Positions 1 through 55,912 of a stretch of DNA of 55,912 nucleotides are shown here, one piece after another (the stretch's first letter is position 1; the number at the start of each line of letters is the position of its first letter). Source of the DNA: Bacteroidales bacterium (GTDB taxonomy: Bacteria > Bacteroidota > Bacteroidia > Bacteroidales > Muribaculaceae); the NCBI GenBank assembly GCA_014800735.1, contig JAAVFP010000022.1:1-55912 (forward strand), in the 5' to 3' direction. Below the pieces are notes generated by a model. The model searched no databases, was not told where the DNA came from, and saw only the letters and a list, made by a program, of their open reading frames with translations. The translations under genes and the position numbers were made by a program.

Positions 1-4
1 AAGA

Positions 5-38
5 AAAACGCTAAAAATCAAGTGATTTTCAGCGTTTT
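5..38 (-). terminator. Hairpin terminator after tRNA-Lys
   Basis: A near-perfect inverted repeat (arms 5-20 and 23-38, two-base loop, one mismatch) lies just beyond the 3' end of the tRNA gene. Read on the minus strand the distal arm ends in a run of T, as expected for an intrinsic terminator. A-rich sequence on the other side means it could also stop transcription arriving from the left. Confidence 0.7.
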
Positions 39-62
39 GCGGTGAAAGTTCGGACTTTCTTG

Positions 63-135
63 TGATCCGCCTGGGGCTCGAACCCAGGACCCCAACATTA
101 AAAGTGTTGTGCTCTACCAACTGAGCTAGCGAATC
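63..135 (-). tRNA. tRNA-Lys (anticodon TTT)
   Basis: On the minus strand this 73-base segment folds as a tRNA. The seven-base acceptor arms GATTCGC and GCGGATC pair with one G-T. The D-arm sequence CTAGCTCAGTTGGTAGAGC, the anticodon loop CTTTTAA (anticodon TTT, lysine) and the T-arm GGTTCGAGCC are all present. The 3' CCA is not encoded. A full consensus promoter lies upstream at 170-201 and a hairpin terminator downstream, so it looks like a single-gene transcript. Confidence 0.95.
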
Positions 136-169
136 TCCGTTATGGCTGAGGTTGCCCTCATTTGCGGTG

Positions 170-201
170 CAAAGTTACAATCTTTTTTTTTCTTGTGCAA
201 A
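170..201 (-). promoter_or_regulatory. Consensus Bacteroidetes promoter for tRNA-Lys
   Basis: On the minus strand the -33 box TTTG (198-201) is followed after 20 bases by the -7 box TAACTTTG (170-177). This exactly fits the TTTG-N19-21-TAnnTTTG pattern of the Bacteroidetes primary sigma factor. The predicted start is about 28 bases before the mature tRNA 5' end. Confidence 0.8.
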
Positions 202-253
202 TTTTTTCAGGATTTTTTATTGCAAGCAGTTTTTTGAGTGGGGTAGGGCGGGG

Positions 254-1468
254 TTATTCGTCGTCGGCGGGGAGGGGAGTGTCGGCTCCGCTGACGTCCA
301 GATAGCGGCCGGGCAGTTCTTTTTTGCTGCTGGCGCCGAGCTTGCTTATTTTCTGTGCGCGGGCAATCAGGTTGCCTGGGCCGGTGGATAGCTTGGCAAA
401 GGCGTTGTTCCAGGCCGTGCGGGCGGCGTTGAGCGAGGTGTCGATGCGGTCCAGGTCGTCCACGAAGCCACGGAGCTTGTCGAGCATAGCGCCGGCCTGG
501 CGGGCTATTTCCTGAGCGTTGCGGTTCTGCTTGTCGTGGCGCCACATCTGCTCCACGAGTTTGATGACCGACATCAGATGTGTGGGCGAGATGATGAGCA
601 CACGGTTGTCGTAAGCCGTTTGCCACAGTGTGTTATCCATGTTCATGGCAGCCAGATATGCACCCTCGTGAGGGATGAACATGAGCACGAAGTCGATGTG
701 TGCCGCCCCGACGACGTCCTGATAGGATTTGCGGGCCAGCTCGGCGATGTGCGACTTCACCGAGGCAATGTGGGCGCGTGCGTGGCGCTCGCGGCTGTCG
801 TCGGTTTCGGCGTTGAGCATGGCTAGGTAGTCCTGTATGGACACCTTTGAGTCAATCACCAGCTTGCGGCCCTCGGTGTAGGATATCACCACGTCGGGGC
901 GCAGGCGGTTGCCGCCCTCGCCGGTGACGGTTTCCTGCACCGAGTAGTCCACACCGCGGCGGAAGCCGCTGCGCTCCAGAATGTTGTCCAGAATCATCTC
1001 GCCCCAGTCGCCCTGCACCTTGGCGTTGCCCTTGAGGGCATCCGTCAGGCGGCGTGTTTCCTGGCCGATGGTGTGGTTGAGCTGCACGAGGTCCTTGATG
1101 CGCTCGCCCAGCGAAAGGCGTTCGCCGGCCTCGCGGTCGTAGCGCTCAACGACGAGGCGACGAAACTGGTCGAGGTCCGACTTCATCGGGGCGAGCACCT
1201 CGGCCAGGCGGCGGCTGTTCTGCTCCCGCAGCAGCTCGGAGTTGCTCACCAGCACGCGGTTGGCCAGGTTGCGGAATCGTTCCTCGGCCTCGGCATTGAG
1301 CCGGACCTGCTCGGTGGTGGCGTTGCGCAGGCGCTCCTCCAGGCGCGCCAGGTCGGTTCGGGCGTCGGCCAGGGCGCGAACAGTGTCGTCCAGCCGCCGG
1401 CGGGATTGCAGGTATAGCGCCAGTAGCGCCCCCGCGATAGTTGTAATTATGATGAGAGCTAAAATCAT
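254..1468 (-). CDS. rmuC: RmuC family DNA recombination protein
   Basis: A 404-residue protein with one N-terminal membrane segment (about residues 1-20), a long charged coiled coil (about 22-150) and the RmuC core with its PD-(D/E)XK-like nuclease fold. Family landmarks visible are [13 protein letters not shown], the LRPDVVISY and LVIDSKVS strands (the predicted nuclease D and DxK residues), and [11 protein letters not shown]. In E. coli RmuC limits inversion between short inverted repeats and belongs to the recombination/repair group; its biochemical activity is still poorly defined. The ATG at 1468 is placed just behind a -7 box. The gene is divergent from ligA with a gap of about 80 bases and closely placed, overlapping promoters. 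The product should sit at the inner membrane facing the nucleoid. Confidence 0.93.
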
Positions 1469-1483
1469 GTGTCAATTTTTTCA

Positions 1484-1515
1484 CTTGCAAATGTACGAAA
1501 ATTTACCTTACTTTG
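1484..1515 (+). promoter_or_regulatory. Probable ligA promoter
   Basis: The sequence CTTG (1484-1487), 20 bases, then TTACTTTG (1508-1515) is a near match to TTTG-N20-TAnnTTTG. It precedes the ligA ATG by 33 bases. It interleaves with the divergent rmuC -7 box, so RNA polymerase binding at the two promoters may be mutually exclusive. Confidence 0.55.
1488..1495 (-). promoter_or_regulatory. Probable rmuC -7 box
   Basis: TACATTTG on the minus strand fits TAnnTTTG and ends about 20 bases before the rmuC ATG. I see no good -33 box at the expected spacing. It lies inside the spacer of the divergent ligA promoter. Confidence 0.45.
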
Positions 1516-1548
1516 CATAGTTTTTCAACAAGCTCCAAGCACCTATAT

Positions 1549-3558
1549 ATGCCAAGCGAATTAGAACTGATAGAGCAGCTGCGCAGCGAACTGCACCGCC
1601 ACAACCATAATTACTACGTGCTCAACGCGCCTGAGATTTCCGACCGAGAGTTCGACCTGCTGATGAAGCAGCTCGAAGAGCTCGAAAGCCGCCATCCCGA
1701 GGCCGCCGACCCCAATTCGCCCACACAGCGCGTTGGGTCCGACATCTCCAAGGGCTTCGACCAGGTGCGTCACATCTATCCGATGCTGTCGCTGGCCAAT
1801 ACGTATTCAATAGCCGACGTCGATGCCTGGGCCGGGCGTATCGACGAGGCCCTGCAAGGGCAGCCCGTGACGTTCGTGGGCGAGATGAAATTCGACGGCA
1901 CCGGCATATCGCTTATCTACGAGCACGGGCGCCTGGTGCGCGCAGTGACCCGTGGCGACGGTGTGATGGGCGACGTGGTCACGGACAACGTGCGCACCAT
2001 CCGCTCCATCCCCCTGCAACTCATGGGCGAGGGCTACCCCGACTTCTTCGAAATCCGCGGCGAGATAGTGCTGCCCTGGGCTGCCTTCGACCGCCTCAAC
2101 GCCGAGCGCGAGGCTGCCGGCGAGCCCCTGTTCGCCAATCCGCGCAATGCCGCCGCCGGCACTCTCAAGCTGCAGAACCCCGCCGAGGTTGCCCGCCGAG
2201 GCCTGGATGCCTACCTATATTATATGTTAGGCGAAAACCTGCCCTTCGACAATCACTACGACAACATGATGGCCGCCCGCTCCTGGGGTTTCAAGGTGTC
2301 CGATGCCATGACGCGCCTTCACTCCATCGACGAGGTCGACCGCTTCATAAACCACTGGGACACCGCCCGCAAGGAGCTCCCCGTGGCTACCGACGGCCTT
2401 GTGTTCAAGGTCAACTCCCTGCGCCAGCAGCTCAACCTGGGCTTCACGGCCAAGTCGCCGCGCTGGGCCGTGGCCTATAAATTCGCTGCCGAGCGGGCGC
2501 TGACGCGCCTGCGCTTCGTGTCGTTCGACGTCGGCCGTATGGGCATCATCACTCCCGTGGCCAATCTGGAACCCGTGCTGCTGTCCGGCACAATAGTCAA
2601 GCGCGCCTCGCTGCACAACGACGACATTATGCGCGCCCTCGACATCCACGAGCACGACATGCTCTACGTGGAGAAGGGCGGCGAAATTATCCCGAAAATC
2701 ACCGGTGTGGACCTTGACGCCCGCCAGCCCGGTGCGGAGCGCGTGCGCTTTGTGAGTCACTGCCCCGCCTGCGGCACTCAGCTGGTGCGTGTGGAAGGCG
2801 AGGCCGCCTGGGTGTGCCCCAATAAATATGGCTGTTTCCCGCAGATTGTGGGCCGCATCGAGCACTTCGTGGGGCGCCGCATGATGAACATCGACGGTAT
2901 CGGCGAGGAAACCGTGGCCGCGCTCTTCCGCGCAGGCCTGGTGCGCAACATCGCCGACCTCTACAGCCTGCGCCCGGAGCAACTGACGGGGCTCGAAGGC
3001 TTTGCCGAAACCAGCGCCCGGCGTATCGTGGACGGCATCGAGCAGAGCAAGACCGTGCCCTTCGAGCGTGTGATCTACGCACTCTCCATCCCCTTCGTGG
3101 GCGAAACCACGGCCAAGAAGGTGGCCGCAGCTGCCGGCGACATCGACCGCCTCATGGCGCTGCCCGCGCCCGAACTCGAGGCAATCGAGGACGTCGGGCC
3201 CCGCATTGCCGAGGCTATCGTGAATTATTTTGCCGACCCTGCCAACCGCGAAATCGTGGAGCGCTTGCGCGCGGCGGGCGTCACCATGGCGATGCCCGAG
3301 GGCCACGACGCCGGCCCGGTGTCCGACCTCCTGGCCGGAAAAACATTAGTCATCAGCGGAGTGTTCTCGCGCCACAGCCGCGACGAGTACAAAGCGCTCA
3401 TCGAAAAACACGGCGGCAAGAACTCCGGGTCCATTTCAAAGAAAACGGACTACGTGCTGGCGGGCGACAACATGGGCCCGGCCAAGCTGGAGAAAGCCGA
3501 GAAACTCGGCATCCCCATCATCGACGAAAATGAATTTCTTGCGATGATAGGCGAATGA
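1549..3558 (+). CDS. ligA: NAD-dependent DNA ligase LigA
   Basis: A 669-residue enzyme that seals nicks with NAD+ as adenylate donor in replication and repair; the length is typical. In order: the Ia domain with HNHNYYV near residues 18-24 and the NAD-binding region; the adenylation domain with the AMP-accepting Lys114 in EMKFDG; the OB fold; a four-cysteine zinc finger (CPAC ... CPNKYGC); tandem helix-hairpin-helix repeats (about 440-570); and a C-terminal BRCT domain (about 590-665). I chose the ATG at 1549 because it begins the conserved N-terminus. An in-frame TTG at 1513 would give 12 extra residues but lies on the predicted -7 box. The gene converges on gpmA with only 30 bases between the stops and no clear terminator hairpin. 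Confidence 0.98.
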
Positions 3559-3588
3559 ACAGATAGGCGGCAAGCACGTAGAACATAG

Positions 3589-4275
3589 TCAGATATAGCG
3601 TTCGGATAAAACATTCATCCTTTCGTCCACGTCGAACACCCAGGGCTTGCCCGTGGGGATCTCTACGGACACAATCTGCTCCGGAGTGAGGTGGAGCATC
3701 AGCATGGCCAGAGCCCGCAGGCTGTTGCCGTGGGCCGCAATCAGCACCACCTCGTTGCGGTGCGCAGCGGGCACAATCAGCTCCTCCCAGCAGGCACGCA
3801 CGCGCCCGATGGTGTCCTCGAGCGACTCGCCGTGGGGCAGCTCCGCCAGCGACAGCAGGTCGTACTTCGCATCGTGGCCCGGAAAGCGCGGGTCCTCGTC
3901 CTTGAGCTGCGGTGGCCGCACATCGTAGCTGCGGCGCCATATCTTCACCTGCTCCTCGCCGTACTCCCGTGCCGTTTCGGCCTTGTTCAGGCCCTGCAGG
4001 GCGCCGTAGTGGCGCTCGTTCAGGTGCCAGTCCTTCACCATCGGAATCCAGTCAAGCCCCATCTCGGCCAGGGCAATCTGCCCCGTGTGGATTGCGCGGC
4101 GCAGATAGGACGTGAAGCACACCCCCGAGCGCAGGCCCGCGCGCTTCATTGCCTGGCCGGCAGCGGCGGCCTCCTCGCGGCCTTTGTCGGATAGTTCAAC
4201 ATCGGTCCACCCCGTGAACCGGTTCTCAAGATTCCACTGGCTCTGGCCGTGGCGAAGCAGGATGATTTTACTCAT
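3589..4275 (-). CDS. gpmA: 2,3-bisphosphoglycerate-dependent phosphoglycerate mutase
   Basis: A 228-residue cytosolic enzyme interconverting 3- and 2-phosphoglycerate in glycolysis and gluconeogenesis. The phosphohistidine motif LLRHGQSQWN puts the catalytic His at residue 9. NRFTGWTDVELS, the RR of YLRRA, the LNERHYGALQG block, the PHGESL block and the second catalytic His in AAHGNSLRA follow. All belong to the dPGM subgroup rather than to general histidine phosphatases. The ATG at 4275 opens the conserved MSKIILLRHG start; the frame is open further upstream but without family similarity. I found no convincing consensus promoter in the upstream gap, which it shares with the divergent DUF4493 operon. 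Confidence 0.97.
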   Translation of the reverse strand: MSKIILLRHGQSQWNLENRFTGWTDVELSDKGREEAAAAGQAMKRAGLRSGVCFTSYLRRAIHTGQIALAEMGLDWIPMVKDWHLNERHYGALQGLNKAETAREYGEEQVKIWRRSYDVRPPQLKDEDPRFPGHDAKYDLLSLAELPHGESLEDTIGRVRACWEELIVPAAHRNEVVLIAAHGNSLRALAMLMLHLTPEQIVSVEIPTGKPWVFDVDERMNVLSERYI

Positions 4276-4410
4276 AATTCTGGTTATTATATTTCTTTCT
4301 GAACAAACACCCTCGCCGGAAAGTTTTTGAACACTTAGCCGTATAACGTTCGCCAATATGGCAAAAATGATGGTCGTTTTGGGTATGTCCGCAAAATTGC
4401 CACATAGATT

Positions 4411-4443
4411 TTTGCATAATATCAGCAATTTTCACTAATTTTG
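4411..4443 (+). promoter_or_regulatory. Consensus promoter of the DUF4493 operon
   Basis: TTTG (4411-4414), 21 bases, then TAATTTTG (4436-4443) matches the Bacteroidetes promoter in full. The implied leader is about 80 bases and AT-rich. The rest of the 257-base gap (4276-4532) shows no gene or strong hairpin. Confidence 0.7.
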
Positions 4444-4532
4444 TCAGATATTTACATAAAATACAGAAAAAGTGCTGTTCACAAAACTGGACGTACACAA
4501 TTTAATCTTATCATAACATTTAACCAATCCTT

Positions 4533-7187
4533 ATGAAGAAAAAACTCCTGACAGGAATGATTGCTGCACTGAGCCTCTCTCTGGGTGTGGTGTCCTGTGG
4601 CGATGAGTCTTCTTCCCTCAACTCCTCCACCGGCACAGGCCGCATCAAGCCGCTTGTGCAGATCGATGGCAGCCTTATCACTGCCACGGGAGCGCCGGAA
4701 AGCCGTGCCAACGACGATGTGCACGTGACCGTCACCGACCTCAAACTCAAACTCACGTCCGACGATGGCTCCTTCTCCCAGGAATGGGAAAACGTCAACG
4801 ACTTCGACGAGAGCCAGGAATTCAAGGTGGGCGACTACACCCTCGAAGCCTACTACGGCGACGAGAACGATGCCGAAGGTTTCTCCAAACCCCACTACCA
4901 TGGCCAGCAGACCATCACAGTGAAGTACGACAACACCACCGAGGTCGCGCTCAGCGCCGAGATGAAAAACTCGCGTGTAAAGGTGCGCTACACCGAAGCT
5001 TTCACAAGCTACATGACGTCGTACTACACCACCCTTGTCACCCCGAAGAATAATTTCGTCAGAATACCCTCCGACGAAGTCAATCCCGTCTATGTTCTTC
5101 CCGGCGAAGTGACCCTCAACCTTACCTTCACCACATCGGACGGCAAAAGCTCCACCATCGAGGTTGCCCGCTTCGACGCCAAGGCAAAAACCGAGCACGT
5201 TGTTACGCTTGACCTTGCCGGAGGCGACGCCGGTGCGGATGCCATCCTCAAGGTGAACTTCGACGATACCGTCAACTTGCAGAACATCGAAATCAACCTG
5301 AGCGCCGACATCACCGATTACCCCGTGCCCGAAATCACCACCGAGGGCTGGACTTCCGGCGACAGCTTCAGCCACATCGAGTTCTCAAAGGCTACTGAGC
5401 AAGTCAAGGCCAACATCACCGCAGCCGGTATTATCGACAAGGTGATGCTCTACACCACCTCGCCTACGCTCAACCCCGAGGGCTGGCCTGAAGCAATCGA
5501 CCTCACCGAGGCTAACTCGGCCGAGCAGGCCCTGCTCACCGGCTTCGGCCTCAAAGCTCGCGGAGTGTGGAACAAGCCCGACAAAATGGCTGTGATTGAT
5601 TTCACCGACGTATTCACCCATCTTGGCGTAGGTGCGGGTCAGGAAGAATCCACCCACACCTTTAAGCTACAGGTAGTGGATACCTACGGTCAGCTCTCCG
5701 AGGAGATGGAGTTTTCGGTTATCGTTACTCCTCTAAGCATTATAATTGTCTCAGCTGATGCTGTTATTGGCCGTACGGCTGTAAATGCTGAAGTGACTTA
5801 CAACGGCTCTCAGAATCTTGAAGACGTCATTTTCCAGAAACGCAATCTCAATTCAGGAGTATGGGAAACCCTTACGGTTAACAAGATTACCCCGGTTACA
5901 GGCAAAGAAGGTACCTATACGCTCAATATGACCGCACCGGCTCCTATTGAAAAGAGACGCGAAGTTCGTGCTCTCACATACCATCCGTCATACCCCGATA
6001 ATATCGACCAAGCTATTGAGCGTTCGAAACTGTATTTGGATGTGAGTCTGCCTCCTTTCGAAATAATAACCACACGTAACGACTGGTTTGCTCACCGAGC
6101 ATACCTCACAATCAAATGTGAAGAAGCCGACGATGCCCTTGTAGCACGCAACATAACATCTATTACAGTCAACGGAGTAAGCCATGAAGGTTTTGATGCC
6201 GAAGGTGCTGAAATTGAAATTTCTGACCTGGAAGCCAACACACAGTACACTGTTGTAGTGTCCGGCGCCAAGCGTTCGGCTACGGCAACTCTTACGACAG
6301 AATCCGAACAGCACCTGAAGGTGTGGAATTCCTCGTCAAAGACAGTCGGCTTCCCAACTGATAATTGGCACCCCCAAAAATTAGAAGAAAGCCAATACTT
6401 ATGGACCATCGATGGTTGGGCAACTTTAAATGAGCTAACGACTTCCGAAGCGAAGAATGGTATATGGGTATTTGGAACTAATTATCCGGCTTATCGTGCA
6501 ACATCCGGTACAATCCCTGCAAATGGTCGAAGCTCACTATCAACAAAACAATCAGGAGGTAGTGAAGGGCATACCGCCGGCGAAGCTGATATCCATGATC
6601 CCAAGCTTTCGCACGGTGGAACAAATGCGGCTCTAATTCGCACAATCGGTTGGGGTAAAGACAATACCGCAAAGGCGTCTGGAGGTGATAATGCTGGATT
6701 TAATACTTGCAGCAATATGACTCAAGGTGAGCTATATCTTGGCTCTTATAGCAATGGGCCTCAATATGGCGTGGACTTTGCATCTCGTCCGTCAGGCCTT
6801 TCGTTCTGGTATCACTACGATGCTGTAAATGACAATAGGATTGATTACGGCACCGCCGAAGTAACCATAATGACAGCAGCTGGAGATACAATTGCTCACG
6901 AATCTGCTAAGCTCTACAACAAACGTGGATTGGAAAAAGATAATTACTATGTGAAACAAACTCTTGAACTTTCCTACCCGAAAGGAGCTCCGACAGCAGG
7001 AAAGCTGAGTATTGTTTTCCGTTCCACGACTCCGGATGCGTTGTATAAAAAAGAAAATAACGGAGCTTCGAACCCAGCCCTCCAAAAGGATACCCAATTT
7101 TGGAGAACTCCAGGCTCAACAAACCTGCATGGCGGTGAGTATGTTGGCTCTGAACTCTACATCGACGACGTTTCCTTAATCTATTAA
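4533..7187 (+). CDS. DUF4493 surface lipoprotein with PCMD-like C-terminus
   Basis: An 884-residue protein, first of three related lipoproteins. Residues 1-22 form a lipoprotein signal with lipobox VVSC (Cys22), followed by acidic and Ser residues, which in Bacteroidetes often favour surface export. The N-terminal third (about 35-270) has DUF4493 features: an alternating-strand region with GDYTLEAYYG, then a segment ending in a strand pair before a proline linker. Middle Ig-like repeats follow (about 275-580). The last about 240 residues resemble the PCMD (putative carbohydrate metabolism) beta-sandwich and end in LYIDDVSLIY. No enzymatic motif is visible; a glycan-binding or adhesive role is inference only. 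Codon use becomes AT-richer after about 5.7 kb, in the Ig/PCMD half, unlike the GC-rich N-terminal half. The next gene starts 14 bases after the stop. Confidence 0.8.
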   Translation: MKKKLLTGMIAALSLSLGVVSCGDESSSLNSSTGTGRIKPLVQIDGSLITATGAPESRANDDVHVTVTDLKLKLTSDDGSFSQEWENVNDFDESQEFKVGDYTLEAYYGDENDAEGFSKPHYHGQQTITVKYDNTTEVALSAEMKNSRVKVRYTEAFTSYMTSYYTTLVTPKNNFVRIPSDEVNPVYVLPGEVTLNLTFTTSDGKSSTIEVARFDAKAKTEHVVTLDLAGGDAGADAILKVNFDDTVNLQNIEINLSADITDYPVPEITTEGWTSGDSFSHIEFSKATEQVKANITAAGIIDKVMLYTTSPTLNPEGWPEAIDLTEANSAEQALLTGFGLKARGVWNKPDKMAVIDFTDVFTHLGVGAGQEESTHTFKLQVVDTYGQLSEEMEFSVIVTPLSIIIVSADAVIGRTAVNAEVTYNGSQNLEDVIFQKRNLNSGVWETLTVNKITPVTGKEGTYTLNMTAPAPIEKRREVRALTYHPSYPDNIDQAIERSKLYLDVSLPPFEIITTRNDWFAHRAYLTIKCEEADDALVARNITSITVNGVSHEGFDAEGAEIEISDLEANTQYTVVVSGAKRSATATLTTESEQHLKVWNSSSKTVGFPTDNWHPQKLEESQYLWTIDGWATLNELTTSEAKNGIWVFGTNYPAYRATSGTIPANGRSSLSTKQSGGSEGHTAGEADIHDPKLSHGGTNAALIRTIGWGKDNTAKASGGDNAGFNTCSNMTQGELYLGSYSNGPQYGVDFASRPSGLSFWYHYDAVNDNRIDYGTAEVTIMTAAGDTIAHESAKLYNKRGLEKDNYYVKQTLELSYPKGAPTAGKLSIVFRSTTPDALYKKENNGASNPALQKDTQFWRTPGSTNLHGGEYVGSELYIDDVSLIY

Positions 7188-7201
7188 TCAACGACTATTC
7201 A

Positions 7202-8575
7202 ATGAAAACCAATATATTATCCTTCTTCGTTGCGGCTGTGGCATGCGTGGGCATGACGGCTTGCGGCGACGATAACTGGAACTCAGGTGATTCACCCGAG
7301 ACTTACGGTTCGGTGTCGCTGGCCGCGTTCAAAATCGATGTTGACGGTGCCGAGAAGCTTGTGTCGCGTGCCGACGGCATTTCAACCGATAATTTCAAGG
7401 TCAATTTCCTTGACAAGAACACCGGCGAGGTGAAATATAAATACACCTACGGCGATATGCCCGAGGTTGTCAGCATTGCCCCCGGCAGCTACACCCTGAG
7501 CGTGAAGAGCCACGAGGTCGCCTCCGCCGACTGGGATGCGCCCTACTTTGTTGGTGGCGCCGATTTCACGGTGGAGACCGGTAAGATTACCGAAATCGGC
7601 ACTGTGCTGTGCAAGTTCAGCAATATCAAAGTGACCGTTAAATACACCAACGAGCTGCTGGGCTATATGGGCCAGGATGCCCGCGTGCGCGTGATTGCCA
7701 ACGACCGCGGGTCGCTTGACTTCACTGCTACCGAAACCCGTGCCGGGTATTTTGAAGCCGTGGATGGCAGCTCAACCATAGTGGCCGTATTCCAGGCCAC
7801 AATCCAGGGTAACTACGTGGAGACCATCAAGACTTTCACTGATGTTAAAGCCGGTCAGCACTATGTGATTACTTTCTCGGTTCAGAACGGTTCGGGCACC
7901 ATCCCCGACGAGTTCGGCACCATCGGAGCATCAGGCATCAAGGTGGACGCCGATATTGAGCATGAGGACCTCGGCGGAGCTGTCGACGTAAGCCCCGAAA
8001 AACCCACCGACCCCTCGGAGCGTCCCGGCAACGAAGAATGGCCCGACGAACCCACCCAGCCCGTTGAACCTGTTGACCCCACCGACCCGACCAAACCTGA
8101 CCAACCCGGCCAGGATGAGGATGCCATTACATTCAAATATAACGGCGAAGAAGTTATTGGCGATGAGATAAACGACACAGCAAAAGGTCTTAAATACGTC
8201 ATTAACATTAATTCTTCGGCGGGTATCTCAAGTCTTAATGTTGAAATCAAATCTGACAATGATTTCTTCATGAGTTCAGCCGGTAGCACAGTTCCATTGA
8301 ACTTTGACCTTGCCGACATAGATCCCGAATGGTATTTAAATGAGGACTCTGATAAATCCGTATTGGAAACACTTCAGGGTATGAATTTACCTGTCAATGA
8401 CGAAGTCGTAGGGAAAAACAATATCGACTTCGATGTTTCCGGATTGGTACCACTACTGGCATGGTTCGAAGGAGTACATACTTTCGTTGTTACTGTAAAA
8501 GACTCCAAAGGCCAGAGTTCTGAAATTAAATTGGTTATAACTTCTGACGGAGAGGGACCTGCAAATGGAAATTAA
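7202..8575 (+). CDS. DUF4493 lipoprotein with Pro/Asp-rich linker
   Basis: A 457-residue protein related to its two neighbours. The signal peptide ends in MTAC (Cys21) followed by GDD. A DUF4493-like domain spans about residues 35-255, including the SIAPGSYTLSVKSH strand. A Pro/Asp/Glu/Thr-rich spacer (about 265-305, PTDP/PVDP-type repeats) leads to one Ig-like domain (about 310-450). It lacks the PCMD-like C-terminus of the flanking genes, so it may be a shorter partner or spacer subunit of the same surface structure. Its stop overlaps the next start by 11 bases, indicating translational coupling. Function unknown. Confidence 0.75.
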   Translation: MKTNILSFFVAAVACVGMTACGDDNWNSGDSPETYGSVSLAAFKIDVDGAEKLVSRADGISTDNFKVNFLDKNTGEVKYKYTYGDMPEVVSIAPGSYTLSVKSHEVASADWDAPYFVGGADFTVETGKITEIGTVLCKFSNIKVTVKYTNELLGYMGQDARVRVIANDRGSLDFTATETRAGYFEAVDGSSTIVAVFQATIQGNYVETIKTFTDVKAGQHYVITFSVQNGSGTIPDEFGTIGASGIKVDADIEHEDLGGAVDVSPEKPTDPSERPGNEEWPDEPTQPVEPVDPTDPTKPDQPGQDEDAITFKYNGEEVIGDEINDTAKGLKYVININSSAGISSLNVEIKSDNDFFMSSAGSTVPLNFDLADIDPEWYLNEDSDKSVLETLQGMNLPVNDEVVGKNNIDFDVSGLVPLLAWFEGVHTFVVTVKDSKGQSSEIKLVITSDGEGPANGN

Positions 8576-10778
8576 TAAACTTCTTATCGCAAGCGTATTA
8601 GTGGCAGCAGTCACTGCCGGCTGCGCCCACGAGTATCCGCTGATGTCCACCGGCAGCGGCACGCTCAGCCTCAGCACAAAGGTGCAATCCGAAGTTCAGG
8701 TGGTGAGCCGTGCTCTGACTGCCGATCAGGAACAGCAGCTTGCCGAGAACGCAATAATCTGGATTTCAAATTCCACAGGCCTTGTGCATCAGTTCATCGG
8801 CACTGAAAGCGTGCCCGAGTCGCTCCGTCTGCTCTCGGGCAACTATACTGCCGAGGCATGGGTTGGCGACTCCGTTCCCGCCTCGTGGGACAAAACTTTC
8901 TATAAGAGCGGTTTCAAAGCTTTCGACATCGCAGCCGGAAAGAATACCGAGCTTACACTGACCTGCCGCGTGGCCAACACGCTGGCATCCGTGCGCTACT
9001 CCGACGAAGTGCTCGAAGTGCTCACCGACCCCGTGATGACCGTAGCGCTTGAGGACGGTATTGCCGATGGCAGCCACAGCCTGACCTTTGACCAAAGCAC
9101 TCTCGGCAAGAAAGGTCGCTTCATGATAAACTCCCGCACCGATGGCCTGCGCTGGACCCTGACCGGTACCCAGAGCTCCGACGGTGCCGAAGTTACCAAG
9201 ACCGGACTTATCAAGGACATAAAGGCGGCTACGGAGTATCGCCTCAATGTTACTTTCTCCGGCCACGATTTGACCGTGGGTGGTGTGTTCTTCGACATCG
9301 AAGTAGAGGAAGAACCTATCGGCGATGATTCAGGCGTTGCTGTTGTTCTCCCTCCCAACTTCTTCGCGCTTGAAGCCGGCTTCGACGACGACAATATGTG
9401 TCGCGGCGAGAGCGGTAACATCGGTCGAAAGTCCGTGTTTATCTCCGCCTGCAGCCAGCTGACGGATCTCGATATCGAAGCCGACATACTGAAGGATTTC
9501 ATCGGCTTGACCGGTGTGGATATCCTTAACATGGATGAATCCTTTGGCGACAAAGTGCGCGAAGCCGGCATCACGTGGCAGTACGGTATCGATGAAGAAA
9601 CCAAGGAATTGGATCTCAAATGCCTGCGCGTGAACTTTGAGGAAGAATTTACCAACAAGCTTCCGGAAGGTTCGCACGTGATTACTATCACGGCCGTGGA
9701 TGAAGATAACAGAAAATCAACTGTAAGCTACACCATCAAGGTTACGGATGCTCCGGCTATCATCACTCCCATCCAGCAGTCGGATATTTCGTACACCACT
9801 GCGCATCTCGGAGCTGAAAAGCTTAAGGAAGCTTCGGAATTTGGCTTTGAAATCCGCGAGGCCTCAGCATCGCGCTCCTATGAGGACTGGACCCGAGTAG
9901 CCGCCATAGTCGACGGCAATCGCATCTACGCCGATGTAAGCGGCCTTAAGGATGGTTCTAAATACGAATACCGTGTATATGCTGACGACTATGTAGCTGA
10001 GGAAATTGCAACATTTACTACGGCTAAACACCTGCAGCTCGAAAATGCCGGATTTGAAATTTGGTGTAAGCCTGGCAAAGTACTGATCCCTGCTGCTAAC
10101 GACGATACAAACAACAGATATTGGGACACTGGTAACCATGGTTCTTCAACAATTGGAAGCCAAGTTACTACTAATGCAACAGACTACAAACATGGCGGAA
10201 CGTACTCAGCGAAACTTTCTTCGCAGTATGTAGGAGTTCCGGGAATAGCGGGTAAATTCGCCGCTGGTAACATTTTTATCGGTCAATATCTTGCAACTGA
10301 TGGTATGGATGGTGTTCTTGGTTGGGGGCGTCCTTTCGATGATCGTCCGACGGCGGTAAAAGCGTGGGTTCGCTATGAACCTAAAGCGGTCGATAATGTT
10401 GACACCGCAAACTCTGATGGAGTACAGAAAGGTGATACAGACCGAGGAATCATATATATCGCCCTGATGGACGGTGTGAATCGCGAAGCTAATAAATATG
10501 ATAATACCTATTGGCCTTCTGTTGTCAAGACTAAGAGTAAGGACCGTCAGTTGTTCAGCAAGGACCAGGAAGGCGTTATTGGCTATGGTGAGATTATTTT
10601 CACTGAAGCATTCGGCGGCGATGATATGGCTGAAATCACCATCCACATTGATTATCGCAGTGATGCCCCGGTAGCCAACATCATCTTCGTTGCCTCAGCC
10701 AGTAAAATGGGTGATTACTTCACTGGTGGCGATGGCTCGACGATGTGGCTGGACGACATCGAACTGATTTACGAATAA
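8565..10778 (+). CDS. DUF4493 lipoprotein with PCMD-like C-terminus
   Basis: A 737-residue protein, third of the operon. The signal peptide ends in TAGC (Cys20), a looser lipobox than in the other two. A DUF4493-like N-terminal region (about 25-245, with RLLSGNYTAEAWVGD) is followed by Ig/fibronectin-like segments (about 260-490) and a PCMD-like beta-sandwich (about 490-737) beginning LENAGFEIW and ending MWLDDIELIYE, like the end of the first gene. The N-terminal half is GC-rich and the C-terminal part AT-richer, as in the first gene. The ATG at 8565 overlaps the previous stop, and a good hairpin terminator follows. No catalytic motif is recognised; the three products probably act together at the cell surface. 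Confidence 0.78.
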   Translation: MEINKLLIASVLVAAVTAGCAHEYPLMSTGSGTLSLSTKVQSEVQVVSRALTADQEQQLAENAIIWISNSTGLVHQFIGTESVPESLRLLSGNYTAEAWVGDSVPASWDKTFYKSGFKAFDIAAGKNTELTLTCRVANTLASVRYSDEVLEVLTDPVMTVALEDGIADGSHSLTFDQSTLGKKGRFMINSRTDGLRWTLTGTQSSDGAEVTKTGLIKDIKAATEYRLNVTFSGHDLTVGGVFFDIEVEEEPIGDDSGVAVVLPPNFFALEAGFDDDNMCRGESGNIGRKSVFISACSQLTDLDIEADILKDFIGLTGVDILNMDESFGDKVREAGITWQYGIDEETKELDLKCLRVNFEEEFTNKLPEGSHVITITAVDEDNRKSTVSYTIKVTDAPAIITPIQQSDISYTTAHLGAEKLKEASEFGFEIREASASRSYEDWTRVAAIVDGNRIYADVSGLKDGSKYEYRVYADDYVAEEIATFTTAKHLQLENAGFEIWCKPGKVLIPAANDDTNNRYWDTGNHGSSTIGSQVTTNATDYKHGGTYSAKLSSQYVGVPGIAGKFAAGNIFIGQYLATDGMDGVLGWGRPFDDRPTAVKAWVRYEPKAVDNVDTANSDGVQKGDTDRGIIYIALMDGVNREANKYDNTYWPSVVKTKSKDRQLFSKDQEGVIGYGEIIFTEAFGGDDMAEITIHIDYRSDAPVANIIFVASASKMGDYFTGGDGSTMWLDDIELIYE

Positions 10779-10798
10779 TTCAATCCTTAGATATCACC

Positions 10799-10838
10799 GG
10801 GAGCTGTGGGACGTGAGTCGCGCAGCTCCCACTTTTTT
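10799..10838 (+). terminator. Terminator of the DUF4493 operon
   Basis: Arms GGGAGCTG (10799-10806) and CAGCTCCC (10823-10830) form a stem followed by ACTTTTTT, a standard intrinsic terminator 20 bases after the last stop. Confidence 0.8.
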
Positions 10839-10848
10839 ACTCCGGTCT

Positions 10849-10930
10849 TGCTGTAGGGACGTGCCTTTGGCACGTGTAATCGGAAAACACGACCGATAGC
10901 CTACGTGCCAAAGGCACGTCCCCTACAGCA
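10849..10930. repeat. Nested palindromic intergenic element
   Basis: An 82-base inverted repeat. The left arm (10849-10875) and right arm (10903-10930) are complementary except for one extra C. Each arm contains its own palindrome ACGTGCC-TTT/AAA-GGCACGT. The centre holds a third short stem ATCGG/CCGAT (10879-10883 with 10893-10897). The boundary sequence is TGCTGTAGGG. It has no coding potential and follows a complete terminator, so it is not needed for termination. It resembles a small non-autonomous or REP-like element. Confidence 0.75.
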
Positions 10931-10990
10931 AAGTCGACAAACACAATTCATGGCCCACGGACAATCGCCCGCAGGGTGCGGGAAAGCAGA

Positions 10991-11022
10991 TTTGCCTGTG
11001 GAGGAAAAAATGCGTACCTTTG
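10991..11022 (+). promoter_or_regulatory. Consensus promoter for the acyltransferase-like gene
   Basis: TTTG (10991-10994), 20 bases, TACCTTTG (11015-11022): a complete match. The implied leader is about 25 bases. Confidence 0.75.
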
Positions 11023-11052
11023 TGAATATTTCCGTGAAAAACTGATGAACCT

Positions 11053-12234
11053 ATGAATAATCCTAACTCAAAACCGCGTCGAGTTGCCGCAGTGGATATT
11101 CTCCGCGCCATCACCATGACGCTGATGCTGTTCGTAAATGATTTTGCCGGAATCCCCAACATTCCCCACTGGCTGCACCATGCCAAGACCACGGAGGACA
11201 TGATGGGTTTTTCGGACGTAGTATTCCCCGCTTTCGTGTTCTGCATGGGCATGAGCGTGGTGCTTGCCATTGATGCCCGCTACCGCAAGGGTGATACGTC
11301 GCTGCAAGTGATTGCGCATGTGTTCTGGCGCACCGTGGCGCTGCTTGTCATGGGCCTTTTCACACTCAACTGCAGCGGTGTGGGAGTGCTGAGCTATAAT
11401 GTATTCGTGCTGCTGATGGTGCTTGGCTTTTTCCTGGTGTGGGGCGTGTACCCGCGCGTGCAGGGCTGGCGCCGCCATCTGATTACGGCACTCAAAACGG
11501 TCGGTGTGCTGCTTCTGGCCGGGCTTGTGCTCTACAAGGACGTGTGTGGCGACCCCTTCCGCACCGGGTGGTGGGGCATTCTGGGCCTTATCGGTTTCAC
11601 GTATGCAGTGTGTGCGGTCATCTACCTTTTTGCGCGCAACAATTTCAAGGCATGCCTGGCGGTGTGGGCCGTGCTGATATTGCTGATGCTTGGCGGCCAT
11701 TCGCAGCTTATCCCCTATGAGTATGCCACGCGCGTGGTGTGGCTCACCTTTATTCCGGGCGACATGACGCTGCACGCGCTGGGCTTCTCGGGCGTGATGA
11801 CCATTCTCACCATCCGTCGCTACCGCAAGGCGCCCATCGGGCTGCTCACGGTGCTTGGCACCGCGGGCGTGGTGATGCTGGGCGCGGCGCTGCTGGCGCA
11901 CCCCTACTGGATTATCTCCAAGATACAGTCCACACCCACGTGGGCATTCTTCTGCCTGGCCATGTTCTTTCCGGCCAGCGGCTTGCTCTATTGGCTGTGC
12001 GACATGCGCGGCAAGGCCGGTTGGTTTGCCATCATCCGTCCTGCGGGCACGGCCACGCTCACGTGCTACATCATCCCCTATGTGTGGTATGCCGTGATGG
12101 GTCTGTTCAACCTGAGCTATCCCGCCATCTTCAATTCGGGCGGCATGGGCCTGGTGCGCTCCGGCGTCTTCGCCCTGGCGGTGGTAATGCTCACCGGCCT
12201 CCTGAGCCGCCTGCACATCAAGCTGAAAGTGTGA
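11053..12234 (+). CDS. DUF5009/HGSNAT-like membrane acyltransferase homolog
   Basis: A 393-residue polytopic protein with about ten membrane segments. The N-terminus RRVAAVDILRAITMTLMLFVND is of the type seen in the heparan-alpha-glucosaminide N-acetyltransferase (HGSNAT)/NagX/DUF5009 group. The FVNDFAG-PxWLHHA region is where the family places its active-site His. Relatives transfer acetyl groups from cytosolic acetyl-CoA to glucosamine-containing sugars on the other side of the membrane; that activity is inferred here. It is monocistronic, with its own consensus promoter and a long terminator hairpin. Related genes in Bacteroidetes often lie near amino-sugar genes, and a nagB lies 4 kb away, but nothing ties them into one operon. 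Confidence 0.75.
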   Translation: MNNPNSKPRRVAAVDILRAITMTLMLFVNDFAGIPNIPHWLHHAKTTEDMMGFSDVVFPAFVFCMGMSVVLAIDARYRKGDTSLQVIAHVFWRTVALLVMGLFTLNCSGVGVLSYNVFVLLMVLGFFLVWGVYPRVQGWRRHLITALKTVGVLLLAGLVLYKDVCGDPFRTGWWGILGLIGFTYAVCAVIYLFARNNFKACLAVWAVLILLMLGGHSQLIPYEYATRVVWLTFIPGDMTLHALGFSGVMTILTIRRYRKAPIGLLTVLGTAGVVMLGAALLAHPYWIISKIQSTPTWAFFCLAMFFPASGLLYWLCDMRGKAGWFAIIRPAGTATLTCYIIPYVWYAVMGLFNLSYPAIFNSGGMGLVRSGVFALAVVMLTGLLSRLHIKLKV

Positions 12235-12253
12235 TAATCCGAACCCCAAAAAG

Positions 12254-12296
12254 CCACCAGGGCCAATCAGCCTCATCGGCTGATTGGCCCTGGTGG
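12254..12296. terminator. 19-bp perfect hairpin, probable bidirectional terminator
   Basis: A perfect 19-base stem (12254-12272 with 12278-12296) around a five-base loop, between the convergent acyltransferase-like gene and the ECF gene. Upstream AAAAA and downstream TTT tracts are short, so it may work in both directions or act mainly as an RNA-stabilising end. Confidence 0.65.
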
Positions 12297-12317
12297 TTTG
12301 CTGTTGGGGGCTATCTG

Positions 12318-12377
12318 GCTGATTAGTCCTATTAGTCTTTTTGGTCTAATTAGTCTAATTGGACTTATTAGTCCAAT
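12318..12377. repeat. Degenerate ATTAGTC repeat array
   Basis: Four copies of ATTAGTC and related TTGGTC/TTGGACT units are spaced by about 10-18 bases. The last two units form an eight-base stem (ATTGGACT/AGTCCAAT, 12358-12377). The array runs into the 3' end of the ECF gene, where it encodes the last residues YWTNKSN. Confidence 0.6.
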
Positions 12378-12867
12378 ACCTGATCACTGCATAGCCGGCG
12401 AACACCTGCATCAGCATGCCGGGCAGGCCGATGCGGAAATCCTGGCAGGCCAGAGCGAAGTTGCAGCACAGCGCCCACTCGCCCAGTGTGCCCAGAGCCT
12501 GATAGCCCAGCACCACCGCTGCAAGCATGGGGATGGAAAGCCTGGTGCGCTCGACGGCCGCTCCGGCAAGCACGGCCAACAGAACGGATTTAATCAGGAT
12601 GGCGGGTAGCACCGCTGCGGCGGGCATGCCGAACAGGAGGCTGTTGACCACCGGCGAGGCTATGGCCGTGATCAGGCCCACACGCCAGCCGAAAACGCAG
12701 GCGCCAACCAGGGTGAAAAAGTAGATAGGCAGCCAGGTGACTCCGCCCTGGGGCACCAGGTGGAACAACTGGGGCAGGATGATGTTGCCCACCACGAATG
12801 CCGCGGCGGCAAGATAGGTTTTCGCACTGCTGAACGGCAGCGCAGCGGTTTTAATCGTTGTGTGCAT
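12355..12867 (-). CDS. ECF-type transporter S component (substrate unknown)
   Basis: A 170-residue hydrophobic protein with five to six membrane segments and the layout of an ECF transporter substrate-binding (S) subunit. Typical are the N-terminal SAKTYLAAAAFVVGN, a conserved-looking GGVTWLPIYFFTLVGA and FGWRVGLITAIASPVVNSLLFG. S components bind a vitamin or similar small molecule and share ATPase/EcfT modules encoded elsewhere; none is next to it. No riboswitch fits in the 53 bases upstream, so the substrate cannot be guessed from regulation. It may be co-transcribed with the upstream dehydrogenase gene. The last seven codons are made of the ATTAGTC repeat, so the natural C-terminus may have been altered. 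Confidence 0.75.
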   Translation of the reverse strand: MHTTIKTAALPFSSAKTYLAAAAFVVGNIILPQLFHLVPQGGVTWLPIYFFTLVGACVFGWRVGLITAIASPVVNSLLFGMPAAAVLPAILIKSVLLAVLAGAAVERTRLSIPMLAAVVLGYQALGTLGEWALCCNFALACQDFRIGLPGMLMQVFAGYAVIRYWTNKSN

Positions 12868-12920
12868 TGCGAAAAAAAACTTGGTAATTGCAAATCAATC
12901 AGTTAATTCATTACTTATAA

Positions 12921-13670
12921 TCAGGTGTTGCGCACTATAGTGCTGCCGTTGGCCTGATGGGTGGCCAGGATAAGCATCTCGGCAATCTGCACATGGGCCG
13001 GTGCCTGGGCTGCATATAGGGTCGCATCGGCAATATCGTCGCCGGTGAGCGGGGTGATGCCCTCGTACACGCGGTCGGCCCTGGCGTCGTCGCCATGGAA
13101 GCGGATGTTGCTGAAATTAGTCTCTACGAGGCCCGGTTTGAGCAGGGTGACGCGCACGGCAGTGTGGGCCACGTCGATGCGCAGGCCGTCGGTGAGCGCC
13201 TTGACGGCGGCTTTGGTTGCGCAGTACACATTGCCGTTGGCATAGGCGGCATCGCCGGCCACCGAGCCGACGTTGATCACATGGCCGCGGTTGCGCGCCA
13301 CCATGCTGGGCACCACAAGGCGTGTCACGGTCAGCAGTCCCTTGATGTTGGTGTCAATCATGGCGTCCCAGTCGGCAAAGTCGCCTTCGTACTCCGGTTC
13401 CAGGCCCAGGGCCAGGCCGGCGTTGTTCACCAGCACGTCCACCTCGGCCCAGTCTGCCGGAAGTGCGGCCAGGGCAGCGCGGGTGGCCTCGCGGTCGCGC
13501 ACGTCGAAAGCAAGGGTCAGAACATTGTCCGCGAACTCGGCCTTAAGGGCCTCAAGCCGCGCGGAATTGCGGCCCGTGGCAATCACACGGTAGCCGGCGG
13601 CAAGGAAACGGCGCGCGCAGGCCTCGCCTATGCCGCTCGTGGCGCCGGTGATAAGTGCTATTTGTTTCAT
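12921..13670 (-). CDS. Short-chain dehydrogenase/reductase, YdfG-like
   Basis: A 249-residue classical SDR. The NAD(P)-binding motif TGATSGIG is at residues 8-15, NNAG at 82-85, and the catalytic Ser136, Tyr149 and Lys153 (YxxxK) are intact. An Arg after the second strand (ATGRN) suggests NADP(H). The C-terminal VRVTLLKPGLVETNF and the ATLYAAQAPAHVQIAEMLIL tail match the YdfG/serine-3-dehydrogenase group, which reduces malonic semialdehyde and oxidises 3-hydroxy acids such as L-allo-threonine. The exact substrate is uncertain. Cytosolic. Confidence 0.88.
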   Translation of the reverse strand: MKQIALITGATSGIGEACARRFLAAGYRVIATGRNSARLEALKAEFADNVLTLAFDVRDREATRAALAALPADWAEVDVLVNNAGLALGLEPEYEGDFADWDAMIDTNIKGLLTVTRLVVPSMVARNRGHVINVGSVAGDAAYANGNVYCATKAAVKALTDGLRIDVAHTAVRVTLLKPGLVETNFSNIRFHGDDARADRVYEGITPLTGDDIADATLYAAQAPAHVQIAEMLILATHQANGSTIVRNT

Positions 13671-13746
13671 TATAGTTCAAGATTCATTATATGGTGCAAA
13701 GATAGCAATAATTCCGTTTAAAAGGCCGATTGACAAATATTTTTGC

Positions 13747-13754
13747 TAACTTTG
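13747..13754 (+). promoter_or_regulatory. Probable -7 box of the GH3 gene
   Basis: TAACTTTG fits the consensus -7 element 26 bases before the ATG at 13781. I see no TTTG at the normal spacing upstream. Confidence 0.5.
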
Positions 13755-13780
13755 TAAAAAACCTTAAAACTGATTACATA

Positions 13781-16084
13781 ATGAAGAAACTTACTATGAC
13801 TCTTGCGGCGGCAGCTGTGTGCGCCGCCGCTGCGAGTGCCCAGCCGCAGTTGCGCCCCGATAATATCGACGAGGTGCTGGCGGCCATGAGCCTCGAGGAA
13901 AAGGCCGTGCTGCTTGTGGGCGGTGGCAACCGCACATTCGGCGCCGGCGAAAACGGCATTATCGGTTCGACCGACAATATGGTGCCCGGAGCGGCCGGAA
14001 CGACCGTGTCCATCCCTCGCCTGGGCATCCCTGCCACGGTGCTCACCGACGGCCCTGCCGGCGTGCGCATCAGCCCCACACGCAAGAACGACGAGCACAC
14101 GTACTACGCTACAGGCTTCCCCGTGGGCACTGCCCTGGCCAGTACGTGGAATACCGAGCTGGTTGAGGAAGTGGGCCGCGCTATGGGCAACGAGGTTCTG
14201 GAGTACGGCTGCGACGTGCTGCTGGCTCCCGGCATGAACATACACCGCTCGCCGCTGTGTGGCCGCAATTTCGAGTATTACTCCGAGGACCCCGTGGTGA
14301 CCGGCTTTATCGCTGCTGCATTTGTCAACGGTATCCAGAGCAACGGCGTGGGCACCAGCCTGAAGCACTACGCCGCCAACTCGCAGGAAACCAACCGCAT
14401 GGAGGTGGATGAAATTGTTGGCCCGCGTGCCATGCGCGAGATTTATCTGAAGGGCTTCGAGATTGCCGTGAAGGACGCCAAGCCCTGGACGGTGATGTCG
14501 AGCTACAACCGCCTCAACGGCCCTTACACTCAGGAGGACCGCGACCTGCTCACCACTGTGCTGCGCGACGAGTGGGGCTTTGACGGCATTGTGATGAGCG
14601 ACTGGACCGGTCCTCGCCACACCGATGCACAGGTGCACGCAGGCAACGACCTGATGGAGCCCGGCTTCGCGGCTCAAGCCGAGGAAATCGTGGCTAAGGT
14701 GAAGAGCGGCGAGCTCTCCGAGGCCGACGTTGACACCAGCGTGCGCCGCATGCTGCAGTATCTGGTCAAGACACCTCACTACAAGGGTTATAAGTACAGT
14801 AACACCCCCGACCTCAAGGCCCACGCTGCCGTCACCCGCCAGTCGGCCACCGAAGGCATGGTGCTCCTGAAGAACGAGGACCACACCCTGCCGCTGAAGG
14901 GCGTGAACGAGATTGCGCTGTTCGGCATCACATCCTACGATTTCATTGCAGGTGGTACCGGCTCGGGCGATGTGAACAAGCCCTACGTCGTCGACCTGAT
15001 GGAAGGTCTCGACAACGCCGGCCTGAAAGTGACCGACGACATGAAGAACATGTACGTGGCCTACCGCACATTCAAGGAAGCCGAGGGCGCCGCCAATCAT
15101 AGTTCCCAGGGCTGGGGCAAGGCTATGCTGCCCGAACTGGCCGTGAGCCGCCGTGCCATCGACCACCAGGCGGAAATTGCCGACATTGCCGTGCTGACCT
15201 TAGGCCGCCAGGCCGGCGAGGGTCACGACCGCCTCATTGACAACGACTTCAACCTCAGTGCCGTGGAGCGCCAGTTGCTCGACGATGTTGCCGATGCTTT
15301 CCATGCCCGCGGCAAGCGCGTGGTGGTTATCATCAACACCGGCGCTGTGATTGAAACCGCCTCGTGGAAAAATAAAGCCGATGCCATCCTGCTTGCATGG
15401 CAGCCCGGCCAGGAGGGAGGCAACTCCGTGGCCGACGTGCTCACCGGCAAGGAGAACCCCTCGGGCAAGCTCACCATGACCTGGCCCATGAGCGCTATCG
15501 ACCATCCGTCGAGCCTAAACTTCCCCATCGGCGTCAGTGGCAGCAAAGATTTCTTCGGTCGCCGTCACGACGTTAAGAACTACGACTATACCCTGCACAG
15601 CGAGGGCATCAACGTGGGCTACCGCTACTTCGACACCGCTGGCAAGGAAGTTTCCTATCCCTTCGGCTACGGTCTGTCCTACACCACCTTCGCCTACTCC
15701 AAGCCCACCGTCAAGGCTACCAAGGACGGCTTCGAGGCTACCGTTACCGTGACCAACACCGGCTCAGTTGCCGGCAAGGACGCTGTTCAGCTCTACGTCA
15801 CCGCTCCTGCCTCGGACATTGAAAAACCGGCCCGCGAACTCAAAGCCTTTGCCAAGACCCGCAAGCTCGCCCCGGGCGAAAGCCAGACTCTGACCTTCCG
15901 CGTGGATAACTACTCGCTGGCATCCTACCACGAATCCAACCACAGCTGGGTGGCCGACAAGGGCGTCTACAACGTGCAGTTCGGTGCCTCGGTGGCCGAC
16001 CTCCGCGCCGCCGCCAAGTACACTCTCGGCAACACACTCACCTGGGAAACCAACGACATTTTCCATCCCTCGCGTGAGCTCTAA
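13781..16084 (+). CDS. Glycoside hydrolase family 3 (beta-glucosidase type)
   Basis: A 767-residue exported enzyme. The ATG at 13781 begins a signal peptide (about residues 1-22, ending ASA-Q); an in-frame ATG 17 codons upstream would bury it. The GH3 barrel (about 30-340) shows the DGPAGVR loop, LLAPGMNIHRSPLCGRNFEYYSEDP, KHYAANSQE and the nucleophile Asp274 in VMSDW. The alpha/beta sandwich (about 370-600) and a C-terminal fibronectin-III-like domain (about 640-745) follow. The architecture matches periplasmic BglX-like beta-glucosidases, which release glucose or related sugars from the non-reducing ends of oligosaccharides. Linkage specificity cannot be read. It stands alone, with a hairpin shortly after the stop. 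Confidence 0.92.
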   Translation: MKKLTMTLAAAAVCAAAASAQPQLRPDNIDEVLAAMSLEEKAVLLVGGGNRTFGAGENGIIGSTDNMVPGAAGTTVSIPRLGIPATVLTDGPAGVRISPTRKNDEHTYYATGFPVGTALASTWNTELVEEVGRAMGNEVLEYGCDVLLAPGMNIHRSPLCGRNFEYYSEDPVVTGFIAAAFVNGIQSNGVGTSLKHYAANSQETNRMEVDEIVGPRAMREIYLKGFEIAVKDAKPWTVMSSYNRLNGPYTQEDRDLLTTVLRDEWGFDGIVMSDWTGPRHTDAQVHAGNDLMEPGFAAQAEEIVAKVKSGELSEADVDTSVRRMLQYLVKTPHYKGYKYSNTPDLKAHAAVTRQSATEGMVLLKNEDHTLPLKGVNEIALFGITSYDFIAGGTGSGDVNKPYVVDLMEGLDNAGLKVTDDMKNMYVAYRTFKEAEGAANHSSQGWGKAMLPELAVSRRAIDHQAEIADIAVLTLGRQAGEGHDRLIDNDFNLSAVERQLLDDVADAFHARGKRVVVIINTGAVIETASWKNKADAILLAWQPGQEGGNSVADVLTGKENPSGKLTMTWPMSAIDHPSSLNFPIGVSGSKDFFGRRHDVKNYDYTLHSEGINVGYRYFDTAGKEVSYPFGYGLSYTTFAYSKPTVKATKDGFEATVTVTNTGSVAGKDAVQLYVTAPASDIEKPARELKAFAKTRKLAPGESQTLTFRVDNYSLASYHESNHSWVADKGVYNVQFGASVADLRAAAKYTLGNTLTWETNDIFHPSREL

Positions 16085-16103
16085 TCCTCCCGGATAATAA
16101 CCG

Positions 16104-16131
16104 CGGCCGGAGCACCCAGGTGCACCGGCCG
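16104..16131 (+). terminator. Hairpin after the GH3 gene
   Basis: Arms CGGCCGG and CCGGCCG with an inner GCACC/GGTGC stem give a 28-base, nearly loop-free hairpin 19 bases after the GH3 stop, followed by GTGTTTGCGTT. The T-tract is weak. Confidence 0.5.
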
Positions 16132-16150
16132 TGTTTGCGTTAAAGAATCA

Positions 16151-16180
16151 GGGCCAGCGGTGCAAACGCGCCGCTGGCCC
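16151..16180 (-). terminator. Hairpin after nagB
   Basis: GGGCCAGCGG and CCGCTGGCCC (ten perfect pairs, ten-base loop) lie 20 bases beyond the nagB stop on the minus strand. The T-tract is poor. Confidence 0.5.
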
Positions 16181-16199
16181 TGAAAATATTGGGATACTC

Positions 16200-17009
16200 T
16201 TAGAGCTGAGTGTCGGGGTCGAGGTTGGCTGCTTCGATGTCCTTGAAGTAGCGGTAGGTGCTCACCTTGAGGTCAGCGCAAGCGTCCTCGTCGGCCACGA
16301 TGATTGCTGCGGGGTGCATCTGGAGAGCGGAAATTGTCCACATCTGGCTGATGCCGCCCTCAACACCGTGGTGGAGTGCGCGGGCCTTGTTGTAGCCGTT
16401 GACAATGAGGAGCACGCTGCGGGCGGCCATCACGGTGCCTACGCCCACAGTGAGTGCGGTCTTGGGCACGAGGTCCACGTTGCCCTCGAAGAAGCGCGAG
16501 TTGGCGATGATGGTGTCCTGGGTCAGGGTCTTCATGCGGGTGCGCGAGGTGAGGCTGGAGCCGGGCTCGTTGAAAGCGATGTGGCCGTCGGGGCCAACGC
16601 CGCCCATGAAGAGGTCAACACCACCGTAGGAAGCCATTTTTTCCTCGAAGCGGCGGCACTCCTCAGCGGGGTCGGCAGCATTGCCGTCCAGGATGTTCAC
16701 ATTCTCGGCGGGGATGTCGATGTGGCTGAAGAAGTTGTTCCACATGAAGGAGTGGTAGCTTTCCTTGTGGTCGCGGGGCAGGCCTACGTATTCGTCCATG
16801 TTGAAGGTCACAACGTGGCGGAACGATACTTTGCCTTCCTTGTAGAGTTCGATGAGGCGACGGTACATGCCCAGGGGCGACGAACCGGTGGGGCAGCCGA
16901 GCACGAAGGGATGTTCGGCGGTGGGGTTGGCAGCGTTGATGCGGGCGGCAACGTAATTGCCGGCCCAACGCGATACTTCATCGTAGTTTTTTTCGATGAT
17001 TAAGCGCAT
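16200..17009 (-). CDS. nagB: Glucosamine-6-phosphate deaminase, hexameric E. coli type
   Basis: A 269-residue cytosolic enzyme converting glucosamine-6-phosphate to fructose-6-phosphate and ammonia, the last step of amino-sugar catabolism. It keeps the E. coli numbering of the catalytic residues: Asp72 in FNMDEYVGL, and Asp141, His143 and Glu148 in [11 protein letters not shown]. The phosphate loop [11 protein letters not shown] is intact. The length fits the allosteric hexamer class, unlike the shorter, divergent paralog at 36521-37246. The gene for a small outer-membrane barrel lies 41 bases upstream in the same direction and may share its transcript. No dedicated promoter is clear in the gap. 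Confidence 0.96.
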
Positions 17010-17050
17010 AGTCTTGTATTTGTTGTTTTATGTTATTGTGGATAAGCGAA

Positions 17051-17656
17051 TCAGAAGAGCCAGGCTGCTGTCACTGTCCAATATTTGTTCTTGCCTTCGA
17101 TGCCTGCGCCCTCAACACCGGTGCCGATGAATTTCACGGCCTTCGTCATGCCCAGGCCGTAGGAAGCACCAATCTGAAGGTGGGTGAAGAGCTGGATGCC
17201 CAGACCGAAGTTCCAGGCCACGTCGAATGCCTTGCTTTCGTAGGCGGCGGAGATTTCCTTCTTGCCGGTGAGGAAGGCGAAGCTGGGACCGGTGAAGATG
17301 TAGGGCGAGATGATTTTGCCCACAACGGGAAGGCCGAGCTTGTACTTGAGGTTGACCGGAATTTCGATATAGTCCTTGGTGAAAGATTCTTCCTTGCCTT
17401 CAACCATGGGATTGGCCACACGGTGAACGTACATCACGGATGCGTCGAAGCCGAGGTTGATGATGGGTGCGGTGAATTCAACCTGCAGACCGCCGGTGAA
17501 ACCGGCGCGGTTGTCTTTGTCGAAAGCGTCCTTGTTGAGTGTGAACTTGTTGATTTCAGTACCGATGCGGGGACCGATGCGGAACTGGGCTGCGGCGGGC
17601 ACGCTGAGCATCAGCACAGCGGCAACGGCCAGGAGGAGTCCTTTGAGATTTTTCAT
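17051..17656 (-). CDS. Small outer-membrane beta-barrel protein
   Basis: A 201-residue protein with a clear signal peptide (about 1-23, ending AAA-Q). Alternating amphipathic strands and a C-terminal aromatic residue (WTVTAAWLF) match the PF13568-type outer-membrane beta-barrel (PorT-like) family, with probably eight strands. No ligand is known for this family in general. It sits directly upstream of nagB on the same strand. Whether it serves amino-sugar use or is an ordinary structural porin-like protein cannot be told. Confidence 0.8.
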   Translation of the reverse strand: MKNLKGLLLAVAAVLMLSVPAAAQFRIGPRIGTEINKFTLNKDAFDKDNRAGFTGGLQVEFTAPIINLGFDASVMYVHRVANPMVEGKEESFTKDYIEIPVNLKYKLGLPVVGKIISPYIFTGPSFAFLTGKKEISAAYESKAFDVAWNFGLGIQLFTHLQIGASYGLGMTKAVKFIGTGVEGAGIEGKNKYWTVTAAWLF

Positions 17657-17704
17657 ATTCTTGATTGTTTATGGTTTAGCGTGTTGATGTTGTGGAGTAC
17701 GGTG

Positions 17705-17712
17705 CAAAATTA
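17705..17712 (-). promoter_or_regulatory. Possible -7 box of the outer-membrane barrel gene
   Basis: TAATTTTG on the minus strand fits the -7 element about 48 bases before the ATG. The -33 region is not recognisable. Confidence 0.4.
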
Positions 17713-17757
17713 CGCAAAATTTACTCAAAAAAGTGGCTTCGGCCTGATTTTTTTTCG

Positions 17758-17765
17758 TAATTTTG
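17758..17765 (+). promoter_or_regulatory. -7 box immediately before a start codon
   Basis: TAATTTTG ends only five bases before the ATG of the MIP18-like gene. If it is used, the transcript would begin at or next to the start codon. No clear TTTG lies at the usual distance upstream. Confidence 0.4.
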
Positions 17766-17770
17766 TCGGT

Positions 17771-18091
17771 ATGACACCTGAAGAACGACTTAAAATAGAG
17801 GAAAAAGCGATAGAGCTGCTCCGCACGGTCTACGACCCGGAGATACCCGTGGATGTTTACAGCCTTGGCCTGGTGTACCGCATCGACCTTAACGATGAGG
17901 GCGACCTGACTGTGGACATGACCCTTACGGCACCCAACTGTCCGATGGCTGATTTCATCTTCGAGGACGTACGCCTGAAGCTTGAGAGCATCGAGGGCGT
18001 GCGCTCCGTGACTGTGAACCTGGTGTTCGAACCCGAGTGGACCCAGGACATGATGAGCGAGGAGGCCAAGCTGGAACTGGGCTTGCTATGA
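17771..18091 (+). CDS. MIP18/DUF59 family Fe-S cluster assembly factor
   Basis: A 106-residue cytosolic protein of the PaaD/SufT/MIP18 family. It has the TVYDPEIPVDVYSLGLVY signature (residues 19-36) and the conserved reactive Cys57 in TLTAPNCPMAD. Such proteins help mature or deliver iron-sulfur clusters. The ATG at 17771 starts the conserved helix; in-frame codons further upstream run through a different gene and a promoter. It overlaps lpxH by four bases (ATGA). The Fe-S-rich polyferredoxin and reductase genes start 2-4 kb away, a possible but unproven client. Confidence 0.9.
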   Translation: MTPEERLKIEEKAIELLRTVYDPEIPVDVYSLGLVYRIDLNDEGDLTVDMTLTAPNCPMADFIFEDVRLKLESIEGVRSVTVNLVFEPEWTQDMMSEEAKLELGLL

Positions 18092-18852
18092 GCGCCGGAC
18101 CGACGGTTTATTTCCTGAGCGACCTCCATCTTGGGGCCGCCTACACCGACGTGCGCAGCCGCGAGGCTGCCATCGTGGCCTTTTTGCGCAGCATCGAGGG
18201 GCATGCCACGGAGCTGTACCTCCTTGGCGACGTGCTGGATTACTGGTACGAGTACCGCACGGTGGTGCCGCGCGGCTATGTTCGTTTTTTCGGCCAGCTG
18301 GCCCGCCTGGCCGACAGCGGCACGCGTATAGTGTGGTTCACCGGCAATCACGATATATGGCTGTTCGACTATCTGCGCGATGAAATCGGCATCGAGGTGG
18401 TCGATGCACCCGCCGCAGGCGTGGTGCGCGATATTGCAGGGCGCCGTTTCCTGCTGAGCCACGGCGATACCTTCGGCCCCGTCCCCCGGAGTTATCGGAT
18501 GTTGCGGGCGCTGTTCCGTAACCGTCTGTGCCAATTGCTTTTTGCCGGAGTGCATCCGCGCTGGACCGTGCCCCTGGCCCACGCATGGAGCTCGCACAAC
18601 CGCACCTCGCGCGGCGAGCCCACCGACGACGACGGCTGGAAGACCGCCGTGGGTGCACGACTTGTAGCCGAGGGGCAGCGTGTGGCGGCCGAGCGGCCCG
18701 ACATTAATTATATAGTGATGGGGCACTTCCACCTTGAGCTTAACGAACCCGTGGGACCCCACTGCCACCTGGTGGTGTTGGGCGAGTGGCTCACCACCAA
18801 TACCTACGCCACCTTCGACGGCACCACACTGCAACTGCACCGGTGGGAGTAG
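18088..18852 (+). CDS. lpxH: UDP-2,3-diacylglucosamine diphosphatase
   Basis: A 254-residue peripheral inner-membrane phosphoesterase that converts UDP-2,3-diacylglucosamine to lipid X and UMP in lipid A synthesis. The calcineurin-like metal motifs are complete: SDLHLG (Asp12, His14), LLGDVLDYW (Asp48), GNHD (86-89), LLSHGD and the late GHFH. The ATG at 18088 overlaps the stop of the MIP18-like gene, indicating coupled translation. It ends in a convergent arrangement with the aldo/keto reductase gene, separated by a strong hairpin. Confidence 0.92.
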   Translation: MSAGPTVYFLSDLHLGAAYTDVRSREAAIVAFLRSIEGHATELYLLGDVLDYWYEYRTVVPRGYVRFFGQLARLADSGTRIVWFTGNHDIWLFDYLRDEIGIEVVDAPAAGVVRDIAGRRFLLSHGDTFGPVPRSYRMLRALFRNRLCQLLFAGVHPRWTVPLAHAWSSHNRTSRGEPTDDDGWKTAVGARLVAEGQRVAAERPDINYIVMGHFHLELNEPVGPHCHLVVLGEWLTTNTYATFDGTTLQLHRWE

Positions 18853-18864
18853 TTCCGGAGGAAC

Positions 18865-18913
18865 GCAATTATCCCCAACCGCGCGGCGTGAGCCAGCGGT
18901 TGGGGATAATTGC
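18865..18913. terminator. 18-bp perfect hairpin between convergent genes
   Basis: Perfect arms GCAATTATCCCCAACCGC (18865-18882) and its complement (18896-18913) enclose 13 bases. Neither side has a T-tract, so it may be a Rho-type or processing end, or a REP-like element, rather than a classical intrinsic terminator. Confidence 0.5.
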
Positions 18914-18930
18914 GCCACACCGCGCCGGCA

Positions 18931-20319
18931 CTATAAGGTGTTATCGCGCAGCTGGGTGGCGTAGGCACTGATTTGGGCCATACGCTCGGGGATGGGGATC
19001 AGCTGCGGGCACTCCTTGAGACATTCTCCGCAGGCAATGCAGCGGTCGGCCTGGCGCAGACGTGGCACCGACTGGTCGTAGCCGAACAGGAAGGCGCGGC
19101 GTGCCTCGGCGTAGTGCGGGTCGGTGCTGGAGCGGGGCACGTTGTCGTCGTTGATACATTTATTATAGTGCGCGAAGATGCCGGGGATGTTCACGCCGTA
19201 GGGGCACGGCATGCAGTATTTGCAGTCCGTGCACGGAATGGTGTCGTTGAGCAGAATTTCCACTGCCATGCGCTGCAGGAAATCGTGCTCCTCCTCACTC
19301 AGTACCTCCAGGGGCGAGTAGGTGGCAAGGTTATCCTCCAGGTGGTCCATGTAGGTCATGCCGCTGAGCACGGTGAGCACGCCCTCAGGGCTGCCGGCAT
19401 AGCGGAAAGCCCAGGAAGCCACCGAGTCGTCCGGGCGGCGCTCCTTCATTTTCTTTGTCACCGGCTTGCTCACTTTGGCCAAGCGACCGCCCAGCAGCGG
19501 CTCCATAATCACGGCCGGGATGCCGCGCTTCTGCAGTTCGCCGTAGAGGTACACTGCATCCGTGTTGCCCTCGTTGGCATGCTCCCAGTCGATATAGTTC
19601 AGCTGAATCTGCACGAAGTCCCAGTGGATTTCGCCGCGGTCCATCATCTCAAGCAGGTGATTGAACACGGCCACGTCGCCGTGGTAGGAGAAGCCGAGGT
19701 TGCGGATACGGCCGTTGCGCTTTTGCTCCACCAGGTAGTCCAGAATACCGTTGTCAATATAGCGGCCATTGAAAGCCTCCATACCGCCCATGCCGATGGC
19801 GTGTAGCAGAAGATAGTCAATGTAGTCCGTTTGCAGGTATTTGAGCGAATTCTCGAACATCTGGATTGACCGCTCGCGCGGCCAGGTGTCGGGCCCGAAG
19901 TTGGAGAGTTTGGTGGCAATGTAGTAGCTGTCGCGGGGATGGCGCGACAGGGCTATGCCCACCGCTTCCTCGGATTTGCCGCGGCAGTAGGCGGGCGATG
20001 TGTCGAAGTAGTTCACGCCATGTTCAAGAGCGTGGTCAATGAGCTCGTTGATTGTTTCCTGGTCCAGCACGTCGTCGCCGTCCACCTTCTTGGTTGGGAG
20101 GCGCATGCAGCCGTAGCCCAGGATGGACACGGTGTCGCCCGTATTGGGATTGGTGCGGTAGGTCATTTCGCCCGTGCCGCGTTTGGATTTGCGACCCTCG
20201 GCATCGTCGGCCGTGACGTTGGCACCGCACGAGGCCAGGGCAGCCGCACCGCCGAGCACACCGATGTTGCGCAGGAAGCGGCGGCGCGATATATCTTGTA
20301 CTTTTTTCTTGTCGTCCAT
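18931..20319 (-). CDS. Exported aldo/keto reductase with C-terminal ferredoxin domain
   Basis: A 462-residue protein. A twin-arginine signal (SRRRFL, residues 11-16) is followed by a hydrophobic segment and the lipobox-like LASC (Cys31), suggesting a Tat-exported, possibly lipid-anchored product. The aldo/keto reductase barrel (about 55-340) keeps the catalytic Asp106, Tyr111, Lys137 and His173. The C-terminal region carries cysteine clusters (CTDCKYCMPCP, then CIACGECLKECP) typical of two 4Fe-4S clusters. Such proteins are annotated as Fe-S aldo/keto reductases of unknown substrate. It ends a probable four-gene operon with the polyferredoxin (10 bases upstream), which could supply electrons across the membrane. 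The exported location of an NAD(P)H-type fold is odd; the electron donor may be the ferredoxin domain. Confidence 0.88.
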   Translation of the reverse strand: MDDKKKVQDISRRRFLRNIGVLGGAAALASCGANVTADDAEGRKSKRGTGEMTYRTNPNTGDTVSILGYGCMRLPTKKVDGDDVLDQETINELIDHALEHGVNYFDTSPAYCRGKSEEAVGIALSRHPRDSYYIATKLSNFGPDTWPRERSIQMFENSLKYLQTDYIDYLLLHAIGMGGMEAFNGRYIDNGILDYLVEQKRNGRIRNLGFSYHGDVAVFNHLLEMMDRGEIHWDFVQIQLNYIDWEHANEGNTDAVYLYGELQKRGIPAVIMEPLLGGRLAKVSKPVTKKMKERRPDDSVASWAFRYAGSPEGVLTVLSGMTYMDHLEDNLATYSPLEVLSEEEHDFLQRMAVEILLNDTIPCTDCKYCMPCPYGVNIPGIFAHYNKCINDDNVPRSSTDPHYAEARRAFLFGYDQSVPRLRQADRCIACGECLKECPQLIPIPERMAQISAYATQLRDNTL

Positions 20320-20329
20320 TACTTTACGG

Positions 20330-21853
20330 TTAGATTTGACGGTGATTGCCCACAGCGTTCACATGGATTGCGGGATAATTCGATGCGGTGGACTCAACGG
20401 TGCCCACGGGGCAGTGGAATTCGCACGAGCCACAGCCAATGCAGGCAACCTCGTCCACCACCGGGCGCAGCGTGCCTTCGGCGGTTTCAACCATCTGGAT
20501 AGCCTCGGCAGGGCAGTAGCGGCTACAGCTGCCGCAGCTCACACCCTGCGATGCCGACAGGCAGATGTCAGGGTCAACTACCGCGGTGCCTATCTTGGTG
20601 ACTGCCTTCACGGTGAGGTCGATGGGTTTGATGGCGCCTGCGGGGCAGATTTCGGCACAGCGGTTGCAGTCCGTGTGGCAGTAACCGCTGTTGAACACCA
20701 TCTCGGGCTGCATGAAAGCCTCGAAGCTGGCCGAGGGACGCAACACCTGGTTGGGGCACTCGCTGATGCACAGCTGGCAGGCTGTGCAGTGGCTGCGCAG
20801 ATGCTTTATGCTGATGGCTCCTGCGGGCACCGGATGAACGGTGCCGGGCACGGTCTTTTTGCTTTTCAGCGGAGCAAAACCGCCGTCGCCCGTCTTGCCT
20901 CCGGCCTTGGCGGCGAGGGTACCGGCCACCACGGCGGTGCCGATGATGAAGTTGCGGCGTCCGGTCGGGTCGGTCGCCGGGGCATCGGCGTGTTTTTCGC
21001 TCCGGCGGATTTTATAGCTTATCGCACCCTGCGAGCAGTTGTTGATGCAGTCGAAGCACACCACGCAGCGCGAGTAGTCAATCACATGGTTCTTGGTGTC
21101 GATGCACTTGGCCTTGCACTTGCGGCCGCATGAGCCGCAGCGGTTACACTTGTCGGTGTCAATCACGGGTTTGAGCAGCGAATAGCGCGACAACAGGCCA
21201 AGCAGCGTGCCCACAGGGCAGATGGTGTTGCAGTAGCCTCGGCCTGTGCGCCATGCCATCACCATTACAATCAGGGCGGTAATAGCAGCCACAATGGTCA
21301 CGCCAAGCGAGAAATACCACTGCGGCGGATAGCCGGCCAGGATGTAGGTGCCTTTGGAGGCTGCGGTTTCGGCCACTGCTAAGGCACCGCTGCGCCACAG
21401 CGCCACGAAGAACTGGCCGGCAATGCGGCCGTAGGCGCTGTATGGGTCAAGGATACCGGCCAGCGAGGTGGCTATCAGACCGAGGTGGCCCACAATGAGA
21501 AGCACCACGAACAGCCCCAGCAGTGTGTAGCGCCACACCCGGCGCTCGGGCTCGAAGCGGTAGAGGCCGAGTTTTTTCTTTTTCTTGGGGACGAACCAGT
21601 GGCGGAAGCGCTCCACCACGTCCTGGAATATGCCCATAGGGCAGATAACGGAGCAATACAGGCGCCCGAAAATCAGGGTGAGAACCACCAGGAAAACCAC
21701 TGCCAGAGCATTGACAGCCAAGAGTGCCGGCACCAGTTGTATTTTGGCAAGCCATGCCCAGTGCACGGCCACGGTGCCGGTGAAGTCCACGAATAGCAGT
21801 GTGAGTGTGATGATGCTCAGCACCGCGATTATGCGTCGGAGATATTTAAGCAT
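20330..21853 (-). CDS. NapH/NapG-like fused membrane polyferredoxin
   Basis: A 507-residue protein. The N-terminal half (about 1-280) is NapH/CcoG-like, with membrane segments near 9-28, 40-62, 110-130 and 181-201, the paired motifs CSVICPMG (68-74) and CNTICPVG (208-215), and two 4Fe-4S motifs (Cys 236-246 and 263-273). At 298-305 a Tat-like motif GRRNFIIG plus hydrophobic stretch begins a second half with further 4Fe-4S motifs (Cys 356-366, 392-403, 440-447, 471-481), as in NapG. This looks like NapH and NapG joined in one chain, moving electrons from the quinone pool to periplasmic partners. I start at ATG 21853; an upstream TTG at 21862 would overlap the preceding gene. Flanking genes are only 5 and 10 bases away, so it is co-transcribed. 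Confidence 0.88.
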   Translation of the reverse strand: MLKYLRRIIAVLSIITLTLLFVDFTGTVAVHWAWLAKIQLVPALLAVNALAVVFLVVLTLIFGRLYCSVICPMGIFQDVVERFRHWFVPKKKKKLGLYRFEPERRVWRYTLLGLFVVLLIVGHLGLIATSLAGILDPYSAYGRIAGQFFVALWRSGALAVAETAASKGTYILAGYPPQWYFSLGVTIVAAITALIVMVMAWRTGRGYCNTICPVGTLLGLLSRYSLLKPVIDTDKCNRCGSCGRKCKAKCIDTKNHVIDYSRCVVCFDCINNCSQGAISYKIRRSEKHADAPATDPTGRRNFIIGTAVVAGTLAAKAGGKTGDGGFAPLKSKKTVPGTVHPVPAGAISIKHLRSHCTACQLCISECPNQVLRPSASFEAFMQPEMVFNSGYCHTDCNRCAEICPAGAIKPIDLTVKAVTKIGTAVVDPDICLSASQGVSCGSCSRYCPAEAIQMVETAEGTLRPVVDEVACIGCGSCEFHCPVGTVESTASNYPAIHVNAVGNHRQI

Positions 21854-21858
21854 TGTTC

Positions 21859-22515
21859 TCAAAAATTATATCCAAGAGTGATTTCCACGAGGTTGTTGTG
21901 GCAGGTGAACATCGAGCTCTGCATCATATCGGTCATGCTCACCGTGCCGCTGATTTCAATCACGAAGCGGTTGAACCACACACCGGCGCCGAATTTCCAG
22001 CCCAGGCCAAAGCGGTTGAGCAGACCGTCGGAGCCATATTCATTGCCGTCGTTCACGTCGAGGCTGTCGCTGTGCGAATTGGCTGTGATGCCGAGGTCAA
22101 TCTGCGGACCGGTGAACACTGCCACTGAGCAAGGTTCAAAATCAAAGTGATAACCGAAATCAAAAGGTACGCGGAAGCCGAAACGCCGGATTGAACAGTC
22201 AATCGTGGAATTGTACCCTGTGGTTAGGTCGTAGCCTATGGTGTTATAGTATATTCCCAGCCCGGGCTCGAAGTATAGGTTTTTCCAGAGGGGGATATTA
22301 TAAACAGCCCCGGCGTGAAATCCGGCGCCGCCGTCAAAAAGGTCTGCTTTCAGAAGGTCGTTCTTGGCCCAGGTGGGAGCGGTGATGTCGAGGTCCACAC
22401 GCACACCGAAGTAAGGGTGATTGTCAGGGCTGTCGAAAATTTCGTTCTGAGCGGAAGCTACCTTGCACCCCAGTGCAACAAACAGCAGCAGAATAGCACA
22501 CTTCAACTTATTCAT
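21859..22515 (-). CDS. Outer-membrane beta-barrel protein, paralog B
   Basis: A 218-residue protein with a signal peptide (about 1-22) and a barrel of the PF13568 type ending in ITLGYNF. It shares blocks with the gene just upstream: VPLWKNLYFEPG-like (here IPLWKNLYFEPG), YYNTxGY, RRFGxRxPFxFGYxFDFxPCSV, VFTGP and NNLVxxxxGYNF, so the two arose by tandem duplication. Three conserved Cys positions (DCS, PCS and one variable) are unusual for a barrel. Function unknown; it lies five bases before the polyferredoxin start and likely shares its transcript. Confidence 0.82.
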   Translation of the reverse strand: MNKLKCAILLLFVALGCKVASAQNEIFDSPDNHPYFGVRVDLDITAPTWAKNDLLKADLFDGGAGFHAGAVYNIPLWKNLYFEPGLGIYYNTIGYDLTTGYNSTIDCSIRRFGFRVPFDFGYHFDFEPCSVAVFTGPQIDLGITANSHSDSLDVNDGNEYGSDGLLNRFGLGWKFGAGVWFNRFVIEISGTVSMTDMMQSSMFTCHNNLVEITLGYNF

Positions 22516-22553
22516 AGCAAAAAAATTACGGTTTGTCTTAACGTATAAATGGT

Positions 22554-23237
22554 TTATCGGCCGAATTTCCCGAAGTTATAACCTACGGAGAACTGCACCA
22601 GATTGTTGCGGTAGTGCAGGGTGGTGTCCTTATAGGTCTGGCGCAGGCCCAAGGCACCGCTCACCTCGAAAACAAAGCGCTTCACCGCCACCCCGGCACC
22701 GAAGCGCCAGCAGAATTCGCAGTGTTTGAAGCTGCCGTCCTGCATGGGGCCAGCAATGTCGTCGTTCACATATATGCTCAAATCATAGCGTCCTGACAGA
22801 CAGAAGTCAAACATCGGGCCGGTGAACACCGACACCGAGCAGGGCGCGAAATCAAAGCGGTAGCCAAACATGAAGGGCAACCGCAGGCCGAAGCGTTTGG
22901 CCGAGCAGTCCATGTGGTTCGTACCCTTGAATTCATCCGTTGTAGCCAACTTGTAGCCTACCGTGTTGTAATACAGACTTGCACCGGGCTCGAAGTAGAG
23001 GTTTTTCCACAGCGGCACATTGCAGATTGCGCCAAGAGCACCGCCGGTGCCCAATTCGTAGTTCTCGAAGGATTTGCGGGCTGCATCCGCTTGGGTCAAT
23101 GCAGCAATGTCGAAACTGGCGCGGACGCCCATGTAGGCACGGTTGTCATCGCCCTCGAAAACATCGGCTCGGGCTGCGCTGTTCAGACCCCCGAAAGTAA
23201 CGGCAATAAGCAGGATGGCGGCTTTCAATATATTCAT
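22554..23237 (-). CDS. Outer-membrane beta-barrel protein, paralog A
   Basis: A 227-residue protein, first gene of the probable four-gene operon. Signal peptide about 1-24, then a barrel homologous to the next gene (shared NVPLWKNLYFEPG, YYNTVGY, FGYRFDFAPCSV and VQFSVGYNF segments). It has a longer loop after DCSAKRFG and additional Cys residues (HCEFCW). A -7 box at 23265-23272 precedes it. No substrate can be assigned. Confidence 0.82.
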   Translation of the reverse strand: MNILKAAILLIAVTFGGLNSAARADVFEGDDNRAYMGVRASFDIAALTQADAARKSFENYELGTGGALGAICNVPLWKNLYFEPGASLYYNTVGYKLATTDEFKGTNHMDCSAKRFGLRLPFMFGYRFDFAPCSVSVFTGPMFDFCLSGRYDLSIYVNDDIAGPMQDGSFKHCEFCWRFGAGVAVKRFVFEVSGALGLRQTYKDTTLHYRNNLVQFSVGYNFGKFGR

Positions 23238-23264
23238 AGGAGACGCTATTTGAGGTTATAGTCG

Positions 23265-23272
23265 CAAATGTA
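23265..23272 (-). promoter_or_regulatory. Probable -7 box of the barrel/polyferredoxin operon
   Basis: TACATTTG fits TAnnTTTG 27 bases before the ATG at 23237. No consensus -33 box is visible. Confidence 0.45.
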
Positions 23273-23311
23273 GCAAAAAAATGTGTTTTATGAAAAATAT
23301 TTTATAAAAAA

Positions 23312-23339
23312 GCGGCCCGCGCAGTGACGCGCGGGCCGC
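23312..23339 (-). terminator. Terminator of the first CxxC/T9SS gene
   Basis: Eleven perfect GC pairs (23312-23322 with 23329-23339) around a six-base loop. On the minus strand TTTTTTATAAAA follows directly: a strong intrinsic terminator. Confidence 0.85.
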
Positions 23340-23359
23340 CCGGGGGAATCATACAGCTT

Positions 23360-25312
23360 TTATTTTACGATAACTTTGGCGGTGGTGGGGCCGGCCTTGA
23401 CAATGTAGAGGCCGGCGGGAAGTGCGATGGAACTTTCGCCTGCGGCGGTGGCCACGAGCTGTCCGGCCAGGTTATAGACTGCAGCCGATGTGTAGGTGCC
23501 GTTGAAGATGATTGCACCGGCCGAGCCCTGCACGCTGAAGCTCTCGGCCACGGCATCGGCCAGGCCGCTTTCGGTGTCGGTGAGGCGGGCCTGCATGGAG
23601 TTGACCACGGCGCCGGTGGTATTGTCGATAATAAACGCAACCACGTAGAAGGGATTGCTGCTGGGCTCATCCACGGCCGTGCGCACGGTGTACTTATTGT
23701 CCTTGCCGCCGGTGATGCTTGCCGGGATGGAACCGCTGATGCCGCTGTAGTCACCCACGAGCACACGGGCAACATCATCGTACTTAGTCCAGTACATGCC
23801 GTCGAAGTTTTCCCAACCACCCATGGGGCCGTCACCACCGCCGGAGTAGTAGTTGAACTGCAGGTGCGGGCCAACATTGTTTTCGATTATGTAGTAGGAC
23901 ATGCGGTAGCGGTAGCCGCTGTTGTCGGTGTCAAGCAGGAACTGCGATGTGGAGTTGATGGTCACGTTGCCGCCCGCGTTGATGGTGCCGCTCAGGCTCG
24001 ACACTGCGGCCAGCGAGGGGGTGTCCTGTGCAGCTAGGTCGTTGAACAGCTCGGTGGACGAAATATCCGTCATCACGCTGCGGTCAATGGTCATCATGGG
24101 GAAGCCGGTCACACCGATGTAGCTGAGCAGATAGGCGTTCTGGGGCATAGCCATCTCATCGTCGTTGTGGATAGCCACAAGCGAGAATGTTTCGGGGTAG
24201 TTCGTGTGCAGATAGTCCATCATCACTATGCCGCGGGGGCAGTAGCCGCACCAGCCGCCGGTGCCTTCCTCCACCAGGTAGGTGTGGGGGAAGGCGCGCT
24301 CAAAGTCGAAGCAATTGAACACAGCCGATTTGGAGTTGGTAAGCTCGTTGGTGTTGGGATTGCCGTTAACCTTGGTAACGGTGAAAGTGGCAGGCACGTC
24401 GGCCTGCTCGGCATCGTAGGTTAGGCCGCTGATGGTGGCCTCGTAGTTCTGACCGTAGACAATGGGATAGTCAAGGGTGATTTCGGTGGTCTTGGGTTCG
24501 TTGTCGCCCAGAACGTACTCCACCTCAACGCTCTTAACCTGGTTGGCGGCACTGCCGCGCAGGGTGAGGTCGGCGCTGAATTCCTTGCCGGGCTCAACAC
24601 TGGATGGAACCATAGTAACGGGCACACTCACGCCGTCCTTGGGCAGATTGTCGCCCTTGATGGTGGCGTAGATGCACAGTGTGCCGACGGTGCGGGCGAT
24701 GTTGCCCCACTCAAGCTGTCCGGGCACACCGCGTGCAATCCATGACCCGGCCAGGTTGTCGGTAGGACGTTCGTCGGTGTAGATGTAGGCGTCGTTGTAG
24801 GAAGTGAGCGTGAAGCGGTAGCCCACGGCAAAGGGTTCGTCGGCCTTAATGGTGTAGGGCTCGTCAAGCTCGATTGTGGTGTAGACTGCCGGAGCGGTGC
24901 GCACCACTGCAGAACCTGTTGCAAGGGGCTCGTAGTCAGGGCTACCGGCTTCGGGGATGATGAAAACCTCCACTTCGTGGATGTCGTTTTTCAGCGCCTT
25001 CATGTTGACAGCCGAAAAGAATGAAATCGCGGTCACCTTCGCACCGGCATACATGGCGCAGTTGGCCGGGAGGAATTCAAAAGCCATATATATGTTGGTG
25101 CCTTTGTAGGCGCCACCGGCAAAGCGGGCATAGGTGGGATCAGCCGTGCAGAGGGTGAACTCTACTGTTTCCTCGTTGGCATCGGCCTGAGCCGCAGGCA
25201 CTTTGGCAGGGGCAATTTCGTTCAGGGAAACCGCATCAAGCTCAAATGTCTCGGCAAACAGACCGAAGGCACCCAATGCGATAGCGGAAAGCGTGAGTAA
25301 GAGTTTTTTCAT
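23360..25312 (-). CDS. T9SS-secreted Omp28-like protein with CxxC, copy 3
   Basis: A 650-residue secreted protein. Signal peptide about residues 1-20 (ATG 25312; upstream in-frame codons cross the promoter). A beta-rich N-terminal region (about 40-230) and an Ig-like stretch lead to a thioredoxin-like domain with WCGYCPRG near residue 354 and a cis-Pro-type GFPMM later. An Omp28-like region follows. The C-terminus (about 575-650) is a T9SS type A sorting domain of the form AVYNLAGQLVATAAGESS... ending in KVIVK. Thioredoxin-fold proteins exported this way may act in disulfide or redox chemistry at the surface; that is inference. It is the third of three tandem paralogs in order of transcription, and the most divergent, with a shorter linker and its own promoter and terminator. 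Confidence 0.82.
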   Translation of the reverse strand: MKKLLLTLSAIALGAFGLFAETFELDAVSLNEIAPAKVPAAQADANEETVEFTLCTADPTYARFAGGAYKGTNIYMAFEFLPANCAMYAGAKVTAISFFSAVNMKALKNDIHEVEVFIIPEAGSPDYEPLATGSAVVRTAPAVYTTIELDEPYTIKADEPFAVGYRFTLTSYNDAYIYTDERPTDNLAGSWIARGVPGQLEWGNIARTVGTLCIYATIKGDNLPKDGVSVPVTMVPSSVEPGKEFSADLTLRGSAANQVKSVEVEYVLGDNEPKTTEITLDYPIVYGQNYEATISGLTYDAEQADVPATFTVTKVNGNPNTNELTNSKSAVFNCFDFERAFPHTYLVEEGTGGWCGYCPRGIVMMDYLHTNYPETFSLVAIHNDDEMAMPQNAYLLSYIGVTGFPMMTIDRSVMTDISSTELFNDLAAQDTPSLAAVSSLSGTINAGGNVTINSTSQFLLDTDNSGYRYRMSYYIIENNVGPHLQFNYYSGGGDGPMGGWENFDGMYWTKYDDVARVLVGDYSGISGSIPASITGGKDNKYTVRTAVDEPSSNPFYVVAFIIDNTTGAVVNSMQARLTDTESGLADAVAESFSVQGSAGAIIFNGTYTSAAVYNLAGQLVATAAGESSIALPAGLYIVKAGPTTAKVIVK

Positions 25313-25344
25313 AAGCGATAATACAACGTTTGTTTCTTTTTTTG

Positions 25345-25352
25345 CAAAGTTA
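25345..25352 (-). promoter_or_regulatory. -7 box of CxxC/T9SS copy 3
   Basis: TAACTTTG on the minus strand, 32 bases before the ATG; AT-rich upstream DNA without a clear TTTG. Confidence 0.5.
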
Positions 25353-25385
25353 CGAGTTAATTTTAGAAAATAAAATTTTTGATGT

Positions 25386-25413
25386 AAAAAAAACATTCTC
25401 AATAAGATATGTT
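25386..25413 (-). terminator. Terminator of CxxC/T9SS copy 2
   Basis: On the minus strand a small stem (AACAT/ATGTT plus TCT/AGA, loop TATTG) starts at the stop codon and is followed by eight T. It separates copies 2 and 3. Confidence 0.6.
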
Positions 25414-27305
25414 TATTTTACCGCGACTTTTGCAGTGGTGGTATCGGCCTTGACGATGTAGAGGCCGGCGGGGAGGGCTATGGAGCTTTCTCCTGCGGCG
25501 GTGGCCACGAGCTGTCCGGCAACGTTGTAGACAGCGGCTGCGGTATACTCGCCGTGAACAATGATTGCGCCTTCGGACCCGAGTACAGTCAGCCTGGAGG
25601 CCACGGCATCGGTGAGCCCTGTTTCGTCAACTACCATCTGCTCCTGCCGGGAATTCACTACTGCGCCGGTGTTGTTGTCGATGATGAATGCGGTCACAAA
25701 GAAGGGATTGGAGCTGAAGTCGTAAGTAGCGGCTTCGATGTAGTGTTCGTAGGTCTCACCGGCCTTGAGGCTTGCAGGGATGGAGCCGGGAATACCCGCA
25801 GGCTTGCCGATGAGTTCGCGTGCCACGTCGTTGTAGATTGTGCTCACGGTGTAGGGCTTATCCTCCCATCCGGCCATTTCGCCAGAGCCTCCACCGGCAA
25901 AAGTGTTGGTCTGGTCGTAGGGCCCCACGCCGTTTTCGGTGATGTAGTAGGACATGCGGAAGCGGTCGTCGGCATTGCGGGTGTCCATGAGGAATTGGAC
26001 GCTCGACGTAATGGCGATGTTGCCGTCGGAGTCGATTTTACCCTCCAGCCCGGCCACCGTGGCGATTGATCTCGCGTCGGCTCCTGCCAGACGGTCGAAC
26101 TCGGCCTCGGACATGCCGGAGCGCATAGTGCGGTCAATCACCATGTTGGGAAAGCTGAAAATATCCAGGAAGGCCAGGATGTCGGTAGCGTTGTACATTG
26201 CCATGACGTCCCTGGTGTGGATGGCGATGCCTGCGAAGTGGTCGGGATAGTTCTTGTTGACATACTCCAGGGCTACGATGCCGATGGGACAGAATCCGCA
26301 CCACGTGCCTGTGCCTTCCTCAAGCAGGTAGGTGTGGGGGTAGGCCGAGGCGAAGTCGTAGCAGTTGAAAGTGGCCGTGCCGGTGGCGTCGATATTGGTG
26401 TTGGGCTGGTCGTTCACCTTGGTTACTGCAACTGAGAGAGTAACGTCGGGTTGCTGACGGTCGCAGGTCAGTCCGGCGAGGGTGGCTGTATAGTTCTGGC
26501 CGAAGGATATGGGATGTGGGAGAGTAATTTCCGTGGTGGCTGGCTCGCCGCCCCCGATGGAGTATTCGAGTTCCACGGAGCTGACGCTGTTGGAGGCCTC
26601 GTTGCGCAGGGTGATATCGGCCGTGAAGTCCTTGCCGGGTTCAACGGCACCGGGCACGGCAACCAGCGGCACACTCACACCGTCCCTTGGCAGATTGTCG
26701 CCCGTGATGGTGGCATAGATGCAAAGCTTGCCGATGGTGGATGCAAGATTCATCCACTCCAATCTACCCGGAGCTCCGGTGGCCACCCAGCAACCTTCGA
26801 GCTTGTCGGTGAGGACATCGTCGGAAGCCATGTAAAGGTCGCCCGTGGCGGCAATTGTGAAGGTGTAGCCCACGGCGAAGGTTTCATCCTTGCTTATGGT
26901 ATAAGGCGTGTCGAAAGTTATGGTGGTGTAAGCGTTGGCCTTGGTGCCGATGGTCTCGCTTTTGGACACTATCGGGTTGTAGTCCTTGCCGTTGGCTTCT
27001 GGAATAATGAATACTTCGATATCGTTGATGTCGTTCTTGCGGGTATTGCGGTTCTCGGCCGAGTAGAAGGATACGGCAGTAATCTGAGCACCGTCGAAAA
27101 TCCGCGAGTATTGCGGCACGAACTCAAAAGCGAGGTACACTATGGTGCCCACACGGGCGTTGTTGATCTGATAGGAATTAGCCCTTGGCCCCGCCAGGGT
27201 GAAGTCGATGCAATCCTCGGCTTGTCCGGCCCGAGCTGTCGGCGCGGCGAGAAGACTCACGGCCCCCAGGACAAATGCAGAAAGTGAGAGTAAAAGGTTT
27301 TTCAT
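25413..27305 (-). CDS. T9SS-secreted Omp28-like protein with CxxC, copy 2
   Basis: A 630-residue paralog with signal peptide about 1-22 (ending ARA). The thioredoxin-like motif is WCGFCPIG near residue 337, within the same EEGTGTWCGFCP context as in copy 1. The Omp28-like region and the T9SS type A tail (AAVYNVAGQLVATAAGESS..., ending KVAVK) are conserved. It is closer to copy 1 than to copy 3 through the middle (shared ENGVGPYDQTN and Ig-like blocks). Separate promoter and terminator elements on both sides suggest independent expression of each copy. Confidence 0.82.
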   Translation of the reverse strand: MKNLLLSLSAFVLGAVSLLAAPTARAGQAEDCIDFTLAGPRANSYQINNARVGTIVYLAFEFVPQYSRIFDGAQITAVSFYSAENRNTRKNDINDIEVFIIPEANGKDYNPIVSKSETIGTKANAYTTITFDTPYTISKDETFAVGYTFTIAATGDLYMASDDVLTDKLEGCWVATGAPGRLEWMNLASTIGKLCIYATITGDNLPRDGVSVPLVAVPGAVEPGKDFTADITLRNEASNSVSSVELEYSIGGGEPATTEITLPHPISFGQNYTATLAGLTCDRQQPDVTLSVAVTKVNDQPNTNIDATGTATFNCYDFASAYPHTYLLEEGTGTWCGFCPIGIVALEYVNKNYPDHFAGIAIHTRDVMAMYNATDILAFLDIFSFPNMVIDRTMRSGMSEAEFDRLAGADARSIATVAGLEGKIDSDGNIAITSSVQFLMDTRNADDRFRMSYYITENGVGPYDQTNTFAGGGSGEMAGWEDKPYTVSTIYNDVARELIGKPAGIPGSIPASLKAGETYEHYIEAATYDFSSNPFFVTAFIIDNNTGAVVNSRQEQMVVDETGLTDAVASRLTVLGSEGAIIVHGEYTAAAVYNVAGQLVATAAGESSIALPAGLYIVKADTTTAKVAVK

Positions 27306-27336
27306 CCGGAATGGTTCAAAGTTTCATTAATCTGCG

Positions 27337-27344
27337 CAAAGTTA
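27337..27344 (-). promoter_or_regulatory. -7 box of CxxC/T9SS copy 2
   Basis: TAACTTTG on the minus strand, 31 bases before the ATG at 27305, in the same relative place as in the other two copies. Confidence 0.5.
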
Positions 27345-27380
27345 ATGAATAATTTAAGAAAAATAAAAGTGAAGGATGTA

Positions 27381-27416
27381 AAAAAGCCGCAACCCACGGA
27401 TGGGAAGCGGCTTTTT
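27381..27416 (-). terminator. Terminator of CxxC/T9SS copy 1
   Basis: AAAAAGCCGC (27381-27390) pairs with GCGGCTTTTT (27407-27416), with an inner CCCA/TGGG stem. It is symmetrical, with T-tracts on both strands. Confidence 0.85.
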
Positions 27417-27437
27417 GTGATAAAATAGATTCGTGGA

Positions 27438-29384
27438 TTACTTCACGATAACTTTGGCGGTGGTATCGTCGGCCTTGACAATATAGAGGCCGGCAGGGAG
27501 GGCGATGGTGCTTTCGCCTGCGGCTGTTGCCACGAGCTGACCGGCTACATTGTAGACAGTGGCTGCGGTGTACTGGCCGTTGAGGATGATTGCACCGTTG
27601 GAACCAATCACAGCAAGCTTGGCTTCGGCAGCAGCATCGGCCAGACCGGTTTCGTCAACCACCAGCTGAGCCTGCTTGGAGTTTACAACCTCGCCGGTAA
27701 CGTTGTCGATGATGAATGCGGTCACGAAGTAGGGATTGTCGCTGACCTTGTCGAGTTTGGTTTCGGTGTAGTATTCGTAGGTCTGGCCTGCTTTCAGGCT
27801 GTAGGGGATGGAACCTTCAATACCGGGCAGGTCGCCGACGAGCACACGTGCAACTTCGTTGTAGATGGTGCTTACGCTCTGAGGTTTGGTCTCCCAACCA
27901 TTCAGCTTGCCTGCATTGCCACCGGAGTAGTAGTTGGTCTGGTCATAGGGACCTACGCCGTTCTCGGTGATGTAGTAGGACATGCGGTAGCGGTCATTGC
28001 TGTTCTTGGTGTCCAGGAGGAACTTGGCGCTCGAAGTGATGCCGATATTGCCCTTGGAGTCGATTTTGCCCACAAGTTCGGCAACCGCGGCGAGCGATTT
28101 GGCATCGGCCTTGGCCAGGTTGTCGAACTCGCTGGTTTTACTCATGTCAGAGAATGAGGTGCGGTCAATCATCATGGAGGGGAAACCGGTGATGCCGATG
28201 TAGGTGAGAATCTCACCGTTGTTGGACATTGCCATTTCGTCGCCGTTGTGGATTGCTACGCCAGCAAACTGTTCGGGATAGTTTTCGCTGACATATTCCA
28301 TCGCCACGATGCCGCGCGGACACCAGCCACACCATGTACCGGTGCCTTCCTCAAGCAGGTAGGTGTGGGGGTAGGCCGTGGCAAAGTCGTAGCAGTTGAA
28401 GTTAGCCGTATAAGAAGCGTTAGTGTCGGTGTTGGGCTGACCGTTCACCTTGGTTACGGTAACGGTGAAAGGAACGCCAGCCTTCTGCTCGCCAAAGGTG
28501 AGCTTGGAGATGGAGGTGGTGTAGGTCTGGCCGTAGTAGATGGGGCTCAGGAGAGTAACTTCCTTGGTGGCGGGCTCCTGACCCTCGATGTAGTATTCGA
28601 GTTCAACGGAGTTTACGCTGTTGGACGCGGTGTTGGCCAGGGTGACGGTGGCCTTGAATTCTTGGTCGGGTTCAACGTTTGAAGGAACGGCTACGAGGGG
28701 GACCTTCACACCGTCCTTGGGCAGATTGTCGCCCTTGATGGTGGCGTAGATGCAGAGGGTGCCGAGTTCGGATGCAATGTTGTTCCATTCCATCTTGCCG
28801 GATTCGCCCACGGCAAACCAACCGCCAGCGAGATTGGTGGTGGGAATTTCGTCAACAACCAGGTAGAAGTCGTTGATAGAAGCAACTTTGAATTTATAGC
28901 CTACGGCAAAGGTTTCGTCCTCCTTGATAGTATAGGGCTCATCGAAGGCTATGGTGCAGTAGGCGTTGGGGGTGGAGCCTACGGTTGCGGTCTTGGAAAC
29001 GATGGGGTTGAAGTCCTCGCCATTGGCTTCAGGGATGATGAAAGCTTCAACTTCGTTGATGTCGTTCTTCTGAGTGTTGCCGTTTACGGCCGAGTAGAAG
29101 GATACGGCGGTTACCTGTGCGCCGGCGAACATCTTGCAGTTAGCGGGCAGGAATTCAAATGCCAGATACACGATGGAACCTTTACGGGCATTGTTGAGCT
29201 TGTAGGCGCTCGAAGGAGCTCCGGCAAGAGTGAAGTCCATGGAGCCTTCTTCGCCGGCACGCGATGCAGGAGCTTTAGCGATTGCTTCGCCCTGGAAGGG
29301 CACGGCGCTGAAGCCGGCGGGAGCGGCGAACAGGCTCGAAGCACCCAGCGCGACAGCAGAGAGAGTGAGTAATAATTTATTCAT
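27438..29384 (-). CDS. T9SS-secreted Omp28-like protein with CxxC, copy 1
   Basis: A 648-residue secreted protein, first of three tandem paralogs. ATG 29384 begins a signal peptide (about 1-20); a longer in-frame start would include the promoter. The N-terminal beta-sandwich region (about 45-230) contains NARKGSIVYLAFEFLPANC. An Ig-like region follows, then the thioredoxin-like CxxC (WCGWCPRG, near residue 350) with GFPSMMID downstream, an Omp28-like part, and a T9SS type A sorting tail ending KVIVK. Surface or secreted location is well supported; the redox role and partner are unknown. It has the best promoter of the three (29430-29462), so it may be the main copy. Confidence 0.83.
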   Translation of the reverse strand: MNKLLLTLSAVALGASSLFAAPAGFSAVPFQGEAIAKAPASRAGEEGSMDFTLAGAPSSAYKLNNARKGSIVYLAFEFLPANCKMFAGAQVTAVSFYSAVNGNTQKNDINEVEAFIIPEANGEDFNPIVSKTATVGSTPNAYCTIAFDEPYTIKEDETFAVGYKFKVASINDFYLVVDEIPTTNLAGGWFAVGESGKMEWNNIASELGTLCIYATIKGDNLPKDGVKVPLVAVPSNVEPDQEFKATVTLANTASNSVNSVELEYYIEGQEPATKEVTLLSPIYYGQTYTTSISKLTFGEQKAGVPFTVTVTKVNGQPNTDTNASYTANFNCYDFATAYPHTYLLEEGTGTWCGWCPRGIVAMEYVSENYPEQFAGVAIHNGDEMAMSNNGEILTYIGITGFPSMMIDRTSFSDMSKTSEFDNLAKADAKSLAAVAELVGKIDSKGNIGITSSAKFLLDTKNSNDRYRMSYYITENGVGPYDQTNYYSGGNAGKLNGWETKPQSVSTIYNEVARVLVGDLPGIEGSIPYSLKAGQTYEYYTETKLDKVSDNPYFVTAFIIDNVTGEVVNSKQAQLVVDETGLADAAAEAKLAVIGSNGAIILNGQYTAATVYNVAGQLVATAAGESTIALPAGLYIVKADDTTAKVIVK

Positions 29385-29429
29385 ATCTATTGCGTTAATG
29401 ATTATTCGCGTTAATGATAATTTATCCTG

Positions 29430-29462
29430 CAAAGATAAAGAATTATTTTGATAGTGTGCAAA
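29430..29462 (-). promoter_or_regulatory. Consensus promoter of CxxC/T9SS copy 1
   Basis: TTTG (29459-29462), 21 bases, TATCTTTG (29430-29437) on the minus strand: a full consensus match about 46 bases before the ATG. Confidence 0.75.
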
Positions 29463-29480
29463 TAATTCAGGAATAAAAAT

Positions 29481-29531
29481 CCTCCCGGAGCAAAATGCAA
29501 GTTGTAGCTTGTATTTTAGTGCTCCGGGAGG
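29481..29531 (-). terminator. Long terminator of the GH9-ThuA unit
   Basis: CCTCCCGGAGCA (29481-29492) pairs with 29520-29531. The inner AAAATGCAAG/CTTGTATTTT extends the stem to about 22 pairs around a short loop. ATTTTTATT follows on the minus strand. It is unusually long for a terminator. Confidence 0.85.
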
Positions 29532-29590
29532 GAAGGAAACTTATTACGTCCTATATTGAAACTATTGGAAAACTTTCAATTTGGTATATC

Positions 29591-30391
29591 TTATTTCAAG
29601 AAAGGATCTCCTTTGGGATTCTGGCTTACAACCCAACGGAATGCGTTGACAACCAGAAGATTCTGGGTGGCATCGGTGAACTCGCGGTTGCCGTGGCCCA
29701 TGTTGAGGTACACCATGCGGTATTTGTGGTTGGTCCATGCAATGGGGAAGTCGCCGAAGCTGATTACGTCCTTGAGGCCCAGGGGATAGTTGGACTGGTC
29801 AAGCGACAGAAGCACTTCCACGTCGGGATTCTCGGCGGGCGAGGGGTTCCACATGTACCACTCGTTCTCGGGAGCGACGAACTTCACGGGCAGGTTCTTG
29901 GTGACGGGGTGGTTGGTTACGTCAACGGTGAGCAGCACAGGCTGCGGGGGCCAGCTGTTGCAGTAGAATGCGCCGCAACCCAGGAATTCGTTGAACCAGG
30001 GCCAGTGGGTGTTGCGGTCGTTGTAGGCAGCGGCGTGGAAACCGAGCCATCCGCCGCCGTTCTCCATGTATTTCTGGAATGCTTCGCGCTCGGCGGGGTC
30101 ATGTGGCTGAGCGTTCACGGCGATGATGATGTCGAACTGGTCCATGTTGTCGAGGTAGGGACGCAGCGAGGTGTCGGTGGTCAGAATCCAGCCGTCGCCC
30201 ACGGTGAGGTCCTTGAAGTACTTGATGGCATCCTCGGCCATTTCCACATGGGCGGGTTCCTCGGTGGTGGAGTAGTAGAGCAGGGCGTGGAAGCGGGGGC
30301 CCTTGGCATAGTTGGCGGGATAGGTGTCCGGAGCCTGAGCCCAGGCGCACACGGCTACCAGCATCATGGCCAGAAAAGCTTTGAATTTCAT
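29591..30391 (-). CDS. Exported ThuA-like domain protein
   Basis: A 266-residue protein with signal peptide about 1-19 and a single ThuA-like (class I glutamine amidotransferase-like fold) domain. Conserved blocks are GGGWLGFHAAAYND, FVAPENEWYMWNP and MVYLNMGHGNREF. ThuA was first linked to trehalose/keto-sugar use in rhizobia, but its reaction is not established. Here it follows a GH9 gene by 23 bases and shares the GWxGFHxA, ExEWYxxN-like and MGH blocks with the C-terminal part of the GH18 protein at 33491-35215. That points to a role in periplasmic processing of the sugars released by these hydrolases; the reaction is unknown. Confidence 0.88.
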   Translation of the reverse strand: MKFKAFLAMMLVAVCAWAQAPDTYPANYAKGPRFHALLYYSTTEEPAHVEMAEDAIKYFKDLTVGDGWILTTDTSLRPYLDNMDQFDIIIAVNAQPHDPAEREAFQKYMENGGGWLGFHAAAYNDRNTHWPWFNEFLGCGAFYCNSWPPQPVLLTVDVTNHPVTKNLPVKFVAPENEWYMWNPSPAENPDVEVLLSLDQSNYPLGLKDVISFGDFPIAWTNHKYRMVYLNMGHGNREFTDATQNLLVVNAFRWVVSQNPKGDPFLK

Positions 30392-30414
30392 TGTGATAAT
30401 ATGGTTTTTTGGTG

Positions 30415-32853
30415 TTAGTTATGATTGTCGAGTTCTGCAAGGAGCGAGAGCCATTTTCCGGCCGAGGTCACCCACACTTCCTTGTAGCAGGCATTGTTGA
30501 TCTGGGGCCAGTAGGGTTCGTCGGTATTTCCGATAGTGCGGATGCCCACGGGCATTTCGCCTGTCATTTCGCCGCACGAGAATGAGTTCATCTGCGGGAA
30601 GCGATGACCCTCGCCGAAAATCAGCGACTGTGCGAAGGGATTTTTACCCACAACCCAGTAGAGCTGTTCGCGGGCAATGTCGCGCAGTTCGTCGTCGCCG
30701 AAGTAGTTGGCCAGGATGGCGGCAGCCTTGCCGGTGGAGGTGTGCACGGCGCAGTTGCCGTTGAACACATTGAACCACACCGGGAAGCGCTTCACATAGT
30801 GGTGGTCGCCAACTTTCTCGCCCTGTTGCAGCTGCTCGGCGAAAAGCTCGGCGGCATTGGAAGGCGGGAAGAGGTGGAGAGCGAAGAACCCGTCGCGGTC
30901 CTCGTATTCGTTGTCGGCATACACGCCGCTGGGCACCATGCCGTAGGGGGCGGTGTAGGCCATCAGCTCCTTGAGGTAGTTGCCGTAGAGGCGCATGGCG
31001 TTCTCCCACTTGGCCTTGTCGGAATTGTCCGGTTGAGTGCGGCACAGTTCGGCCAGGGCCTGCATGTAGAGCTGGTCGCGCGACTGATGGATGAAGTGCA
31101 CGATGGAACGGCGGTCCTTGTCGCGGTAGAAGAAGCCGGCCAGACCGGGCTTGCCGCCAACGGCGTCGGTGTGCTGGCATGCGAGCACGTAGTCCATATT
31201 ATCGGCTGCGATGCGGGCGTACTTTTCATTGCCGGTGGCCTGATAGAGCTTGGATGCGGCCCACGACACTGTGGCGTGGTGCTGGCTGGGCGAGGTGTTG
31301 AAGGTGTGCTCGTATTCCTTGATGAAACCACCGTAGCCTTTCTGGGCGAAGGTTTCCTCTGCGAAAGCGAAATCTTCCTCGGCCACCTTAATCAGGTGCT
31401 GTGCAAGCATGGGGTCGGAATCGGCGAGCGACTGGGCGGCGTATGCCCCGAGGGCTGCGTAGAGGTAGTTGTCGTACGACACATTCTGCACGCGCACGGT
31501 GTGGATGTCGTCCCCGCTGCCGTGAATGCCGTCCTGCCAGATGAGCAGGCCCATGCTGGAAGCACGGTAACCGTCGCCGTAGCGGTTGCGCAGGGCGAAG
31601 TCCAGGCCCCAGCGGGCTTCCTCAAGCAGGCGTGCGGCCAGGATAGGATTGCGGTCGCGGGCGGCGTTGTAGGCTTCGAAAAGCGCGTGAGCCACCTCGG
31701 CGGTCTGGAGGGTCTGCTGCGAGAGGTCGCCGGCATCGTGCCAGCCGCCGCAGTAGGGGATGGAGAGGTCGCCGTGCACCGAGCGCAGGTCGGTGTGGCA
31801 GGTGGAGTGGATGCCGGGCACGTCGTAGCCGCAGCGCTGCGAAAAGATGTAGTTGAGGACCTTCCAGCGCGAGGGGTCCCACATGTCGTCGGTGCCGATG
31901 CTGAAGGGGCGGGTTTCCAGGCCGTCGCCCTGCAGGGTGTAGGTGCCCGGTTCGGTGATGGCGGAGAAGTCAATCACGCCGAAGGTGCCGGTGGTGGTGG
32001 TGGTGGGTGTGGCTTTGAATTTGCCGGCCACACTGCCGTCGGTGCCGCGTAGCAAGGTGAAATCGGCCCCGGCATGGCTGTCGGCCACAATGGCTGTCTT
32101 TCGGCCGTCGGCGGCATAGCCCGTCATTGAGTAGATGATGAAATTCGGGTCGGGCGCCCAGCCGCTCACTTTGTCGGTCAGTGGCACGCGCTGCAGGCGG
32201 ATGTTGTCAATGATATATGTGGCGCTGTCGCCGGTGGTGCGGTCGCGGCCGTTGAGCGAGATGCCGAACGACAGGCTCCCCATGCGGTCGCGCTGCAGGT
32301 CGGCTATTTCCAGATAGCAGGTGTTGCGCTCGCCGTTGCGCAGGTTGATTTGGTGTCCGCCCGTGGGCTGGTTGTAGCCTGCCTTTGGCGCGGCATCGTG
32401 GCTATTGTTGAAGCCGAGGTTCATGATGGTCACACGGCTGCCGTCGGCCTTGGGGGTGATGTCGAACACCAGGCGGTTGTAGTCCTCCCAGTTCTCGCCC
32501 TGAAGGTCGAGGGTGATTCCGCAGCGGCCGTAGTTGGCATAGTCGGGGTCGTCGGGCGAACCCACGGCTCGGCGGCCGGTGTTGTGGGCATAGGTCATGG
32601 CAGCTCCTCCGGGAGTCTCGGTCATGTAGCCTTCGCCCTGATGGCGCCAGCGACCGCGGGTGTCCAGTGTGCGCTCGGCCAGCACCTGCTTGCGTGCGGC
32701 ATAGGCATCAAGGCTATTCACGGTGTCCAGTGGCAGGGGCGAATGGATGTACCCCGATTTTATAAGCTGGCTTTCGAAGCTGTCGGGAGCGGCAGCCCCG
32801 GCGGTAATGGCGGCCAGGGCGATTGCCGGAAGTATGACTGTCAGTTTTTTCAT
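30415..32853 (-). CDS. Glycoside hydrolase family 9 enzyme
   Basis: An 812-residue exported enzyme. Signal peptide about 1-22; an N-terminal carbohydrate-binding-like beta domain (about 50-230); the Ig-like CelD_N domain (about 240-325, YSMTGYAADGRKTAIVAD); and the GH9 (alpha/alpha)6 catalytic domain (about 335-810) with GGWHDAGD near residue 371 (base and nucleophilic-water Asp) and the late NNACYKEVWVTSAGKW segment. GH9 includes endoglucanases but also exo-beta-glucosaminidases acting on chito-oligosaccharides. With GH18, nagB and ROK kinase genes just upstream, an amino-sugar substrate is the better guess, though not proven. It leads a two-gene unit with the ThuA gene and has a long structured leader. 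Confidence 0.9.
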   Translation of the reverse strand: MKKLTVILPAIALAAITAGAAAPDSFESQLIKSGYIHSPLPLDTVNSLDAYAARKQVLAERTLDTRGRWRHQGEGYMTETPGGAAMTYAHNTGRRAVGSPDDPDYANYGRCGITLDLQGENWEDYNRLVFDITPKADGSRVTIMNLGFNNSHDAAPKAGYNQPTGGHQINLRNGERNTCYLEIADLQRDRMGSLSFGISLNGRDRTTGDSATYIIDNIRLQRVPLTDKVSGWAPDPNFIIYSMTGYAADGRKTAIVADSHAGADFTLLRGTDGSVAGKFKATPTTTTTGTFGVIDFSAITEPGTYTLQGDGLETRPFSIGTDDMWDPSRWKVLNYIFSQRCGYDVPGIHSTCHTDLRSVHGDLSIPYCGGWHDAGDLSQQTLQTAEVAHALFEAYNAARDRNPILAARLLEEARWGLDFALRNRYGDGYRASSMGLLIWQDGIHGSGDDIHTVRVQNVSYDNYLYAALGAYAAQSLADSDPMLAQHLIKVAEEDFAFAEETFAQKGYGGFIKEYEHTFNTSPSQHHATVSWAASKLYQATGNEKYARIAADNMDYVLACQHTDAVGGKPGLAGFFYRDKDRRSIVHFIHQSRDQLYMQALAELCRTQPDNSDKAKWENAMRLYGNYLKELMAYTAPYGMVPSGVYADNEYEDRDGFFALHLFPPSNAAELFAEQLQQGEKVGDHHYVKRFPVWFNVFNGNCAVHTSTGKAAAILANYFGDDELRDIAREQLYWVVGKNPFAQSLIFGEGHRFPQMNSFSCGEMTGEMPVGIRTIGNTDEPYWPQINNACYKEVWVTSAGKWLSLLAELDNHN

Positions 32854-32906
32854 TTCTGGTTTTTAGCGGGTCGGTTCACATCAGGCGGATTGAAGGGAAA
32901 TAAAAA

Positions 32907-32965
32907 CCGGCAGCATAATTCGATATTCACCCATCAACCAAACGAAGATGATACTATGCTGCCGG
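32907..32965 (-). promoter_or_regulatory. Terminator-like leader hairpin 1 upstream of GH9
   Basis: Eleven perfect pairs (32907-32917 with 32955-32965, CCGGCAGCATA/TATGCTGCCGG) enclose a 37-base loop. On the minus strand TTTTTATTT follows. An ATG in the loop begins a 17-codon frame that runs through the stem and T-tract. It stands about 55 bases before the GH9 ATG. It is consistent with an attenuator or small structured RNA and shares loop sequence with the hairpin at 32994-33074. Confidence 0.55.
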
Positions 32966-32993
32966 TACAACCTAAAATCCAATTTTAAAAAAA

Positions 32994-33074
32994 GCCCCGC
33001 TGCCGTATCCGGTTCGTTAGAAGCAAATGCGATAATACCATCTAAAGAAATTCATTGACGATACCGCAGCGGGG
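32994..33074 (-). promoter_or_regulatory. Terminator-like leader hairpin 2 upstream of GH9
   Basis: Arms 32994-33009 and 33060-33074 pair with one mismatch around a loop of about 50 bases. On the minus strand CTTTTTTT follows. A 25-codon frame (ATG near 33118, ending TAG in the loop) enters the 5' arm, and directly after its stop an ATG starts an 18-codon frame running through the terminator. Together these look like leader-peptide control, but coding of either frame is unproven. Confidence 0.55.
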
Positions 33075-33276
33075 TGCTTCCTTTAATTCGTTATGTAGTT
33101 CGAAAAATACATTTCTCATTTAGCGGCGCCCCGCAGTGCGGATGCAACAAAGGGCCGCTGAAGTCCGCAGGCTTCGGCAGCAAATTCGGGGGAGAGTACA
33201 ATCCGGGCTATGATGGAGCAGCGGGAAAAATGTGAGCTCCGTGTTTTCAGGTCAGATTGGTGAATTTGGTGTGTCG
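33075..33276. other. Untranslated stretch of the GH9 leader
   Basis: No supported gene. The region contains several short stems (for example AGCGGC/GCCGCT at about 33122-33159 with CCGCA/TGCGG inside, and GAAG/CTTC near 33160-33175), so it is probably a folded part of the leader. A 58-codon plus-strand open frame across 33059-33232 has no ATG and no recognised similarity. Confidence 0.4.
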
Positions 33277-33302
33277 AGCCTTAAGGCTACGATGCAAAAT
33301 TA
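33277..33302 (-). promoter_or_regulatory. Candidate GH9 promoter with downstream palindrome
   Basis: TAATTTTG on the minus strand (33295-33302) fits the -7 box. Immediately downstream is the perfect 12-base palindrome AGCCTTAAGGCT (33277-33288), at the expected transcription start, where a repressor could bind. No TTTG at the -33 position. If used, the GH9 leader is about 440 bases. Confidence 0.4.
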
Positions 33303-33369
33303 GCACCTAAAATGCTCTCAGGTGGGTGAATTTATGTCAAAATAGGTTCAATTATTGTCATTCGCGGTC

Positions 33370-33427
33370 GTTTTTGTGTGCGGACAAGTGCGCACGACGG
33401 TGCACACAGACGCTTTTACACAAAAAC
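33370..33427. repeat. Inverted repeat near the GH18 terminator
   Basis: Ten-base perfect arms GTTTTTGTGT (33370-33379) and ACACAAAAAC (33418-33427) enclose a GC-rich centre containing the palindrome GTGCGCAC and further GTGTGC/GCACAC pairing. It abuts the terminator at 33429-33461, could fold as an alternative hairpin, or may hold a protein-binding site for the GH9 unit. Confidence 0.5.
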
Positions 33428-33428
33428 A

Positions 33429-33461
33429 ACGGTTACCGGACGGTGTGGGTCCGGTAACCGT
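33429..33461 (-). terminator. Terminator of the nagK-nagB2-transporter-GH18 operon
   Basis: Thirteen perfect pairs ACGGTTACCGGAC with 33449-33461, seven-base loop, followed on the minus strand by TGTTTTTGTG. It lies 30 bases after the GH18 stop. Confidence 0.85.
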
Positions 33462-33490
33462 AAGTGTCATAGGGTTAGGATGTGATTCTT

Positions 33491-35215
33491 TTATTCGAGC
33501 GCCCAGAGGATGGAGTTCTCGAAAAGCTTGGTGAACTCCGGCGTGTCAATCAGTTTGGGGCTGTGGCCCATCTGGATGTAGACGTTGCGGGCTGCTTTGT
33601 TGGGGTTGACCCACACCACGGGGTGGTCGCCCATGCGGATGTCGGAAGCGGGAGTGTAGCTGTCCTCGTCGACGGATGCGAGTACCTGCACGTTGGCGCG
33701 GGGCGACACGTTGTAGGTGTACCATTCGTCGTCGGGAATCACGAAGTGGTCGGGCAGACCGGCCATCACGGGGTGCTCGGCGTTCTCAACAGCCACGGTG
33801 CCGTCGGCCAGGGGAGCGATGTAGTTCTGGAACTTGATGCCGCCCATGAAGTCGGAGAACCAGTCCCACATGGGATAGCCGTCGAACTCACCCAGCAGGG
33901 TTGCGTGGTGGAAACCAATCCAGCCACCCTTACCCTCGTCGATGTATTCGATGAAGGCTTCCTCGCCTTCCTTGTTCCAGGTGTAGGGAGGGAAGTCGAG
34001 CTGGATAACCAGGTCGTAGTCGGCAAGGAAGGGTTTGGTCACGTGGCTCACGTGGTTGAGCTCGGTCACGGAGAAGTCGAGTTCCTCGCCCTTCTTGCGG
34101 AGCCATTCCATGGCAGCGCGGGTGAAGGGGCCGTGCTGGCCACCGCCTTCGCTCAGCACAAGCACGTGCTTGGCGCGGGGCTTCTTCATCGTGTTCTCAT
34201 ATACGGTGCTGCGCAGGGTGTTGTTGGCATCGTCGCCCGAGTAATCCCAGTACATGGTGCCGCGCAGGCCGTTGGCCACGGCATACTGGCACTTGAGGGC
34301 TGCCGAACGCGCATTCTCGAATCCCATCACCAGCTTGCCTTCCTCATCGGCCATGTAGGGGGCGCAGGCAATCGAATCCCACACCTCGTGGGTGCCGGGA
34401 AGCACTTCTATTTTGTTGAAGTTGGCATAGGGAGCGTAGGGCTCCGAGCCGCGACCGTAGAATGGAATGCCAAGGGTGAGCTTGCCGGCGGGAACACCTG
34501 CGGCAATGTGCTTGCGCACGGCCTGGTCGGCGCTGGTGCCGGTGAGGCCTTCGCGGGCATAGAGGGCGCTGTGGTGGCGGGGAGCATTGCCCATGTCGTA
34601 GCTCATGATGTTGATGAAGTCGATGTAGGGCAGAATTGCGGGGAAGTCGATGTAGTCAGCCGAGCATGCGGTGGCTGCAGTGAGCAGGGCGTCGGCGCCC
34701 AGAGCTTCGCGCAGGTCGCGCATCAGTAGGGTGAAGTTGGCCGTGTCGTCGGGCGAGCAGGAAATACCGGCAGCATCGCTGGTGGGGTATTCCCAGTCGA
34801 TGTCGATACCGTCCAGGTTGAATTCCTTGGCCACGCGGGCTGCGTCGGCAGCGAACGCGGCACGCTTGGTGGAATCGGCAGCCATTTCGCTGAAGCGGCC
34901 GCTGCCCCAGCCGCCGATTGACAGAAGCACTTTCAGGTCGGGAGCCTCATTCTTGAGTGCGGTGATGGCCTTGAGGCGGTCGGGGTTGGCCACGTTCACT
35001 CCGTCGAAAGTTTCGTTGACGTGACCGAAGGCATAGTTGATGTGGGTCACCAGTTCGGGAGCGGGCATGTCCTCGGTCCACGAGGTCACGTAGGCCACAA
35101 CCACGTTCTCGGGGTTGCTGACTGCCTGCTCGTTTTCGCCATGAGCCGTGGCGCACGATGTGAGCGATGCGCAGGCAATGAGCGAAGCTGCAAATATTTT
35201 GCTGAGATTGGTCAT
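33491..35215 (-). CDS. GH18 chitinase-like lipoprotein fused to a ThuA domain
   Basis: A 574-residue lipoprotein (lipobox LTSC, Cys21). Residues about 38-344 form a GH18 barrel with the SIGGWGSG strand, the DGIDIDWE motif whose Glu142 is the expected acid catalyst (Asp138, Asp140 before it), MSYDM and a late MYWDYSGD. GH18 enzymes cut beta-1,4 bonds of N-acetylglucosamine polymers or N-glycan cores using the substrate acetamido group. Residues about 348-574 are a ThuA-like domain with GGWIGFHHA, IPDDEWYTYN and YIQMGHS, homologous to the free protein at 29591-30391. A GH18-ThuA fusion is unusual and suggests the two act on the same molecule. It is the last gene of an operon with ROK kinase, deaminase and importer, 24 bases after the importer gene. 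Confidence 0.9.
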   Translation of the reverse strand: MTNLSKIFAASLIACASLTSCATAHGENEQAVSNPENVVVAYVTSWTEDMPAPELVTHINYAFGHVNETFDGVNVANPDRLKAITALKNEAPDLKVLLSIGGWGSGRFSEMAADSTKRAAFAADAARVAKEFNLDGIDIDWEYPTSDAAGISCSPDDTANFTLLMRDLREALGADALLTAATACSADYIDFPAILPYIDFINIMSYDMGNAPRHHSALYAREGLTGTSADQAVRKHIAAGVPAGKLTLGIPFYGRGSEPYAPYANFNKIEVLPGTHEVWDSIACAPYMADEEGKLVMGFENARSAALKCQYAVANGLRGTMYWDYSGDDANNTLRSTVYENTMKKPRAKHVLVLSEGGGQHGPFTRAAMEWLRKKGEELDFSVTELNHVSHVTKPFLADYDLVIQLDFPPYTWNKEGEEAFIEYIDEGKGGWIGFHHATLLGEFDGYPMWDWFSDFMGGIKFQNYIAPLADGTVAVENAEHPVMAGLPDHFVIPDDEWYTYNVSPRANVQVLASVDEDSYTPASDIRMGDHPVVWVNPNKAARNVYIQMGHSPKLIDTPEFTKLFENSILWALE

Positions 35216-35239
35216 TATGGTTTTATGTTGGTTATGTTT

Positions 35240-36508
35240 TTAAACTGCACTTTTGCGCACGCGTGAGCCCACCAGGGCGTAGTAGAGCATGAAAGCCTCG
35301 CAGAAAATCACGATAGCCCACGAGAATCGCCAGCCGCCCATGGAGTCGGCCAGGATGCCCTGGAGCAGAGGCAGGATGGCACCGCCAACCACACCAATCA
35401 TGAACACGCCGGAGGCTGCGGAGGTGTACTTGCCCAGCTGAGCGATGGACAGGGTGAAGATGGCGCCCCACATGATGGAGTGGAACAGGCCCACGCCGGC
35501 AAGCATCCAGGGGTCGTCAACAACGATAGCCGCAAGAGTAAGGACGGCTGCGCACACGGTGGTGACGGTGAGCTGGGTGCGGGGCGAGATGGTGCTGAGC
35601 GAGCTGCCCACGAGGCGGCCGATGAGCATGCCGCCCCAGTATAGGGTGGCCAGCAGAGCGGGGGAGGCCATGTTGCGCTCGAAGGCATACATGGTGATGT
35701 TGGCACCGATGCACACCTCGGCACCTACGTAGAAGAAGATTGCAATCACACCGAGCTTGAGGTGGCTGAAGGACCACACGCTCTCCTCGAGTTTCTCGTT
35801 GCCTTCGGCACGGGTGCCGCTGATGTCGGGCAGTGAGATGCGCGAGAGCACACCGGCGATGAGGGCGATGATGATGAGCATTGCCAGGAAGGGCAGCAGC
35901 AGGCTTTCAACGCTCACAGCCTCCATGGCGAGGCCGCCGAACACAACGGCGGTCACGAAGTAGGGGGCCACGGTGGTGCCGATGGAGTTGGAGGCACCGC
36001 CGATGGCCATGCGCTGAATGGACTGGGTGCCACGCACTTCGCAGGCCGACAGATAGGGGTTGAGCACCACCTGAAGAATGGTGACCGATGCGCCCATCAC
36101 GAACGAGCCGAGCAGGAACACGATGAAGCCGAAGGGCAGGTTGATGCCGCCGAAGGCCAGGCCTGCCTCGGGCATGTGAACGGCCACAAGCGACGAAGCG
36201 CAGATGAGTGCCATGCCGGCAATCATCACAATGAGTGCGCGGATCAGTGTGGAGCGGTAGCCCACGCGGTCAACCCACTTGGCGCCGATGCCGCCGCTCA
36301 GGGGATAGGCCAGGAACCACGAGAAGGTGATGAGCATGGCGAAGGTGTTCTTGAACGAACCGGCCTCGGACAGGAAAGCTTCCTGCAGAGGCTTCTGGAA
36401 TTGGGTGTTGGCCGTGGTGAGGAAGCCTACCACGAAGAACAGCAGGACCATTGTGATGAACGGCCCGACGTAGCTCACATTTTTTGCTACGGATGCTTTT
36501 TGTGACAT
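35240..36508 (-). CDS. FucP/NagP-type sugar:H+ symporter (MFS)
   Basis: A 422-residue inner-membrane protein with 12 predicted membrane segments of the FucP/GluP major facilitator group. Markers are the N-terminal GFLTTANTQFQKPLQEAF, the YPLSGGIGAKWVDRVGYR loop after segment 2 and LNPYLSACEVRGTQSIQRMAIGGASNSIGTT in the middle. Bacterial members import L-fucose, glucose/galactose or N-acetylglucosamine (NagP). Between a GH18 gene and nagB/ROK kinase genes, N-acetylglucosamine or a short chito-oligosaccharide is the likeliest cargo. It lies 12 bases after the nagB-like gene. Confidence 0.88.
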   Translation of the reverse strand: MSQKASVAKNVSYVGPFITMVLLFFVVGFLTTANTQFQKPLQEAFLSEAGSFKNTFAMLITFSWFLAYPLSGGIGAKWVDRVGYRSTLIRALIVMIAGMALICASSLVAVHMPEAGLAFGGINLPFGFIVFLLGSFVMGASVTILQVVLNPYLSACEVRGTQSIQRMAIGGASNSIGTTVAPYFVTAVVFGGLAMEAVSVESLLLPFLAMLIIIALIAGVLSRISLPDISGTRAEGNEKLEESVWSFSHLKLGVIAIFFYVGAEVCIGANITMYAFERNMASPALLATLYWGGMLIGRLVGSSLSTISPRTQLTVTTVCAAVLTLAAIVVDDPWMLAGVGLFHSIMWGAIFTLSIAQLGKYTSAASGVFMIGVVGGAILPLLQGILADSMGGWRFSWAIVIFCEAFMLYYALVGSRVRKSAV

Positions 36509-36520
36509 TGTTTTATGGTA

Positions 36521-37246
36521 TTATTTAAGATTTTTCGCTGCTTTTGCGTCGAGAAGATATTCCACGTTGGGGTGGAGCTGAAGCACGGAGCCGGGCAGCG
36601 ATTCGGTGACGGGACCGTTGATGATGGCGTCCACCACCTCGCTCTTGTTGTCGCCTTTAGCCACGAGCACAATGCGGCGCGCGTGCATGATGTCCTTGAT
36701 GCCCAGGGTGATGCCGCCCAGAGGACCTTCCGAACCCGTCTCGCGGCGGATGCGCTCCTCGAGCTCGGGGTGCATCTTGGTGTGCCATGCGGTGCCACCG
36801 AAAGGTGCGCCGGGGTTGTTGAAGCCAAGGTGACCGTTCTCGCCCAGGCCCAGGATGAGCAGGTCGATGCCTCCTCGCTTGTCGAGCTCGGCGGTGAAGG
36901 CTTTGCAGTCAGCCTCGAAATCCTCGCTGCGGGTGGGCAGCATGATGAAATTTTCTTCGGGCACGGGCAGGAAGCCTACCAGCTCGTTGCGCAGCATGGC
37001 ATAGCATGCGCCGGCATATTCGCGGTCCACGCCCGTCACCTCGTCGAGGCCGAAGAAAGTCACCTTCGACACATCGAACGGTTCGGCCTTCCAGGCCTCG
37101 GCGGCCAGGCGATGCATGTTGCCTGTGGTGCGGCCCGTGGAAAGGCCCACCACGCTCTCGGGTTTGTTCTTGATTTGTTCGGTTATGCGGGAGGCGGCTG
37201 TGCTGTCGAATGTTGCCTCATCGGGCAGGATAGTAATCTTTCTCAT
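36521..37246 (-). CDS. NagB-family sugar-phosphate deaminase/isomerase, divergent paralog
   Basis: A 241-residue cytosolic protein of the glucosamine-6-phosphate deaminase family, shorter than the copy at 16200-17009 and lacking the allosteric C-terminal part. STGRTTG (phosphate loop, about 36-42), GLDEVTG (Asp68, the expected base) and GENGHLGFNNPG (about 135-146) are visible. His139 is kept, but the residues matching Asp141 and Glu148 of E. coli NagB are Asn137 and Asn144. Asn at the first site occurs in Bacillus-type NagB; Asn at the second is unusual, so substrate or activity may differ (for instance another 2-amino-sugar phosphate). Its ATG overlaps the ROK kinase stop by four bases, so the two are translated together. 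Confidence 0.85.
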   Translation of the reverse strand: MRKITILPDEATFDSTAASRITEQIKNKPESVVGLSTGRTTGNMHRLAAEAWKAEPFDVSKVTFFGLDEVTGVDREYAGACYAMLRNELVGFLPVPEENFIMLPTRSEDFEADCKAFTAELDKRGGIDLLILGLGENGHLGFNNPGAPFGGTAWHTKMHPELEERIRRETGSEGPLGGITLGIKDIMHARRIVLVAKGDNKSEVVDAIINGPVTESLPGSVLQLHPNVEYLLDAKAAKNLK

Positions 37247-38208
37247 GCTGTTACAAGTGCTTTTGAGCCTTCCATAGCCACTGCAGCGGCGCCGAGAAGA
37301 CCCACGAAATCGGAATTCAGTTTGGTGAGTACCACGCCGTTGGACACGAAGCGCATGGTCTGAGGATTGAGGTAGGAGTGGATTTTTTCAAGCATATAGC
37401 CGTCGGACACTATGCCACCGCCGAGCACCACGGTGTCGGGGTCGGACACGCGCACCAGGTTCATGATGAGATTGGCCAGACCCTCGGCAGCGTTTTCAAC
37501 AAGCACGGTGCACAGGGGGTCGCCCTTGCGGGCCAGGGCGTAGATGTCGCGCACGTCCAGGCGAGTGTCCTTGTCGTCGGGGAACTGAAGCGCTGTGGGA
37601 TATTTGTCGCGCAGATGGCGTGCGCTGGCATCGAAACCGCTGCCCGAAGCAATCCGCTCAATGCAGTCCACACGGCCGCAAGGGCAGCTGATGCCGGTGT
37701 TGACACCCACACGGGTATGGCCCACCTCGCCGGCGTTGAAGTGCGAGCCGCGCACCTGGTGGCCGTTGACCACTGTGCCGGCGGCAATACCGGTGCCCAC
37801 GTTGATATAAATATAGTTCTTGGAAATGCGGCCTACGCCCCAGACGCGTTCGGCGCGGGTGGCGCTTTTCACGTCGTTGTCAATGGTGCAGTGCAGCCCG
37901 AACTCCGATTTGAGTTCCTGCGCAAGTGAAATCTGGCCGCTGCGGTGCGGGTCAATCTGGTGCCACACTCCGCCCTCGGAGTCCACACGACCAATCATGC
38001 CGACACCCATGGCAACAGCTGGCTTACCGGTTGCCCAGCCAACAGTGGCAAGGTAGTCCTTCACTGAATTTTTCATTATTTCAACGGCTGCGGGCTGATT
38101 CACGTAGCCGGACACATATTTTTTATGGCGCAAAATATTGCCGTATTCGTCGACTTCTCCGACAAGCAGCTTCGTGCCACCAAAATCAAGGCATAGATAG
38201 GTTTCCAT
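37243..38208 (-). CDS. ROK-family sugar kinase, probable N-acetylglucosamine kinase
   Basis: A 321-residue cytosolic kinase. ATG 38208 starts METYLCLDFGGTK (ATP phosphate-binding DFGGTK); a TTG 21 bases upstream lies on the predicted -7 box and is not used here. It keeps the ND of the sugar-binding DNDVKSAT, the VGTGIAAG adenosine loop and the ROK zinc motif (ISCPCGRVDCIE with the upstream GEVGHT His). ROK kinases phosphorylate glucose, N-acetylglucosamine or related sugars. The operon (deaminase, importer, GH18) favours N-acetylglucosamine. No DNA-binding domain is present, so it is not a repressor. Confidence 0.88.
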   Translation of the reverse strand: METYLCLDFGGTKLLVGEVDEYGNILRHKKYVSGYVNQPAAVEIMKNSVKDYLATVGWATGKPAVAMGVGMIGRVDSEGGVWHQIDPHRSGQISLAQELKSEFGLHCTIDNDVKSATRAERVWGVGRISKNYIYINVGTGIAAGTVVNGHQVRGSHFNAGEVGHTRVGVNTGISCPCGRVDCIERIASGSGFDASARHLRDKYPTALQFPDDKDTRLDVRDIYALARKGDPLCTVLVENAAEGLANLIMNLVRVSDPDTVVLGGGIVSDGYMLEKIHSYLNPQTMRFVSNGVVLTKLNSDFVGLLGAAAVAMEGSKALVTA

Positions 38209-38226
38209 TGCGATAGCGTTTTTATA

Positions 38227-38234
38227 CAAAATTA
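38227..38234 (-). promoter_or_regulatory. -7 box of the ROK kinase operon
   Basis: TAATTTTG on the minus strand, 18 bases before the ATG at 38208, implying a leader of only about 12 bases. The -33 element is not recognisable, which could reflect dependence on an activator. Confidence 0.45.
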
Positions 38235-38321
38235 CGAGTGCAATATTACGGCTATATTTCCATAGTCCGGTTTGAAATGTGTCATAATAGGTATAAAATT
38301 TGTCAACAACCCAAAACGAGT

Positions 38322-38353
38322 GAAAAAAAGCGCTACCCGCAATGAGCAGCGCC
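38322..38353 (-). terminator. Terminator of the LPG-synthase-like gene
   Basis: On the minus strand GGCGCTGC...GTAGCGC (stem GCGCT/AGCGC with inner pairs) is followed by seven T, beginning 36 bases after the stop of the membrane protein gene. Confidence 0.7.
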
Positions 38354-38388
38354 TGATGTACTTACAGGAATTATTTGGCTTGTATGGA

Positions 38389-39423
38389 CTATTTGACCGG
38401 TCCAACTTCGTGGCGGCGTCGGCGCACCATGATGTAGATGGCGCTGAAAACTCCGAGCGCTATCAGCATGGCCGATTGGAACGCCCAGAACACGAGCGAG
38501 AAGGTGGCGCCGTCGGTCTGGCTCACACCGTATAGCGTAAGAGCGAATGTGACGGCAATGTTCCACGGCCCCAGGCCGCCGTTGCTGGGAATGGCTATGC
38601 TGCACGAGCCGAACACGAACACCACCAGCCCCGGCACCAGTCCCCATGCCATGCCCGGCTGTGTGATGAGTTCGCGCGTGAAGGGGAAGGCCCAGAAGCA
38701 TACGTAGGTTTTCAGAAAGTAGCACACCCAGATGCCGGCGGTATAGAGCAGATACTGCGGCCAGCCTTTCATGGTGAACAACACCCGGAAGCCCTGCCAG
38801 ATGCGGCGCGCGCTGTCCATGGCTTTTTCTATTCTTATATTATGCCTCATTTTGTAGAGGAGTACTCCGAGAGCCAGAAGTGCCACGGCGATTATTACCC
38901 AAGTGGTCCAGTCGGTGAACATGGCTGTCAGCTCGCGGCCCACGTCGTATTTGTCCATGAAGTGCATCATGGCCGGGCGCGCCACAAAGAACGCCAGCAC
39001 CGATATGAGCGCAATCATCACGCCGTCCGAGCCGCGGTCGCCGATATCGGTGCCCACTACGGTCGATATTTTTGCGCCGGTAATACGGCTGATGTATACA
39101 CAGCGCCAGGCCTCGCCCAGATAGGTGAATACCAGATTGAGGGCATAGGCTCCGAAAATGGACACACACTCCGTGGTGGCCGGGAGCCTGGGAATACCGG
39201 CTGCACGCAGCTGGATGCCCCAGCGGTAGCCGCGGAACACCTGCGAAAGCACCGTCAGGCCCATCATGGCCACAAGATAGCGGTAGTCCACACCTTCGTG
39301 CACGATAGTCATGACCTGGCGGATGTTCACCTTGTGGAACAACCACGCAATGAGAGCCACCGATACCGCCAGGGGCAGCAGTATCCGCAACACTTTCTTA
39401 CTATCGCGAGCAAAGGCAGTCAT
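38389..39423 (-). CDS. Lysylphosphatidylglycerol synthase-type membrane protein (UPF0104)
   Basis: A 344-residue integral membrane protein with about eight segments, matching the PF03706 membrane domain found in the flippase part of MprF. Family landmarks are FRGYRWGIQLRAAGI near residue 63, GAYALNLVFTYLGEAWR, the D-rich GTDIGDRGSDG and the late SNGGLGPWNIAV. It lacks the cytosolic aminoacyltransferase domain of MprF, as do most Bacteroidetes homologs, so lipid or polyprenyl-linked sugar translocation is possible but unknown. It is divergent from the two-component regulator. No consensus promoter was found upstream apart from an imperfect CTAATTTG near 39466. Confidence 0.85.
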   Translation of the reverse strand: MTAFARDSKKVLRILLPLAVSVALIAWLFHKVNIRQVMTIVHEGVDYRYLVAMMGLTVLSQVFRGYRWGIQLRAAGIPRLPATTECVSIFGAYALNLVFTYLGEAWRCVYISRITGAKISTVVGTDIGDRGSDGVMIALISVLAFFVARPAMMHFMDKYDVGRELTAMFTDWTTWVIIAVALLALGVLLYKMRHNIRIEKAMDSARRIWQGFRVLFTMKGWPQYLLYTAGIWVCYFLKTYVCFWAFPFTRELITQPGMAWGLVPGLVVFVFGSCSIAIPSNGGLGPWNIAVTFALTLYGVSQTDGATFSLVFWAFQSAMLIALGVFSAIYIMVRRRRHEVGPVK

Positions 39424-39536
39424 TATTCATAAAATCATAAAATATTTTATATAAAACGCGTATAACCGCAAATTAGTTGCTAAGCATACGGCCCTACTTG
39501 AAAATATTATAAAAATCTTATTTTTACTGCTAAAAA

Positions 39537-39568
39537 TTTGTAGGCTTTCCGAAGTTTCATTAAATTTG
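39537..39568 (+). promoter_or_regulatory. Consensus promoter of the hybrid two-component regulator
   Basis: TTTG (39537-39540), 20 bases, TAAATTTG (39561-39568): full consensus. The expected start is about 20 bases before the ATG. Confidence 0.75.
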
Positions 39569-39594
39569 TAGACTTACTTATAGTCTCGACTTTG

Positions 39595-42500
39595 ATGAAT
39601 CACCATAAGTTATGCGCATTTGCGCTTGTTTTATTGTCCTTAGCCTTAACTATACCTCAGAATATAACCGCAGCCGACGACGTATTCGAGAACTTCAGTG
39701 TGCGCCAGGGCCTGAGCAACCGCCAGGTCTACGAGGTGTGCCAGGATTCGGCCGGGTTTATATGGATATACACCAACTCGGGCATCGACCGCTTTGACGG
39801 AAGCCAATTCCGTCACTACCGCCTGCCGCTTGAGGAGTCGTCGCGCGACTTCATCCAGTCCGGCACATCCGTTGTGCGCGACCAATCCGGCAATGTGTGG
39901 ATTGCCTTGAAGACGGGTCAGATTTTTGCTTACGACCGCCGCTCGGATTCTTTTGTGCAGCGCCTTGACATCCGCGGTACCACCGGTGGCGTGATTCTGT
40001 ATGATATAGCGGTGGTTGACAACGGCCGTGGCCACGTGGTGGCAACCTCGGAGGGCCTGTGGTTTTTCGACGATAAGGGCGGACGGTGTATCGCAGCGGC
40101 CGATGAGCCTGTGTTCGCCCTCGAGGCAACCCCCAGGGGCTACTACATCGGCACCGGCGACGGCGTGGCCCTCTACAACCCCACCGACAGCACTCTGAAC
40201 TATCTGTGGCAGAAAGCCGGCACGCACGTGACTGACATCCGCGCCGAGGATGGCCGCGTGGTGTTCGGAACCTTTGCCGACGGTGCGTATATCTACGACT
40301 ACGCTGATGGCGGTGTGCGCATGCTCGGCCCCGAGCAGCCCCGCCTGCCCATCAACGATATTGAAATTGACAGCTCAGGCGAAATCCTCATCGGTATCGA
40401 CGGTGTTGGCGTGGTGCGTTTCGATGCCGCTGGGCTCAACGTGCTGGGCCGCTACTCTATGGACGAGGAAATGCACGGTTCCCTCTCGTCCAACACCATC
40501 ACTGACATAGAGATTGATAATGCCGGTGGCCTGTGGATTGCAACTTCCACAGCCGGTGTGAACTATAAGTCGGGCAAAGAACCGGCCACTAAAGTCACCA
40601 AGCACGTGCCATATCTGAGCCAGTCGCTGGCATCTGACAATGTTAACGCCATCTTCCAGGACTCGCGCGGCAACACATGGTATGCTACCGACGACGGTGT
40701 GAGCGTGCAGACCCCCGGCGGAGTGTGGCGCCACTTCCTCAAAGGCAAGGATTACAGCACCAACGTGTTTCTGGCAATCGAGGAGGACGCCGACGGCAAA
40801 ATCTGGGTCGGTGGCTACGGCACGGGTACATTCGTTATCGACCCCGCCACGTGGGCTGTCCGCGCACTGCCCACCCGCCACGGCGACACCGGCATAGGCA
40901 CGGGCCATGTGTTTGACATCACCGCCGTGGGCGACGAGGTGTGGCTCGGCGGTATCGAGGGCCCCATCACGCGCTACAATATCCGCACCGGCAACTACAC
41001 CTACTTCCCCCACTTCTGTGTGGGCGGCATAGCCGAGGGCGAGAAGGGCGAAGTGTACATTGCCGGGTGTGCCGGTCTGGGTGTAATCCGCCCCGGCGAC
41101 ACGGATGTTACCTGGATTTCCGACTCCTCGGATTTCAGCTTTGTATATCCTGTGAGCAGTGTGGTTTATGACCGCAAGCGCGGCGAGGTGTGGATGCCTA
41201 CCGACGGTCAGGGACTGGTACGCTACGATGTGGAGAAGGGTAAATTCTCCACCTTTATGCCGCGCACCGAACTTGAATCCGCTTCAATCAATGCACTGGT
41301 GATTGACCAGGACGGCTCAATGTGGTTCTGCACGGAAACCACCATGTACCACTCGGACGATATGCGCTCAACATACCGCAACATCAATCCCGCCCTCGGC
41401 ATCGAGGCCGGAACCGGCACGTTCAATGCCCGCGCCGGAGCGGTGACTTCAGCCGGGCTGTCGTTCGGCACGGCCGAGGGTGCCATAACTTTCCGTCCCG
41501 ACCTTGAACTGGAGGACGTGGAACATTCAAAGATTGTGCTCAATGACCTGAGCGTGCAGTACGAACTGCAACGCCCGGGTTCCGATAACTCGTTGCTGCC
41601 TGATAATCTCAACGACGTGGAGGGGCTGGTGTTCCCGCACGATAAGAACGCGTTCGAGCTGTCGTTCTCGACGGTGAATTTCACCTCGCCCCGCCGCATG
41701 CGTTATGAGTATATGCTCGAAGGCTACGACAAGGACTGGATTTCGGCCGACAACGGAGCGCATACCGTGAGCTATTCCGACCTCCCTCCGGGTCGCTATG
41801 TGTTCCGCGTGCTGGTTCAGGATGCTTTCTCGCACAAGACCATCGACGAGCGCAGTCTGCCCATAGTAATCAAGTCGCCCTGGTGGAGCCGCTGGTGGAG
41901 CATACTGCTGTTCATCGTCCTGGGCGTGGCTCTTGTGATTGGCCTGGCGCGAATCATCATCCACCGCCGCCGCGAGAAGCAGGTGAACGAGAAAATCCAG
42001 GCTTTCATCAACGTGGCCCATGACATCCGCACCCCCGTGACACTCATCAAGGCGCCGCTGACCGAAATCCAGCAGCACGACGACCTGCCCGAGAAGGTGA
42101 AACGCAATTCCGAGGTTGCGATGACCAACCTCAACCGCCTGCTGGACATGATTGGCCAGCTCGTGGATATAAACCGCGAGTCAAACCACTCGGACGACCT
42201 TTCCCTGGAGCCCTGCAATATCCGCCGCTTCGTCAATGAAAAAGTGGAAACTTTCCGCTGCGTGGGCATGCACAAGGGCCTCCTGCTGAAAGTAAAGGCT
42301 CCGCATGACTTCCCCGAGATGGAGGTGGACGTAAAAAAACTGGACCACATCCTGGATAACCTTATTTCGAACGCAATCAAATACACGGATGCGGGAGAAA
42401 TCACAGTGAGCCTGGCGCTCGAAAAGAAATTCTGGACACTCTCCGTGTCGGACACCGGTATGGGTATTCCCAAGAAGGACCAGAAGCGGATTTTCCGCAG

Positions 42501-43467
42501 CCAGTACCGCGCGGCGCGTGCGGCTGCGTCAACGGAACTGGGTTCGGGCATAGGCCTACTCATCACAAAGCGTCTTGTGAAGTTGCACCGCGGCGACATC
42601 TCCTTTGAGAGCGAGGAGGGCAAGGGCACCAAGTTCGTGGTGCGTCTGCCACGCCTTGAGGCTCCTGACGGCTCGTACGTTGCACCTGTGCACGAAACAG
42701 CTGTCGAGGCAGCCGAAAATCCTGGCAAACCTCTCATCTATCTTGCCGAGGACGACCCCGATATCCGTCGCTACATGTGCTCGTCGCTCGGCGATGATTT
42801 CGAGGTAGTGGCTGCGGACAACGGCGAGGCCATCCTGGAAATGGTGACCAAAAACAATCCCGACCTTATCCTGAGCGACGTGATGATGCCGGGCCTTGGC
42901 GGTATCGACCTGTGCCGGCAGCTGAAATCAAATGTCGAAACCAGTCATATCCCCGTGATTCTGCTCACCGGCCTGACGGGGCGCAACGACATTATCGCCG
43001 GTCTGGAGGCCGGAGCCAACGATTACATCGCCAAGCCCTTCGACATGTCGGTGCTCCGCGTGCGCATAAAGAACATCCTTGACAACCGCAACCGCCTGCG
43101 CCAGCAACTGACCACCGATTCCGAGGCTCCGGCCGAGGATGAATTTGCCAGCGAGCTCGACCGCGCGTTCATTGATAGAGTACGTGCCATAATCGACGAG
43201 CACATGGCCGACTCGGACTACTCGATTGCCGACGTATGCCGCGAACTGGGCATGAGCCGCACGTCGGTCTACAACAAAATTAAATCGCTGACGGGCCTGT
43301 CCATCAACGATTATATCCGAGTTTACCGCCTTAACAAGGCCAAGGAGCTGTTGCTGAAGCATCAGTACAACGTGGCGGAAGTGGCCTATATGGTCGGCTT
43401 TGCGGATGCAAAATACTTCTCCACCTGCTTCAAGAAGCAATTCGACATCTCCCCCAGCAAGGTGTGA
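39595..43467 (+). CDS. Hybrid two-component system regulator (HTCS)
   Basis: A 1290-residue one-protein sensor-regulator. Signal peptide/first membrane segment (about 1-26); two seven-blade periplasmic propellers made of Reg_prop repeats (about 30-690, many GxxWxGT-like turns); a Y_Y_Y domain (about 700-762); a membrane helix (about 768-790); HisKA with the phospho-accepting His809 in VAHDIRTP; HATPase (N box near 918); a receiver domain with Asp1095 in LSDVMMPG; and an AraC-type DNA-binding domain (about 1185-1290). Bacteroidetes HTCS sense oligosaccharides directly and switch on nearby glycan-use genes. Here the nearest candidates are the ROK kinase operon (starting 1.4 kb away on the other strand) and the GH9 unit. 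ATG 39595 is preferred to a TTG three bases upstream. Confidence 0.95.
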   Translation: MNHHKLCAFALVLLSLALTIPQNITAADDVFENFSVRQGLSNRQVYEVCQDSAGFIWIYTNSGIDRFDGSQFRHYRLPLEESSRDFIQSGTSVVRDQSGNVWIALKTGQIFAYDRRSDSFVQRLDIRGTTGGVILYDIAVVDNGRGHVVATSEGLWFFDDKGGRCIAAADEPVFALEATPRGYYIGTGDGVALYNPTDSTLNYLWQKAGTHVTDIRAEDGRVVFGTFADGAYIYDYADGGVRMLGPEQPRLPINDIEIDSSGEILIGIDGVGVVRFDAAGLNVLGRYSMDEEMHGSLSSNTITDIEIDNAGGLWIATSTAGVNYKSGKEPATKVTKHVPYLSQSLASDNVNAIFQDSRGNTWYATDDGVSVQTPGGVWRHFLKGKDYSTNVFLAIEEDADGKIWVGGYGTGTFVIDPATWAVRALPTRHGDTGIGTGHVFDITAVGDEVWLGGIEGPITRYNIRTGNYTYFPHFCVGGIAEGEKGEVYIAGCAGLGVIRPGDTDVTWISDSSDFSFVYPVSSVVYDRKRGEVWMPTDGQGLVRYDVEKGKFSTFMPRTELESASINALVIDQDGSMWFCTETTMYHSDDMRSTYRNINPALGIEAGTGTFNARAGAVTSAGLSFGTAEGAITFRPDLELEDVEHSKIVLNDLSVQYELQRPGSDNSLLPDNLNDVEGLVFPHDKNAFELSFSTVNFTSPRRMRYEYMLEGYDKDWISADNGAHTVSYSDLPPGRYVFRVLVQDAFSHKTIDERSLPIVIKSPWWSRWWSILLFIVLGVALVIGLARIIIHRRREKQVNEKIQAFINVAHDIRTPVTLIKAPLTEIQQHDDLPEKVKRNSEVAMTNLNRLLDMIGQLVDINRESNHSDDLSLEPCNIRRFVNEKVETFRCVGMHKGLLLKVKAPHDFPEMEVDVKKLDHILDNLISNAIKYTDAGEITVSLALEKKFWTLSVSDTGMGIPKKDQKRIFRSQYRAARAAASTELGSGIGLLITKRLVKLHRGDISFESEEGKGTKFVVRLPRLEAPDGSYVAPVHETAVEAAENPGKPLIYLAEDDPDIRRYMCSSLGDDFEVVAADNGEAILEMVTKNNPDLILSDVMMPGLGGIDLCRQLKSNVETSHIPVILLTGLTGRNDIIAGLEAGANDYIAKPFDMSVLRVRIKNILDNRNRLRQQLTTDSEAPAEDEFASELDRAFIDRVRAIIDEHMADSDYSIADVCRELGMSRTSVYNKIKSLTGLSINDYIRVYRLNKAKELLLKHQYNVAEVAYMVGFADAKYFSTCFKKQFDISPSKV

Positions 43468-43499
43468 GAAGTTCAAGCGATGACCACAAGATTGAAAAA

Positions 43500-43543
43500 C
43501 AAACACTCAAAGTCGCATAAAACCTTGAGTGTTTGATTTTTTT
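43500..43543. terminator. Bidirectional terminator between HTCS and YhcG-type gene
   Basis: CAAACACTCAA (43500-43510) pairs perfectly with TTGAGTGTTTG (43525-43535). ATTTTTTT follows on the plus strand and TTTTTCAAT on the minus strand, so it serves both convergent genes. Confidence 0.85.
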
Positions 43544-43562
43544 GATAATAGCGATGGAAGTG

Positions 43563-44696
43563 CTATAGTAGTTTTTTTAGTTCCTCGACATCCGGCAATG
43601 CATCTCGAAGTTTCTTGGGCATTTCTTGACTGAGACGGTAGGTTGCCACTCCCATCGGTTTAGCATAGTCTTGGATTACGTACTCTACGAAATCCTTATC
43701 GGCAGTTTTGCAGAGTACTATTCCGATTGATGGGTTTTCATGAGGCTTTTTTATCTGGTCATCAAGAATGCGGAGGTATGTCATTAGTTGAGCTAAGTAG
43801 CCCGGTTTAAAGTCGCCAGTTTTCAATTCTATAACAACCAGACAGTTCAGCTCTCTATTAAAAAATAATAAATCAGGGAAAAACTCATGGGAAAAAGCCT
43901 CCAGGTGATATTGGTTGCCAACGAACGCAAAATCCCTGCCAAAAGTCATTATAAACTTTTTAATATTGTGTATAATTGACTTTTCCACCACGCGTTCATC
44001 GATATCTTCCCAATCTCGTATTCCGATTTCCTCAGTATTGATAAAATCAAGCAGATATTCATCCTTGAACATATTGAGTGCTTTGATAACATCCCGTTTA
44101 TTCTGAATTGTCACGTCGAAATTTGATGGCATGGTTCCATATTTATCGGCTGCATTATCCTTGATTTGCTGTTGCAGCATGCGTGTGTTCCATTTGTTGT
44201 CCAATGCAAGCTTAATATACTTCCATCGTTTAGCTAAATCCTTTTCGCCAGAGAGAATCAGAATATGGTGCGTGAAGCTTAGATTTAGGAACATTTCTAA
44301 ATCGCCAATCGCGATTGGCGATTTACCCCATAGTAGTAACCCGGTTTCAATTTCGCCAGTCGTGATTGGCGATTTATATTCATCTGATACATTGGATGTA
44401 AAGACGGTCGTCCACTCCTCATAGAACATTCTCATATTTTTTAGGTTGCTTGAGGAAAAGCCCTTTAGCCCCGGAAGTTCCTTTTGCAGTCGTTCAGAGA
44501 TTATCTTAACAGCACCTGTTCCCCAGAATCCGTCTCGAGAATTTTGGGAAATATATTGACCAATCCCGTAATAGAGTGACAGCATCTCACGATTTACCAA
44601 CTTCGCAGCGTTGTATTGACTGCGGAGTATTGCAGCTTTGATATTCTGAACTGCAACTGAATAATCCGTCTGATTGATAGCTATTTCATGCGACAT
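43563..44696 (-). CDS. YhcG/DUF1016 family PD-(D/E)XK nuclease
   Basis: A 377-residue protein with the DUF1016 N-terminal helical domain (about 10-190: LYYGIGQYIS, GLKGFSSSNLKNMRMFY, HHILIL, WNTRMLQQQI) and a C-terminal PD-(D/E)XK-type nuclease domain (about 210-370), with Asp near 274 (FFPDLLFF) and ELK near 289-291. Relatives are found with restriction or defence genes, but many are stand-alone; the target is unknown. ATG 44696 is used; a GTG three codons upstream overlaps the -7 box. The gene is clearly AT-richer than its neighbours, suggesting recent transfer. The linker near residues 115-135 contains an in-frame duplicated palindrome (KSPITTGEIE and KSPIAIGDLE). Confidence 0.88.
   Translation of the reverse strand: MSHEIAINQTDYSVAVQNIKAAILRSQYNAAKLVNREMLSLYYGIGQYISQNSRDGFWGTGAVKIISERLQKELPGLKGFSSSNLKNMRMFYEEWTTVFTSNVSDEYKSPITTGEIETGLLLWGKSPIAIGDLEMFLNLSFTHHILILSGEKDLAKRWKYIKLALDNKWNTRMLQQQIKDNAADKYGTMPSNFDVTIQNKRDVIKALNMFKDEYLLDFINTEEIGIRDWEDIDERVVEKSIIHNIKKFIMTFGRDFAFVGNQYHLEAFSHEFFPDLLFFNRELNCLVVIELKTGDFKPGYLAQLMTYLRILDDQIKKPHENPSIGIVLCKTADKDFVEYVIQDYAKPMGVATYRLSQEMPKKLRDALPDVEELKKLL
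44299..44375. repeat. Two palindromic repeat units inside the YhcG-type gene
   Basis: 44299-44324 is a perfect 26-base palindrome with the core CGCCAATCGCGATTGGCG. A second, slightly decayed copy lies at 44353-44375, 51 bases away. Both are read in the same frame, giving KSPI(A/T) and Gly-acidic residues, so insertion or duplication has kept the frame open. Confidence 0.75.
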
Positions 44697-44704
44697 AACG
44701 GGCA

Positions 44705-44712
44705 CAAAGATA
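44705..44712 (-). promoter_or_regulatory. -7 box of the YhcG-type gene
   Basis: TATCTTTG on the minus strand ends eight bases before the ATG at 44696. The start would fall within a few bases of the ATG, so the mRNA may be nearly leaderless. The -33 element is imperfect (TTTC at 44733-44736, 20-base spacing). Confidence 0.45.
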
Positions 44713-44789
44713 CTTAATATTTATTTAGTATCGAAATAATCGGCGAAAAGATATGATGAGTTTTCGCACGAGGGCGGTTGCGGTGTGAG

Positions 44790-45158
44790 TCACCATTTGT
44801 AAGTGAAACCAATCCGCTCAACCTCGCATGGGATGGGCGGGTTGTTTTTGTACAGGCTTATGGTACCACCGGTAATTTCCGGATAGCGTGCGGTGATGTG
44901 TCGGTGGATGCGGAATACCACATGCTCCAGCAGCTTTGAAGGTATGGCCATTTCATCCTTGGCAATCTGCACCAGGTCGGCATAGTTGATTGTTGCATCC
45001 AGCTCGTCGTTCTCCATTGCCTTGGAGGCGTCGAAGCGCAGACGCATACTCACGGTGAAGTCGTTGCCCACTTTGCGCTCCTGCGGCAGTACGCCATGGT
45101 GGGCGTAGATACTGAGATTATCGATGCGGATTATTCCGGCGGGAGTTTTTGAGTTCAT
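44790..45158 (-). CDS. folB: Dihydroneopterin aldolase
   Basis: A 122-residue cytosolic enzyme that cleaves 7,8-dihydroneopterin to 6-hydroxymethyl-dihydropterin in folate synthesis; the length is typical. Visible are IYAHHGVLPQERKVGNDF (conserved Glu of the pterin pocket region), the INYADLVQIAK segment and the SKLLEHVVFRI helix with the pterin-anchoring Glu. ATG 45158 gives the normal N-terminus; a longer reading frame upstream crosses a hairpin. It lies 68 bases downstream of rnr on the same strand. Confidence 0.93.
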   Translation of the reverse strand: MNSKTPAGIIRIDNLSIYAHHGVLPQERKVGNDFTVSMRLRFDASKAMENDELDATINYADLVQIAKDEMAIPSKLLEHVVFRIHRHITARYPEITGGTISLYKNNPPIPCEVERIGFTYKW

Positions 45159-45175
45159 ACACATATAATATATAA

Positions 45176-45210
45176 GGACGTGCGTCCGGCCTGGGGCCAG
45201 ATGCACGTCC
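45176..45210 (-). terminator. Hairpin between rnr and folB
   Basis: GGACGTGC (45176-45183) pairs with GCACGTCC (45203-45210), with an inner GGCC/GGCC stem. The following minus-strand sequence TTATATATT is only weakly T-rich, so read-through into folB is possible. Confidence 0.5.
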
Positions 45211-45226
45211 GGTTGCTTTTCGGTGC

Positions 45227-47455
45227 TTATTTGCGGCGGCGTTTCTTTTTGCCTACGCTTTCATGCTCGGGGCGCTTGCCGGGTTTCTTGCCTCCGAGTG
45301 CATCCAGGCCACGCGGCGGATTTTTCTCGTCGACAATCACGAAGTCGAGCTGCTTTTTCTGTAGGTCGGCGCGTGCAACCTGAATCGTGACTTTATCGCC
45401 CAGGCGGTAGCGGTTGTGGTTGCGTCGGCCAATCAGGCAGTAGTTCTTGGCGTCGAAGTCGTAGAAGTCATCGGCCAGGTCGCGCATGGGGATAAGGCCC
45501 TCGCACTTGTTCTCGTCAAGTTCAACATAGAGTCCCCACTCGGTCACGCCCGAGATTACGCCGGTGAACACTTCGCCCAGGTGGTCGCCCATGTATTCGA
45601 CCTGTTTGTATTTGATTGAGGCGCGCTCGGCATTGGCCGCCAGTTGTTCCATGTCGGAGGAGTGCTTGCTCTGTTCCTCAAGTTTCTCGGCGTTCACACT
45701 GCGGCCACCTTTCAGGTAGCGGTCAAGCAGGCGGTGCACCATCATGTCGGGGTAGCGGCGGATGGGCGAAGTGAAGTGGGTGTAATAGTCGAAGCCCAGG
45801 CCGTAGTGTCCGATATTCTCGGTGGTGTATATTGCCTTTGCCATGGAGCGGATGGCCAGAGTGGCAAGCAGGTTCTCCTCGCCTTTGCCCTTGATGTCCT
45901 GAAGCATCTTGTTGAGGGAGCGGTTTATTTCCTTGGGAGTGCCGGTGGTGCGCAGCTTGTGGCCGAACACACGTGCCAGCTCGGCCAGGTTGGTCAGACG
46001 CTCGGCATCGGGCACATCGTGCACGCGGTAGACGAACGATTTTGCTTTTTTCTTTTTCGGAACTATGCCTATGGCGGCTGCCACGGTCTTGTTGGCCAGC
46101 AGCATGAATTCCTCGATGAGCTTGTTGGCGTCCTTGCTCACCTTGAAATACACGCTCACGGGGTGACCGGTTTCGTCGATGTCGAAGCGCACTTCCTCGC
46201 GGTCGAAATCCACCGAGCCGTTCTCGTAGCGGTTCTTACGCAGAATTTTTGCCAGACGGTCGAGCAGCAGAATTTCCTCGGCGTAGTCGCCCTTGCCGGT
46301 TTCAATCACCTCCTGAGCTTCCTCGTAGGTGAAGCGGCGCACCGAGCGGGTGACGGTGCGCACAATGCGGTGGTTCACAACCTTGCCGTCGGGGGTCATT
46401 TCGAAGAGAACCGAGAATGTGAGCTTGTCCTCGTTGGGACGCAGCGAGCAGATGCCGTTGGACAGATGCTCGGGAAGCATCGGGATGGTGCGGTCCACCA
46501 GATAGACGCTGGTGGCGCGGTCGCGGGCCTCGCGGTCGATGATGGTGTCGGGCTGCACGTAGTGGGTCACGTCGGCAATGTGCACGCCCACCTCGTAGTT
46601 GCCGTTCGGCAGCGTACGCACCGAAAGGGCGTCGTCAAAGTCCTTTGCGTCCTTGGGGTCAATGGTGAATGTGGTCACACCGCGCAGGTCCTCGCGCTCG
46701 GCCACAACCTCGGGGGTGATACCGGCATCAATGCTGTCGGCGGCTTTTTCAACGGCTTCCGGGTAGCGGTAGGGCAGGCCGTACTCGGCCAGAATGGCGT
46801 GCATCTCGGATGTATTGTCGCCAGCCTTGCCAAGTACGTCAACCACCTCGCCGGTGGGGTTTTTGGAGTCATCGTCCCAGCTGGTGATTCGCACTATGGC
46901 TTTGTCGCCGTTGCGGCCACCTTTCAGCTTAGTGCGGGGGATAAATATGTCGGTAGCCAGATATTTTGAGTCGGTCTGGAGCCAGCTGGCATATTTTTCA
47001 ACTTTAAGTGTGCCGATAAAGGTCTGGTCCTTCTTTTCGATAATGTCGGTCACCACGGCTTCGGGTTCGCGGCCTTTGACGTGGGCCGCAATGGTCACCT
47101 CCACGCGGTCGCCGTTGAGGGCGTGCATCGAGTTGCGCTCCGCCACGAAAATTTCCTCGCCGTCGGCATCGGTAATCACACTGTTCTTGCCGTTGGAGCG
47201 GCGCGAGAAAACGCCTGTGGCCTTCACCGTGCGGGATGGTGCCTTGTACTTGCCCGGAGCCACCTCGATGATGTGGCCGTCGAAAGCAAGCTCGGCAAGG
47301 AGCAATGCCACTGCGCGCTGGCCGGCGGGATCATTCTCGCCGATGGCGTGCGACACCTGCTTGTAGTTGAAAGTAGCTGTGTTCTGCTTGGATATATAAT
47401 TGTCTACGTCTTGACGAAGCGTGTCCTGCTTCTTTGACTTTTTTGCCTTTACCAT
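45227..47455 (-). CDS. rnr: Ribonuclease R
   Basis: A 742-residue 3'-5' exoribonuclease that degrades structured RNA. The N-terminal winged-helix and cold-shock domains (about 1-235) precede the RNB catalytic domain (about 245-575), with DPKDAKDFDDAL holding the metal-binding Asp residues, and FTSPIRRYPDMMVHR. An S1 domain (about 630-710) and a strongly basic Lys/Arg tail typical of RNase R follow. Basic residues also begin the protein. No clear promoter was found between it and gyrB, which lies upstream on the same strand but behind a long hairpin. Confidence 0.96.
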   Translation of the reverse strand: MVKAKKSKKQDTLRQDVDNYISKQNTATFNYKQVSHAIGENDPAGQRAVALLLAELAFDGHIIEVAPGKYKAPSRTVKATGVFSRRSNGKNSVITDADGEEIFVAERNSMHALNGDRVEVTIAAHVKGREPEAVVTDIIEKKDQTFIGTLKVEKYASWLQTDSKYLATDIFIPRTKLKGGRNGDKAIVRITSWDDDSKNPTGEVVDVLGKAGDNTSEMHAILAEYGLPYRYPEAVEKAADSIDAGITPEVVAEREDLRGVTTFTIDPKDAKDFDDALSVRTLPNGNYEVGVHIADVTHYVQPDTIIDREARDRATSVYLVDRTIPMLPEHLSNGICSLRPNEDKLTFSVLFEMTPDGKVVNHRIVRTVTRSVRRFTYEEAQEVIETGKGDYAEEILLLDRLAKILRKNRYENGSVDFDREEVRFDIDETGHPVSVYFKVSKDANKLIEEFMLLANKTVAAAIGIVPKKKKAKSFVYRVHDVPDAERLTNLAELARVFGHKLRTTGTPKEINRSLNKMLQDIKGKGEENLLATLAIRSMAKAIYTTENIGHYGLGFDYYTHFTSPIRRYPDMMVHRLLDRYLKGGRSVNAEKLEEQSKHSSDMEQLAANAERASIKYKQVEYMGDHLGEVFTGVISGVTEWGLYVELDENKCEGLIPMRDLADDFYDFDAKNYCLIGRRNHNRYRLGDKVTIQVARADLQKKQLDFVIVDEKNPPRGLDALGGKKPGKRPEHESVGKKKRRRK

Positions 47456-47520
47456 CTGTTTTATGTTGTTGATGTGTGATGAAAATATTTTTAGGTACGC
47501 TGGCAGGCTTTGATATGAGA

Positions 47521-47576
47521 ATCGACGCCGCGGGCGCTATACAATATTTATTATATAACGCGCCAACGGCGTCGAT
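47521..47576 (-). terminator. Long hairpin after gyrB
   Basis: ATCGACGCCG (47521-47530) pairs with CGGCGTCGAT (47567-47576). Inner GGCGC/GCGCC and TATA-rich pairs extend it. No strong T-tract follows immediately on the minus strand; a T-rich stretch lies about 20 bases on. Confidence 0.55.
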
Positions 47577-47598
47577 GGTTCGTTGCGAGCCCGGGAAA

Positions 47599-49530
47599 TC
47601 AGGCGTCGATATTGGCGTAGGTGGCGTTGGCCTCGATGAAGTCGCGGCGGGGAGCCACGTCATCGCCCATGAGCATGGAGAAAACGCGGTCGGCCTCGGC
47701 GGCGTCGCTGATTTCCACCTGCTTGAGGATGCGGTGCTCAGGCGACATGGTGGTGAAGCGAAGCTCGTCCTCGCTCATCTCGCCCAGACCTTTGAATCGC
47801 TGCACCTCGGTGCGGTCGCCGTGCTTGGCGATGAACTGTTGCACTTGGAGGTCGGTCCAGCAATAGTCCACGTTCTTGCCCATCTTGCACTTGTACAGGG
47901 GCGGCGAGGCCAGGTAGAGGTGGCCTTGCTCAATGAGCGAGCGCATGCGGCGGAAGAAGAAGGTCATCAGCAGGGTGGCGATGTGGGCGCCATCGACGTC
48001 GGCATCGGTCATGATGATAATCTTGTGGTAGGCCAGCTTGCTCATGTTGAGGGCCTTGGGGTCCTCCTCGGTGCCGATGCTCACACGGAGAGCGCGGAAA
48101 ATATTGGTGATTTCCTGGCTTTCGAAAATGCGGTGGTCAAGAGCCTTCTCCACGTTGAGGATTTTGCCTCGCAGGGGAAGGATGGCCTGGAACTGGCGGT
48201 CGCGGGCCTGCTTGGCCGTACCGCCTGCCGAATCACCCTCGACAAGGAATAGCTCGCAATCCTCGGCCGTGCGGCTTGAGCAGTCCGTGAGCTTGCCGGG
48301 GAGGCCGCCGCCGAACAGCGGGGTTTTGCGCAGCACTTTCTGGCGGGCATCAAGAGCCGCCTTGCGTGCCTGAGCAACAAGGATAACCTTTTCAACAACC
48401 GTCTTGGCCTCCTTGGGGTGTTCCTCAAGGTAGGTGCGGAGGGCTTCGGAAACGGCGGTCTGAACGGCGCCGATCACCTCGCTGTTGCCCAGCTTGGTTT
48501 TGGTCTGGCCCTCGAACTGAGGCTCGAGCACTTTCACCGAGATTACTGCGGTAAGGCCGTCACGGAAGTCGTCGCTGGCGATTTCAACCTTGGCGTTTTT
48601 GAGCAGGTTGTTGTCCTCGGCATATTTCTTGAGGGTGAGGGTAAGGCCACGGCGGAAGCCGGTGAGGTGTGTGCCGCCCTCAATAGTGTTGATGTTGTTG
48701 ACGAAGGAGTAGATGTTCTCGTTGGAGGTGGTGTTGTAGGTGAGAGCTACCTCCACAGGGATGCCCTGGCGCTCGGTGGTGAGGTGGATAACGTCGTTGA
48801 TGAGCGATTCCTTGTTGGAGTCAATGTACTCAACGAACTCGCGCAGACCGTTCTGGGAGTAGAACACTTCGGAGCGTGGCTTGCCTTCGGCGTCGAGCTC
48901 GCGCATGTCGGTCAGGCGCAGGCGGATGCCGGAATTCAGGAAGGCGAGGTCGCGCAGGCGGTTGGCCAGGATGGAATACTGGTAGACCGTGGTGGTAAAG
49001 ATGCTGCCGTCGGGCTTGAAAATCACCGTTGTACCGGTGCTGTCCGATTCGCCCACAATCATCAGTTCGGTGGTGGGCTTGCCGCAGCTGTACTCCTGCG
49101 CATAGACTTTGCCGTTGCGGCGCACCTCGGCGCGGAGGAAGGTGGAGAGAGCGTTGACGCACGACACACCAACGCCGTGCAAGCCGCCGGACACCTTGTA
49201 GGAACCCTTGTCGAACTTACCGCCGGCATGGAGCACGGTGAGCACGACCTCGAGCGCACTTTTGTGCTCCTTCTCGTGCATATCCACGGGGATACCGCGG
49301 CCGTTGTCCACCACCTTGATGGAGTTGTCCTCGAAGATTGTTACCTCGATGTCAGTTGCATAGCCGGCAAGAGCCTCGTCGATGGAGTTGTCAACTACTT
49401 CGTAGACAAGGTGATGCAGGCCTTTTTCGGATATGTCGCCAATATACATTGCCGGGCGCATTCGAACGGCCTCCAGGCCCTCGAGCACCGTAATATTACT
49501 GGCGCTGTATTCCTCTTTCTGTTCTGCCAT
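47599..49530 (-). CDS. gyrB: DNA gyrase subunit B
   Basis: A 643-residue ATPase subunit of DNA gyrase, which introduces negative supercoils with GyrA. GHKL ATPase domain (about 1-220): VRMRPAMYIGD, EVVDNSIDEALAG, DNGRGIPV and GGLHGVGVSCVNALS. Transducer domain about 221-390. Toprim domain: EGDSAGG, then DADVDGAHI. The C-terminus is QRFKGLGEM...RRDFIEANA, ending NIDA. The short C-terminal part and RRDFIEANA ending favour GyrB over ParE. The promoter at 49572-49603 gives a leader of about 35 bases. Confidence 0.96.
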   Translation of the reverse strand: MAEQKEEYSASNITVLEGLEAVRMRPAMYIGDISEKGLHHLVYEVVDNSIDEALAGYATDIEVTIFEDNSIKVVDNGRGIPVDMHEKEHKSALEVVLTVLHAGGKFDKGSYKVSGGLHGVGVSCVNALSTFLRAEVRRNGKVYAQEYSCGKPTTELMIVGESDSTGTTVIFKPDGSIFTTTVYQYSILANRLRDLAFLNSGIRLRLTDMRELDAEGKPRSEVFYSQNGLREFVEYIDSNKESLINDVIHLTTERQGIPVEVALTYNTTSNENIYSFVNNINTIEGGTHLTGFRRGLTLTLKKYAEDNNLLKNAKVEIASDDFRDGLTAVISVKVLEPQFEGQTKTKLGNSEVIGAVQTAVSEALRTYLEEHPKEAKTVVEKVILVAQARKAALDARQKVLRKTPLFGGGLPGKLTDCSSRTAEDCELFLVEGDSAGGTAKQARDRQFQAILPLRGKILNVEKALDHRIFESQEITNIFRALRVSIGTEEDPKALNMSKLAYHKIIIMTDADVDGAHIATLLMTFFFRRMRSLIEQGHLYLASPPLYKCKMGKNVDYCWTDLQVQQFIAKHGDRTEVQRFKGLGEMSEDELRFTTMSPEHRILKQVEISDAAEADRVFSMLMGDDVAPRRDFIEANATYANIDA

Positions 49531-49571
49531 ATCGTTTTGATAAGTATTTTTCTTTCGCGTATTTTAGCAAA

Positions 49572-49603
49572 CAAAGTTACGGATTTTTCGTGAAACAGGC
49601 AAA
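49572..49603 (-). promoter_or_regulatory. Consensus promoter of gyrB
   Basis: TTTG (49600-49603), 20 bases, TAACTTTG (49572-49579) on the minus strand: full consensus. Confidence 0.75.
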
Positions 49604-49641
49604 TAAATCCGCACCCGCGCCAACGCAAAAAATCACCATCT

Positions 49642-49660
49642 GCGGAGCTCGCCTCTCCGC
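49642..49660 (-). terminator. Weak hairpin after lptD
   Basis: GCGGAG/CTCCGC with a seven-base loop, followed nine bases later by TTTTTT on the minus strand. A possible terminator between lptD and gyrB. Confidence 0.4.
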
Positions 49661-49700
49661 TGCGCGAGCACCCGACAGAAATGCATGGGATAATGTCGGT

Positions 49701-52475
49701 TTAGTACCACGTGATGCCGTTGGAAAGGGAGGAGCGTTTGTCGTATTTGAGGTCGGACAGGAGCGAGGATTTCACGGCTATGTGGAAGTTGTAGCTCTTG
49801 TAGGGGCCCACGGGCACGAAGCTGGCCGACATGGTGAAGCAGTGCAGGTCGCGCGAGATGTTGCAGTTCATGTAGGCAATCTTGTGCGTGTCGAAGTTGT
49901 AAGAGGCCGACATTGAAAAGTTCCAGCCCGGCGTGGGGCGTATGTTGCCTGACACGCTCAGATTCTGCGTTATCTTGCCGTCGTACTCCATCTTGTCGTA
50001 GTTGAATGCGCCGTAGCCGTAGTTCACCGAGTAGTTGAACGTCAGGTTCCAGGGCACGCTCCATTTGGCGTAGCCGTCGTCGGAGAGTTCGGTATCCTCC
50101 TGGTCGTAGCCGCTGCGCCGGTTGTTGGGGTTATTCGGGTTGTCGGCATCCTGATTGTTAGTGTCCTTGTTGGGGTCGTCCTTTTTCTTGCGCTTGAAGG
50201 TGTCGTTGTTGAAAGTGTAGGAGAATGACGTGCCCGTGCGTTGCAGTCGGCCAATGCCTTTACCGGCCTGGAGGCGGGTTTTGTTCACCTTCACCGGGGC
50301 ACCGTTGGCGTTGAGGGCGTAGGTGTAGACATCCCATGTGGCCGACAGGTTGAGATTGAAGCCCTTTGTGAGTCGCAGCAGGATTGAGGTGCTGAGGTCG
50401 GACCAGCGCAGCGAGTCGGCAGCGAAGTTGTAGCTCTCGTTGATATTGAGGTTCTCGATGATGGAGATTTTCTTTTCGCCGATCGAGTCATTGTCCGACT
50501 TTATTTTGGCCTCGATGTTATTCGCCAGCGAGAATGCCACGGAGCCCGATTTTCCGGCCGTGGGTACGCCGAAAAGAGCATTGGGATAATAGCTGTACTG
50601 GTGCTCCTGCTCCTGGCCGCGGCTGTCGGTATAGTTATAGTGGCCGTAGTAGCCGAAGAAATCCGAAGCGAAGTCGGGGCGCGCGTTGAGCGATACGGAC
50701 GGCGTCATCACATAGCGCACCATCTTGAGCTTCTTGCCAAGTGCACCGAGGGGTTGGAAGAAGGCGTAGACCTTGGTGTCCATGGCCACGGAGGCATCGA
50801 AATCATAGACGTTGTAGAAGCCGTAGGTGGTGTCCATCTGTTCGATGCCCTGTTCGGCGTTCCAGTCGCGGCGCACCTTGCTGGTGTACATGCGGTCCGT
50901 GAATCGTACGGATGGCGTGAGGTTGAAGTATTTGAGCACATTGAACGTGGCCGAGATGGGCACCTCGTGCTTCATGCCGTTGCGCCAGTCCTTGATGAGG
51001 CTTTTCTTGAAAAATTCATTCTGCTTGGCCGTGAGCGAGTTCTGGAGCATACCCGAGTAGGACAGCTTGATTTTTTCGTACCACTTTTCATTTCCTGCAG
51101 CGTGCTTGCGCTTGAAGGGGTACACCTGCGACAGGCTCACGGTGACGTTGGGGAACGACACGGCCAGGGTGGAGTCCTGAGTGCGCTGGGTGAGGTTGAA
51201 GGTGGTTGAAAGGCTCAGCTTGGAATTGGGGATGCGGTAGGTCATGTTCACCGTCGAACTTTTGGTGTTCTCGGTGAACGAGGGCGAGTAGTAGGAATTG
51301 AGGTTGTTGCGCGAATAGCCCGAGGTGGTGAAGTTCACGCTTGCCGACAGCGACATGTTGGGGTTGGCCTTGGCATCCTGGGTGTGGCTCCACAGCACCT
51401 GGAAGTTGGTCTGCGACGAATAGTCCGGTTCGCCCTTCTCCCCGTAGATGGTCTTGAGATAGCTGATGTTGAACGAGCCGTTGAACTTGTAGCGCTTGGC
51501 GTAGCTCGAACGGCCGCTCAGGCCCCACGAGCCTTTGGTGTAGATTTCGCCGGTGAGGGCAAGGTCAATATTGTCGTTGATGGCAAAGTAGTAACCGCCG
51601 TCGCTCAGATAGAAGCCACGGTTATAGTCGTCGCCGAAAGTGGGAACGATGATACCGGAGGCATATTTGTCGGTGAACGGGAAGTAGCCGAACGGAAGGG
51701 CCAGCGGTAGCGGCAGACCGGCAACCACCATGTAGGCCGGGCCGAACACGATGTTTTTGCCCGGGTTCACCTTGGCTTTGGTGAGCTGGAAGTAGAAGTG
51801 CGGGTCGTCGTGCTCGTCGCAGGTGGTGTAGCGGCCGTTGGCCAGATAGAACTGTCCGACGCTGTCTTTTTTTGTGGTACCACCTGTCAGATAGCCCTCG
51901 CCCTGCTGGGTGACAACGTTGGTGATATAACCCTTGGCGGTGTGGAAGTTGTAGCGCATCGAGGCAGCTTCGTATTCAGTGCCGCTTTCGGAGAAAACCG
52001 GCTTGCCGATAACCTCGCCTGTGCTGTCAGTTCGCCCGATAGCGTTCACGGTGTTGTCGTTGAGGTCCATCTGGATTTCGGCTGCGTCCAGTTTGATGTC
52101 GCCGTAGGTCACGGAGCCGGTGCCGTACATATAGGCCGAGTCGCGGCGCACGATAACCATCGAGTCCGCCGACGAGAACAGCACGGGAGCATCAAGGTCG
52201 GATTTCACATAGCGCACACGGCCGGCCGAGCCCATGCCGATGCGTTGGCGGATGGCTTCGGACATCTGCTGCGCGGGCACCACGGCAAGCGAGTCGCCGC
52301 CGAGCGTGTCGGTGGCGATAAGGGCCGGAACGTCCGCCGCGAGGCTTTCAACGGGCGCAAAGCCACTGTCGGCAACCGTGAAATCGCCGGTGGGTGCGTC
52401 CGGCGTAGCGCCGCGTCCGGTAAAGGCCAGGCACAGGAGTAGGATGCCGGCTATATATATGATGAGTTGTCTCAA
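49701..52475 (-). CDS. lptD: LPS assembly outer-membrane protein LptD (Bacteroidetes type)
   Basis: A 924-residue outer-membrane protein that inserts lipopolysaccharide into the outer leaflet. Signal peptide about 1-22; an OstA/LptA-like domain (about 85-190, VRYVKSDLDAPVLFSSADSM and the GDIKLDAAEIQMD strand); then a large barrel beginning near the conserved YFPFTDKYASGIIVPTFGDD. An Asp/Asn-rich insertion (about residues 755-790, DDPNKDTNN and PNNPNNRR) should be a surface loop. The protein ends NGITWY. Length and loop insertion are typical of the Bacteroidetes LptD branch, which is much longer than E. coli LptD. It has a full consensus promoter. Confidence 0.9.
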   Translation of the reverse strand: MRQLIIYIAGILLLCLAFTGRGATPDAPTGDFTVADSGFAPVESLAADVPALIATDTLGGDSLAVVPAQQMSEAIRQRIGMGSAGRVRYVKSDLDAPVLFSSADSMVIVRRDSAYMYGTGSVTYGDIKLDAAEIQMDLNDNTVNAIGRTDSTGEVIGKPVFSESGTEYEAASMRYNFHTAKGYITNVVTQQGEGYLTGGTTKKDSVGQFYLANGRYTTCDEHDDPHFYFQLTKAKVNPGKNIVFGPAYMVVAGLPLPLALPFGYFPFTDKYASGIIVPTFGDDYNRGFYLSDGGYYFAINDNIDLALTGEIYTKGSWGLSGRSSYAKRYKFNGSFNISYLKTIYGEKGEPDYSSQTNFQVLWSHTQDAKANPNMSLSASVNFTTSGYSRNNLNSYYSPSFTENTKSSTVNMTYRIPNSKLSLSTTFNLTQRTQDSTLAVSFPNVTVSLSQVYPFKRKHAAGNEKWYEKIKLSYSGMLQNSLTAKQNEFFKKSLIKDWRNGMKHEVPISATFNVLKYFNLTPSVRFTDRMYTSKVRRDWNAEQGIEQMDTTYGFYNVYDFDASVAMDTKVYAFFQPLGALGKKLKMVRYVMTPSVSLNARPDFASDFFGYYGHYNYTDSRGQEQEHQYSYYPNALFGVPTAGKSGSVAFSLANNIEAKIKSDNDSIGEKKISIIENLNINESYNFAADSLRWSDLSTSILLRLTKGFNLNLSATWDVYTYALNANGAPVKVNKTRLQAGKGIGRLQRTGTSFSYTFNNDTFKRKKKDDPNKDTNNQDADNPNNPNNRRSGYDQEDTELSDDGYAKWSVPWNLTFNYSVNYGYGAFNYDKMEYDGKITQNLSVSGNIRPTPGWNFSMSASYNFDTHKIAYMNCNISRDLHCFTMSASFVPVGPYKSYNFHIAVKSSLLSDLKYDKRSSLSNGITWY

Positions 52476-52500
52476 CTTGAATTGCTGCGATATTATGGTA

Positions 52501-52533
52501 CAAAGTTAAGAAAAAATTGATTATCACGGCAAA
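52501..52533 (-). promoter_or_regulatory. Consensus promoter of lptD
   Basis: TTTG (52530-52533), 21 bases, TAACTTTG (52501-52508) on the minus strand, with about 25 bases to the ATG. Confidence 0.75.
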
Positions 52534-52652
52534 CCCGCAGGTCACTTTTTGTAGGGTTGTAGAACTTTTACCACACCGGGGAGGTTTTACTAATAAGGCC
52601 GGAAGCTTTTCAGGCCCGTTCAACACATTTTTCCACTTTACATTTATTCCCT

Positions 52653-54356
52653 ATGAATTGGTTAATTGAAACCTTCCGTGAAAATCCGGCGATACCCATT
52701 TTTCTTACTCTGGGTATCGGTTTCTGGGTCGGAAAGCTGAAATACAAGACATTCTCGCTCGGAACCGTCACGTCGGTCCTGCTTGTGGGTGTGCTTGTGG
52801 GGCAGATGAACATTCCCATCCCCGGTCCGGTGAAGTCAGTATTCTTCCTGCTGTTCCTGTTTGCAATCGGCTACAGTGTTGGCCCGCAGTTCTTTGCGGC
52901 CCTGAGGGGCTCGGGCATAAAACAGGTGATTTTTGCCTGCGTCATGTGCGTGCTCTGTTTTGCGGTCACCCTCGGTGTGGCCAAGATTTTCGGATATAAT
53001 CCCGGCGAGGCCGCAGGCCTGTTCGGCGGTGCCCAGACAATCTCAGCTGTAATTGGCGTGGGCGACGATACGATTCAGACCCTCGGCGCATCGGCCGCCG
53101 ACAAGAAAAACTGGATTGACCTTGTGCCCGTGTGCTACGCCGTTACTTATATTTTCGGTACAATCGGCTCGGCCTATATCATGGCTTATATCGCCCCGAT
53201 GATGCTTGGCGGCATCAAGAAGGTAAAAGCCCAGACGGCCGAACTGGAAAAGGAGATGAACTCGTCGGAACTCAACTCCGACCCCGCGTTCATCAGCGCC
53301 CAGCGTCCGGTGGTGTTCCGTGCCTACAAGGCCGATGGCGACTTCTTTGCCGAGCCTAAGACTGTTGACGAAATTCAGAAGAAGATATCCGACCTCGGCC
53401 GCGTGATTTTTGTGGACCGCGTGCGCCAGAACGGCTCTATTATCGACGATCCCGACGGCAGCGTGAAAGTTGCCAAGGGCGACGAGATTGTGCTGAGCGG
53501 TCGGCGGGAGTTCGTAATCGAGGACGAATCGTGGATTGGCCCCGAAGTTGCCGACTACGAACTGCTCACTTTCAATGTTGAACAGATTCCCGTGATGGTG
53601 GCCACCAAGCAGTGTGCCAACCTGACTGTGGACCAGCTGCGCCACACCCCCCAGATGAAGGGCGTGGCAATCAGCAAAATCACCCGTGGCGGCCACGAAC
53701 TGCCCGTGTATGCCAAAACTCAACTGATGCGCGGCGACATGATTACCATCACCGGCCTCAAACGCGAGGTGGACGGCGCCGCAAGCTTCATCGGCTATGC
53801 CGACCGTCCTACCAAGACTACCGACATGGTATTCGTCGGTCTCGGCATTTTCATCGGCGCGCTCATCGGTGCCATCACCATCCATCTGGGTGGCATCCCC
53901 GTGAGCCTCAGCACATCGGGCGGCGCTCTTATCGCCGGTCTGCTCCTGGGCTGGCTGCGCAGCAAGCACCCGACTTTCGGCCGTATCCCCGACTCGTCGG
54001 TATGGCTGCTCAATAACCTGGGCCTGAATATGTTCATCGCCGTTATCGGCATCACCGCCGCTCCTACCTTCGTGAGCGGTATCAAGGAAGTGGGCTGGAT
54101 GCTCTTCGTGGCCGGTATCATTGCCACGACTCTCCCGCTTATCCTCGGTGTGATTATCGGCGACAAGGTGTTCCACTTCCCCGCAGCCATCAACATGGGT
54201 TGCTGCGCCGGTAGCCGCACCACAACCGCCACACTGGGTGCTATCCAGGATGCCCTCGGTTCGTCGGTTCCCGCACTGGGCTACACCGTGACCTATGCCA
54301 TCGGCAACACGCTGCTCATCCTGATGGGTGTGGTTATAACACTATGCTGCGCGTAG
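52653..54356 (+). CDS. aspT: Aspartate:alanine exchanger AspT-like
   Basis: A 567-residue inner-membrane transporter of the AAEx family. Two repeated membrane blocks (about 1-185 and 385-567, each with five or six segments) are separated by two TrkA-C-type cytosolic domains (about 205-385). FGGAQTISAVIGVG in the first block and GCCAGSRTTTATLGAIQDAL in the second are the paired substrate-region motifs. AspT exchanges aspartate for alanine; the next gene encodes the aspartate 4-decarboxylase, and together they generate proton-motive force and consume protons. The promoter is unclear; TACATTTA at 52639-52646 is a near match to a -7 box. Confidence 0.9.
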   Translation: MNWLIETFRENPAIPIFLTLGIGFWVGKLKYKTFSLGTVTSVLLVGVLVGQMNIPIPGPVKSVFFLLFLFAIGYSVGPQFFAALRGSGIKQVIFACVMCVLCFAVTLGVAKIFGYNPGEAAGLFGGAQTISAVIGVGDDTIQTLGASAADKKNWIDLVPVCYAVTYIFGTIGSAYIMAYIAPMMLGGIKKVKAQTAELEKEMNSSELNSDPAFISAQRPVVFRAYKADGDFFAEPKTVDEIQKKISDLGRVIFVDRVRQNGSIIDDPDGSVKVAKGDEIVLSGRREFVIEDESWIGPEVADYELLTFNVEQIPVMVATKQCANLTVDQLRHTPQMKGVAISKITRGGHELPVYAKTQLMRGDMITITGLKREVDGAASFIGYADRPTKTTDMVFVGLGIFIGALIGAITIHLGGIPVSLSTSGGALIAGLLLGWLRSKHPTFGRIPDSSVWLLNNLGLNMFIAVIGITAAPTFVSGIKEVGWMLFVAGIIATTLPLILGVIIGDKVFHFPAAINMGCCAGSRTTTATLGAIQDALGSSVPALGYTVTYAIGNTLLILMGVVITLCCA

Positions 54357-54395
54357 AGTAATAAATTGTATATAAACTGCTAATATATATTGATT

Positions 54396-55912
54396 ATGGC
54401 AAATCAAAATCCTCTCTCCGAGTCCTACGAACAGAAACTGGACCGGATGAGTCCCTTCGAAATCAAAAACGAACTTATAAAGCTTGCCAAGGCCGACGCC
54501 CGCAAGTCGTCGCAAACCTTTCTGAATGCAGGCCGTGGTAATCCTAACTGGATTTCCTACGATGCCCGTGAGGCCTTCTTCCTGCTCGGCAAATTCGCTG
54601 TGGACGAAGCCAAACGCACCTTCCAGGACACTCCCGGCATTGCCGGCATGCCTCAGAGCGAGGGCATTGCCGACCGCTTCGAAGCCTTCCTGGCAGCGAA
54701 CGCCGACAGCGAGGCCGGCAAGCTCCTGAGCGGTTCCTACCGTTATATGCTTGACACTGTAAAGGCCGACCGCAACGAACTGGTGTCCGAATGGGCCGAC
54801 GCCATCATCGGCGACCAGTACCCCACGCCTCCCCGCATCCTGAAGTACACTGAGGCTGCCATCCAGCCTTATCTTGCACAGGAAATGGGTCATCGCGCAA
54901 GCGACGGCGGCAAGAACTACGACCTCTTTGCCGTTGAGGGCGGCACGGCCGGCATGTGCTACGTGTTCGACTCGCTCCAGGCCAATCACCTGCTGAAGAA
55001 AGGCGACAAGATTGCGCTGATGGCCCCGCTGTTCACACCGTATATTGAAATTCCGCAGCTGGACCGCTTCCAGTTCGATGTAGTGACCGTGAGCGCCAAC
55101 AAGGTGCAGGCCGACGGCTATCACTACTGGCAGTATCCCGATTCGGAGCTCGACAAGCTTCGTGACCCCAGCGTCAAACTGGTGTGCATGATTAATCCTT
55201 CCAATCCGCCGTCCTACGAACTCTCCAAGGAAAATCTGGACCGCTTTGTGGACATTGTGAAGAAGGATAACCCCAACCTGATGATTGTGTCGGACGAGGT
55301 CTACGGCACCTTCGCCAAGGATTTCAATTCGCTGCTCTACATCCTGCCGGAGAACACGCTGTGCGTCTACTCGTTCTCGAAGTACTTCGGCGCCACCGGT
55401 TGGCGACTGGCAGTGGTGGCTGCCGCCAAGCAGAATATTTTCGACCGCATGATCGCCGCTCTGCCCGAGGCCGAGAAGAAGGACCTCGAAAAACGTTACG
55501 GTTCACTGACGCTGGATGTACCCGGCCTGAAATTCATTGACCGCATGGTGGCCGACAGCCGCGACGTGGCCCTGAACCACACTGCCGGCCTTTCCACCCC
55601 GCAGCAGATTCAGATGAGCCTGTTCGCCCTGAAGTGCCTCATCGACACTGAGGACGTGTACAAAGGCAAGATGCAGGCCATGATTCAGGAGCGACTGAAA
55701 GCCCTGTGGGATGCCACCGGCTTCAAGCTGCCCGACGACCCACTGCGCGTGGGCTACTACGCCGAAATCGACATGATGGTGTGGGCCAAGAAAATCTACG
55801 GTGACGACTTTGCCAAGTGGCTGGACAAGACCCACAATTCGCTTGACGTCACCATGCGTCTGGCAGCCGAAAAGGGCATCGTGGTGCTCAACGGTTCGGG
55901 CTTCGACGGCCC
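54396..55912 (+). CDS. aspD: Aspartate 4-decarboxylase/aminotransferase (cut by window end)
   Basis: The first 505 codons of a PLP enzyme that continues beyond the window; family members are about 530 residues. It converts L-aspartate to L-alanine and CO2, with side aspartate transaminase activity. ATG 54396 opens MANQNPLSESYEQKL. The cofactor Lys329 lies in SFSKYFGATGWRL, preceded by SDEVYGTF (PLP pyridine-binding Asp region) and NPSNPPSYELS. FLNAGRGNPNW near residue 42 is typical of AspD rather than ordinary AAT. It starts 39 bases after aspT, so the two form an operon. Confidence 0.92.
   Translation, partial: MANQNPLSESYEQKLDRMSPFEIKNELIKLAKADARKSSQTFLNAGRGNPNWISYDAREAFFLLGKFAVDEAKRTFQDTPGIAGMPQSEGIADRFEAFLAANADSEAGKLLSGSYRYMLDTVKADRNELVSEWADAIIGDQYPTPPRILKYTEAAIQPYLAQEMGHRASDGGKNYDLFAVEGGTAGMCYVFDSLQANHLLKKGDKIALMAPLFTPYIEIPQLDRFQFDVVTVSANKVQADGYHYWQYPDSELDKLRDPSVKLVCMINPSNPPSYELSKENLDRFVDIVKKDNPNLMIVSDEVYGTFAKDFNSLLYILPENTLCVYSFSKYFGATGWRLAVVAAAKQNIFDRMIAALPEAEKKDLEKRYGSLTLDVPGLKFIDRMVADSRDVALNHTAGLSTPQQIQMSLFALKCLIDTEDVYKGKMQAMIQERLKALWDATGFKLPDDPLRVGYYAEIDMMVWAKKIYGDDFAKWLDKTHNSLDVTMRLAAEKGIVVLNGSGFDG

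Follow-up and report, generated by a model that had tools for sequence, protein, structure and literature searches.

Among the described systems that resemble the locus studied here, ChiUL of Flavobacterium johnsoniae shares with this locus or its relatives SusC/SusD-type pairs, a GH18 enzyme, NagB and a two-component regulator (PMC5127042). Exo-acting GH9 glucosaminidases are represented by VC0615 (PDB code 6gdt), which lies in a chitin operon (PMC6096475), as well as by PBPRA0520 (5dgq) and VP2484 (3h7l). For ThuA, no demonstrated reaction was found in the literature searched, which agrees with an earlier sequence-only reading of this DNA.

The GH18-ThuA fusion protein and its locus

The window, i.e. 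the whole stretch of DNA that was analysed, comprises 55,912 nucleotides of contig JAAVFP010000022.1 from a Bacteroidales bacterium of the Muribaculaceae. Its minus strand carries genes for a ROK kinase, a NagB-like deaminase, an MFS transporter, the GH18-ThuA fusion protein, a GH9 enzyme and a stand-alone ThuA, accompanied by a divergent hybrid regulator:

29591..30391, minus strand: stand-alone ThuA of clade B (PF06283, E 3.9e-35; tree)
30415..32853, minus strand: GH9 glycoside hydrolase with CelD_N and an extra N-terminal region (PF00759, E 1.7e-23; PF02927, E 8.7e-9)
32854..33490, no strand: gap at the position where SusC, SusD and a third gene lie in relatives; no trace of these was found
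33491..35215, minus strand: GH18-ThuA fusion protein, 574 aa (open reading frame and Pfam; AlphaFold2 mean pLDDT 90.7, pTM 0.69)
33500..34165, minus strand: ThuA domain of clade A, residues 351–572 (PF06283, E 3.1e-43)
34232..35101, minus strand: GH18 domain, residues 39–328 (PF00704, E 6.8e-67, above cut-off)
34790..34813, minus strand: GH18 catalytic motif DGIDIDWE, residues 135–142, with Glu142 as the catalytic glutamate
35153..35215, minus strand: putative signal sequence with lipobox-like Cys15/Cys21 (pattern match only; helix 4–19 in the model)
35240..36508, minus strand: MFS sugar transporter, GluP/NagP-like (gluP E 6.6e-53, NagP E 2.5e-36, neither reaching its curated cut-off)
36521..37246, minus strand: NagB-like glucosamine-6-phosphate deaminase (best PDB match the glucosamine-6-phosphate deaminase 2bkv, E 5.3e-32; NCBIfam matches all below cut-off)
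37243..38229, minus strand: ROK-family sugar kinase (PF00480, E 5.9e-54)
39592..43467, plus strand: divergent hybrid two-component regulator (Pfam domains; synteny)

The fusion gene is a single open reading frame without internal stop, so that GH18 and ThuA are joined in one chain as previously proposed, and the fusion is real for both domains by profile and by fold. The ThuA half matched PF06283 with 148.9 bits (cut-off 33.4) over positions 2–209 of the 209 profile positions, with its GFH and MGH motifs at residues 434–436 and 549–551. As the fold-search matches listed for the full model were GH18 enzymes, the ThuA half was folded and searched alone. Its predicted structure showed the fold of solved ThuA-like proteins, and the proposed domain start at about residue 348 lies close to the Pfam boundary. 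The GH18 half was predicted to adopt a TIM-barrel fold in agreement with its Pfam assignment, and the N-acetylglucosaminidase 6inx and the chitinase domain of CotE were its nearest relatives by fold among the matches listed. The pTM of 0.69 for the two-domain model, compared with 0.92 for ThuA alone, means that the relative placement of the two active sites is not set by the model.

The GH18 motif is complete, as first read from the sequence. Asp135, Asp138, Asp140 and Glu142 were invariant across the 14 fusions of our alignment, and Tyr206 and Trp323, which we take to be the GH18 active-site tyrosine and tryptophan, are both in place. The protein is a putative lipoprotein: a lipobox-like cysteine (residue 15 or 21) was found by a pattern search, and the pattern is not conserved, with matches in 5 of the same 14 fusions.

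The window GH9 retains its catalytic motifs, with DAGD and a C-terminal glutamate kept in the alignment. No match to SusC/SusD of the related locus L034 was found in the window, and nagA is absent from the locus. Elsewhere in the window, positions 23360–29387 (minus strand) encode three large tandem proteins whose weak matches are Omp28 or lectin-like and of which two look alike by eye. Positions 4533–10778 encode three DUF4493 proteins in a row, and a PCMD domain is present in the last.

A search for further GH18-ThuA fusions and their gene context, suggested by the sequence-only reading, revealed that they recur in the family, in the order and in a named isolate, and that the fusion sits in a conserved amino-sugar locus. 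Eight relatives share its gene order (L034–L038, L041, L042 and L047), but there the fusion is separated from GH9 by SusC, SusD and a third gene; in L035 and L041 the simple ORF caller missed one gene each, and L047 ends within GH9. Relatives also have a similar regulator at the corresponding end of the locus. Locus L103 has the same genes in the same order without SusC/SusD, and here GH18 and both ThuA genes are all unfused.

A context table of 63 loci, whose composition is biased by the mode of discovery, contained clade-A ThuA in 44 loci, with GH9 within 8 kb in 26 of these and GH18, when fused copies are counted too, in 23. Loci L016, L045, L048, L050–L052, L110–L112, L127, L128, L137, L138 and some from named genomes were left out of this table. 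Eleven phylum-level loci (L116–L126) had been found by their ThuA half; GH9 was near in six, four of these from one genus, and the other five type-A loci had neither GH9 nor GH18 within 8 kb. These five, together with the B-type fusions L143–L147, which have no ROK, NagB or MFS relative nearby, count against the two-domain-enzyme explanation given below. Weak HGSNAT-like matches adjoin ThuA or GH9 in L105 (11208–12416) and L129 (8975–10141), and an acyltransferase match below cut-off lies beside ThuA or GH9 in L117 (9599–10771).

Distribution of the fusion and its two ThuA clades

One match spanning both domains was found in 15 of the family's 297 genomes, a set that contains our own, and any match with E ≤ 0.001 in 78 of 297. 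The ThuA half belonged to clade A in 12 of these fusions, that of our genome being so placed by the tree, and to clade B in three. At order level (393 genomes, E ≤ 1e-20) one further full fusion was detected (G565), and the phylum search (395 genomes, E ≤ 1e-20) yielded no further one. From 588 relatives in named genomes the best 80 were taken, of which 54 were annotated and 26 lie outside the annotated set. Both domains occurred in one reading frame in 12 of the 54, six of each type, two of the 12 (L137 and L138) being taken as repeats of the already counted L034 and L035 (genomes G246 and G032). The isolate Bacteroides rodentium JCM 16496, one of the 12, carries a full fusion with an intact 574-residue frame; this and the full fusions in the 15 family genomes show that the fusion is not an artefact.

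Variants of this architecture were also observed. L048 (9604–11106, G052) has two GH18 reading frames in tandem, the second followed by a partial clade-A-like ThuA in a 501-aa frame, which likewise counts against the two-domain-enzyme explanation. In L154, L156, L159 and L167 the same GH18 type stands at the head of very large reading frames of about 1580 to 2770 aa.

A tree of 91 ThuA domains separated with full support clade A (49 rows), to which the fused domain belongs, from clade B (42 rows), to which the stand-alone ThuA of the window belongs. The fused domain had been read as resembling the stand-alone protein. Both are indeed PF06283 members, but only 65 of 231 aligned positions are identical and the two fall into separate deep clades, so that neither is a copy of the other. 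GH18-fused rows numbered 26 of 91 (17 in clade A and nine in clade B), and the fusion label required six changes on the tree, gains and losses counted together, at least four of them forced by well-supported branches. GH18 thus became fused to clade A and, separately, to clade B. As separate neighbours, GH18 and ThuA were found in L049, L115, L163, L175 and L185.

The two clades occur together. A stand-alone clade-B ThuA was present in all 12 family genomes with an A-type fusion, compared with seven of the 285 others (10 of 285 when the three B-type fusions are included). The Fisher p value was 8e-16, kinship not being corrected, and the presence counts rest on a limited number of scored candidates per genome. 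At order level, clade B was present in 10 of the 11 type-A genomes besides our own, the eleventh being represented by a contig of only 5.2 kb. In L104, L109 and L111 both types are joined in one chain.

ThuA has further partners. In L101 (658–3180, 840 aa) and L102 (9942–12509, 855 aa) a divergent ThuA from the clade-A side, with 38–39% identity, is N-terminal to GH9; CelD_N lies between the domains of L101 according to Pfam, BLAST recognised the GH9 partner in both, and clade-A and clade-B ThuA are adjacent in both loci. Distant ThuA domains are fused to a glucose/sorbosone dehydrogenase in other Bacteroidota (L226, 1649–5446; L227, 505–3387; L228, 3–3107), and two of these three proteins also carry PKD and CBM6. 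As GH9, another ThuA and a sugar dehydrogenase are also partners, the link of ThuA is not exclusively to GlcNAc. The earlier claim that the fusion binds ThuA to beta-N-acetylglucosamine chemistry is thus right only in part.

The dehydrogenase fusions also speak for the proposal that ThuA acts on oxidised (3-keto) sugars, like the supposed rhizobial ThuA/ThuB, and that the fusion would couple cleavage to that pathway. ThuB is a GFO/IDH/MocA-type dehydrogenase. No such dehydrogenase was found among the 30 window reading frames scanned with Pfam, and the aldo/keto reductase (18931–20319) and short-chain dehydrogenase (12921–13670) of the window are about 9 kb or more away from the locus. Although work cited in PMC4765114 connects the thuAB operon with 3-keto sugars, we regard this proposal as improbable for the present protein.

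Function of the fused ThuA domain and substrate of the locus

His361, His436, Glu497, Tyr499, Asp530 and His551 of the fused ThuA are invariant in both clades when the two long-branch rows L135 and L136 are set aside. No cysteine is present in residues 345–574, and the nucleophile of the Cys-His-Glu triad of class I glutamine amidotransferases is accordingly missing. The retained invariant residues and the missing cysteine together suggest, as far as sequence can tell, that the fused ThuA adds a further enzyme to the chain and is neither a binding module nor a glutaminase.

We also weighed a role of ThuA as a carbohydrate-binding module which holds the glycan for GH18 and performs no chemistry. 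Binding functions of this fold have precedents that count against a two-domain enzyme: in Agd3 a ThuA-like fold serves as the glycan-binding part (PMC7229062), and in a surface protein it forms a levan-binding domain (PMC7618045). According to its authors, however, Agd3 is without the surface residues that are conserved in the ThuA-like protein (PMC7229062), whereas the fused ThuA retains the residues that both clades hold invariant. A domain that only binds would likewise not be expected to show the strict pairing of A with B, and we consider this role unlikely.

The explanation we prefer, with confidence evenly balanced between acceptance and doubt, is a two-domain enzyme that acts outside the cytoplasm and belongs to a locus for utilisation of a GlcNAc-containing glycan, most likely chito-oligosaccharide. 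It builds on the observed architecture, locus, A/B pairing, repeated fusion and retained invariant residues; the substrate, the cell location, catalysis by ThuA and its place in the order of steps are what we infer. GH18 would cleave next to GlcNAc through the substrate-assisted mechanism usual for this family, as its intact motif indicates. The clade-A ThuA would be the second, probably catalytic domain, with a glutaminase-like fold that has no cysteine nucleophile, and together with the separate clade-B ThuA it may process the released sugar chain between the GH18 and GH9 steps. The resulting monosaccharide would enter through the MFS transporter, be phosphorylated by the ROK kinase and be deaminated by the NagB-like enzyme.

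The substrate could instead be a mixed polymer of glucan or GlcNAc, or an N-glycan, from which GH9, GH3 and GH30 would take glucosyl units and ThuA a substituent. Near type-A ThuA, GH30 relatives were found by BLAST in L105, L113, L117 and L163 (with Pfam for L105 and L113) and GH3 relatives by BLAST in L036–L038 and L103, and the B. rodentium protein has a weak EndoS-like Pfam match below cut-off. Enzymes of the exo-GH9 group are described to cut beta-glucosides as well (PMC6096475). Such a substrate is possible although we lean against it, since the GH18 is similar to chitinases and N-acetylglucosaminidases in sequence and fold, and a NagB-like deaminase and a sugar kinase adjoin the fusion.

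A more specific proposal is that clade-A and clade-B ThuA form the missing N-deacetylase of chito-oligosaccharide use in Bacteroidota. GH18 enzymes need the N-acetyl group. They would release short GlcNAc chains from which the ThuA pair would strip the acetyl groups, leaving glucosamine to GH9 and the cytoplasmic enzymes. ThuA would then hydrolyse amides in the manner of its structural relatives, the N-acetyl-(R)-beta-phenylalanine acylase (8i59, 14% identity) and domain III of dimethylformamidase, an enzyme with an iron site formed by Tyr399, Tyr440 and Glu521. The known exo-acting GH9 enzymes fit such an order: the N-acetyl group has to be gone for this group, and VC0615 hydrolyses (GlcN)2 well and glucosides slowly but leaves (GlcNAc)2 uncut (PMC6096475). 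GH9 proteins beside free clade-A ThuA in L105 and L116 matched 6gdt, 3h7l and 5dgq with E values of 1e-122 or better. The window GH9 gave only partial and weak matches to the same structures (E 3e-8 to 6e-5; 5dgq 1.3e-5), and by sequence comparison it is a member of another subgroup than the exo-glucosaminidases, which also counts against the two-domain-enzyme explanation.

Of the 12 A-type fusion genomes, several of which are incomplete (70–99%), three have nagA (TIGR00221) above the cut-off, compared with 96 of 297 in the family. The gene also exceeded the cut-off in 14 of 29 additional genomes that contain ThuA loci; the Parabacteroides genomes of L151 (G1074) and L179 (G1075) have it and B. 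rodentium (G1073) does not. A PIG-L match in an open frame of 620–690 aa was present in 17 of the 21 genomes searched, 11 of which belong to the 12 with an A-type fusion, and YdjC in 5 of 21. All three proteins of this PIG-L type that were scanned were NagB-PIG-L fusions (L221, 25–1968, G000; L222, 122–2095, G032; L224, 242–2224, G601), and nagA was not over the cut-off in these genomes. NagB-PIG-L could deacetylate GlcNAc-6-phosphate in the cytoplasm and is a candidate replacement of the GlcNAc-6-phosphate deacetylase. The argument for a ThuA deacetylase from missing nagA was downgraded because of the low family baseline and the presence of NagB-PIG-L in the same genomes. As cytoplasmic deacetylation is probably available, the case for a deacetylase function of ThuA is weakened, and we regard it as improbable.

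Comparison with known systems

The GH18 proteins 6inx from P. barengoltzii, the CotE domain 6t9m and ChiW 5gzu name no ThuA, judged by their titles alone. BACUNI_01602 of B. uniformis (4jqs, 4pxy), a stand-alone protein titled only 'putative thua-like', shares 32% identity with the fused clade-A domain and matches the clade-B ThuA of the window over the whole chain (E 1.3e-115); from this closeness it was assigned to clade B, although it lies outside the tree. ChiUL differs from the present locus in its use of a GH20 chitobiase, and the main text of its description contains no mention of ThuA (PMC5127042). In the open-licence papers searched we found no account of a union of GH18 and ThuA, of its arising repeatedly or of the A/B pairing. 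ThuA is widespread and crystal structures exist, and the fusion context offers a concrete route to its function: with repeated fusion, near-strict A/B pairing and a guessable substrate, the ThuA question comes down to a few assays in B. rodentium JCM 16496. If ThuA is an amino-sugar-modifying enzyme, many unannotated genes of gut Bacteroidota would gain a function. Compared with the known systems, GH18 and ThuA are both familiar domains, and it is their combination in one chain, which arose more than once, and the pairing of the two ThuA clades that appear to be new.
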